Below, piece after piece: positions 1-64,000 of a stretch of DNA of 64,000 nt. The stretch spans positions 20,702,305-20,766,304 of the forward strand of contig NC_052488.1 in NCBI RefSeq assembly GCF_009730915.1, read 5' to 3'. The position numbers and the translations under genes are program-made. How positions within the stretch are numbered: position 1 is the stretch's first letter; each line of letters begins with the position of its first letter. The notes under the pieces were generated by a model. The model was not told where the DNA came from. It did no database searches and saw nothing but the letters and a program-made list of their open reading frames with translations. Source of the stretch: Dioscorea cayenensis subsp. rotundata. Taxonomy: Eukaryota > Streptophyta > Magnoliopsida > Dioscoreales > Dioscoreaceae.

Positions 1-525
1 AAAATATTAGTTATATTGCAAACAAAACAAAGCTACATATTTGTTATGTTAGCCTTGTTTGAATTATATTTATTAAATTTTCATTTATTATAAATATAAA
101 ATGTGCACTGAAAATAACACAAGAAATTCAGTACTAATAAACTCAAAAAAAAAAAAATAGAAATTTGCACTTTACTTTTATTCTTTAATTTATTAATTTA
201 TTAATTTTATATTATATTGAAAAAAATATATTATTTTCAAATTAATATTTTTACATATATTTAAAAGTTTAATTTTTATTATCCAACAGAATTTATAGAA
301 AATATACATCTCCATACATTTCTTTCTTTCTTTTTTTCCTGCCTAGAGAAAATTTTCAATTTTCTTAATTATTTGTTAAAATATTTCTGGCCAACAAATC
401 CAATCCACATCCACATGACATATTACTAAATCCGAATCCGATAACTTTTTCTTGGTTTCTTCTACACATCTCCCGCGAACCCGTTTGTGCTTTATCGGAT
501 CCTTTTCAAGATCCGCTAACTGGAG
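1..525. other. AT-rich intergenic DNA
   Basis: The first ~440 bases are very AT-rich with homopolymer runs and no plausible coding exon. GC content rises from about position 430 toward the DWNN-type first exon at 526, as expected for a former promoter and 5' leader. Nothing else is recognisable. Confidence 0.6.
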
Positions 526-1401
526 ATGCCCTGCTTCTAGTTCCGGAGCTCAGCCTCTTTCGATGTCGTCCTCGGCGGCGAACTCTCCATCTCCCGCCGC
601 CACCTCCGCCTCCGCATCCTCGCCAAGACGCGCCTCGCCGACTCCCGTCTCATCCTCTCCGACGTCGCCTCTGGCCACGGTTAGCTTGCTCTTCCTTCTA
701 CCTTGATTTCTCGGTTTTTTTTTTTTCAGATGTTTTGGTAGTTTTGAAACCCTGAATGTTGTGTTTGAGGATGATGAGTATGAAATTCCCGAAAGGTCGA
801 GCAAGATCATAAAGCGAGCATCTTCGCGTTCGTTGGTTTTCTAATTCTTTTCCTTTTCTTTTCTTTTCTTTGTTGGAATGAGTTTTGTTGAATTATGGTG
901 TGGAATGTGTGGTCTTTTCTTGCAGGAGTTCCACCATTAGAGATGAGGGTTTTGGTGATGATCATGCACCTTCGTCCTCCTCCGAGGTATTTGGATTTTT
1001 TTCCTTGAGTTTGATAGTAGGAATGGATGTTGATTTTAATTTGTTGCTTGCGTTGGTAATTGGAAGAAAGCATATATTTGTGTTGGATATTTAGGTAAAT
1101 AATGCAAGAAAATTTAGAACAGCTATCATGGGTTTTGTTGGATTGATTGATTATAGATTTAATTGATATCAAGTTGTACAAGAGATTGATAAAACTTCAA
1201 TTATTGTAGCCTTCTTGTTATCTTCTGGTTTAGTTAGAGTGTACTAGTTATATATAGTCTTCAAAAAACTAACCTTCAACAATGCACCGATATAAGTCGA
1301 AAATTGCTACTTGTCAGATATACTTATGGATGTTTAATATGTTGACTACACACAGTGTTTGTTTAGCTGTTACTAGGTGACTGAACTTAATCTAGTAGAG
1401 G

Positions 1402-1404
<3 letters not shown>

Positions 1405-1432
<28 letters not shown>
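1405..1432. repeat. (GA)n microsatellite
   Basis: Uninterrupted GA dinucleotide run inside the large intron-like stretch of the decayed DWNN gene, just left of the copia fossil. Confidence 0.9.
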
Positions 1433-1436
<4 letters not shown>

Positions 1437-1599
1437 CTTTTGATTTTCCATTAATTTCTTAACAAGTACAAATCATCTATATATAAAGGTAAATAATGAT
1501 TTTATCCAACTAAGATTTTTAACCATAGCATAACCAATTAGTTTAAAAAAGAGAGATGAGATAGGTTGTGGTTGGCAACGTGGGGATTACATGGATTAT

Positions 1600-4500
1600 T
1601 ATTTGCAATGTTGGCCGAATAGCTTGGCCAATTTAGTTAACATGTCCCCACAAGCTGATTGGGCAGAAAAGACGGTTAGCTTGGACCGGAGATGAACAAA
1701 ATTAGGTGTGGAGAGGCTTTTTGTCATGATATCAGCAAGTTGGTCCTTGGAACAAACGAAACACACAATGAGTTACTTGGAGGTGACCCGTTCACAAACA
1801 AAATGATAGTCTATTTCAATGTGTTTGGTGTATCGGATTCGCAGCCAAGAATGTAGCTCCAATATTTATCACACCATAATGTAGGCAGGCAAGTAAGAGG
1901 GATAAAAAGGCTTTGAAGAAGATATTGAAGTCAAATGAGTTTTGTGCTTGCAAATGCAATACTTCTATATTCGATTTCCATAGATGATTGTGAGATGGTG
2001 GAGTACTTTTTAGCTCCCCATGAAATAAGGTTAGGGCCAAGATAGATATTGGCACCAATGGAAAGAGCATGCAGTGAAGTTAAGGTCATGAGAAAGAGAG
2101 CCATTTAGGGAACGCAGTACGCATTCAACCTCTACCCAATGTGTAGTAGAAGGTCGATGCATGAATAGGGACACGTGATTAATAGTGAAGGAAATATTAG
2201 GCCTAGTAATTGTGGCATATTGAGGAGCATCCACTGTATTTCGATAAGAGATGGGTTATCCATTGGATCTCCATCATAATGAGACTAGTGACAATTAGCT
2301 ACAATCAGAGAAAGAGCAAGATTTGGTGCCAAGCATTTGAGCACGTGATAAATGCCCTTGATATATTAAGTTTGAGAGTGAAGTAAACCATGAGGAGTAG
2401 AAGAACCTGAATTCCCAAAAAATAATGAAGCCCAAGATCCTTAAGAGCAAGCTCGAGGTGATTGTTTAAGGTTATACAATGGCTTGATCAAAAGACACGT
2501 GATAGGGGTGAGTGGGATCAACAAAACTTGGAGGTTGGACCATGTAAACACGCTCTTCAAGGTCATGTGAAGAAAGGCATTTTGTACGTTAAGTTGATGA
2601 ATCAACCAACCCCCAGAAATAGCGAGAAAGAGCACGACTCTAATGGTAGTAGGCTTGACCACTGTGCTAAAGTATCATGGTAGTTGACTCCTTCCTCTTG
2701 ATGAAAACCTTTTGCAACTAGATGAGCTCTGTATCATTCAGGAGAACCATCAGTTTTTCTTTTGATGCGGTAGACCCACTTGCAACCAATGGCGTGTTGA
2801 CCCTCTAGAGGAGGAACAAGGATTCATGTTTTATTTTGACAAAGCGCATCAAGTTCTTGGGCCATAGCTATGCGCCAATGAGTGTATTTTTTTTTTTGAC
2901 TACAACAAAGGACGGATCAATTGTGTGGTTCAAATGGAGGTTATAGGAATATGAGAGGAGGTTGAGTTGAGGTCTAAGATTTATGGAGATAGGGGTTTGG
3001 GTTCGGGTTCGGGTTGAGAGATGGAGGTTGCATATTGTGGATGCGGAGGGTTAGCAGATGGCGGGCTAAGGAGAGTCGGTGGTGAAGGAGGGGAAGTAAA
3101 GGAAGGTGGTGTGGAAGGTAAGGAGGCAAAGCAGGAAGGTAGTTTTGTTAAAGCGTGCGTGGCGGGAAATGTTAACACTGTTAGAGGGTATGTGAAAACA
3201 TTTATAGCCTTTATGGTCAAGAGAGTGGCCAAGAAAAACACATGGAAATGAATGAAATTTGAGTTTGTGGTCATTATAGGGTCGAAGTAGAAGGAAACGA
3301 AGGCAAGCTATAACATGCAGGAATTGCTGTAATGGTTAAAAAATTTGGTGTCGGGAGTGGCAAGAGGAGAAGTGAAGTGAGGTAAACAATTAATAACGAA
3401 AACCACACTTTGAAAGACAGAGTTCCAAAATTTTAAGAGAAAGGAAGCATGAGACATGATGGATATTGAGAGGTCTACAATATGACAATGTTTTCTTTCA
3501 GCTATACCATTTTGTTATGGTGTGTACGGGCAAGAGAGTTGGTATTCAGTGCTAGTATCTGTACGTAATGTTTTAATAGTGGTTTGAAGCAAGTTTTTGC
3601 CTTTTGATTTAAAGAGAGCAAAAGCCTTTGATAATTCATCTTTTGAGCGGAGAAAATAAATCTAAGAAAAAGTGAGAATAATCATCCACAAAAACGACAT
3701 AGTAGCGAAGGCCATTAGAAGATAAAGTGCGTGCGGGTCCCCACAAGTCCGAATAATCAAGATCAAGTGATGCATGAGAAGTAAATGTTGAAGAACTAAT
3801 AGGCAATTTTTGAGCCTTTGCCTTGCTACATGCATTTTAAATAAATAATTTATGAGAAAAAAAGGGAAGACCCTGAATAAGCAAAAGATGTAAAATGGTG
3901 GAGACCAAAGTGAGCGTGGCAAATATCTGCCAAGACATGTTCGCCAAGGTACACCCAAGGAGAAGATGTTGCAGTAGAAGTAAGAAGCTTGAAAGAGTAG
4001 AGAAAATTATGAGACATTGCTTGAAGAAGAAGGGTCTTGGTGCAGCCATCCTTAACAAAACAACAAGAAAAAGAGAACTCAATAACTAAATTATTATCCA
4101 GGAGCGATCTTGACAGACTTAAAAGTTTTTTTGTGTGAGAAGGAACATAAAGGACATCATTGAGCTAAAGTGAACAAGAAGAAGAGAAAGAAAGAGACAG
4201 CCAATGTAGAGAATATGCATACACATTCCACTGCCAATTTGAAATGTGTCACCTCCATGAAAAGGTGCAAAATTGGAAAGGTTGTTGATGTCGCCGGTCA
4301 CATGGTGAGTCGCTCTCAAATCAAGAAACCTCTCAGTTGTAGGCATTAGAACGTCACTTGGAATGGGGTTAGCAACATAGGCTTAAAAACGTGGAGGTGG
4401 AGGATCAATGTAGGAGTAGTCAAATCTGTACCAACGCTGGTGTGCAAAATGACCTCGGCTTGTGTAGATTTGACATATAGGATGTGGTTCGGCTGGAGAT

Positions 4501-5150
4501 GCAGCGATTCATAGGCTGTAGGCAAAATAGCAGAGTTTGAAATATGTGGAAAATGGTTTCCGGGAAAATAAATCTATGATTCGGGTTTCTAGGATAAGGG
4601 TTCCGAAAGTGAAAATTAGGTCTTGGATTTTCAAGGAAAAAAGGTGTGGTTAATAAGCCTGGGTTGGGAGATGGGCTATGGGGTCTTGGATTAGTGTTGG
4701 GTTTAGGTACGTTAGGCGTAGAAGATTTGAATTGAGAGTTGGGTCTGGGTGTAGCTCATGGCCAGTGTGAGTAAAACGCAGTAAAATCAGGAGAAGACTA
4801 AGTAGAAGAGGGGGAAACTTGAGAAGATAAGAGGGCCTTATGACTTACGAGCATACTATGTAGATCAAAAAAGGACATGGGATCTTGGTGAGGGGAGGTG
4901 GGTAACTGCCACAGTAAAGGCATTAAATTCCGGGCCAAATTTGTTTAAAACAAAAGTAATTAAATCATCCTCAGTGTTGGGGTGGCCAATGCAGGCTGGT
5001 TCATTGGTTTTGCCTCGCATCTTGTGGAGATAATCAATGCAGGAGAGGCCACCTTTAACTGTACTTTGGTGAAAATGATGCTTTATGGGCCCTTGTCAAG
5101 CATAAAAAGGTGATTTTAACTTGGATCCCTTTGGGGAACTACTTGCTGTT
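1600..5150 (-). mobile_element. Ty1/copia LTR retrotransposon fossil (antisense, broken)
   Basis: On the minus strand the order from high to low coordinates is: a gag-like region (about 4.8-5.1 kb), an integrase-like stretch with pol-type residues (about 2.9-4.1 kb), reverse transcriptase with copia hallmarks (QLNVQNAFLH near 2.6 kb; ATITRPNISFTINHVS near 2.2 kb), and an RNase H-like end (KHIEIDYHFVCE near 1.8 kb). The gene order (integrase before reverse transcriptase) and these motifs identify the copia superfamily. It is heavily broken with many interruptions. No convincing pair of LTRs or a target duplication could be delimited, so both ends are approximate. It looks old relative to the other elements here. 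It lies in an intron of the decayed DWNN gene, in opposite orientation. Confidence 0.85.
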
Positions 5151-7974
5151 TTGTATCTCAATCAGCTCATCAAATCTTGTGTTTATATATACAATGACTA
5201 AGGGGTTCGCATAAATTGCTTAAAGTAAGCATCAGATTTGGAATTGTCTCTGTTTGGTATTGTGCATGAAGACACGCAATTGTTTCATGGGGTAGGTTAC
5301 ACTGACTGTGACATAAGGACAACAAAATGACACTGATGCACACACCTGCTGACAAACACATGCATTGTTGGATGATGGAATTATCAGGTTTCTGAATTGT
5401 TTTGTATTTTTTCAAATCATCAGACCATAGCATTTCAATGAGATTCTATATGTCCTCTATGTGTTGTCTAGAGTTTTTCCTCCAGTCCTAATCCTGCTCT
5501 ACATGTGTTTCATCTATTCCAAATAGGACCTATTTCATTGTGCTTATACTTCCCTGTGCCTTTCCGCCCCATGCCACACTTAGCTTTCTTTTAAGATTCA
5601 TTTCCAATGGCATCATGTGCATCTCATCATCATGTTTTCACTTGTACATCTTGAATTTAACTAATGCACTCTGCCTTGTAATCCCATGATTCTAACCTTT
5701 TTCAGCCTTTCTTAGAGCATAAATAAACACCATTAAGATTTTTTTTCAGAGGTTACAAATCTGTCAAATATATGCTTAATTCTTGAATTGTCTCATTGAC
5801 CCCAATTCGACATTTGTTACAACTTACAATTGTTGCAGTCAATCTAACGTGAGTTTGGATCCATAGATCAGGATGGTTTAATTTTGTTGTCTTTTCTGGA
5901 AACAACTGAACTGTTGTGGTTTTTTTTCCATGTGTGCTCGTGTTTGAGGATTGTGCTAACTAATGATTTTTTCAATTCTCAAACTGATCTTACGGGGGAC
6001 CAAACTTGTTTCATGTGTGGTTTACCAGACCATTTAATTAGAGATTACCCTGTAGCTTCTAATCCATATCCAATATTTCAGACAGGTAAGGAGATTACTA
6101 GGTACTTTCTAGAGGAAATCAGTAGGAAGAATTTCAAACTCCCTGGGTGATTCAAGTTTATTTGGTTGTGTCCATGCTGTGGCTTTTCACGAGATGCTGG
6201 ATATTCTCCATTCATGCCATCTTATGGACATCCATATTGGCTTGGGGCCTCATTCACTCATTTGAGACCTTATGGAATCCCTGCAACATGCCATAGGATT
6301 GTACTGTTTTCTCAGCCACACCTTTTAGGATTCCTTCATTTATACCATCTGGATATTCTGTCATGCCGTTATCCATGTAAATTGTTCTTCTCAGCCCATT
6401 TATTTCTGCATCACTCTTGCATAAATAAACCTGTTATCTGGTTGTTTAGTTAAAGTGTTTAATTAATATTTTTTTGCCGGTGGATTCATTAAGATGGGAT
6501 GCATTCCTTCTTCAATGATGACAGGAGCTGCACACCCTCTTACCCATGATGAAGCTGATGATCTTGAGGATCAAAAATAGAAGAGGTTAGTAGCATATGG
6601 AAACTGCTCAAGAATATTGATCTTGAGGTTCACCCTAGATTTGTGCCTGTAATAGCTGTCTATAGTGTGATCACTTTGCTTGCTCATCCATATTGGCAAC
6701 AAAATGGAACTTGTAGCATTTACATTGATGGTTCCCTTTTTTTATGGTTTATAGTTTAGTATGTACTTTTAACATAATTTTTGTAACCTCTTCATTTTTT
6801 TTCTTTTGTCTGTGAAGTGTTACTGGCAGTTCTAATTGGATTGGTGTACTTGGTTTGTTATTCCGATTTACTAAAATATTGAACTGCTGAAATACATTTA
6901 AGTTTATAATGATGCTCGATATAAGTTCTTGCTCACAATTCTTTTTAATTATCTGGGTGGAATTTAGGGAAGTTGACTATGAGGACATGCCCAAAGCACA
7001 TCATAACAGTGATACTGGAGGATCTCATGAAAGAAAGCTCAGACTAGATGAGGACACTGCTACAAGGCATGCTGACTATAACACAAATAGGCTACACAAG
7101 AAGTACTCTCAAGAATCGAGATAGATATATAAATGCCCCCTCGTATCATAGGCAGGGTATTCCCCCATATGATCAATTTCAGTCTATTGATCAGAAATAT
7201 TATAAGGGTTCGCATTTGACAGCAATGTGAAGAGATTAAAGGTTGCATTCTGAGAAATCATATTCTGAGGTACAACGGGTGTCTGAGAACTCTGACAAGC
7301 GCAGTAGAGAGAGGAAATGGCGCAGTTGCAAAAACCAATCTATGAAACGCACAAGAAAAAAAAACAACCTGGACATGATTGTAGCCAGAGAAGTCATCAT
7401 AGGAGTATGAAAGAATTGTCAGATGACTGGGAAAAATTTGTGATAATTAGTAAAAGGCATAGGCACCATTGCCATAAAAGCACAGGTTGCATTCTGGAAC
7501 CTGATTCTCCCACTGTTGGGGCCATGCCAGGGAGAAACAGTCAAGCTACACTTCTGGGAATCCCAAGCATAAATCAAATCAAATGGATGACTCATTCAAA
7601 GATGACAGGTGGGAGATGGTTGATGGCTTGGATGATGACTATTGGGGGAGGCATTATTATGGCAAACACAAGTTAATTTCCTAAAGCTTGCAAGCTTATT
7701 GCTGTTATAACTATTTACAGCCAGCTTTGTAGGAGTAGCACCTCATATATGTGGAACTACAGTGGCTACATCTTCACAGGTATATGTACATATTGAACCT
7801 CACCTTCCCTTTCAATAATTGCCAGTCTATCATGAGACACACAGGAAAAATCATCATGCAATGTACATTTTTAATCTGGTGTGGTATTGGGTTGATGAAA
7901 ACTATTATTTCATGTCGGCTTATACATGTCTAGGAAGTGTTATTGGGTTGAGAAAAATGGTTCTCTGTTTGTAG

Positions 7975-8032
7975 AGGGATGGTATATTGATGATCAAAAA
8001 GATAGGGATGGTATATTGATGATCAAAAAGAT
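7975..8032. repeat. Perfect 29-bp tandem duplication
   Basis: Two adjacent identical 29-bp copies (7975-8003 and 8004-8032), each beginning AGGGATGGTATATTGATGAT. They lie just after the last recognisable DWNN-gene segment. Identity of the copies implies a recent slippage-type duplication. Confidence 0.95.
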
Positions 8033-8040
8033 ACTAATGG

Positions 8041-10579
8041 AAGTTTTTGATTTATAGTGTAGATCATGTGTGTGGCAATTCTGTTTTAGAGTAAGTAGGG
8101 TTAGGGTCCCTTCTGATCCTGCATAGGTTTAGCTCTGGAATTTTGTTTTGGGCACAGGTTTCTCCTATAAAAAAACGTGCATTGAGGATCACTTCGCCTG
8201 CTGTTTGTACAGAAAATATATTTGGTTGGTAAAGTAATATCTTCTTCTTAGTTGCGGATGACATTATTCTGTATGTTGTTTGCATGAGTTTATTGATTTT
8301 GTGCTCTTTGGTTAAATGATATAACAAGGTATTGTTGGACCACTCTTACAGAAAAGTTCGTAGACAAAATTTCATTTGATAATATTGCCGGTGTATCTTT
8401 TTGGAGCCTTATATTTTCTAACTGAAATAGACTGCCACTGATGGTTCATCTGGTAATCCTAATTAATTTTCAGATTTGATATCCTGAATCTTTCTTTATG
8501 TTTCAACTGCTCTATTTTTTTCCCTGTGCAGACCCATGCACCTCTTGATTTCTAAATACTAGTTTACCTTGTGTTGTTAGAATTACTATCATAATTATTT
8601 CTTTCTCATTCTTCAGTGAAGCAATTCTTAACATTATATATGACAATTCATTATTAATCAGTGATATGATTTTTGTCAAACAATGTAACCCTTTTCAAAT
8701 GGTTGTTTTTCCATGTTTCCCAAGTCTGCATCTGCATATTGTGGTCTTATTTTTGTCTTGGTAGCTGTTAATCTACCAATGGTTTTCAAAACCTTTCTTT
8801 TCTATCCCCATTCATAGATTGTCATTTGAATAACAGAATTAGATTGGTTCAAATACATATGCCGTCATGGCTATACACAAATTCTAGTGATTCTAAATGC
8901 TAATCTAGTTTGCTTCGAAACTGAAAAATCACTCAATTGGATGCTGCACTCAAGTGCCTGTGAAACAGCAAATTCTGAGACACCAAAATGTCATTTCGGT
9001 CTTCTTAAACATAGAATACTTCATAGAACTGAGCAAGGAGCATGCTGCAAACAATGTTTGATGTTACTTGAAGTGGCAGATTTGGATTGGCTCTGTTGTT
9101 TCCTTAAGTAGATACTAATCTACAGTTCTATTCTTTTCAGTGCTTGGTAGTGAAGAAGTGAACACAGTTATGCAAACTTATTGTCTTGTTCTTTTACTGC
9201 AGTTGGCTGTAGTTTGCAGCATCTTTGATTGGTTCTTTGCACATCTGAAGCAAATAGAAACATGAAAAGATATTGGACATCCAAGATGGTTTTTGGACTA
9301 TGAACTATTTTTTTCCTTGCCAAATCTTCTGTGTAGACAGGTTCTGAAGTCGTAAATTATATTGATGATGAGATCAGTTGGTTCTCCAGATGATCTCACA
9401 CTGGCCCTTCCATTTTCAGCAGAAATCATTTGATAAAGTCAATGTTCGTTTTGCTAGGTGAGTCATCTTAAATCATTTAAACCTCAGTATTATATCAGAG
9501 TGATGTATCTTTAATTTTATATTTGGCTTATGCCTTTATGATGGGAACTATCTATTGTGCTACTGACAAGGGAGCATGCATTCAGTTGGAGGCATTGCCA
9601 TTCAGTTGGAGTCAGACTCTTGCTACCATACGATGGACAATACCGATTCTCATGCAAGTAGTGAAAGGAGTATAACTCCTCCCATAAGAAATCTTGTGAA
9701 CAATAGATGAACAATATTGAATCTATTTATATAGTATGTTTGCATTGTACTACGGTACAGAGGATTCGATCTTGCACGATTCACCTTGTAATATCAGTCA
9801 TAATGATTTTCACTAGGTTATTTAGTAGTTGTTGTGGTTTTTTTTTTTTAATAAAACAATGATTTATTCATTTTTATTATTATTTTGTTTATAAATGGAT
9901 CAAAGTCTACTTGTTTTGTTGAACGGAAGATTTAATAACCGAAATAACATAATCTAATTTATTGAGAAAAAAACGATGAATGAATTGAACCAACTGAATT
10001 TTGATTATTTTAAATAAAAAGGTTAAAAAAAACTAAATAAAAAAATTCATTCTAATGGCTTGCGACTAATGAGCTTGCTTTGCCCAAATAATAGTGGTCA
10101 TGAATATTAATATATTAAGGATTATATTATTATTATTATCATTATTATTATTATTATTATTAAATAAACATATTCACGTCCAGCACTCCATCTAATTTGT
10201 TTGAATTTTTAAAAATTCGAAATTATTTAAACAAGACAAATATTTTGAGAAAAAAATATATATATGAACATAATTGTAAATCACCAGCAAGAAAAGTATA
10301 TATATAAAAAAAAAAAATTCAAACCAAATATGACGTGGTCGAATACATTAAAAATTTGTTAAATTGATTAATCGGACTCTGGTTGGGTTCTATCTGCCGC
10401 ACCTGAATTCAGTTGGATCCGACCCGTTAGCGTCAGTAATCGGACTCGATCATGAGATGAGTTACCTCCCTCGAACCCTCGTTGTTTTATAACCTTATTC
10501 CGTTCGGCGGTGACCAGACCTCGAACTTCGTCTTGTTTATCTGGGCCTTGGAAGCCGGAGAACTTTGGGAGCAGAGACG
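8041..10579. other. Intergenic DNA between the DWNN remnant and PEX10
   Basis: No ORF here resembles a known protein. The 8.1-9.8 kb part has intron/UTR-like T-rich composition and may be the former 3' end of the DWNN gene. From 9.84 to 10.36 kb it is very AT-rich, with an (ATT)n tract at about 10,123-10,162. The last ~200 bases are GC-richer and form the PEX10 promoter and 5' leader. Confidence 0.5.
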
Positions 10580-14852
<4,273 letters not shown>

Positions 14853-15354
14853 TCTTGCTACAATTCATTCTTTTGTTCTTTACCACCAAAAATGGAAGGA
14901 AAAGTGGGAGTGTATGTCCATTTGATCTACAAATCGAGATGCAAGGAAGAGATTAATTCAAGAAAGTTCACTTAAGCACCACCTAACAGCATGCTGATTT
15001 CTGTATTTCCCTTGTTCCAGCCATGCTGATAGTGGTTCACAGTTGAACACTTATTAGATTTTAACTTGGGTGATATTACTATCTTGTAAGCTGTATACAT
15101 TAAATTCAGGGCCATTGTTTCCTGAAACCTGTGTAACAAATGGAAAATTTTATCTATGATATCAGAAAAGAAACTTCCAACTTTTTATACTTTGAGCACA
15201 TGTGGCTGTTGAATGTATACATAAATACATCACCAAATGCAACACTCATTAACAATGTTTCAGGAAACCTGGAAAGTACATATTATTGCGTGTAAACAAG
15301 CTCGAGCATTTGAAGAGACACTATATAATAAAAGCTCAATTGTAAGCATACAAA

Positions 15355-18008
15355 TCATATTGACAGGACAAGAATGATCATTTGGGATTCCTCGGTGTTC
15401 TTGAGCTGTGTTGCAAACCATTCTTTCCAGTTGGAAACCTTCTCATTTCCATTGGCCACCTGGAAATAAAGAAAATGACCAACATGAGTCTCATTCTCAC
15501 TTCTAACATGAGTTTCTCTTTTCCACTGTGTATATATAGAGCAAAACATGAGTACATTCTGTAGGAAAAAAGAAAGCTAAACCTCCAGGATCAATCCTTT
15601 CTGAGGAATTGCGTCGAGTGCCTCTGCACAAATAAGTGCCGCATCCTCTTTACTCAGTTTCCCCTTCCCAGCTACACCCTGAAATTGTAATTGAACAAAT
15701 TGAACAAACCAAAACATTGCTATTGATTTTGCATGCAGAATGCTAAATATATCAGAAGGAATTAAACAAGCTGATTTTGGTTGGGCAAGAAAATTTTGGA
15801 TGAAGTTAGAATAGAAACCTCCCCGAAACTGAACCCTTGTACACCACCCGGAGAATTTTGCAGCATACCAGCTCGAATTATGGTGTATGCTATGCCGGAT
15901 TCCATCACTGCTTCTTCATCTTGCTTGGCCCTCTCCCTGGCCTTGCTAGTCATGATGGCTTGAATTCCACTGCTGCTTTTGTAAACCGCCAACTGTGACC
16001 TTATTACAGTCATAGAAGTAGATGGGTTACTACAGAAATAATACATAAGTCTGCAATTGTAAATTCAAGTGATTGAGGAGAAAAGAAAGAACCTGAGAGA
16101 GGAGAACAATGTGTTCCACATCCTTCATCGAGCCAATGCTCGATAAAAAACCATCCTGTGAATAGTATGTAATGTTTAAAACACTTCTAGCACAATACTA
16201 TGAATTTAGAAAAGACTTGTACATACATACATTTGAAGGGCAAATTATTGCTCGAACATTTCTCATAGTCTTTGTGAGGAATAACTTGTCACTTTTATCT
16301 CCAACAACTGGCTTCACATCAGAAATATGAAAACCGAGTATGCATTAAATGAAATATAGATGGAATTCATAGGAAATTCAAGATTTAAATGATATCACCT
16401 CAACATAAGATCCAAAAGCATCCACAGATGCTTTCTTGTCCTTGACAAGAGCTTTTATTCGAGCTCTTTTAAGAATCAACGACAGTATTACCATCTGCAT
16501 CAATATACCACCAGTATAGCCTCAACAAAACAAGCACAAAAGGTCTCTTAACTAATTGTTTAGTAAATTAGAATGAAACCTACTTCTACAAGTTAAATTT
16601 TCAGAGAAAAAGTCTTCAGTAATTTCTTACTTGACCCATTTCACTTTCTCCATCTGTTACAAGTACACAGTCCCGAACTTCTTCGATCTCTGTGCAAATG
16701 GCAATGACAAAAATCATCAATTGGTTTTCTTTGGAAACAAAAGGGAATAGGCAAACCTACTGTTACCTGGAGATTCATCCTCCTCCTCAAGACCGCCATC
16801 TTTAGGAAGTAGATCAGGTGCTCCATACCATCTTCTGAGTTTAGGACCACCTGCAAATGACAATCCACATATATTGCAGCTTGTCAAAATTGCAATAGTC
16901 TATCATCAAGCAAGTACTACCAAATGATATCAATTTTTAGTAGAAAGCATCGTGAACTTGTTTTACATGTATTTTATCTTGTTATTATTCAACTCAAATG
17001 AGATAAACATTAACCCACAGTTAATTAGTCCGTATTCCAAAATAGCATCAAGACTACGTAAGGACTCAAATATTCAGAATCTTCATACTCTAGGATAGTT
17101 TTCCATATTCTATACTGATGTATGTTATCCTCAGATAGCACACAAAATCTTCATAAAACTACACTGACATAGATGGTCCTGTCACAGATGATATAAAACT
17201 GAATGAAATACCTTCAGTTACGACTACCATCAAGCAATCACTGTCAGTGGCACCATTGACATATAGATGGAACAATAAGGCAGGCTAACAACACAAAGCA
17301 CATTTTCATAAAATCTTCTATCTTATGGTTAAAAAAAAATCATTTATGAGTCTCACTAAAAGCTATCAATCTTGCAAACAGAAACAATTGGTCACAGATT
17401 TGGTAATTGCAACAAAGGGCATCACCCTAAATGTCATTTCGAAGAAGGTTTTCCACTATGAAGTTATGAACAGAAGACACTTGATCAAATTTCATAAGAG
17501 AAAGCAACACATGATAATTAATCAAAATTCAAGAAGAATGAACAGCCTGATCAAAAAATTGCTCCCATTCTCACCTAAAAAAATGCAACCAAACATAGGA
17601 ATTGAAATCAAATTACACTTTCCTTTTTTCATTCAATTCCATTTCATTATACTAAAAACTCTCAGCTATTCATTCCACAAACTCAAACAACCACCCACTA
17701 ACGCCATTTCACGCTAGGTTTTCCATCATGAACCGAAGAAGCTCAATCAAATTGCAGAAAATAAAGAAACAACGTACATACAATTAATCAAAATATAAGA
17801 AGAAAAAAACACTGCAAATCAAGGGCTAAAAGCAAGTACCTTCAATGTAATCAAGGATTTGGTCGGTAAAGCTGGCATCTTTCTTCTCAGAAGCGCCGCA
17901 AAGGAGGCCATGAGAGGATCTTCTTCTTGGGAGGAGAACAAGAGGATGATAAAGAGATCTACGCTGAGAGAGAAGAGAAGCAGATGAGAGATGGAGAAGA
18001 TGAGCCAT
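15355..18008 (-). CDS. Plastid-type NAD(P)-binding Rossmann-fold protein (atypical SDR/NmrA-like)
   Basis: Nine GT-AG exons (minus strand, 5' to 3'): 17840-18008, 16767-16850, 16631-16689, 16399-16494, 16231-16311, 16093-16155, 15819-15992, 15583-15678, 15355-15459. They join in frame to 308 residues. The first ~45 residues (MAHLLHLSSASLLSQRR, LVLLPRRRSSHG) are rich in Ser, Leu and Arg and poor in acid, as in a chloroplast transit peptide. A Rossmann-type start follows (VRDCVLVTDGESEMGQM). Its dinucleotide loop TDGESEMG is a weakened version of the usual TGxxGxxG, so cofactor binding is uncertain. Then come IKALVKDKK, IICPSND, SIGSMKDVEHIVLLSQ, the SDR-like SGIAYTIIRAGML and LSKEDAALICAEAL. 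The family is that of uncharacterised plant plastid proteins related to Tic62/NmrA-type SDRs; substrate unknown. Another in-frame ATG lies 30 bases upstream (18036-18038), but MAHLL gives the better transit peptide. It is divergent with RPS3. Confidence 0.88.
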
Positions 18009-18662
18009 GGAATTGAGATTTTCGCGGGAAGTCGTCAAAGAACCGGTTTTTATGGTTGGCTTTCCAGATAAGGTTTCGTCTTTACAAATAAATAAATAAA
18101 TAAAAGAATAGAAGAAGAAAAAAATATTTTTAAATTAGAATATAGATTTAAAATTACCTGGGAATACTATATATTTTGTTGAAATCAATTATATATTTTA
18201 AACTTTTAATAAAAACTATTGAATTATTTTAAATATATATTATAAATATTCAATATATTATAAAATAGATTTTATATAAACAAAAGTGATTTAATCCTAA
18301 GTCAAAATATTACAAATTATTTTAAAAAATAAATAATAACTAAATTAAAAATAAAAATAAAATGACAAATAATTTCTTATATTTGAGTTGCATGTAAAAA
18401 ATCTTTTTATTTTCTTAATAAATGTCTTTAAATTTGACAAAAGTTAGAAATTATCCTAAAATGATAATTAAGTGCTGATCTCGAGGCATGTGAACGGTGT
18501 TTCTTTATGATTACATCTCGCCCGTTAGATCTTCCATTCTCCTCCAACCCATAAAACCCCAATTTCTTTAGTAGTTCCCTCCCTTCGCGCTAGGGTTTAC
18601 AGAGGGTAACACCGCCGCGAGAGCGCTGCCGGAGAGGTCGATTTCTTCTTGATTCTTCCCCA
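18009..18662. promoter_or_regulatory. Shared divergent promoter region; telo-box upstream of RPS3
   Basis: The Rossmann-protein gene (-) and RPS3 (+) start codons are ~655 bp apart, head to head. Most of the interval (18.07-18.47 kb) is extremely AT-rich. The RPS3-proximal part holds CTAGGGTTT at 18589-18597, the reverse of the AAACCCTA telo-box, an element well known in plant ribosomal-protein promoters. Its position ~70 bp before the ATG fits a promoter or leader site. No matching element was seen for the other gene. Confidence 0.6.
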
Positions 18663-20842
<2,180 letters not shown>

Positions 20843-21185
20843 GCTAAGTAGTGTCAATGTTGGAAGGCCTTGTTGGCTCTTCTTTTTGACTCTTCCTCTC
20901 TTTGGACTTTCTTTACCAGAGCAGCTATTTTATAATTTCTTTGTCAGGCCAAAATTTTGGTTCTTTTATCATCGGAACTCTTTCCATTATCTGAATTTTC
21001 TTTGTCTGTTCTTTACTTGTCTAATTGCTGTTCTCTTTTATTCTTATGGTCTATTGCGTTTGATGATTGTTGGTAGTTGTTCAGATTCTTAAAGCTGCTC
21101 CATTCCTTTCTTCGTTTCCTTGGAGTGAATAATATTTCATGAATGTTTTTGCTTTGTTCAGTTTTGTATTAGCCTGCATTTTGTG

Positions 21186-22550
21186 ATTAAAGACAGCTTT
21201 TCCAGCCATAAGAATGAGTCAACTCTTGCATCTTCTGGGCAGCTGGCATCCAAAAGTGGATAAGTTTAATGTTTGGCTTTCTATTTGACCATTTGCAGAA
21301 CTATGCACTTACAGCATGCAAACTTTTGCTGAAACAATTTTTTTTTCCATTCTTTTAGTGAGCATCTGCAGGATTGTGTGTATCAGTGCTATGCTCTATT
21401 ATGCATACCTGCCGAAAGTGTTTCCTGCCAGATTAATTCTGGGGAAGATGGGCAGTTGAGTTCTTGCACATCTAATTGTGAATCTCAACAATCATCTTCC
21501 TCATATTTTTTCTGCCAGAATTCAATATATATGCGGTGATATTTTTGCAAATGCTGATAAACTAGGATTGAATTGATCAGTTTCTTATTCTCACTTGGAA
21601 CTTTGTTTTGCGTTCATGACTTTTTAAGAGTTTCATGACATTGACATACTCTAGATTAGCATTTTCAGTATGTCTGGTATTGCAGTTAGACAAAGATATA
21701 AAATGTTTTGACAGCCCGATTTGCCAGCAGGTTGTATACATGCTTATAACATGGTTTTGTGTTGAAGAACTTTTGCATATTTGCAAAGCGTGCCCTGGGA
21801 TGTAATATTCTTTATGCAGAGCAATTGTTTTATTTATTCCAAAAAATTTCCATGGTGTTTTGTTTGACAATGGAAAATCAAGCATGGATCATTGGGTTTT
21901 CATCTTTTTGATTAGTGATATAGGTTTTTCTAGCCACAAGAATTGAGTCGGTGCTCAAAGCTTCTGGCATCCATATTTGTACTGATCAATCCAAAAGCGG
22001 ATAAGTTAAATATTTTTGTTGAGCTTTCAGTTTGACCATATCCAGAACTGCATCATGCAAACATATGCTGAAACAATTTGTTTTCCTTTATCTCAGTGAG
22101 CATCAGCAGGATTGTGTATTGGTGCTATGCTCTATAAAGCATACCTGCCCTGAGTGTTTACTTGCTACATTAATTATGCCGAAGATGAGCAGTTGAGTTC
22201 TGACATCTAATTGTGCATCTCAACAATCATCTTCCTCATGTTTTTTTTTGCAAGAATTCAGTATGTATGTAGTGATATTTCTGCCATGACCAGGATTGAA
22301 TTGATCAGTTTCTTTTTTGGTACTTGGAAGTTTGTTTTTCTTTGGATATCAGATTGCTTTATATCATTGCTTTCATAACTCTTAGAAGTTTCATGAGTAA
22401 AATGTTTGATGTTCTAATTTGCCAGCAGGTTGTATACATGCTTACACCATGCATGATGAAGCTGTAATTTTTCTTTTCGCAGATCAATTGTTATATTTAT
22501 CCTAAGAAATTTATCGGAATTTTTGATTGAAAATGGAAAATCAAACATGG
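21186..22550. repeat. Degenerate ~700-bp tandem duplication downstream of RPS3
   Basis: Segments 21,186-21,890 and 21,904-22,550 share many ordered blocks: GATAAGTTTAATGTTTGGCT-like, GCTGAAACAATTTGTTTT-like, GAGCATCTGCAGGATTGTGT-like, TCTCAACAATCATCTTCCTC, GGATTGAATTGATCAGTTTC, TTTGCCAGCAGGTTGTATAC and a final GGAAAATCAAGCATGG-like end. The copies differ by substitutions and indels. No conserved ORF or transposon ends are visible. The rest of 20,843-22,976 is non-coding, between the tail-to-tail RPS3 and PsbX genes. Confidence 0.88.
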
Positions 22551-22976
22551 TTCAAAGAGTGGACAGGGTTGGCTGTTTGATTGTAACTTGAAGATGTTTC
22601 TTTGGTTATAATGACCAAATATCTTTAAATACATCACTTTTTCTGGCTTTGGTTATCTGTTAAAAAACTGGTGGTTTTGTTCAATGTTACTCTATTTTGT
22701 CCATCACTGCTGACCAGTTGCTTCTGGTGCCAAATTGAATATTAGTGTGAAATTAAATTTTAACAAGAGAATGGGGAAATGGTATCATGATATCATCTTC
22801 ATAACATCAATTCCAATAATTAAATAAGCAAATGGATCATCAATATCTGGGAAAGGGACGTTTGGATTGTGAAAGAGAAATACACTAAGGAGGAAAACTT
22901 ATACAACAATGAGACTGGGGAGACACACCGCAACAAGATGCAGTTGTTCATCATTTACATATCACTAGCCATTGTT

Positions 22977-23351
22977 TCAGCTTCGTTTAACAGGATCAAA
23001 ATTGGCCACTGCAACGACAGCCCCGACGATGACCGTAAGCACAACGCCGCCTGCCACAATACTAAGCAAGAAGTTCTTCAGAGATGGAGAAATCCCCGGC
23101 TGTGCTGCCTCTGCCATCTCTGGTATCACCAGCGCCGCTGTCATAGCTGCCGCTGTCAATCCAGTCATCGCCTTCTCATTGATTGATGATGATGCTGTGA
23201 TGATCTCGACACGGTTGCTGGATTTAACATTGCTTCTAATGGACCTGGTGTTCAGCTTAAATGGACTAAAGAACTCACCGGAGCCGGCTAACTGGGTAAC
23301 TCTCTGGCTAACTGGCATTGCCATGGTGTTTGCTACTGTCACCATTGCCAT
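22977..23351 (-). CDS. PSBX: Photosystem II reaction centre X protein (PsbX), plastid-targeted
   Basis: PsbX is a small one-helix subunit of photosystem II near cytochrome b559, nuclear-encoded in land plants. It is intronless here, 124 residues. The ATG at 23351 ([12 protein letters not shown]) is the first ATG in frame. The Ser/Arg/Asn-rich front is a stromal targeting peptide. A hydrophobic stretch ([20 protein letters not shown]) ending in AEA-A is the thylakoid-transfer signal and cleavage site. The mature part begins near [15 protein letters not shown], has one membrane helix ([16 protein letters not shown]) and ends FDPVKRS. This matches the Arabidopsis precursor (~116 residues) closely, especially [13 protein letters not shown] and NFDPVKR. 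It looks intact. TFIIE beta lies ~250 bp upstream in the same orientation. Confidence 0.97.
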
Positions 23352-23490
23352 GTTGGTGTTCACTTCTGTTTGTTTGCAGAATGCTAGAGATGTTGAATAG
23401 GGTGGTGCTTACAAACAAATGATAATGAGATGAATGAGTTGCCATGTCAGCATCAGCATCTGACGTGGTGGATCCTCGACGAATTAATGG

Positions 23491-23510
23491 AAGATAAGCT
23501 TATCTTTATA
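23491..23510 (-). promoter_or_regulatory. PsbX promoter: palindromic I-box and TATA-like element
   Basis: A perfect 16-bp palindrome, AAGATAAGCTTATCTT (23491-23506), contains GATAAG on both strands. GATAAG is the I-box/GATA site common in light-regulated photosynthesis genes. Read on the minus strand it overlaps a TATA-like TATAAAG (23504-23510), about 155 bp before the PsbX ATG. An ACGT-core site (TGACGTGG, 23461-23468) lies between this and the ATG. Function is inferred from motif and position only. Confidence 0.5.
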
Positions 23511-23597
23511 TCTATCCTTGTGGTTCCAGCATGGCCAACTTTGTTGGCTAGTTCACACAACATAATAAAGTTAAAATGACTTCCATTGTTACATTCA

Positions 23598-25287
23598 CTA
23601 ACTAACAGAAAGCCATTTATGGACAGGTTGATATTTCAAAATCTGAATGCACTGATATCCTGGGAAAAGCTCTGGAAGATGAGCATTGGTGAGCTTGGAC
23701 CTCCGGTTAAGTTGCCGACATTTTCTGGGCTTTGGTTGAGTGTTTTTGATAAGGATTTGTGCCACGGCACGGCGCTGGGTACTGTTTGTTGCAGGCTTCA
23801 TGCCAGCCATTTGGAGCTCTTTCTCGATGTCGACCATGTCTTTCGGCAGTTCAATCCCTCTGAACATCTGCTTCAAATCATCATCCACTGTCATCATCAC
23901 TTTCGGATTGTTCGGATATGCAATGTCCTCCTTTGAGTCCATATTGGTCACAATCCATATTTGATCTGCTGCCTTCAAAGCCTGGAAATTGAATATACGA
24001 ACAAGAAAGACAATTATAAAACCTTGCTCTGTTACAATTGTAATCTGTATTATAACAAGAAGACATTTCTTTGAAGTATTCAATGGGAAGAAATCTGGTT
24101 AAATTATATATATAGAATTAAAAGAAGGTGCCTTCAAGTCCTCCATGATTGTTGGGTATGCATCCTTGACATCCACAACAGCAATGCCATCAGGAAATTT
24201 CCTTATCAGAGAAAGCAGTTCTGCTTTTCCTTTCAAATCATGCTTCCTCTGTAGAAAATACAACAATGAGCTACCCGAATCGATCACCGGAAAATAGCAG
24301 GGTTCATTCATAGTGTGTATTAGTTTTAACTTGTGTTCTAGATGTTATATACGTAAATAGTTCTGATAATTTGGTGTATCTCATGTAACAAAATACAAGA
24401 ACAAACATGGAACAACACACATCTCATGAAGGAACTACCAGCAGACTAGTTCTGAAAGATCATGCAAAATACGAGATCCTCGAATTCTTTGAGTGAATTA
24501 ATACACACACTGCTGATCAGATGTTTGTGATCAACTCTAATTATTTTCACGCAACTTATTTTCACGCAACTGTAAAACATGGTAAAATTTAGAATAAAAA
24601 GACTTCGGTATAGAGCATGAAGATCTCGGTTACCTTGTAAGAGAAGCACTTTCCGTCGTAATTCACTTTAGGATTATTCTTCAAACTTTCGAAAACAACC
24701 TTGTTGCTACTTATATCTACATTGCATGCTTGGTTGATCTTCTCTGGCGTAAGAGCTTTCCTTGTCTGCAGAAATACCAAGACAACAAAATTACATTCAC
24801 AGTTGTCCATGAAACTATGACAATGGTCAAAACACAGAATATCACAGTATCAAACAACCAGATAACACTTTAATTAGCTATTTTAGAACCATAAGACGTT
24901 GATTGATCCATAAATACTATCTGATTATTCCTCCCCACAAAAATTCAATTCTACTACATATGCAGTAATGAAAGGTGTAATAGCAAACACAAAACAAAAG
25001 CAATACACTATAATGACATATATAATCACATAAAGATAAAGTTTATTCATATATACTCAAGCTTCAGTTTATAAGTCACAGCACATGAAAGGAAAAGGTA
25101 AGAATAAGAAAAGGTACATTACCTCCAAGAGTAAGTCAATGACACGCTTAATTTGAGCTCCAACAGGCAACTGTTCTATGGCATCAATATGTTGTAGTCT
25201 TTCATTATCACCAGAGAATTTCACACTGGGAAAGGTTGCCTGCCTCTTCTGATGCTTCTCCATGAACTTGTTAAGCCTTTCTTGCAT
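23598..25287 (-). CDS. TFIIE2: Transcription initiation factor IIE subunit beta
   Basis: TFIIE beta binds TFIIE alpha, helps recruit and regulate TFIIH and contacts promoter DNA in the Pol II pre-initiation complex. Four exons (5' to 3'): 25123-25287, 24634-24765, 24132-24248, 23598-23981. They join in frame to 265 residues. Conserved blocks are LPVGAQIKRVIDLLLETRKA, NNPKVNYDGKCFSYK, KHDLKGKAELLSLIRKFPDG, IAVVDVKDAYPTIMEDLKAL, DQIWIV, IAYPNNPK, VDDDLKQMFRGIELP, DIEKELQMAGMKPATN and KLTNAHLPELF; these cover the winged-helix core and basic C-terminal part. The first ATG (25287) gives MQERLNKFMEKHQKRQ. An AG just upstream (TTTTAG, near 25305) may be the acceptor of a 5' UTR intron. Intron 3 has a GC donor (AAG|GCACCT on the minus strand); homology demands this junction. 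The C-terminal extension after PELF is longer than in relatives I recall. Confidence 0.94.
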
Positions 25288-25904
25288 TGCTATTTTCTAA
25301 AACAAGAACACAAACAAACGTTTCAAATTGCCGGAAAAATTAACAACACAAATTATACATAACCTAACAAATTTCCCTGTGTTTTTTTTTTACAAGCGAC
25401 AAACACAGTATATACATGAGAGGTATGCACACGATCGGAACCCCAGCCGGGGACGGGTAGTTTGAGTTGGGAGTTCGCACCCACAATTGACTATCCATTA
25501 TCATTATTGCTTTTTAATAAGACTTGAACTCGAGATCTTTTGAATATCTTACCCTAATTTTTCACAAGAAGATCGAGTACTGCTAACCTATGATTATGCT
25601 ATGATCATTGATTATGTCGAAATTTTAAGAAGTTGACAAATAAAGAATTCAAGTGTTGTGGGAAATAGTGGAAGTAACAAACTCAAAATAGTTGAGCCGA
25701 TAATAAATTTGAAAGCAAGATACTAATGCAGAAATGAAAGAACACAAATAATCAAGTGAAAACGTCAAGATCGGGTAAAAATCACATGCCAAAGAGAAGA
25801 AAACACCAGTAAAATAACTACCTTTCACTATTTTCACAAGAGTAGTTTCCAAAAGTACTTCAAATCAAAACAAGATTTACTCAATTTTGGCTCAAGGCAC
25901 TATC

Positions 25905-26400
25905 CTTTATTTCTAAATGAATTCAAGCAATTGCTTTAATGTATCCCAATTGGTCTCAAAATTATAATAAAATCTTTAAATTTAAATTCAAAAATTCTGT
26001 TTTTAAAATATTTAAAATAATAGATTTAATTTGTCCTAATTGGTCTCAAAATTATAATAAAAATCTTCAAATTTAAACTTAAAATTTTATTTTTAAATGA
26101 ATTCAAACAATTGCTTTAATGTATCCTAATTGGTCTCAAAATTATAATAAAAATCTTCGAATTTAAACTCAAAACTCTATTTTTAAATGAATTCAAACAA
26201 TTGTTTTAAAGCTCTCAAAATTATAATAAAATCTTTGCATTTAAATTCAAAACTCTATTTCTAAATGACTTCAAACAATAGCTTTAATCTATCCTAATTG
26301 GTTTCAAAATTATAATAAAAATTTTTGAATTTAAACTCAAAACAATAGCTTTGATCTATCCTAATTGGTTTCAAAATTATAATAAAAATCTTGAAAACCA
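25905..26400. repeat. Short AT-rich tandem repeats
   Basis: Five to six degenerate units of about 80-125 bp, each with ATTCAAACAATTGCTTTAAT-like, CCTAATTGGTCTCAAAATTA and TAATAAAAATCTT blocks. They lie between the TFIIE beta 5' end and tRNA-Tyr. No coding potential. The rest of 25,288-25,904 shows nothing recognisable. Confidence 0.85.
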
Positions 26401-26580
26401 GTAATGACGTTATTTTTTTTATAATTCTAATTAATTTAGGCCAAAAATAGCATGTTTTCGTGGGAGAAGTCAACAACATAATGATAGAACGTAAAATAGA
26501 AAGCAAAAATAAGATGACATAGAGCATTGATTTTTTTGTTTTTTCAAAGAGGGAGACAGAGAAAAGAAAAAAAAATAGGG

Positions 26581-26587
26581 AAAAAAA
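26581..26587 (-). terminator. Pol III T-tract terminator of tRNA-Tyr
   Basis: Seven As on the plus strand read as TTTTTTT directly after the tRNA 3' end on the minus strand, one base downstream; this is the normal RNA polymerase III terminator. Confidence 0.85.
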
Positions 26588-26588
26588 T

Positions 26589-26677
26589 CCGACCTGCCGG
26601 ATTCGAACCAGCGACCTAAGGATTTCTGAAGGTAAACCAACTACAGTCCTCCGCTCTACCAACTGAGCTAAGGTCGG
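26589..26677 (-). tRNA. tRNA-Tyr (GTA anticodon) with a ~17-nt intron
   Basis: The minus-strand gene folds as a standard cloverleaf: acceptor stem CCGACCT / AGGTCGG, D-arm with TTAGCTCAGTTGGTAGAG (A-box), anticodon loop CTGTAG, T-arm GGTTCGAATCC (B-box). It is 89 nt long, versus 72 for the mature part; the extra ~17 nt (starting TTGGTTTACC) lie one base 3' of the anticodon, where plant tRNA-Tyr introns always sit. The terminal CCA is added after transcription. All key elements look intact. Confidence 0.95.
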
Positions 26678-27348
26678 TTTCTTGTCTTTGGGAGTATATA
26701 AAAGAGTTTTTTTATATTAAAACTCCCAACTTTATTTCAATTTTAATTTTGGTTTGATGAATAGGATATAATAAAAGTGGATAAAATATATTAATAATGG
26801 ATAAGAGTATAAAAAGATATTAAAATGATAAGCTTATATCCTATTTTGTATTAAATGCTCACATAATAAGTAATCGAATATCATTTTGTTATAACATGAT
26901 ATTAATTGTACGTAAATTGATAAAATAAACCTTTTTAATATAGGTATATATATATATTTTTTTAAAAAGACTATTTTGGGCCTATCTTGTTATTGAAAAG
27001 CTTTTCATCTAAGCCTTATAATTGGAAGAAGAAGAGATATAATGAAACCCTCGTCGTTAAGAATATTTTCATTAGAGTATGATGATTAAAAAAGAGAGAG
27101 ATGTAATGAAACCCTAGATGAAGGAGAGATATTAAGTAAAATGGAAAAAAAAAAAATTATTTTTTATCATATGCTACTGATTTCTATTCTGACCCACCCC
27201 ATAGAATTAGTTATCACTTATGAGATGGTTAGAAAATAAAAAGCTACCGTGTATCAATAGAACAAGGCCATCATATCCTTCTTTCACCAACCAAAAAATA
27301 AAAACGTAGCTTATCCTATTATATCCTTCTTATTCCGTCCTGAGAACA

Positions 27349-27410
<62 letters not shown>

Positions 27411-29224
27411 CAATTTTAAATTTGATAGAAATCTAAAATTGAATTAAGATGGCGCTGATCAAAATGAAATAGGGTGAACTCATTTCTAAGTGCTTTTTAA
27501 CCTCACATGTTTCTTTTTGTCCTTTATTACTTTTTCAAGTTTTGTCATATATATTTATAAAATCTTTGAAATTTTAGAACTATATAGTTAGTCTAAAAAC
27601 CTTTCCTTGATTATAAAGTATCAATCATATGGATATTTTGTGGGAAAACCAAATACAACTAAAAATTTAAAGGAGTTAAGTCAAAACTTTTTTACAGATT
27701 CATAACATATCAAAGTGTAACATGCACACACACTAAAAAAAAACCCAACCCCATTTGTTTACTTAGCTAATAAAATCTATGTAGACCCAAGAGTGAGTGC
27801 ATCTCCTTTGCCTTGCAAGCTGCCAGTATTGTTTATTAACTTTTAATAGTATATGTTATTAGAACATTAAACCTTAAAACATACACCTTTGTTTTTGTTC
27901 CCACGTGTGCTCATGGCTTTATCCAGACAAAGCACAAGGGCAAACCCCTAGAGGGACATAATGAATATTAACAACCTAATGATCTACAGACAAACCAACA
28001 AACCCTTCTGTGACATGCTTCAAATATTTTAATTGACTGTTAATTACCCCAAACTCTACAACAAGCCCATAGATTGAGTTTTTTTTTTTTTAGTTTCCAT
28101 CTCATGGTAATAAACCACACCATATACATATTATTTTTATATCAATTATGTAATAAGAGCGAGTTAAACCTTCACCATGTCATGTGAGAATCAAATGCGT
28201 TGCATGATGATATTTTTATTTTTATATTTGTTTTGTAAAATGTTGACAAATCATAAAAAAATATATAAAAATATAAAATTAATAGTTCAACACACATGTA
28301 TTCTCACTTTATATAAGTTAAGGTTCAAAATCCCTTCATTGACAAGGACATGAATGCCTCACACATGAGACCGGTGCTAATAGACCAAGAAACTCTGTGT
28401 ATTGTGTAATGCTTATGTCTTCATGTTAATACATAAATATAGTGAAGTTTGAATAAATCATTGTTTGTAAAAACATAAAGTATGAATTAGTAACTTTTTT
28501 ATTTCCAACTTGATTCTTTTCTGAATAAGTTTGACAGTCTAGATCTTCATTTTTTTTTTTAAACTCAAATTTCAAATAAAATTAATTATTAGGTAAAAAA
28601 ACCATCATGTAATAAAGTATCCAATTGGATCCTAAAACTCAAAGCTAATTTAATATCTTTAATAATGAGAAAGAACGAAAGAAAGAAAGAGTTCAATGGA
28701 ACTACAAGAGAAAAAGTCCGTTACTTTAATTTCATTGGTCTCTAATTTTCTTTAATTCAGAACCAAACAGATACACTTTTCTTTTGAATTCAAGGACTTA
28801 AAAAGACCAAGAATGTTTATTTTCCAAAGACATAATAATTCCCTACTTAAACAGCTAACATTAATACTTAACCACTACCTCAAGTACCTAAAATAAATAA
28901 TTAATTAATTAAAATAAATAATGGGGGATCCCTTACTTGAAACGAAGGTTTTAGTATCCCTATAAAGTTAAAAGGCCAGTGTTTAATATTTAAAATTAAA
29001 AAAGAAAAAAAAAAGAAAAAGGAGGAATATTTAAGCAAAAATAAGAAGAGAACCCTCGTGTGTGTGTGTGTGTTTTTTTGGCCATTGCCATTGCCCCTAA
29101 AAGCTTGTAAAGCGAATCCATGAATAGGAATCCATGTCCCTTGCTTTTCTTATCTCTAATACTTCTTTCTTTTTTTTATTTTAAAACTAATGGATACGTA
29201 CAACACCAGCAAGCATGCTTAGTA

Positions 29225-29266
<42 letters not shown>

Positions 29267-29832
29267 TATATGTATAATTTTTTATTTTATTTTATTTAAT
29301 TTGTAATTAATTTATCAAGACATGCATGATCAGCCTTGAAGTCCAATCCATGAATTTGGTTCCTTTCCAAATAGGTCTATGGTTCTGTTATAGAGCACGC
29401 TATACTGTAGAGTGGTCCTATTACAAACATAGCACATTAATACTAACCCTAATGGGGGAGTGGGTGATTGGCAAAAAGAACTTTTTTTATTAATTTAGTT
29501 TATTGCTTTTTTTTTTTGTCTTTGTTTATATTTTATTGTTATAGAATAAATCAAGTTTATTTAAGCAACCACAATTTCTAATTTTAAAAAAGAATTAGTA
29601 TTTCACTTTCTTTTAATTCAAAAATCGAGAATTTCATCTTCTAGCTTGTTTATATCAATAAGTAATAACATTTTTTTTTACAATGTGAAGATTAATAAAA
29701 ATTCTTAATCTATTTTTTAATAAAAATAATTTATCTTTTTTTTTAATCTTAGTTTTTTGTTTATCTGCTAAGCCATTAATAGATCACGAGATTTGATTTT
29801 GTATTAATCAGCTTTTCTAGGTTTAGTCTAGT

Positions 29833-29835
<3 letters not shown>
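26678..29835. other. AT-rich intergenic DNA with microsatellites
   Basis: About 3.2 kb without a supported gene. It contains a ~60-bp (AT)n run at 27,350-27,409, a shorter run near 29,230-29,262, a (TG)n near 29,058-29,072 and many A/T homopolymers. ORFs in it are short and low-complexity. I see no RNA gene or transposon ends. Confidence 0.6.
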
Positions 29836-29877
<42 letters not shown>

Positions 29878-30182
29878 CTAAAGCAGTCATCTATGCGACG
29901 TTCAGTGAAGTCGTCGCAAATGATCTACTGATCTTTTTATAGAGTTGGATGGGTCGTGATTGATTCGATTCTTGCTCTGAGATTGATTGGATGGTTCGGA
30001 TCGAAAACACTTTGCAGATCTCGACTTTTCTTGTGCTTATAAATGAGTACTGCGAGTATTCGCGATTCGCGAGCGATTGTGCGGTAGTTGGATTGAAATC
30101 CGGCGCGTATCAATGTTCACGATTACGTGATCACGCGAGCGTTGACGAGATCGTCACCGTATATATATATATATATATATAT
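29836..30182. mobile_element. Putative Micron-like insert: 283-bp CpG-rich DNA flanked by (TA)n on both sides
   Basis: (TA)n runs at 29,836-29,876 and 30,160-30,182 bracket a 283-bp segment (29,877-30,159) that is clearly richer in GC and CpG than its surroundings (GCGACG, GTCGTCGC, TCGCGATTCGCGAGCG). No terminal inverted repeats are visible. This layout recalls the rice Micron elements, small MITE-like DNAs that insert into (TA)n microsatellites. A 67-codon ORF spanning its right end has no recognisable homology. It could instead be unrelated unique DNA between two microsatellites. Confidence 0.4.
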
Positions 30183-30668
30183 TTGATAAATTGATGATAA
30201 GCATTTTTTTTGTTTGAGAGGTTTCGAACTATGTATTGGTTTCTAACAGTATGGTTTTTTTTTCTCCTTTGTTTCTAGTTTATTTTTTTTTATATATATA
30301 AAAAAATAAACTAAATATTAAATATTAAAAATTTAAAAAGAACACAAAAGGAGAAAACTCCTTGATAAAATCACCCTTCTTTTTCCTTCCATCAATTTCC
30401 ATTCTTTTCTTTTCATAAAAGAGAGAGAGAAAGAGAGAGAAGTGTGTGCATGTGTCTGAGTGTCTCCCCTTCATTCTTTCTCTATAAATATCACCTCATT
30501 CTCCATCCCACCACCTTCTTCCTCTCTTTCTCATCCAAAAACCCTTTTAGTTTTAGCCTCCTTCTTCTTCTTCTTCTTCACCTCCTCCTCCTCAATTTTT
30601 ATCCAAAATATATATATATATAATTTTTATTTTTAATAATTTCTCTTATAATTTTTTTTTACTTCTCA

Positions 30669-31557
30669 ATGGAAAAACAAGCATCACGCCGAGCACGTGA
30701 CACGCCGTCTTTCTCATCCTCCCTCCTTGACGCCATCTACCGCTCTCTCGACGACGATCCCAACGCTACCTACGATCCAATCACTCGCCAAGCTTCTCAC
30801 CACCCTGTTCACCACTCTCTCCCCACCAAATACAACCCGACTTGCTCCATCGGTAACCACACCGTACCGGTGACCCGACCCCGCCCTTGTCGGATCCTTA
30901 AGTCGAGTTCTAGCTCCTCCGATATTTCCAGCTCCGCGGGTTTCTCGTCTTCATCCGAACCCGAGTCAGGCCCGGCCCGGCTCAGACCGATCCGAACCGG
31001 TGGGTTACGGAGTGGACCCGCTAAAACCCGACCCGTTTCCCCGCCGCCCGATAAGAAGAAGACCGAATCCGTTAAGAACCTGGGTTAGAGATCCGAGAAG
31101 ACCGAAGACGCCGGCTTCGCCCGGCGCGAGGCTCGCTGGATTCATCGGCTCACTGTTCGGCTCGTCGGCAGCGAAGAACAGTAAGAAGCCGGCGGCTACG
31201 GTGAGGCGAGCCGCTGGTGAAGACTCAGCGTGCTCCTCGGCTGCTTCGTTCTCAAGGTTGGGCTTGAGCGTGACGCCGTCATCGAGAGGTGCTTCTGACG
31301 GCGTTAAGAGGTCCGTCAGGTTCTGTCATGACGGCGTCTCAGCCACCGTTGGGAAGGTGGCGGCGCGGAAGGTGGAGACGAAGCGAGGAGTTCGTGGAGA
31401 TGAAGAGAGGGATGACGTGGCAAGCGATGGGAGCTCGGATTTGTTTGAGCTGGAGGATCTGACGGTTGTGGCTGGCTGCTATAAAAATGAACTCCCGGTG
31501 TATGGGACGACGAGTTTGGGGGGCAGTCGCGTCATTTCACATGGGCTTATGTTTTGA
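30669..31557 (+). CDS. BIG GRAIN 1-like protein, interrupted by a +1 shift
   Basis: BG1-type proteins are plasma-membrane-associated plant proteins linked to auxin response and organ size. Intronless. Frame 1 runs from ATG 30669: TPSFSSSLLDAIYRSLDD (family N-terminal box), SSAGFSSSSEPES, RLRPIRTGG, DKKKTESVKNLG, then TAG at 31086-31088. The next frame carries the rest: RDPRRPKTPASPGARLAGF, IGSLFGSS, GVKRSVRFCHDG, ASDGSSDLFELEDL, ELPVYGTTSL, ending at 31557. Rice BG1 reads straight through from RPIRT via K-rich residues to LRDLRKPASPGARLAGF, so one base is extra here, best placed in the GGG at 31082-31084. With that base discounted the gene would encode 295 residues. Either the gene is newly broken or this is an assembly base error. 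A 91-nt intron (31000-31090) would also fit arithmetically but would be GC-rich and remove conserved Lys-rich sequence. Confidence 0.85.
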
Positions 31558-34500
31558 CAGATTTTTTTTTTTTTGTTTTTTTTAAGTTAAAAATTGGGAA
31601 GAATTGTACTTGTGGGTTTCTAAGGGTTTTCTTTTTTTACTCTCTTGATTGTGTTTAGGTTTGGGAATTAGTGTGGTTTTTTTTAAAAAAAAAATTTGGA
31701 ATTTAGTTGGGTATTTTGGATTGTAAATGGTGGTGAGAAATTAAGTTAATATATAAATATAAAGTCTTTGTTGTTGTACCAGTGTAACAAATCTGCACAA
31801 TTTTTTTCAAAAAAAAAAAAAAAAACAAATCTGCACAATAGTGTCATGCACTGCCAAGGCTCAGAGACTCTCAGAGTGTACATTGAAGACTAGAGTCATA
31901 TTGAAAGTTGGCAACTATTTTTCCTTTTTTTAAAATATATATTTTATTTATACGAAATTGTGAAAAATGAGAACTTGCACATAAAAAAAAATACTATTAT
32001 TTGAATAAATGCTATAAAGTTCAGTTGTCCTTCCATGGAACATATATATATGTGTATATATATATATACATATATAACAAATAAATTCTTAGATTTAGTT
32101 CAGACCACCATCTTAGGATTTATCCAATAAATTTGAACTTGCCCGGTTTTTGCATTTATGAATTCATTTAAACAAATTTATGTCGGTCAAAACTAACAGT
32201 AAAGTTCCACGGACAATTAAATGATGGTGTCTGATCATATACAATTTATTAAAAATTTAAACATTTTGACTATATGAACCTCAGTAACATCTACATTTTC
32301 CCTTTTTATTATTAATATTAATATTAATATTAATATTATGGCTAAATGTGACCTTTGCTAGTGGAGAAGATAGAAAGAGATGGTGGTGTGTGAATGGAGT
32401 CGGTGCTCATGATGGCAAATATTAGCAGCGAAATCCGAGTATTATTTGGGCTATGATTATAATATCAAGCTTTTGGATGCTTTCAGCATCCTGCATCTCT
32501 ATCGGTCAAAAAGGAAATAAGAACCCAATCACTTGACATTACTAATCGAATTTAGAGATCTCAATTGGATGTCTCTGTTCATTTGGATCCGGATCCGAGC
32601 TGGTCATTTCGTTTCCGTAACTCGATCCGATCAGACCCGACCCGGTAAGATGATATGGACTTTGCATATTTATTGAAATCCCAATGAAAATGTACTGAAA
32701 AGCATATATAGAGACTCTGTTAAAGGTACAGCTTTCTTATCTTTGGATTCGTTCATGAAAATACAACCTTTTCTTTTTAATATTTTTATCAGTGTTTTTC
32801 ATGCAGGTATATTTCCAAGTTATATGATCAAACCTTGGTGCCTGTGTGCATGCTTTTGCTATCACTACATGCAAATACAAGACAAGAAAAAAAAAAAAGT
32901 TAAAATGAAATAAAAATGAAGGAGAGAAGAAAGATCATCAGTTGGAAGGGACGATTCATAGAGTACACAAAACAAAACAAAACAAAGCAAAAAAAGAAAA
33001 GCATGAGGTTTTTGATAGAAGATAAGATAGAGAAAGGGGGCATGGAGAGGAGCAGTCATGGTCTGAGAGACATAATAAGATTGGTGATCCCGAAGAGGAA
33101 GAGGACATGTCTTCTTTTCTTTATCCTCTTTTTCTTTTTCCCTCTTCTTCTTTCAATAAAGCAACAAGAAGAAAAATATAATTTTCTTTAAAAATAAAAA
33201 GGAAAAAAAAAAAAATCAAAAGTCATGCATGTTCATGTGTCATGTGTCATGTACAACAAGAAGTAAACAAATACTAAATACAACACTACTTCTATAGTTC
33301 TATGCTATTTGGTAGAGACCTTTAAAATTAAACCCAGTGAAATGAATAAAAAAATTTTTGAATTAAGTAATTTTAAACGCCATGCAAAATGACAGTGATG
33401 ATGATGATGATGATGATGATGGTGAATGATGGCATGTAAAAGTTGGAAAACAAATTACTTTTGTAATTCCCAAAGCATGGCAGTTTAGGAGGAAGAGAAA
33501 GAGAGGGAGCAGAGAATGGCAATCCCTAGAAAGAGAGAGATTCCAGATTCTTTAGGGGTTAAGTCTCTGATGATGATTAGATCCAATGAAAGAGCACCAA
33601 CTGACATACACTGTCCCCCATGCGTGTCCTCCTCTCACGTGCAACCCATGAGCCTACTTCAAACCACATCTCAATCCCCATGACAAACCCCGTGAGAGCT
33701 CTATCTATCTATCTATCTATCTATGATATATATCTAACCCTGGTCCTCACATCTCTTTGTTGGTCTAAGGGGGGCACTACCTTAACATCACACTTAACTT
33801 TCTTTTCACCTTTATATTATTATTATTATTATTTCTACAATTTTGAATTTCAAAAACATATCTTGAGACAAGCAAAGAAAGAAGAGGAAGAAGAAGAAGA
33901 AGGATTGTGTTGTGTGACATGAATGAAGGTGTCAGCATGATGCAGGAACACAGGAACCAGTTTGTCTGAGTTTGTGTAACTTGATAGTACAACATGATGC
34001 AGAAACATAGGAATCAGATTGTCTAAGTTTGTGAAACTGATAGTACAATATGGAGAATTCTGGAGATGATTGTAGAACTCAAATGTCGGATCTACTGACA
34101 TCTAGATATGTGCATGTTTTTTTCTAGGAGATTCATGTCTGTTTTATTAGGCAATTCTCTAGCAACAGCAACCTATGAAATTCTTTATAGGTACCAGAGA
34201 AGATGTTTTGTCTACACTTGGAAATGGAGCTTCTAATAATAAGAGCTAGTAATCATTCATTTTGGTCACTAATACAAGATAACAATTCATGCAAGTGAAC
34301 AAGCAAAATGATGAGACAGGGGCAGTGTGTGTGGTGAGTTAACTGAACGGATTGCAAAATGACATGCTGTATTATATAAACAGGGAGATGATAATACTCT
34401 TGATCTGAAGGATTTGTAAAAATTATGGCAAAATAAAGATTAGTTCCTCGCAAACAATGCATGCGGATAGAATCATTTACAGTGTCTACTGAATGAAGGA

Positions 34501-34630
34501 GAATAGATAATTTATTCAAGGACTTGTAGCAATACCTTCAGTATGGCATGGTATATGACAAGAGACAAACATATTATTTTGCAGGTGAAGCAAAAGTTTT
34601 GACAGCATCAAATTGGGGCAGAATAAATAG
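31558..34630. other. Intergenic DNA between the BG1-like gene and the omega-amidase gene
   Basis: Mostly AT-rich with simple repeats: (ATT/AAT)n near 32,308-32,338, (GAT)n near 33,396-33,420, (CTAT)n near 33,702-33,724. ORFs are low-complexity and lack homology. A 58-bp tandem duplication lies at 33,935-34,049. Nothing else is supported. Confidence 0.55.
33935..34049. repeat. 58-bp degenerate tandem duplication
   Basis: 33,935-33,992 and 33,992-34,049 align along their length (CATGATGCAGGAACACAGGA versus CATGATGCAGAAACATAGGA, both ending GATAGTACAA), with about ten differences. Intergenic. Confidence 0.88.
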
Positions 34631-37600
34631 TCAGTCATCATTCAACCTTTGGACATCTACCAATTGATACAGATCACCTCGTCGTTGCTTCTCAAGAGGT
34701 AGATTTGACCTAGGATGAATGAGGATGTTAAAAGAAATTAAAAGTAGCAGCACAGAATTGTATCGGGTTTCAATGACAAGGGCAATTCCCAGCGGGTTAA
34801 ATTATATGTTACCTTCTGAGCTCAATTAATGAGTAATCAATCTCTTCCACGATGATCGCCTCCTCATGTTCAGTAGTTGCTATTACTTCTCCAAACTGAG
34901 AAGAAAAAGGAAAGAGAAACATATTCACATTCGATAAATACCTAAGAATTATAGCATGAAAAGACATCCAGATTCCCAACAAATGCCACCTACTCCAAGG
35001 CAACGAATTAAGGTGTGAGCGGATCTGACTTACTGGTCCAACAAGTGTTGAGTGACCCCAAGCTGTGTAGCCCGCACTAGCATCACGGGCTGGAGAACAA
35101 GTTGCAACGAATAACTGAGAAACAAATGAGCAAGGTGAAATCCAAGAGCTGTAATGTAATCTGATCGGACATATATTATGACAATTTCCAATTTTAAATA
35201 TATGACACACATCACCATGAGTATATTCCTATTTTCAAGATCAATCATTCTTCGCTTTTACCCTTCACAACATCAACACAACAAAAACCTCAAAATAATC
35301 AAAGCTCTAACTCCTCCAAAACAAGGAGAATAACTAGGCAACTATCTAGCCAGCAAGCAGGTCACTCTTAAACTTAAGATTAGCACATTTGAATATCCAA
35401 TTATATGGTGCCAAATGAAAGGTCCAGTTCAACAAGGTAAACTGCATATTTAAAAAGCTTTACCCATTAGCCATGTTCTTGCTTCTTACAATGGATAATG
35501 ACTCAAAAACACACCAGGGAGGTTTCCATGTACCTGATTATCAGTAGCCCTGTCAAGAGAACAAATACGATCAGAAACTTGATGACTACATAAAAGTTAG
35601 GAGTAGAAAATAGAAAGACACTTAGACACATAATCCTCACCTAGGTATGAAATAACTTTAGATAAAATTATGTCCATGTTTAATGATATGTTCTTTTACT
35701 CAAATCTAAATTTTTCCTTAAATAATATTTTAAGTACTATGGATCCTTGCCTTTACTAGTCTAGTTAGACAATGAGTAGCAGAGCACTCCAACTAAACAG
35801 TCTAAACATAACGTTTCTTATCATGTGCCTGTGGATATCGCATATGAGCATAGCCATAAGTTTGGTGATGGAATAACAATGAGCTCCAAAATAAAGATAC
35901 CTTGCCCTTTGCAGCAATTCCCAATGCAATGGACCAGTAGTCATGTTGAATGCACCAGGATAGCATATCAAATGAGCACCTGGCATCAACAATGTCATTT
36001 AGCAAGTACAGAAACATGCATGGTCCATAAAATTCAAAATTATCCAAAAGAATATTGCCAATCAAATATACATATGTACTAAGAAATTACACTCTCCTGT
36101 CTTTCAGATATTTGATTTCAAATATCAATTCTTTCATTCTAGAATATACGAGGCAAGCATGTTGGCCAATCAAAATGAAAGAACAGACCTCTTGCCGCAT
36201 ACAACGCTGCAAGCTCCTGGAAGCGGATGTCATAGCATATCCCTATACCAATTCGGCCAACATCTGCACGAAAAATTCAAGAATCATCCACTGGTAGACA
36301 AAAGGTTAGCACACATGCCTTTCAGACTTTAGACAGGGTGACCAACCCCCTAATTTGTGTCACCTATCAAATTTGTTGATGCCAATTATGAAAGTTCTAC
36401 GCCATGGTCATGAGTTCAAAAGTTCTTTGAAGCATATTTAGGTTGTTTCCATCTTGGTAAACAAAACGGAGATGGAAGCATCTAAGTTGGTTTACTAAGC
36501 ATTTGGACACAATATTTTATTCTGTCATATATCAGTGGGATCAGAATTTATAAAGTTATTACATCAAACCTGTATCTACAATGGTAGGATGTTGGCCGGC
36601 AGTAAGAGTCTTCGATTCCTTAAAGGTAATCTTTCCCGGAATATCAATATCAAAAAGATGTATCTGCTCTTCATGACATGATATATCAGAAACTTATCCA
36701 TGAAAAGCACAAAACTTGAAAATCGCAAGCATGCTCAACATGAATAGTAAAATAACAAAGAAAAATAGACATGGATATGATTGTTAAGTATTTTGGCACT
36801 CATGTATTGCCTTTGTGCCAAAGATACCAAGAAAAACAGGCATAACCTTCTTATTCAGATTACTACAGACATACTAACAGATTAAAGTAATCAAGACACA
36901 AGACACTAATAGGATGAGTAGAAGATAAACGTTAGATTAAGCAAATGTTCAAAGGAAACTTAGTGCGCAAGCCTTAGATAACATTGAAGCATGATTAAAG
37001 ACACTAGCATAGTAGCTAAACAGTTTATGAAATCAATAATTAAAAAGAGCTAAATCCTTGTGATTGTATTTTAGTAAGTTCACAAATAAAGTAGCCATAA
37101 TACTTAAATTACCATCATACATCTTGATGTCATTTTTTTTTATCTCCACATGTATAACTTTCAAACTTCTTCATGCCTATGAATTCAAACCTTGTTTCTC
37201 TTTGCTGAAGTTGATTAAAAACAATGAAAGTAGAGCCTAATAAGTTAATAATTTAAAAGTAGACCCTTCGTATATGAATCTACAAGGGAAATTATAGACG
37301 GATTTAATAATTTAATAAGGGAATGGTGGAATTCCCCCACCTTCTCTAACTATGGTGCTTTTGTCCTTTCAAAAGAACTGCTTTACTTGAAGTTCAAATT
37401 GCTCGATTGGGCAAAAGAATACTTCGGCTCCATAGCTCAACAAAAAAAAATTATTGCTCCTTGAACTGGGCTCTCTAGACAAACTCAAAGACCTAAGGCA
37501 ATTGTCCTCTGAAGAACTTGCCTGAGAATTGGACATTTGGGTGAACCTCACTTTCACCCTCCGCTGAGAGGAATTATACTAGAAACAAAAGTTAAGAATC

Positions 37601-39490
37601 ACGTGGGGTGGTGGCGAATAGTCGCCGAAACCATAACCTCATAGCGCGGATCTTGATGGAGGGCGAGTGGGTTGAGGGAGATTCTAGGATTGGTGCAGCC
37701 TTTACCAATTTTTTTGTACCGGTTTGGTAGTAAACAAGGCTATCACTTTAAAGCCAATCAGTCAAGGCTATTCAAACACAAAGTTGATGTCAACCACAGG
37801 GCTCTAGAAACTCCATTCACGCTTGCCCTCTTAAAAAAAAAAAATCTTCAACTCGCCTGGGACAACAAGATTCTGACTATGGAAAACCTAGCGAAGCGGG
37901 GTTATAGCAGAATCTCCACGATAACATCCATATTTTGACCATGAGGCAAAGGAAACAGTAGACCATTTGCTAATAACCTGTTAGTTCGAGTCTAGGATCT
38001 TGGTGCATTTCGCATTTTCAATTGCACAATACTATCACATCTTTCGGCTATTCACAAAATTGATCGCATGCTTATTGTCTAGGTAAATGCAACTCCATAT
38101 GCTAAAAAAGCCTCAAGTTTGCAGGAAATTTGCTGTCTACCCTGGAGGGTCTTAACAGACTCTAGAGCGGTTCAAGTGATTCCGACGTCTAATGGAAGTT
38201 TAGTGTTTCCAACATCTCTGTTGCTTCCTTATTTTTCGTGTTATTTATTTCTTAGTTGTTCTCTCATGTCATGTCTTTAGTGTTCTATTTCTTAACTTTT
38301 GGTGGACTTGTAGTTGCTGTTTAGTTTATTTTCTCTCATAGTTTGCCCTTTAGTTTAGTTGAAAGTGTCGCTCTCCTTTGATGACATTGATGTATACTCT
38401 GTTCTGTTTTCCCCTAAAAACTTGGTTTTCTCACCTTCTTAAAAAGAAAATTAGAGTCTAATCCTTAAAAAGATCAACTCATTGTAGCATACAGTCGCTT
38501 CTACAAAAAAATTTCCGATCTTCAACAAAGCTCTGCTCTAAATAAGCAGCACCTATAATTCATCCTAGAGAGTTACTATTGTGTCTGACCAAGTATTGTC
38601 CTTGCACCAAAAAACCTCCAAGTATCCAAAGATAAATTAGATTTACAAACCAGTTTCCACACAAGATTCCCATTAAGGTTAACAAATCCAATAAGATCAG
38701 AATGAAACATTTTAAATTAAATTAAAAAGTACCTTCCGGTGCTTGCCCTTGAGTTTCCCATCAGTGCCAAACACGCAGCAAGTATTATACAAATGATCCC
38801 CTGATCTCTCCGGAATTGAACCACCCACAATCGTTATCTTCAAGCTCCGAGCAATCTCGGATAGCATCGCAACTGATGGTGCTGCATTACCACCAGCCTC
38901 GATATCCTCCGCATAAATAGGAAAACAGTCATTCGAATACGGGCTATTCCAAATCTCCTAAGCATCAAAACAACACCAAATCATTCTAAAAATCCCACCT
39001 TTTTCTCATCCGATTTAGAATGCACAATTTCTACTATTCAATCAAGCGGGAAAAGAAGGGTAAACTAAAAGCCTAACAGGCAAGAGAACAAGCTGGGCTC
39101 CCTTCGATGCAGCTTCCTCAATCGCACGGCGGGCATGACTGATGTTCCTCTCCTTGTCAGCAGTCACCGATAGCTGACATAACGCGATCTTAAACTAGAA
39201 AAATCGGAAAATTAGGAGAAAAACTAGATCAAATTGGATCCAAAGATCGAAAAAGAATACTACAAAGAGACCCAAACCTTAGATACAGGCAAGGATGGAA
39301 GCTGGACGGCAGGAGGAGCCCTAGCATCCTCCGGCTTGAAGGCGGAAGCCATGGCGGAGATGCGGCGGAAACAAGAGCGGGGAGCGGAGAGGCGAAGATG
39401 GTCTCTTGAACTGAAAGTGAGAGATTGGAGCAGGCGGTGAGCATAAGGAAGCGCACCGACGGTTACCAAAGCATCTATCGCTGCTCTCAT
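34631..39490 (-). CDS. Omega-amidase / nitrilase-like protein (NIT2 type), probably organellar
   Basis: Omega-amidases hydrolyse alpha-ketoglutaramate and alpha-ketosuccinamate. Ten exons (5' to 3'): 39278-39490, 39078-39194, 38733-38957, 36570-36663, 36189-36263, 35901-35979, 35534-35549, 35034-35114, 34813-34895, 34631-34709. They join in frame to 353 residues, all GT-AG. The nitrilase triad is present: Glu111 (LVLLPEIWNSPY), Lys185 (HRKIHLFDID) and Cys226 ([13 protein letters not shown]). Further blocks are [53 protein letters not shown] and [14 protein letters not shown]. About 70 residues precede the domain and are Arg/Ser/Leu-rich, suggesting a plastid or mitochondrial targeting peptide; an internal Met ([11 protein letters not shown]) could start a cytosolic form. 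Exon 7 is only 16 nt (encoding ATDNQ). Intron 3 (~2.1 kb) holds an antisense L1 remnant. Confidence 0.96.
37315..38450 (+). mobile_element. L1-type LINE remnant, internally deleted, in intron 3 of the omega-amidase gene
   Basis: Read on the plus strand, 37,325-37,465 encodes [20 protein letters not shown] and [12 protein letters not shown], the segment after the endonuclease of plant L1 ORF2. Near 37,650-37,720 [19 protein letters not shown] matches the region before the reverse transcriptase. It then jumps to the zf-RVT end ([17 protein letters not shown], near 37,858-37,905, then AKETVDHLL). Most of the reverse transcriptase is therefore missing. The T-rich tail to ~38,450 is a likely 3' UTR. 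It is antisense to the host gene and related to the larger LINE at 43-47.7 kb. Confidence 0.8.
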
Positions 39491-39718
39491 TGCCAAACTC
39501 TCCAGGCTTGAACAATGAAGCGATGGTGAAAACGATGGCTCATCACAATAAAACTATTTTAATTTTGATTATTTTAGTTATCTTAACTCTGTTAAAAAAA
39601 AATTTTAAAAAAATAATATGCAGGTAATTAATAATAAACTTCACAAAATCAATTTCCAAACTTTTTCAGTATGTACAAATCAAATGTACCTAATAAAAAA
39701 AAATAAAAAAAAAAAAAA

Positions 39719-42405
39719 TTACATAAATTCATCAACTAAATCATCATTCTTTGTATGATCCCTCTGTTGCAGCACCAAGACTGATCCATCTAACATGAAA
39801 TCAGAGGAAGCAAGCAAGTCTCCGATCACACCCAACTCCGGACACTCCGCCCAATCACTCATTCCGACCGTCAATGGCGAAGGCCCTTCCCTCCCTTTCC
39901 CCACTATGAACAACGAGTACGACCCCACCATTGAACTCAACTCCGCCACCATCTGAGCTCCATCTTCCACGTACTTCTCCATGTACGTTGCCACCCCCGG
40001 CTCCACAAACCTAATGCATGCATTTCAGTTCACGTATCATCATCTTCAAGATAAAAATTTTAATATATAACTATATATATATATATATATATATACCTCT
40101 CTTGGAATTTTTGCAGGAATGTTTCATCCTCATCTCGCCGGAAATCTTGTTCGGAGATGACCATTTGGACTTCATCTTGATTACCAGGACTTGAACTACT
40201 ACTTTCTTTGGTAATTTCAGCATCCTCTGTTTTCTTTGTCTTCATTGAAGTAAGTAAAAACCGAACCACCGTGAGGCTGATGCAGGGATGGGTTGCAAGC
40301 CGGCCACCAAAAGCTAGTGCCTCCCGGTCATCGCCGCCAACAAAGAAGAGAACAACAACGTTTGTTACAGCATTGTTTGCTCGATTGGCTCCGCCGAGAC
40401 CCGCGGTCGACGAGGATGCCGACGGTGCAGGGAGAGTGGCGTAGCACCTTAACGTTGAGTCCTTGGATACCCTTCCTTCCCGGCTTGCATCTTCCCATCG
40501 ATGCGTTGGTGCTTGTGGAACGGCATGACAATGATGGCAGCTCTCATGTCTTCAGCAGCGTTGCAGACGTCCTCGTGCATGCTGGTGAAGCCAGAGACGG
40601 TGGTGACTAGCCGGACTTTGAGGCCGGTTTCACGCCAGAAGGCGTCGGTGGCGTGGTGAATTCTCCGTGAATCATCTCCACCGTACTCCCAGTCATCCTC
40701 GTTGCTCTCGCTGGAGTCATCTTCTTCATGGTAAAGCATGGTGGTGGTTACTCTCTGGGTGAGCTCAACAAGGTGCATCATGAAGGCAGTGATGGAGGAG
40801 CCGAAGGCCGTGCCGCTTGACATTTCGATGAGGCTGAGCATAGTCGGCATCTCTCTTGGTCCGTGGATGCATGTCAGCATGCGCAGCTCCGTCTTCAGCT
40901 GGTGGTGCTGCAACCCCATCGCTCTGTATGTCATGGCTCTTCTTCGGAAACTAACAATGGCCGCCGCCACCGGTCCGGCTAGCAGTGTGTTGAGCACCAC
41001 CGTGACTAGAAGAGCCGTGTAGGCCGTGTAATTCCACATCTACATCACTAACCTCATGTAAATATATATATATACTTGCATATATATATATTTTATATAT
41101 AAACTTAAATTATAATTACCCCAATCTTTCTAGCGACGTTAAGGATGATCAGTTGGACGTGACCCTTGACATTGAGCAAGAAGCCTAAGACGAGACCTTC
41201 ATGAGTTGGAATGTCTAAAAGGCCGGTGACCATTACAGTGCCGGCCACCTTGGCAACAGTGCTAAGGATAACAATGGCGGCCACGGCGGTGGCGAGCTTG
41301 GCATCAGCCAAGGCGAGGAGATTCGTATGGAACCCTGCATAAGCGAAGTAGATGGGTAATATGAAGTTGTTCACCGGATAAGTCAACCAGTCTACCATTG
41401 TCCTCGCTGCACCTCCTTCCCGGGGAAAGAACAAACCCAAGATGAAACATGCCATCATGTTATTGTAACCCATCATCTCCGTCATTGAGGACACGCCTAG
41501 CACCACAGCGAGGATGCTAACAGCGTGCCAATTCCCGACGTGGCGACGACGAAGGAAACGCTTGTTCATGTTGGTGACGAACAAACGCACGACGCCGATC
41601 ACAGTGGCTAACATGCAGATCATCACTGCTGTTCCGGCCAACTTGTGGTGGAGGGCCAGTTTGTGGGTGGCCTCACTGGCCGTGAATGACGCAAGTGAGA
41701 GAACGAAGAGGCAGGCCATGTCGTTGACCAGCGCGGAGGAGATAGCAAGCCTGCCGACTTCCGAGTGAGCGAGTTTGAGGTCGGCGGCGATGCGGATGAC
41801 GACGGGAGTGGCCGTGTTGGCGAAGAGGAGAGCAATGGTGCAGCCGAACAAAATGGAGTTTCCGGAAGAGTTGAGGTTTGTATGGAGGAAAGAGGTTAAG
41901 ACGACAGCGAGGACGATGGAGGAAACACAACCACCAGCGGCCACAACCATTGCACGGTCGGCGGTGCGCCAGAGATACTCAACGTCCATTTCAATGCCGA
42001 TGAGGAACATGAGGACCATCCGGCCGATCATCATGCCGGCGCCCATTAGGTGACTCTTCTCCGGGTCGAACACCTTGTTGCGCCATTGTGGGATGTGGCC
42101 GAGCACCGATGGGCCGACGATGATTCCGGCCTGAACGTGCATGGAGATTTAATTTACGTAGAATTAAACTAATCATTGAAGAGAAAAATTAATGGAGGAG
42201 GTTTGGGGAGGAGATAAGAGCTTACAAGGATTTGGGCAATGGCGCTGGGTTGGCCGAGGCGTTGAAGAAAGAGGTGGAGGACGTGGGAGATGGAAATGAC
42301 GATGGCCATGCGCATGATGAGGTGGAGGAGATCACCGTACTCTGTTCCATCATCGCTGCACTGGAGTCCTTGATTGAACAGTGCTTGTTGTTGGGTCTCA
42401 GACAT
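39719..42405 (-). CDS. CHX-type cation/H+ antiporter, with two +1 shifts in exon 3
   Basis: CHX proteins (CPA2 family) exchange K+ or other cations for protons across endomembranes or the plasma membrane. Four exons: 42226-42405, 41120-42130, 40097-41039, 39719-40010. The first two encode the membrane domain: AIAQIL-AGIIVGPSVLG, FLIGIEMDVEYLW, FANTATPVVIRI, SSALVNDMACLF (the Asn-Asp pair near residues 196-197 is the conserved transport site), MMACFILGLFFPREG and LNVKGHVQLIILN. Exon 3 starts the cytosolic half (RMLTCIHGPREMPTML, IIVMPFHKHQRIDGKMQ). Its frame is lost twice: an extra base at about 40469 (after GKEG) and another at about 40398 (after VGILVDRG); between and after them, LNVKVLRHSPC and NAVTNVVVLFFVGGDDREAL continue the family pattern, and exon 4 ends normally. 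As read, translation stops at 40449 after ~593 residues. Without the two bases it would be 807, the family norm. It is a pseudogene, a truncated allele or an assembly error. Confidence 0.9.
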
Positions 42406-43061
42406 GGTTGTTCTGTGTTTCTTGGAGTTGTTTGTTGATCAATGTGGAGGAGAAGAGGAAAAGAAAACATGTTCTTTGTTTTTTTTTATTATTATTATTA
42501 TTTTTTTCTTATTTTTCTTTTGTTGATAAAATATTATTTGGTTCTAAATTAAGGGTTTGGTGGTCGATGGTTATTTGTCCAGGTTAAATTTGGGTATGAT
42601 AAAGCTGTAATTTTTTTTTATTTGGGAAAAAGAAAAGATAAACCGCCCATTTATAAAAATAAAAAAATACAGTAAACAAACTAGAACCATACAAATAAAC
42701 AAAAAAAGACTACCAAGGTAAATCACAAAACTAACAAATTAATGAGGGAGTGTAATCAGTGGAGATGATGCATGCTTCAACAACAACCAAACAATATAAA
42801 AAAAATAACGAAAAAAAAAAGTTGAGTCGACAAAATCTACATTCTAATGGTAAAGAGCTACTCGAGTTGACAACGGTTGTAAATCACTCTAGAACTAGTT
42901 GTGAGTAGCAGTGATAATGTGGTCATCTAATTTTGAGATCAGGAAGTCCCTAAAGTTTTGAATTGAAATGTCTTGAAAATCTTAGTTATATTTGAGATAT
43001 TTTTAGCTCTTATATATAAATGAGAAATATGGGTTCAACTTGATTATATTTGAGAAAACTT
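42406..43061. other. AT-rich intergenic DNA upstream of the CHX gene
   Basis: Contains a T/ATT-rich tract (42,477-42,525) in the CHX leader and A-rich DNA without coding signal up to the A-tail of the LINE. Nothing else seen. Confidence 0.55.
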
Positions 43062-46000
43062 TTTTTCTTTTTTTTTTGAAAAAGTGGATGAACCACATTC
43101 ATAAATAAGAAAAGAGTCAACAAAAAACAAAAGGAGTCATAGGCTCTACAAAAAGCAACCAACCACCATGAGTGGAAAGAAGAAAAGAAAAAGCCCAACA
43201 GGGAGGGTAAACAAAAGGACCTGAAGGAGGAGGAAATCCTTCAAGACAACAACGCAGGAAGGACTAGATCTCGCCCGGGGAGTTTGGTCTCGAAGGCGGG
43301 GCCGACTGCACCTCGTCAATGGGGCCCAGGAACTCGAGGCTTCTCTTAATCTTCGACAAAGGATCTTCGAGCTTAGCCCTTTTTGGCTCAAGCGATGCAT
43401 TGAACCAAGAAATTAACATTCGATCAATTTTCAAAATAATGGATAAAGACGCGAGACAATTGGAATTAAAGATGCTGCGTTCCTTTCAAGCCAAATATTC
43501 CAATTAATGGCTCGCACGAGCAAATCCCAAAAAGGGAGTAAGGGCTTTGGTATCTTTCTCCTCCAATCCCCCCAAAGGTCCTTAAGGGACTTGGGAGGTT
43601 GACAAACACCAAAAAGTTGGTCAAAATAATTCCAGATATGCAAAGCAAAAGGGCACTGGAGGAGGAGATGATCGGCGGTTTCAACCTCCGCATGACATAA
43701 AACACAAGTAATCGATCGAAGGAGATTACACTTGCGCATAGCTAAATTTTCCAAGGTCAAGATTTTATTGTTTCAAGCTAACCAATTGAATAGATTAATC
43801 TTGCTTGGGCAAGCACTCTTCAAAATGATGGGAGTTTTATGGCAACGCAAGCCTCCATCGACCAGGAAAATGTAGAAAGAATTCACAGTAAAAATGCCAT
43901 TTGCCGTAAGAATCCAAGATTTTTCATCATTTTCAGAAGAGATACGCGCTGCGGTGTTGTTGATAAGGCTAATCCAGTCTTGGTGATCACACGAGGAAGT
44001 CACCTGCCTTCTGCTCATGAAATCCATAATCGAGTCTTCCTTCCTAGGGGCAAACTGATAAAGGTGAGGCCAGATGTCAGCTGGGGCACACCCCTCAATC
44101 CAGCTATCCAACTAAAACAGTGTGGTTGCCCCATTATGGATCTGATGGGAGAGATTTTTCCTAGAGGCCGGAAGGGAATGCAGAATACCATTCCAAAAAA
44201 AAGATCGCATTTTTCCATGCTTGTGGAACAGGTTCCACATAGGGAAATTTCTGTAATAATTTACGCGGAGAATGTCCATACCATACCAGTGTGCACCTAA
44301 AACAATCTTCCACCACCATTTACCAAGAAGAGCAATATTAAAGGTTTGAAGATTAAGGATACCTCAACCCCCTTGGTCTCTAGGACGGCACAGACGTGAC
44401 CAAGAGACCAATCTGATTTTACATTGATGGGAGTCAGGGCCCGACTAAATAAAATCTCTACGAATCTTATCAATGCTCTTAATGACCCAAGCAGGAAGCC
44501 TGAAGATCGACATCCAATAAGTAGGGATGGGCGAAAGAACAGAGTGTAACAAGGTGAGTCTTCCCCCCAAGGAAAGAAGTTTAGATTTCCAAGAAGCTAG
44601 TCTTGACCGAATTTTGTTGATGAGGGTATCCCAATCTTGTCTTCAAGGTCTACCCCCAGAAATCGGAATCCCAAGGTATGTAATCGGGAGGGTACCCGAG
44701 GAACAGTGAAGTGTTCTAGCCAGAGCGTTGTGGGGTAAACAGTTTTTCTGGGCAGTATAAAAACAAGTTTTAGTAGTGTTAACCTTAAGACCGGATAAAC
44801 CCTCGAAGATGTAAAGGATAAGCTTGATGATATGAAGGTCTTCACCTCCCCCATTAGTTAAGATGAGAAGATCATCAGCAAAATGCAGATTACATCTCCT
44901 GGTTCCAGTGTCCCCAAGAGCCACCCCATGCAGAATACCCGAGAGTAACGCATAATTAAACATGGTGCTAAGGACATCAATCACCAGGACAAAGAGGAGG
45001 GGGGAGAGGGGATCTCCTTGCCTTAAACATCGGCAATATCTAACATACCCACTTTGGCAACCATTAATGAGAAATTTAGCTTTGGTAGAAGTGAGAATAG
45101 AGCTAATCCATCTTATCCATTTGTCACTAAAACCCCTAGCTTGTAGGAGCTCCAGGAGGAACTCCCAGTCCACCGTATCAAAGGCTTTAGAAAAGTCAAC
45201 TTTTAGAATTAAACCCGGAAGCCTAAGCTTTTGCATGTAATAAATGAGCTCATTCACAGTAACGATGTTATCAGTGATGCACCTCCCTTTAATGAACGCC
45301 GACTGAGACTCATCAACCAGGGAATTAATCTTGGATCTCAATCTATTACCTAGAATCTTTAGAAATGATCTTAAGCGAGGAGTTGATCAAGCTAATGGGG
45401 CGGTAATGCGAAGGATTATCAGGGCTTTGAGTTTTGGGGATAAGGGCGATGTTAGCCCAATTGATTTTTTCTAAGTTGGCTCTCCCCCAGTAGAAGTCAT
45501 CACAAAGTTTGAAGATGTCATTCTTGATGATATCCCAATATTTCTGGAAGAAAAAGTTCGGGAGGCCATCCGGTCCAGGGGCTTTATCACCGTTTAGCTC
45601 AAAAACAGCCCTTCAAATTTCATCATGATTAAAATGAGTGTCAAGAGAGGAAAGGTCATGATGAAATTTATGTCCTAAGAGATGAGACCAATCAATTTTG
45701 AAGCGGAAATTCTGGGTAGTGCCACAAAGATTATGATAGAAGGTTGTGAAGGAATCACCAATACCTTCAGTATCACAGACTCTGTTGTTATTTAGTGTAA
45801 TCCCAGGGATAAAATTTCGGTTCCGCCGACCATTAGCAATTGAGTGAAAAAAACTTGTGTTTCCATCCCCCTCTTGTAGCCAGGTCACCCTAGCTCGTTG
45901 CTTACAATAAATCTCTTCAAGCTTAAGGATATGAAGCAAGTCAGAACGCAATGCAGTGTTTTTGGTCTGCTCCTCCTCAAAGAGGGGACGAGTTTCTTGT

Positions 46001-47680
46001 TGGCTATCCAAGAGAGCAATCTCGTGCAATAAAGTAAGCTTCTTCAATTTAATTGATCCAAATTCCGTTTTTGCCCAAGCCCTAAGCTAACTTCTGATGT
46101 GAGTTATCTTCTTGGATAGAATGAAAGCCCCACATCCATGGAAATGGGAAGAGCTCCACCAGTCCCTGATGTGATCCAAAAAACAATCCGATTCACACCA
46201 ATCCCTTTCAAAGCGAAATGGACGCTGAATCAGGAAGTGATCTCCAGATTCAAGTCTGATAGGGACATGGTCAAACCCCAATCTAGGAAGGCAATGTTGA
46301 GTGGTTTTAGGGAAAAGTGAGATCCAATCGAGCTTGACAAGGAATCGATCAAGTTTTATCCAAATCGGATTGGCTTGACCATTGGTCCAAGTAAAACGTT
46401 TCCCAAAAGAAGGAGGTTCCACTAAGTGAAGGTCACTAATGAGCAATTGTGCCTGTCTTATATCTTCCAAGTTTGGGCACCCGTTAGATTTATCGTTGTG
46501 GGAGAAGATGGAGTTAAAATCCCCACAAATGACCCAGGGGACACCCCTCCCCGGGAAGCAATTTCTAATTTCATTCCAAAAGTCAGGCTTTAAGTGGCGA
46601 GAATTAGGTCCGTAGACAGTAGTACAAACCCAAATGATGTCATTTGATTTATTTCTGAATTCAACCGAGAGACAGTATAGACCCTGGAAAATCAAGTGAC
46701 CCTCACGCAAGTTACCATTCCAACCAATGATCATTCCCCCTACAGAACCCAGTGCAGGGGTAAAAATGAATTGATCAAGTCGGGAACCTCCAACTGACCT
46801 CCAGGTGGAAGGGTCAATAGCACTAAGTTTGGATTCTTGAATACAACAAATATCGGCATAATGAATTTGGAAAAAGTCTCTAACAAGGAAGCGCTTGGAG
46901 GGACTTCCTAAGCCTCTAACGTTCCAGTTTATAATATTCATGGAAAAACTAGTTGGAACCTGAAGCGAAACCTAGGTTTGAGGTTCCCGCTTCTAAGTTG
47001 GAAGATGACAGTTTAGTAGACTCAAGCATGCGTATATGCAATAGACATTCATCTTTATGCTTCAAGGATTCAAATGAAATACCACAAGCATTGCAATAAT
47101 TTAAAAGTTGCAAATCATTCCAATCATTTAAAAGAAGGGGGTCAGAGTTAGTACCTTCCGGAGTCGTGTTTACTACCCCCTTCTTCTTGGTTGATCTGGG
47201 TGGTTGTGGTAGAAAGCCAGCCTCCTCGGTCCATCTTGAAGACGGCTTCTTTCTCCGTTCGCTTCTTCTAGTACCCTGTGAAGGATCCTCAGTCTGTCCG
47301 GATATAAGAAGTCTATTTACTTTCTCCTCAAAATCTGATTTCAGAAATCTTCCAATCCCTGACTATCCGTACTGTCCCCTTCATGTCCTGACCCCTCAGA
47401 CATTAGAGGGGTAGGGTCATGAGGATTAACCTCAGCAAGGTTTCCCTCACTCCAAGTCTCGTGATTTTCCAGTTGGGAAGACTCATCGTTCATCTGTGAC
47501 TGAGCCGAGATGTCTTTAGAAAATTTAGCAGGCACAAGAGTCCAGAAACCATGGAGAAATACCCAACTAAAATTAGGTGGGAGAGGAACAGATGGTGGGT
47601 GAGCTGGATTACAATAAGGATCGGGTTCCTCACTAATGGGTTGAGCAGTGGGATTGAATAAAAGTAACAAAATAAATTTG
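43062..47680 (-). mobile_element. L1-type LINE, near full ORF2, degenerate, ORF1 partial
   Basis: On the minus strand: an ORF1-like acidic/proline-rich end (47,341-47,670); then ORF2 starting MNIINWNVRGLGSPSKRF at 46,941. The apurinic endonuclease is open through 46,087 (CIQESKL, VYGPNSRH, WVICGDFNSIF, DHVPI). A linker (45,613-46,047, RVTWLQEGDGNTSFFHSIA) and the reverse transcriptase follow (SAFIKGRCITDNIV, LKVDFSKAFDTVDW, LRQGDPLSPLLFVLVIDVLS, catalytic HFADDLLIL near 44,861-44,894). The zf-RVT end is at 43,431-43,760 (MTLENLAMRK, CVLCHAEVETADHLLLQCPF). At least four breaks (stops or shifts at roughly 46.08, 45.6, 45.35 and 44.6 kb) make it inactive. The T-run at 43,062-43,077 on the plus strand is its poly(A) tail. 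The 5' end looks truncated and no target duplication was found. Confidence 0.92.
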
Positions 47681-47995
47681 AAATATTTTTATTCCTATAA
47701 AAAAATCCTTCTATTTTTTTAAAAATTAATCAGTAACTTTCTAACAAATAATTATTTTGGCTACAAAATAATAAAATTAGTATTTATCTCAACTCATACA
47801 CTTGCACATTCTGGAAAAATCATGAAAAATATTACCATTATATAACCATATTTAAAAATTTAATTTTATTTTTAACCATAAGAATATACAAACAAATAAA
47901 TATATTTTGTAGGGAATATGCGAACAATTTTCTTGAAAATTCATATACAGAACAGTTGAGCATGTGTATATATAATGTATATATATATATACATA

Positions 47996-49578
47996 TTAAT
48001 TAATTGTTCCACATATGTTATGAAAGTTGGGAGGCAAGAGAGCAGAAGAACCCATGGAATAAGGATATTTGAAAGAGTTAAATGCTTGGGTAGGACTCCA
48101 TGCCATGACATGGATATGCACATCTTCAAGTGCATTTGCAAGCCTTAGTTTAATGGAGGCATGATCACAGCACTGAATAAGTCCATTGGTGGTGACTGAG
48201 GATGGGATAAGAGACTTCTCTTCAAGCCTGGATATCACTAATAAGTGCCCACTTTCACTGGCTTCTTCCCAGAGTTTCCCAAGCCCTGCTCTCTCTGCTG
48301 CTGACCCTTGACTTACTGATGAGATGAACATGAAACCCTGCCAAATTCTTCCATATTATTTATTTATTTACATACATAATGATATATATATATATATATA
48401 TATCATACATCTATGTTATAGTTTGTTAATCCTAAGATAATGATATACCTCTTCTGTTCTTATGATGTCCATGCCAAACCTAGTCTCTCCCAACATGATG
48501 GCCAGTGTGATTGGCACCTCTCCAATCCCAGGGAGAAACCACAAACGCACTCCAAGTTCAAGTCCTTTACTTTGTGTGTGAAATTTTTGCTTGCGTGTTG
48601 CACCATTTGATTGCCTTTCTTTGTTCTTTTAAACAGATGGATTCATTTGAGATAGAACAATAAAGTATCATCATGGTTTAAGTGATAACAATTAAGTATA
48701 TATATATATATACCAAGTCAATGCTGATTTCTTCGGTTTGGATGTTAACAAAGACAAGGGGAACACCGGAGGAGACTGCGGCGGAGAACCAAGTCATAGA
48801 CCTTCCGGTGATCTTCTCGACACCGCCATCTTCCGGGAATGGTACAAAGAGGATGGAGCTGATAATGGTAGTGTTATGATCTGGTAAGTGAGTTGCTGCT
48901 TTCTTTCTCCAGTCATACTTGATACTCTTTTTGTTGTTCAACTTCATAGTATCCACATTTATTACTTTTCTACTCATTTCTGCACATTTCTTGATTGAAT
49001 TAACATAAGTTTAGCTTCTATTTAATAATATAAATATAAACAAATCTCTCACCTTGAAGATTAGCACACTCATCAAGTGTGAGATCACCTAAGATGGCAA
49101 CATGTCTTTCATCACCAAGAGCTTGGACGGTGTACTTGCGATGGAGCTTTGATCCTCGCTTAATAACAACACGAACTTGCAGCTTTATCATTGCATTTCC
49201 CCTTCTCACCTATCATATATATATCATATGCATGAATTCTTAAATGCATGCATGCATATATATATATATACTTCTTTTGGAAAATATATATGAAGAAGTC
49301 CATCCAAATTATATATTAATAACCTGAAGCCAAACAAGATCAGAGTTTCGGTGGAGTTGGCCAAGCTGTGAACTGAGCTCAGACTTCTCATTGGCCGGAA
49401 GAAAGGAGGTATCAGGCAGGTGTAATTGGTTCTCATTGGCGGCGATGGCCTCGATGATGTCTCCGGGGAGTGGCATGGTCTCATCCCAGTCCTCCTCCGG
49501 CATCTCCTTCTTCACCTTCTTGACACACACCACTGTTTTGTCACCGGTGTCTGGGGATGTAAAACAAGCCAATTGCAT
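47996..49578 (-). CDS. Conserved-looking plant protein of unrecognised family with a PDZ-like segment
   Basis: Five GT-AG exons: 49324-49578, 49053-49209, 48714-48979, 48449-48589, 47996-48337. They join in frame to 386 residues from the ATG at 49578 (MQLACFTSPDTGDKTVVCVK). I do not recognise the family. Visible features: an acidic start (EDWDETMPLPGDIIEAIAA); a middle part with KLQVRVVIKRGSKLHRKYTV; GRSMTWFSAAVSSGVPLVF; and GVRLWFLPGIGEVPITLAIM. From about residue 266 the pattern RTEEGFMFISSVSQGSAAER-AGLGKLWEEA, then GHLLVISRLEEKSLIP, resembles a PDZ-type carboxylate-binding core followed by an alanine-rich helix. No transit peptide or membrane span is evident. Exon 4 must start at the CAAG acceptor (AG at 48590-48591) to stay in frame; a nearer AG (TAAAG) would shift it. 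Continuous reading and clean splice sites argue for a live gene. Confidence 0.85.
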
Positions 49579-51141
49579 AACTGATTGTGAGAGAGATTAA
49601 TTCAAGAGAAGTAGAAGAGAAAGAGAGAATGATAAAAAACATGGATGAACAAAGAGAAGAGAAAGATAAAGAGTTTGATGCTTGTTCGGTGACAGCAAAG
49701 TTAATACAGGTCATTCTTCATTGTTGCCTACGTTCCCAATGTTCTTCTAGTTCTAAGAGATTATTATTATTATTATTTTTTTTTAAAACAATGCATTGGC
49801 CTGTAGTTGTATTATTTTATTTTGATGTTTTGTTATTGGTTTGATTAGATAATGAGGCATTGCTTGCCATTCTATTCTGCACTATCTTAGTATTGAAGGA
49901 AAAAAAAAATCTTTAAGCATATTTCCAATGTTTTTTTTTTGTTGTCTTTTTTGAGAATGTCCTAATGGTCTATTTTACCTTGGAAATTTTATGTATGCCC
50001 ACAAAACAACTAAAATTTTGTTTTTAAGCACTAAAATCAATAAAAACATTGGTATTATAAAAAATCAGTTTATATATCTTAAAATTAAATTTAACATTAT
50101 GATAAAAAAAAAATCATAAATTCTCTTCTTGTAAAATTATGGAAAAAATCGTATCAGTATAGCCTTAAAAATTTTCTAGGTTTGACATTTTGCACTCTCC
50201 GGTTACTATGTATATATCCACAAAAAAAAAAAATTTTTACACACTCAGATTAATAATAAATATTAATATTATAAAAAAGCATTTTAAAAATTAAATTTAG
50301 ATGTACAAAAAAATTATGGAAAAAATAATGTATTCTCTCTTTTTAAAATTATGAAAAAGTCATATGCTATAGCCTCAAATTATTGTGTGTATCCACAAAA
50401 CAACTCAAATATTGTTTTTAATTTGCACACTCAAATTAATAAAAAATATTAATATTATAAAAAAGCAAGTTATACATCTAAAATTAAATTTAACTTATGA
50501 AAGAGTTATAAAAAAATCATGTCTTCTCTTTTTGTAAAGTTATGAAAAACTCATGTACTATAGTCTTTAATAAAATCCTAGTTATGATCTTTTGGGCTCT
50601 CAATTTATTTTGTATGTCCACAAAAAAAAAAACTAAAAAAAAAGTAGGTTAAACATCTTAAAATTAAATTTAACTGTGCTAAAAAAATTATGAAAAAAAT
50701 CATGTTTTTCTCTTCTTGTAAGATTATGAAAAAAAACCTATACTATACCCTTTAGAAATCTCTATAATTTTAATCTTTTTCGCTCTAAAATGATTATGTA
50801 AATTCACAAAACAACAAAAACTCTGTTTTCACACATTAGAATTAATAAAAACATAAATATTATAAACTGTACTAAAGAATTATATATATATATAAAATCA
50901 TGTCTTCAAAAATATAAATAAATAAAATTATGAAAAAGTCATGTACTATAGCCTTTAAAAATGTGTAGTTTTGATTTTTTGGGATCTCAATTTATTATGT
51001 AAATCCTAAATTAACTAAAAAAAAGGCAAGTTATACATCTTAAAATTAAATCTAACTGTACTAAAATTACAAAAAAAAAAAATCATATTTTCTCTTCTTG
51101 TAAAATCATGAAAAAGTCGTGTACTATAACCTTTAAAAATA

Positions 51142-54100
51142 GGGAAAATTACTATTTACCCCCTACACTGTTTAAAATTTCCCAAACAACCCCTGCAAGT
51201 TATGAATACCACGAACAACCCTTCCTTTATCATTTTACTTCCTTTTTACCCCTTGTAGGTCACTTGGATTGGGTCCATGTTGTGAAATTCCATCATTGCC
51301 CTTTAAAAATGGTGGGAAAAAAACGTCCAATCACATCATGTCTAACATTTTTTTACATTTCTTTTTTTATTTTTCCGAAAACAAACTTTTGGAAGACTTT
51401 TTATCCTTGTCCCGTCCCCTCGCTTTCCGCTTTAAAATGATCATGCTTTTTGTTTAAACATAAATGTTTCCGCTTTAAAATTATCAAGTTTCGCTTTAAA
51501 TATATCCGGGTTTCAGCTTAAAATGCAATGATTTTTAGTAGGTATTCTGGATTCTACGAGCGTATCCGTCCCCACCCTCAAGGCCACTCTCGACGATTTA
51601 GTAGGCCTTCCTTACTCGTTAGATCATTTTGAAGTTTTTGTCATTGCATGCTCGGACAACGCTTTTTGAGGGCGCTAATCATTTAAAAAAACTCATTTCA
51701 CTACCACGAGTGCGGACACAATCGTAGATCTTGCAAAAAAACTATCGCCAACTAAGCATAAATGATAACTTATATTCGTTACATATGTTTTGCCACAAAC
51801 TATCGTGATATTATTAGTACATTTTGCTCGTTATTTATGAAAAAATCGTTTTCATAAACAAACCCAAATTTAAAATGAAACAATGATATTTAAACATAAA
51901 CATAGTTGTATAAGTTAATTATTGATTAATTATCCCGCTTTTTGCTTAAAACTTATGTTTTTTTCTCAACTATTATTATCATGTCTTTGTTTCGCTTTAA
52001 AATTATACGCTTTTTTTGTTTAAGCTTAAATGTTTCCGCTTTAAATTTATCAAGTCTCGCTTTAAAAATGTTATGTCTCTGCTTAAATATATCCAGCTTT
52101 CAGCTTTAAACAGAAATGATTTTTAGTAGGGTATTCGGATTCTACGAGCGTATCCGTCCCACCCAAAGGCCACTCCCGACGATTTAGTAGGCCTTCCTTA
52201 CTCGTTAGATCATTTTGAAGTTTTTGTCATTGCATGCCGGACAACGTTTTGAAGGCGCTAATCATTTAAAAAAACTCATTTCACTACCACGAGTGCGGGC
52301 ACAATCGTAGATCTGCAAAGAAACTATCGCCAACTAAGCATAAATGATAACTTATATTCGTTACATATGTTTGCCACAAACTATCGCGATATTATTAGAC
52401 ATTTTGCTCGTTATTTATGAAAATCGCTTTTCATAAACAAACCCAAATTTAAAAATGAAACAATGATATTTAAACATAAACATAGTTGTATAAGTTAATT
52501 ATTGATTAATTATCCCGCTTTTTGCTTAAAAACTTATGTTTTTTTCTCAACTATTATTATCATGTCTTTGTTTCCGCTTTAAAATTATACGCTTTTTGTT
52601 TAAGCTTAAATGTTTCCGCTTTAAATTTATCAAGTCTCGCTTAAAAATGTTATGCTCTGCTTTAAAATATATCCAGCTCAGCTTAAAATGTAAATGATTT
52701 TAGTAGGTATTCGGATTCTACGAGCGTATCCGTCTCCACCCTAAAAGGGCACCCTCGACGATTTAGTAGGTCTTCCTTACTCGTTAGATCATTTTTGAAG
52801 TTTTGTCATTGCATGTCGGACAACGCTTTTGAAGGCGCTAATCATTTAAAAAAACTCATTTCACTACCACGAAATGCGGACACAATCGTAGATCTTGCAA
52901 AAAACTATCGCTAACTAAGCATAAATGATAACTTATATTCGTTACATATGTTTTTCCACAAACTATCGTGATATTATTAGTACATTTTGCTCAGTTATTT
53001 ATGAAAATCGCTTTTTCATAAACAAACCCAAATTTAAAATGAAACAATGATATTTTAAACATAAACATAGTTGTATAAGTTAATTATTGATTAATTATCC
53101 CGCTTTTGCTTAAAACTTATGTTTTTTTCTCAACTATTATTGTCAGTGTCTTTGTTTCCGTTTAAAAATTATACGCTGTTTAAGCTTAAATGTTTCCGCT
53201 TTAAATTTATCAAGTCTCTGTTTAAAATGTTATGTCTCTGCTTTAAATATATCCGCTTTCAGCTTTAAACAGAAATGATTTTAGTAGGTGATTCGGATTC
53301 TCACGAGCGTATCCGTCCCACCTCAAGGCCACCCTCGACGATTTAGTAGGGCCTTCCTTACTCGTTAGATCATTTTCGAAGTTTTGTCATTGCATGTCGG
53401 ACAACGTTTTGAAGGCGCTAATCATTTAAAAAACTCATTTCACTACCACGAGTGCGGACACAATCGTAGATCTTGCAAATAAACTATCGCCAACTAATCA
53501 TAAATGATAACTTATATTCGTTACATATGTTTTTCCACAAACTATCGCTATTATTAGTACATTTTGCTCGTTATTTATGAAAAATCGTTTTCATAAACAA
53601 ACCCAAATTTAAAAATGAAACAATGATATTTAAACATAAACATAGTTGTATAAGTTAATTATTGATTAATTATCCCAGTTTTTGCTTAAAACTTATGTTT
53701 TTTCTCAACTATTATTGTCATGTCCCTTGTTTCGTTTAAAAATTATACAGCTTTTTGTTTAAGCTTAAATGTTTCCGCTTTAAATTTATCAAGTCTCTGC
53801 TTTAAAAATGTTATGTCTCGCTTTAAATATATCCAGCTTTCAGCTTTAAACGAAATGATTTTAGTAGGTATTCGGATTCTACGAGCGTATCCGGTCCCAC
53901 CCAAAGGGCACCTCGACGATTTAGTAGGTCTTCCTTACTCGTTAGATCATTTTCGAAGTTTTGTCATCGCATGTCGGACAACGCTTTTGAAGGCGCTTAA
54001 TCATTTAAAAAAACTCATTTCACTACCACGAGTGCGGACACAATCGTAGATCTTTGCGAAAAACTATCGCCAACTAAGCATAAATGATAACTTATATTCG

Positions 54101-56218
54101 TTACATATGTTTTTCCACAAACTATCGTGATATTATTGTACATTTTGCTCGTTATTTATGAAAATCGTTTTCATAAACAAACCCAAATTTAAAAATCGAA
54201 ACAATGATATTTAAACATAAACATAGTTGTATAAGTTAATTATTGATTAATTATCCCGCTTTTTGCTTAAAACTTATGTTTTTTTCTCAACTATTATTGT
54301 CATGTCTTTGTTTCCGTTTAAAAATTATACGCTTTTTGTTTAAGCTTAAATGTTTCCGCTTTAAATTTATCAAGTCTCGCTTTTAAAATGTTATGTCTCG
54401 TTTAAATATATCCGCTTCGATTTAAACGAAATGATTTTTAGTAGGTATTCGGATTCTCACGAGCGTGATCCAGTCCCCACCTCGAGGCCACCCTCGACGA
54501 TTTAGTAGGCCTTCCTTACTCGTTAGATCATTTTGAAGTTTTGTCATTGCATGTCGGACAACGTTTTGAAGGCGCTAATCATTTAAAAAACTCATTTCAC
54601 TACCACGAGTGCGGACACAATCGTAGATCTTGCAAATAAACTATCGCCAACTAATCATAAATGATAACTTATATTCGTTACATATGTTTTCCACAAACTA
54701 TCGCATATTATTGTACATTTTGCTCGTTATTTATGAAAATCGTTTTCATAAACAAACCCAAATTTAAAATGAAACAATGATATTTAAACATAAACATAGT
54801 TGTATAAGTTAATTATTGATTAATTATCCCAGTTTTTGCTTAAAACTTATGTTTTTTCTCAACTATTATTGTCATGTCCTTGTTTCCGTTTAAAATTATA
54901 CAGTTTTTTGTTTAAGCTTAAATGTTTCCGTTTAAATTTATCAAGTCTCTGTTTAAAATGTTATGTCTCTGTTTAAATATATCCAGTTTCAGTTTAAACA
55001 GAAATGATTTTAGTAGGTATTCGGATTCTACGAGCGTATCCGTCCCAGCCCTCAAGGCCACTGACGATTTAGTAGGCCTTCCTTACTCGTTAGATCATTT
55101 TGAAGTTTTGTCGTTGCATCGCCGGACAGCGTTTTTGAAGGCATGTCGTTTAAAAACTCGTTTCACTACTGCGAGTGCGGGCACAATCGTGAATCTTGCA
55201 AAAAGAACTATCGCCAACTAAGTCATAAATGATAACTTATATTAGTTCACATATGTTTCTGCCACAAACTATCGCATATTATTATGCGTTTTCGCTCGTT
55301 ATTTATGAAAAATCGTTTTCATAAACAAACGCATAATTTAAAAAAGAAAAGATGAAAATTTAAATAGAAGCGTCAGTAGTTAAAGCGAAACATTGATATT
55401 TTAAACATAAACTTTGAAAACTTAAATAGAACAATCGATAGTTAAACGAGAAATAACAATATTTACATTCAAAAATTAAAGCACGGCCGTCCCTGGACAA
55501 ATGTGGATCGAGTCGGACATCACAATGAAATTGTAAAACAATCAAAAATCTCCTTTCACACAATATTATTGCTTTTCGATTATGTACACAAAGCGAAAAT
55601 GAAAAACAATCAAAAACTCTTGCGAAAAATCTTCCTACAAACTACAAGATCGTCGATAATCACACCATGAAAGCAGAAAAATTCTCTTTCTAATAGAATA
55701 CTTTAGAAATCAAACTAAAAAGAAAGCTACGGAATATCGAAACAAAAGGAAAGCTGCACGACATCTTCGATGGCATCCACCTCGTGTCAGATACTGTGGG
55801 CGCAAACTAATGAAATGTCAAAGAGTTGAGTGGGAGTTCTTCTCGAGGCGGTGGTCAATCCTACGAGAAGATGTCCGGTAATGTGACAACTTTGAAAAAG
55901 GGAAAAAGTTGAAGAGATGAAGAGATGAAAAGAAAAAACAGAAACCGCATAATGGTGTTCTTGGGGGATTAACCAAGAGCGGATTCTCTTAAAGAGAAAA
56001 ATTATTGCGAGCAAAAGGCGTTATGGTCAAATCACGTCTCACTTGTCACAACTTCCATGCAAGGGATAATTTCGTCCAAAAATTTAAAACTAACTCCATT
56101 AAATGTTTGAGGGTTTCAAATTCATTAGTATTTAGAAAGGAGGGTTTTAGTGATTCCCAAATTAATGAGGGTGTTTTTGGAAATATTAGAAACTTAGAGT
56201 TATTTTGGCAATTTTCAC
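51142..56218. mobile_element. Non-autonomous Mutator-like element (5,077 bp) with perfect 9-bp target duplication
   Basis: The ends are GGGAAAATTACTATTTACCC (left) and, as reverse complement of the right end, GTGAAAATTGCCAAAATAAC; further inward both have TTTCC(C)AAA and CCC-rich blocks, so they form degenerate inverted repeats. The 9-bp word TTAAAAATA lies directly outside both ends (51133-51141 and 56219-56227), the hallmark of Mutator superfamily insertion. Removing the element and one copy of the word restores an uninterrupted ~190-bp monomer, so the empty site is visible in the neighbouring repeats. No transposase-like ORF exists; most of the interior is a ~580-bp tandem array (51.42-55.35 kb). 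The right 870 bp (55,350-56,218) is unique DNA of unknown origin, perhaps captured. Confidence 0.85.
51420..55345. repeat. Seven-copy ~580-bp tandem array inside the MULE
   Basis: The landmark TAGTAGGTATTCGGATTCTA recurs near 51535, 52125, 52700, 53281, 53861, 54438 and 55010 (spacing 573-590 bp). Each unit also has CTCGTTAGATCATTTT, CTCATTTCACTACCACGA, AACTATCGCCAACTAAGCAT, AACATAGTTGTATAAGTTAA and TTTAAGCTTAAATGTTTCCG. Copies differ mostly by one-base insertions or deletions, often at C/G beside T or A runs, rather than by substitutions. Only short ORFs occur, none conserved between units. Confidence 0.93.
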
Positions 56219-57395
56219 TTAAAAATATCTAGTTTTAATATTTTCAGCTCTCAAATTATTATGCATATCTACAAAACAACTAAAAATTTGTTTTTGCATA
56301 CTAAAATTAATAAAAGTATTAATATTATAAAAAATTAAGTGATACATTTCAAAATTAAATTTAATAGAACTAAAAAATTATGAAAAAGTCATATGCTATA
56401 GCCTCAAATTATTGTGTGTATCCACAAAACAACTCAAATATTGTTTTTAATTTGCACACTCAAATTAATAAAAAATATTAATATTATAAAAAAGCAAGTT
56501 ATACATCTAAAATTAAATTTAACTTATGAAAGAGTTATAAAAAAAATCATGTCTTCTCTTTTTGTAAAATTATGAAAAACTCATGTACTATAGTCTTTAA
56601 TAAAATCCTAGTTATGATCTTTTGGGCTCTCAATTTATTTTTGTATGTCCACAAAACTAAAAGTAGGTTAAACATCTTAAAATTAAATTTAACTGTGCTA
56701 AAAATTATGAAAAAAAATCATGTTTTCTCTTCTTGTAAGATTATGAAAAAAAGCTATACTATACCCTTTAGAAATCTATATAATTTTAATCTTTTTTCGC
56801 TCTAAAATGATTATGTAAATTCACAAAACAACAAAAACTCTGTTTTCACACATTAGAATTAATAAAAACATAAATATTATAAACTGTACTAAAGAATTAT
56901 ATATATATAAAATCATGTCTTCAAAAATATAAATAAATAAAATTATGAAAAAGTCATGTACTATAGCCTTTAAAAATGTGTAGTTTTGATTTTTTGGGAT
57001 CTCAATTTATTATATAAATCCATAAATTAACTAAAAAAAAAAGGCAAGTTATACATCTTAAAATTAAACCTAGTTGTACTAAAAATTACAAATCATATTT
57101 TTCTTCTTGTAAAAATCATGAAAAAGTCGTGTACTATAACCTTTAGAAATATCTAGTTTTAATCTTTTCAGCTCTCAAATTATTATGCATATCTATAAAA
57201 CAACTAAAAATTTGTTTTTGCATACTAAAATTAATAAAAGTATTAATACTATAAAAAATTAAGTGATACATTTCAAAATTAAATTTAATAGAACTAGAAA
57301 AATTATGAAAAAGTCATCATATTCACATCTTGTAAAATTATGAAAAAATATCATGTAGCCTTTAAAAATCTCTAGTTTTGATCTTTTGGGCTCTC

Positions 57396-59440
57396 ACGGC
57401 CCTGATTTCATTTACCCGTTGACAGCCCATCAAGGCCCATTATGTTATCGGATTCAACCTCACAAAACCCGATAACTCAGCCTTATAGGATTCGGAGTAT
57501 TATTCTTATATTTCTCAACTAATAACCGTATGTCACGTGACTACCTACCGACCTACGCTCCCGCGGAAGTTCCCACTAGGTACTGTGTTTTTTGATTTTT
57601 GAATCAAGTTAATGTTGGCTAGGAGGCGTGGAGCTATATTAGCCGTTGGATCTGAGTGCTTTTTTAGACATCGTTTTACAGAAACACCCTCGACTTCTGC
57701 CTAAATTATCTAAAACCCCCTAAATTGAAATCCCTCTCTAATTTGTCTCCTATTCCTCCCCAAATCCCTAATTTCCCATTCTCGCTCGTTTCGAAACCCT
57801 AGAACCCCACCATCTCTTGCTTTTCGGTCTCGATCCCGATCCGCTCCCTCTTCTCTCGATCGCTCCCGCTGTTAGGGTTTGCAGGTATTCGTTAATCGAA
57901 ACTCTTGTTGTTCTAGTTTCATTTGTGCTGTTATTTTGCCCTTCTTTTTTTCCTAAATTATGGGATGCTTTCGATTCTCCGTTGATTTAGGGTTTCTTTA
58001 TTATCTAGATTATGCCATCGAGATGATTTGATTGTAGCAGAGAGCGTGGTTGATTTCTACTGTTTGTTATCTTCATGCATTGATTCCTGTCTTGCATTTT
58101 AATGTTGTGGGTTTTGATTGATGCGGAGTTGGTGTGTACTGGTAATTAGTTGTAGTGTAATTTCTTTCTTTCTCATATTTTTGAGGTTTGTTAGGAAGAT
58201 TAGGGAGTGAAATTTAGTCGTGTTGTTAAGGAGGTGGTGTTGGTTGAATCAGTTGATCATGATATTTTGGTTGAGGTGCTTTCGCGTGGTTCATTTTTGG
58301 TATGCCTGTGCCTCTGTTAAGTAAGTATCATACTTGTTGTTGAAGAAATAGGAATCATTGATCAATAGGACAGGCAGCACAATGAGTGGGTATCTTTGTG
58401 AGTTGCTGGACTATATTATGCATTGTTGGAGAATCATTTCTTTCATGAGCTCAGGGCGAAGGAAATTTCAGAAGGAACTATAAATCAATTCATCCAATCC
58501 ATGTAAAGTAACATATGACTGAGATAATAAGATAAACCCTACCAAGGATGCAGGGAATGACATTCTCCAGTTTCACCAGATCTTAGTGTTCAGTGGTATT
58601 GATAATAGACTCATGATGGGAAAAAACAGAAGCTTTTCTGTAGTTTTGTGGAAAAATCACATAGAAAGAAGAGACTATTAGATAGAAAATATACCTGATG
58701 GAATTATTGAAGTCATTTTGCTTATTTGTTCTGTGGAGATAGTAGGTGTATTTATAATGATTCAAGTGTTGAAATCCTATTTCGATTTCTAGTCATTATA
58801 AGCATATATAAATTTATAGTAGCTTATTTGTTTTGTGGAGATAATTATATAGGCTACGCTGGGCTTTTCTTTTTTCATTTTTTTTTCCTTTATTTTTTTG
58901 GGCGGAGGATTAAGTTTGGTATCCTATTAGGCTATTTCTATCTTCAGTTACTATAAACATATGCATGATTCACATGAAATCCTTACTTGAACAAATTTCC
59001 AAGTAAAATGTAACTGGGGCTATGCTATGCTTATTTAATCCTTTGGGACTTTGAGACTTTGAGCATGTTCTCCCTTGATAATGTCTTGCTTTGTGGCTTT
59101 ATGGTTTTGTAGCTGTGAAGTGTGTTCAGAAGAATCAACTATAGGAATTACCTGTTTATTGTTTTTCTTACATTGGATTCATTGGTGTTTATGGTCTTGG
59201 CATGATTTCAACAATATTGAGATGCCCCTATGATTTCTGTTATTATTTTTGGATTTGTACTTGATTTTAAATGCTTTGTCCATGACTAAAGCTCCAGCCG
59301 CTGTTGTCTACTTTGTGAGGTGGTGGACTATGTTGGTTCTTATTGTGTAATTCCTCAAGCTTGATTGAATCTGATAATATCATTTACTAACTTGGAAATG
59401 AATTTCAATGGGTTATATTTGTTGGTATCTAGAATTAAAA
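57396..59440 (+). promoter_or_regulatory. Promoter, non-coding first exon and first intron of the CID/ataxin-2 gene
   Basis: A palindromic G-box TCACGTGA lies at 57533-57540. A C/T-rich leader follows from about 57,680, with a telo-box AAACCCTA at 57794-57801, and a donor at GCAG|GTATTC (exon end 57884). The first intron runs to an acceptor near 59,431 (TATCTAG), eight bases before the ATG at 59441. The transcription start is inferred from composition only. The intron itself shows no other feature. Confidence 0.6.
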
Positions 59441-62400
59441 ATGAACCCCCAACAAGGTTCACAGTCCAGATCTTCTAGCAATGGATATGGACGTCGGAGA
59501 GTTGATCGAGAAATGGGGCCCAGAATAGAGAGTAAGATACATTCTGGGAAGCCAATTTTGAGCAATTCTCATTCGGGTAAATAAGTAAATTGTTTATTGT
59601 TGTTCTATGTTCTGTTATTCATGGCACTGCTATGATTCAGGTCTTGCTAATGGAGGCGAAGGAGGAGGGGCTATCAGCTCATCATGTGATCGATTAATAT
59701 ATGTTATGGCATGTCTCATTGGTCAGCCTGTTGAAGTCCATGTCAGAAATGGTTCTGTGATATCTGGAATTTTTCATGCATCTAATGCTGCAAAAGATTT
59801 TGGTACGTGTTATCTGGGATGGTTTTTTTTTTTTTTATTTTTTTTATTTTTGTATTAGCCAAGCCTTATGATGTAACTTATTGCCTAACTTCCTCTTTTT
59901 TCAGTGAAAATGCATCTGAATCTGCTATATTTAATGTATATATAGTCTCACCTTTCTCCTTTTCCTTATGCTTGACTACTTGTATTTGCAGGAATTGTTT
60001 TGAAAATGGCTAGAGTCACCAAGGATGGTTCAATGAAAGGGCAGAAGCCCGCTCCCATTTTTGTTAAAAAGCCAGAGACTATGATTATACCTGCAAGAGA
60101 ACTTGTACAAGTTCTAGCAAAGGTTTAGGCCCTTTATTTTTATGGTGGTCGTATTAATTGTCTCTCTCTTTTCTTTTGGATCTAGTTGTTCATATATTAA
60201 ATTTTATTTTATTTTTGTGAAGTTGCTTGTTTGAAACAAGTTGTTCATCACATTTATATTTTTTAATCCATGCCATGAATATTTATACTTTGCTTTTTTA
60301 TGCTTGGTTGATGAGTAGGTGATTACTTAGTGAATGCTACTTATCTTTACAAGTTTTTAATAATTCTCAGGATGTACCTCTAAATAATGATGAGCTCACA
60401 AATGGGCATGCTCGTGATAGGCGTCAAGATCTCTTGATAGACTCTTCCATTTCCCAATCTCAGCATGTGGAATTAGAGAGAGAGCTAAAGCCCTGGACTC
60501 CTGATAAAGATGTCCCAGAATGTCCTGAATTGGAGAACATATTCGATGGATCTTGGAATAGGTTGGTTTCCTTATTGACTCAGAGGAGTAATATCCTTGT
60601 CCTTGCTAAGTAATGAAACTCACTTTCCATTATCAACTTCTAAAATCCCAATTCAGTCAGTTCCTTTTCCATGTCTTCTTTACTAGAATGCTTGTTTACT
60701 AACTCTTTTCTTGTTGTAGCCATTCTTTTTCCCAATCTTAACTTCTTTATCAGCAATTCTCAATTTTATTCAGTTTCTTATTTTTCTTCTGTTTATTGCT
60801 ATTTTTCTGTGAAGACCTCATTTTCGTAAATGCATTTCTTATAATTTTATTCGCTATCTTTTAATGGGGATATTGCATTTAATTGGACTATTACTATTAC
60901 TTTTTGAGATTTACATGTTACTGAGCTAGCTTTTAAACAATGCAATTTCAAGCAAGGATTCCTTGAACTGTCTGACATTTGATGTTACACCTTTCTTTTG
61001 AAGTTTACTAATGCTTGGTCCAATATTATTTTACAAAATTTCTAATACATGGCATAAACCTTTTACTTAGGAATTGGGATCAGTTTCAAACAAATGAGGC
61101 TTTGTTTGGAGTGAAGAGCACCTTTAATGAGGAGTTGTACACAACAAAACTTGAAAGAGGTCCTCAAATGAGAGAACGTGAAAGGGAAGCAACAAGATTA
61201 GCAAGAGAAATACTGGAAGAGGACACCAAAGATCTTCACTTAGCTGAGGTAACACCTCCATGGCACCAGTGATTATTTTGTGCGAATGATTTTTTTTTAA
61301 AGATATGCTGGGTAAAATCAAATCCATTCATCAGGAAAGAGGCATCCATTTCCACAGTGATTTTGATGTTGATGAGGAAATGAGATTTTCAGCTGTACAA
61401 AGGGATGGTGACAGCAAGGAAAATGAGAATTTGGTGCTGGACACCTACAATTCTGAACAATACAGAGCCACCTTCAATTCCACTACAGTTCAATCTAATT
61501 CTGATATTTCAAGAAAAAAACCAAATAACCAAGGTCGAACTTCATCCAGTTCATCTTCACTGGTATGGCATTTACTCTCTCTCTCTCTCTCTCTCTCTCT
61601 GTAGTTGAACTCTGTTACCAATTATGGCATGTAAACTTCATATTTAAAAAGTGTATTCTGACTATCAGTACATTTGAATCTGTAACTTTCGGGATATCAA
61701 GCCCTTTGGCAGGCCATCAAATATAAGCTTGTTCATAGTTTACCTATCAGGAAGACTAGAGCAGGATTTTTCTTTCTTTCTTTTGTTTTCTTTTTCTTTT
61801 TTCTTTTTGAACTACATGATTATGCTCTTCTTTTTCTTTGGAACAGTTTTTCAATGAACTTTAGCATGACATGTGGCTTATTTTTATTGGTAGTTGCAAT
61901 ACTTAAACTATACCATTAGCTTAGGTAAAATACCTACATTCATATTGATCTGTGACAGTTGTACATGCTTATCTTAAATCATTTCAAGCTCTCGGCATTC
62001 TTGATTTGTGCAGGATGAAGTACCATGCTCTCAAGGCTCTGCTGATCTGGATATGAATCTTTCTGATTCTTCCGATCATCTTACTCAGCCATCTCATGAT
62101 GGTATTGCAAAGCGTTCCCCCTGCATAGGTGATGACGACAGGTATTTTCTATACCTGCTTCTTTTGGTTGGGGAATGAAAATATACTTTTATGGAAGACA
62201 TTTATAATGAATGGAAACTTGCTTTAACAAAGTTATAATTAATTCTTGGATTTGACATCCAAATCAAATGTTAGGCTGGATGAGGTACAGATCAAAGATC
62301 AGGATGAAAAGAAGACTTCTTTGGACAACTTTATAAGGGGAGCTGTAAGTTAATTGCTCAACGGACTTCTTTGTCCGGAGAATCTTTCCTTCCTTAGTTA

Positions 62401-63761
62401 TCATGTCTCTGATATTTATTTTATTGTGTTGATAGCCATCTGAGGAGGGTTCACATACGCTGAAATCTGACGGTCAGTGACTATCAATTTCTTCATGTTA
62501 TTATTCTTTTTTCTTGGCTGTATATTCTGTGATAGATTTTCTTCTGATGAAGTAATATGTATGAAACATATCTTTTTTTCAATTGAACTGTTTCTTAAAG
62601 TCTAAGAGACTTCAAAAGTAGAACAATTACAAGGCAATCAAATAATTAAAATGCTTGATCATTTAACAATTAAGTCTTGGAAGTTCAGTTGTAGTTCATA
62701 GCTTGTTGATTTTGGCCAGCTTATGTCCAGGGGTAATATACTGATATTAGAAGGATGAGTGTAATGAAACCAACATTTAAAATGCAGGGAATTGTAAAAA
62801 AGTTGTGTATATGATGTACTTTAAGCATACATAACAATGTAAGATTCGATGTCCCATACTGGCTTTGTAATTATATAGTACCAGGATTTCTCTGATTTTG
62901 TAATTGAAAGATGTTCAAATATATAATGAGACACTGTAGGAGTACATTCTTTGAACATGGTGTTGCAAATTTTGAGAGTTTTGCCAGACAACTTATGATA
63001 GCCTTCTGTTCTTTTTAAACTGTAATATGTCTTAAGGTAATCACATTCTTGTCTTCGTAGTTGCCCGTTATTCTGTCAGGTTTCCAATTGGGGGGTTGTT
63101 GCTACAGCCTTTTTTTTTTTAAATCCATTAATCCTGTAATTAACTATACGAGATCATTATTTGGTTCATAAAAGTCGTTCTTAGTATGTTGTAAACACTT
63201 TTACCTGTGCAGAGGGACAACCACCAAGCAATGTGAAGGGTTTGTCTCCTAGTGCGGCTGCATTTGCCCCTCCTGTCCAAGAGACTAAGCACAGGCCTAG
63301 TGAACCTTCAGAGCTTGCAGTAACAGGAAAAATGTCCACATCTACTGAACCTTCGGATCTTTCTCTACGGCCTTGTAGTTCTGCATCATCCGCTTCTGAG
63401 CGTCTTGGTGCCGGATCAGTTTCTACATGTCCAGGCTTGTCACCAAGCTCTTCCATGGGATCATTATCTTCAGAAAAATCAACCCTAAATCCTCATGCTA
63501 AGGTGCATTTTTTATTTGATATGGCCGAGTCCCTCTGTTTTATTCACTTCCAATATGACTATTTGTTTGAAAGACTATTTTTGTTGTTTAATCCTGAAAT
63601 CTTCTTGTATTTATATGATCCAGGAGTTCAAGCTAAATCCAAACGCTAAGAGTTTCACTCCATCGTCCTTGAGGCCACAGGCATCAGCTTCAGAGACCTC
63701 TTGCTATTATGCTAGCAACATGCCTGCTGTTCCCATGCACAGTTTGCCTATGGGCATAGGG
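59441..63761 (+). CDS. Ataxin-2 homologue with Lsm, LsmAD and PAM2 motifs (CID3/CID4 type), 3' end outside the window
   Basis: Plant CID3/CID4 proteins are ataxin-2 relatives that bind poly(A)-binding protein and act in mRNA metabolism and stress granules. Eleven coding exons are visible: 59441-59576, 59641-59802, 59992-60122, 60371-60561, 61071-61248, 61335-61562, 62014-62141, 62275-62344, 62436-62472, 63213-63502, 63624-63761. They stay in frame for 563 residues. Order: Gly/Ser/Arg-rich start (MNPQQGSQSRSSSNGYGRRR); ataxin-2 Lsm-like domain, about residues 60-140 (LIYVMACLIGQPVEVHVRNG, GIVLKMAR); LsmAD with WDQFQTNEALFGVKSTFNEE and LYTTKLERG; a long Ser-rich region; and a PAM2 motif across the exon 10/11 junction (STLNPHAK-EFKLNPNAKSF). 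The last visible donor is GGG|GTGAGG; later exons lie beyond the edge. Intron 6 starts with a (CT)n tract. Confidence 0.96.
61575..61600. repeat. (CT)n microsatellite in CID-gene intron 6
   Basis: CT dinucleotide run immediately after the exon 6 donor (GT at 61563). Confidence 0.9.
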
Positions 63762-64000
63762 GTGAGGTCTCTAATTCATTAATAGTTCTTGTTTTGGCAT
63801 TTCCCCATCTTTTTTAGCTTATCTAGACATTTATTAACTAAATGTTGGTTGCCCACTGCTTTGTGAAGTGCTGTTTGATTTTTTTTTTTGGAAAATGATA
63901 TAAATTGTCTTCACTAAGAACCAACCCGTTTCTCCATCCAGTCCCGGAGCAAATCTATCAATGTGTAGAAATAATCTCAGAATCATGTTGGTCCTTGCTA

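Follow-up and report, generated by a model that had tools for sequence, protein, structure and literature searches.

Two questions are raised by this locus, i.e. whether the tandem array found within the window (the whole stretch of DNA analyzed, 64,000 nucleotides) is part of a mobile element, and where the array was made. The reading reached is that of a Mutator-type element which, as it spreads in the genome, takes along a satellite-like array that grows and shrinks. The original prediction was of a 5-kb Mutator-like element in the window. This is confirmed, and the element is refined to positions 51142–56218 (5,077 bp), edged on both sides by TTAAAAATA. The two copies of this 9-bp target site duplication are at 51133–51141 (left) and 56219–56227 (right). 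On the plus strand the element displays a left end of 282 bp that opens with GGGAAAATTACTATTTACCCC (51142–51423), the tandem array (51424–55397), a non-repeated tail of ~620 bp without a recognised protein domain (55398–56018) and a right end of 200 bp that closes with ..TTATTTTGGCAATTTTCAC (56019–56218). The terminal words of the element family are GGGAAAATTACTATTTACCCC and TTATTTTGGCAATTTCCAC. The openings of the two ends are unlike, GGG.. at one element end and GTG.. at the other.

The predicted seven-unit, ~580-bp array is borne out as 6.88 units of ~578 bp each, the last one incomplete. The units, all on the plus strand, start at positions 51424, 51990, 52571, 53155, 53730, 54311 and 54883. 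Unit 1 (51424–51989), the left edge unit, is without one ~21-bp sub-repeat, and unit 7 (54883–55397), the right edge unit, is incomplete and the most diverged. The mean difference among units 1–6 is 2.5% in gap-free columns; unit 7 differs from the other window units by 8.5–13%. Every unit starts with a run of GTTTAAA/GCTTTAAA-type cores, which in unit 1 is at 51428–51523 on the plus strand with cores ~21 bp apart. The cores are present at 7.9 per kb in the element, a density raised by the tandem units, vs 0.2 per kb elsewhere in the window. Ungapped autocorrelation shows no period above the set threshold. Conservation is 0.960 for core bases, 0.959 for the remainder of the unit and 0.929 for the spacers, i.e. 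the cores do not stand out from the remainder. Neither result gives a sign of selection on the motif. A special meaning of the palindrome found in each unit is ruled out, since perfect palindromes are common: with arms of 10, a loop of at most 8 and overlapping positions counted separately, 50 kb of the window holds 362 positions. No match to a 24-base word taken from the unit was found in the viral genome collection or in the bacterial/archaeal one.

The ends and the 9-bp duplication had been taken to define the element. The pair is indeed present, however duplication plus a short end match is weak as sole evidence because 15 of the 20,166 identical 9-mer pairs that lie 1–12 kb apart in the window, the element's own included, also display inverted ends matching at 8 or more of 9 positions. 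A search of the window with the end pattern gives 4 matches vs 5.3 expected, and both element ends are among the 4. Over a greater length, the outer ~112 bp of the left end matches the inverted right end in degenerate form (73 of 113 columns). The end-match score is reached by none of 1000 dinucleotide shuffles at 120 bp, by 1 of 1000 at 90 bp and by 8 of 1000 at 200 bp. Inverted ends in eight other copies have 58–74 identical positions of 85–114 columns, counted without shuffles. Terminal inverted repeats, long or degenerate, are a trait of Mutator-like elements (MULEs) and are found here.

The observation itself is settled, because there is an uninterrupted copy of the target repeat and because the ends recur in the window's own 584-Mb genome. 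When the element flanks are joined they align without a break to positions 57040–57271 on the plus strand (221 of 241 identical). This is a paralogous empty site, a neighbouring copy of the target repeat that is unbroken across the junction; it holds a single counterpart of the 9-bp target word, differing at one base. A third, partial copy of the flanking repeat has 97% identity over 175 bp at an offset of 924 bp. From the partial third copy and the empty site, the 1-kb repeats on either side of the element are a tandem target repeat and not LTRs. Ungapped autocorrelation of the joined flanks is flat, with 931 hardly above 381. The insertion was also predicted to be recent on account of the identical target word. 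Nine identical A/T bases are no proof of this. Stronger grounds come from the two target repeats that the element separates, which differ by ~1.2% over most of their length; the figure omits the outer part, the first 200 of 993 alignment columns, which differ much more and hold 33 substitutions. Units 1–6 give no clear date, as the uncorrected test against the target repeats reaches p < 0.05 for 3 of their 15 pairs.

The ends recur in the genome, with 40 scored left-end matches at 90–100% among 2,021 first-look candidates (the window's own included), and the possibility that they are confined to this locus falls. In all 21 further copies that were read the left end comes first and unit sequence next, and the right end is present in 20 of these. 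Of the 21 copies with both ends, 14 have a 9-bp duplication that is exact and sits where the edges were predicted (zero shift), four have a perfect one (9–11 bp) shifted by one base, and three have none; copy L029 was read by eye. A target site duplication of 8–11 bp, mostly 9, is a MULE trait and is seen in this family, and the other insertions with 9-bp duplications that had been anticipated are found. Each of the 22 copies read (window included) holds unit sequence, and 20 of them hold more than one unit, thus the array travels with the element. By these same counts an origin of the array at this site is ruled out, as it is by the divergence of unit 7 (8.5–13% from the others), whereas the split target repeats differ by 1.2% over most of their length. 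In the accessible parts of the open-licence literature, searched by element kind, no description of this ~578-bp-unit family was found.

Unit number ranges from 0.83 to about 14 across the copies read, mostly in whole-unit steps; the original prediction had looked for such differences. The highest value is from L029 (14.24 as entered in the outside-array comparison, with summed units of ~14.1), and this copy is outside all other unit statistics, i.e. unit counts, nearest-neighbour and core conservation. In 17 of 21 copies (window and L009–L028) the remainder is 0.78–0.89 unit. This places the change in whole units, between array edges that are fixed. L009 (4.84 units) and L015 (0.85 units) are only 1.4% apart outside the array, in a comparison from which 4 of the 22 copies (L014, L018, L023 and L028) were dropped for incomplete parts. 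Interior units have their nearest neighbour within their own copy in 40.5% of cases vs 5.5% in shuffles (largest of 500, 16.2%), and the unit difference is 2.7% within copies and 4.2% between copies. By separation, the within-copy difference is 2.96% for neighbours, 2.5% for units two apart and 2.8% for units three apart, and in L026 it reaches 5.6%, more than copies differ between each other. With this flat relation and the case of L026, simple neighbour-to-neighbour duplication is not seen. The predicted expansion by unequal exchange agrees with the whole-unit steps and the within-copy likeness; the process itself is an interpretation.

The fine differences among window units are a separate matter, and it is rather probable that they are mainly assembly or base-calling errors, which is compatible with a MULE family. 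Units 1–6 show 329 indel events (289 of one base) vs 246 substitutions, units 4 and 6 differ by 2 substitutions and 21 indel events, and among 140 single-base indels outside homopolymers, 44 fall on the central base of a CAG or CTG. In addition, the GCTTTAAA form of the GTTTAAA core is absent from 9 of 21 copies but common in some, the window and L012 among them, and three other window repeats have only 0.16–0.35 indel events per substitution. However the indel excess extends beyond the arrays (across copies, 0.77–0.81 for the ends and the tail and 1.25 for the units), two overlapping target-repeat comparisons reach 1.06 and 2.33 indel events per substitution, and the gap-free-column substitutions (mean 2.5%) remain. 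Caution is due with small indels in arrays of this kind, which assembly noise may produce.

The element is very probably one copy of a multi-copy, non-autonomous MULE family with a variable internal array, where the superfamily is assigned from duplication length and end structure and from nothing else. The MULE domain (PF10551) is absent from the 11 scanned of the 12 open stretches of at least 60 aa that overlap this copy, the other one being 63 aa long. A coding relic is ruled out, the sole Pfam match being a sub-threshold DUF5722 (E = 0.027). The genome holds at least 150 MULE-domain matches (150 scored of 3,312 candidates), and of those scored, identified by the domain, none could be linked as a transposase to the ends of the element. 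Another reading is a transposon from a different superfamily that also makes a 9-bp duplication, or a derivative so distant from Mutator that it would not be placed there. It would fit with the lack of a transposase in the element, the degenerate end match (73/113) and the unlike ends (GGG.. vs GTG..), but this is improbable in a genome so rich in MULE domains (at least 150 matches). Other plant superfamilies are known for duplications of other lengths. MULEs are described as making 8–11 bp duplications, and VANDAL elements as having 9 bp together with degenerate or missing inverted repeats (PMC6446971).

The least probable reading, and a very unlikely one, is that the 578-bp unit is a general genomic satellite whose transposon-like edges are a chance match or a one-off satellite capture: the kilobase-scale array is homogenised in a satellite-like manner, the target word is A/T only with 15 window pairs (own included) passing the same end test, and 7 of the 39 unit clusters scored among 785 candidates are without a scored left end and lie outside the copies read, but the other 32 coincide with scored left ends (listings compared by hand), the longest listed cluster, of 13 rows, sits inside an element, the same non-array left end starts 21 of 21 further copies with the same right end in 20, perfect duplications are in 18 of 21 copies, and there is the empty site at 57040–57271.

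For the MULE family the following mechanism may be proposed. The ends are degenerate inverted repeats of ~112 bp, and insertion yields a 9-bp A/T-rich duplication. A transposase made elsewhere would recognise the ends in trans and move the whole body including the array, which would thus be inherited cargo of the element. Within copies the array would gain and lose whole units, as the whole-unit steps and within-copy likeness suggest, and the simplest route may be unequal exchange or slippage in gap repair following excision. The ~21-bp sub-repeat run in each unit multiplies a short motif to dozens per element, and may be a platform to which a protein of the transposon or of the host binds, comparable to VANC target repeats. 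It is conceivable, though doubtful, that the array is a working part, i.e. a dosage-variable platform with motifs about two helical turns apart for a VANC-like anti-silencing or transposase protein, where copies of unlike unit number would differ in methylation and mobility. If so, the transposon would tune its own activity via satellite-style copy-number change. The family is a natural series of about 1 to 14 internal units at separate insertions in one genome. It allows one to ask how arrays of a satellite-like kind arise within transposons and how they change there, if unit number affects transposition or silencing, and if VANC-type target repeats extend beyond the known motifs.

Several known systems display related features, according to the accessible parts of the sources cited. 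SaTar MULEs of guayule and rice are also non-autonomous and repeat-associated, however they target microsatellites and line up as arrays, whereas here the array is inside one element (PMC5907723). Among animal MULE relatives, Phantom, Rehavkus and Muta1 carry a mini-satellite, which follows the transposase gene or precedes the 3′ end (PMC6446971). In Muta1 there are nine sub-terminal repeats of 12 bp, and its non-autonomous derivatives vary in internal sequence (PMC5225508); its short repeats are within its ends, unlike the kilobase array in the body of the present element. Tnat1 and Tnat2 of Arabidopsis are transposable elements with central tandem repeats, but of 60- or 240-bp units, as compared by description alone (PMC10794571).

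The VANDAL elements, which are Arabidopsis MULEs, offer further points of likeness. Neither YAGTATTAY, the VANC21 motif, nor AGTTGTMC, the VANC6 motif, occurs in the element (0 and 0), which excludes just those two because motifs vary between related families. Unlike VANDAL elements, this copy is without a recognised transposase or VANC gene, and the array of 578-bp units makes up most of the element. The VANDAL combination of degenerate inverted ends and a 9-bp duplication (PMC6446971) is found here, and in VANDAL elements as well, as far as the accessible texts describe them, non-coding tandem repeats multiply a short motif, with units gained or lost between related copies (PMC5735166; PMC10398659). 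By this resemblance of features, as distinct from membership, the element may work like VANDAL elements.

The element at positions 51142–56218 of the window is bounded by two copies of the target word TTAAAAATA (51133–51141 and 56219–56227), which enclose 5,077 bp. Self-comparison of the window places a tandem array of 6.88 units of ~578 bp at positions 51424–55397, in agreement with the seven units of ~580 bp originally described. The array lies between a left end (51142–51423) and a non-repeated tail (55398–56018) that leads into the right end (56019–56218). The outer ~112 bp of both ends are degenerate inverted repeats (73/113 columns), and their local alignment score was equalled in 0 of 1000 shuffles with 120 bp, 1 of 1000 with 90 bp and 8 of 1000 with 200 bp.

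The ends and 9-bp duplication named in the original prediction are present, but as sole evidence they are weak. There are 20,166 pairs of identical 9-mers 1–12 kb apart in the window, and 15 of these, the element's included, display inverted ends at eight or more of nine positions. Since the window is A/T-rich and 15 pairs pass this end test, the duplicated word and the first nine end bases would not have been enough alone. Better evidence for an insertion is a paralogous empty site at positions 57040–57271. The joined flanks and this sequence are alike at 221 of 241 positions, the alignment runs across the junction, and the site holds a single target word with one base different.

The element splits an A/T-rich local tandem repeat that has diverged sub-repeats (49984–51141 and 56228–57396). 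A partial third copy begins 924 bp past the second, with 97% identity over 175 bp. Positions 50640–51021 and 56659–57039 of this target repeat display 373 matches and three substitutions. Over the 660 gap-free positions from alignment column 200 onward, eight differences (1.2%) separate the split copies; this figure omits the first 200 of 993 columns, where 33 substitutions sit. The 1.2% difference sets a rough ceiling on the age of the insertion if the copies have not been homogenised by gene conversion, which is possible because the omitted columns hold those 33 substitutions. Within the array, units 1–6 (numbered left to right) have a mean difference of 2.5%, and unit 7 is 8.5–13% different from the others. 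Compared with the target repeats, only 3 of 15 pairs among units 1–6 are more different at p<0.05, uncorrected.

A left-end search of the genome (584 Mb, 2,249 contigs) gave 40 scored matches at 90%–100% identity, including the window's own; these come from 2,021 first-look candidates, which are not verified copies. Twenty-one of the other 39 were read, 20 in 10-kb stretches and one later (L029). The left end is followed by unit sequence in all 21, and the right end is reached in 20 (L018 runs into N). Part of the tail is missing in L014 and L023. The L028 tail is interrupted by ~2.7 kb of other DNA (oriented positions ~2627–5371) whose longest open stretch is 117 aa.

Duplications at other insertions had also been predicted, and were found. 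Both ends are present in 21 copies, counting the window's and leaving out L018. In 14 of these an exact 9-bp duplication lies immediately at the predicted edges, and four (L011, L015, L017 and L026) have a perfect 9–11 bp duplication after a one-base shift of one edge, three of them in a setting of simple repeats. No duplication was seen in L021, L023 and L028. The L029 duplication was judged by eye. The duplicated words are A/T only in 15 of 18 cases, with one G or C in L009, L024 and L029.

Unit number differs among insertions, as anticipated, from 0.83 to 8.82 unit equivalents in the window copy and L009–L028 to ~14.1 units (summed) in L029. L015 and L021 have one incomplete unit each. In 17 of 21 copies (window and L009–L028) the remainder is 0.78–0.89 unit, the exceptions being L018, L019, L023 and L024; therefore the array has constant edges and changes by gaining or losing whole units. 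When one unit was searched against the genome, 39 of 785 candidates were scored and yielded 204 matches, with clusters of at most 13 rows among the matches listed. By hand comparison, 32 of the 39 scored unit clusters coincide with scored left ends.

The 21 copies contain 97 units, 57 of them interior. The nearest neighbour of an interior unit is in its own copy in 40.5% of cases versus 5.5% with shuffled labels (maximum of 500 shuffles, 16.2%), and interior units differ by 2.7% within a copy versus 4.2% between copies (179 of 716 alignment columns). The arrays are thus partly homogenised within copies. Two observations count against simple duplication of neighbouring units: unit difference does not rise with separation (2.96%, 2.5% and 2.8% at one, two and three units apart), and the within-copy difference in L026 is 5.6%, above the between-copy level. 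Outside the array, the mean difference is 3.5% (0.8%–7.1%) among 18 of 22 copies, those whose non-array parts are complete; L009 (4.84 units) and L015 (0.85) are 1.4% different there. L015 and L021, each ~1.58 kb long, are 0.8% apart outside the array. For 10 of the 17 other copies compared, L015 ranks first or second in closeness. These single-unit copies may be either the ancestral form or a collapsed array.

GTTTAAA-type cores open each unit at spacings of mostly 18–23 bp; six of the seven window units contain one more tightly spaced pair. Tandem Repeats Finder reports periods of 20–22 at the core runs; ungapped autocorrelation gave no signal over its threshold. Cores number 7.9 per kb in the element, a density raised by the tandem units, versus 0.2 per kb elsewhere in the window. 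The word GCTTTAAA occurs four times in one unit versus 0.10 in shuffles, where the commonest 8-mer averages 2.9. Conservation is no higher in the cores (0.960) than in the remaining unit sequence (0.959), so a function of the cores is no more than suggested.

Window units 1–6 show 329 indel events (289 single-base) versus 246 substitutions, and units 4 and 6 differ by 21 indel events and two substitutions. Outside homopolymers there are 140 single-base indels, 44 of which affect the central base of a CAG or CTG triplet. The form GCTTTAAA repeatedly takes the place of GTTTAAA in some loci and is missing from 9 of 21 copies. Indel events per substitution are 0.16–0.35 in three other window repeats, 1.06 and 2.33 in two overlapping target-repeat comparisons and, across the family, 0.77–0.81 in ends and tail and 1.25 in units. 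We think that this fine variation is mostly assembly error, some of it systematic; the findings on unit number, ends and duplications do not depend on it.

Elsewhere in the window, a CHX (plant cation/H+ antiporter) gene (40063–42148, minus strand) has domains in different frames, attributable to an intron in one place and to either a pseudogene or assembly errors in another. A LINE-like retrotransposon (43431–46971, minus strand) has endonuclease, reverse transcriptase and zf-RVT in separate open stretches. The small nucleolar RNA snoR135 is present twice (21365–21508 and 22103–22243; 108.7 and 67 bits) within a longer duplication, and a tandem array of ~90-bp units (25908–26392) is substitution-diverged with few indels.

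MULE domains are numerous in the genome (at least 150 matches, from the scored part of 3,312 candidates), and thus a transposase source is likely present, but none could be tied to the family's ends. In VANDALs, tandem repeats of a short motif lie in non-coding parts, change fast between copies and are bound by the anti-silencing protein VANC (PMC5735166, PMC10398659, PMC6446971). The element shares with VANDALs the 9-bp duplication, degenerate ends and non-coding tandem repeats of a short motif (PMC5735166, PMC10398659, PMC6446971). Both known VANC motifs are missing from the element. Transposons with internal repeats are already known from Tnat1/Tnat2, Phantom, Rehavkus and Muta1 (PMC10794571, PMC5225508, PMC6446971). 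What differs here is a kilobase array that makes up most of the element, with a ~17-fold range of unit number among the copies read.
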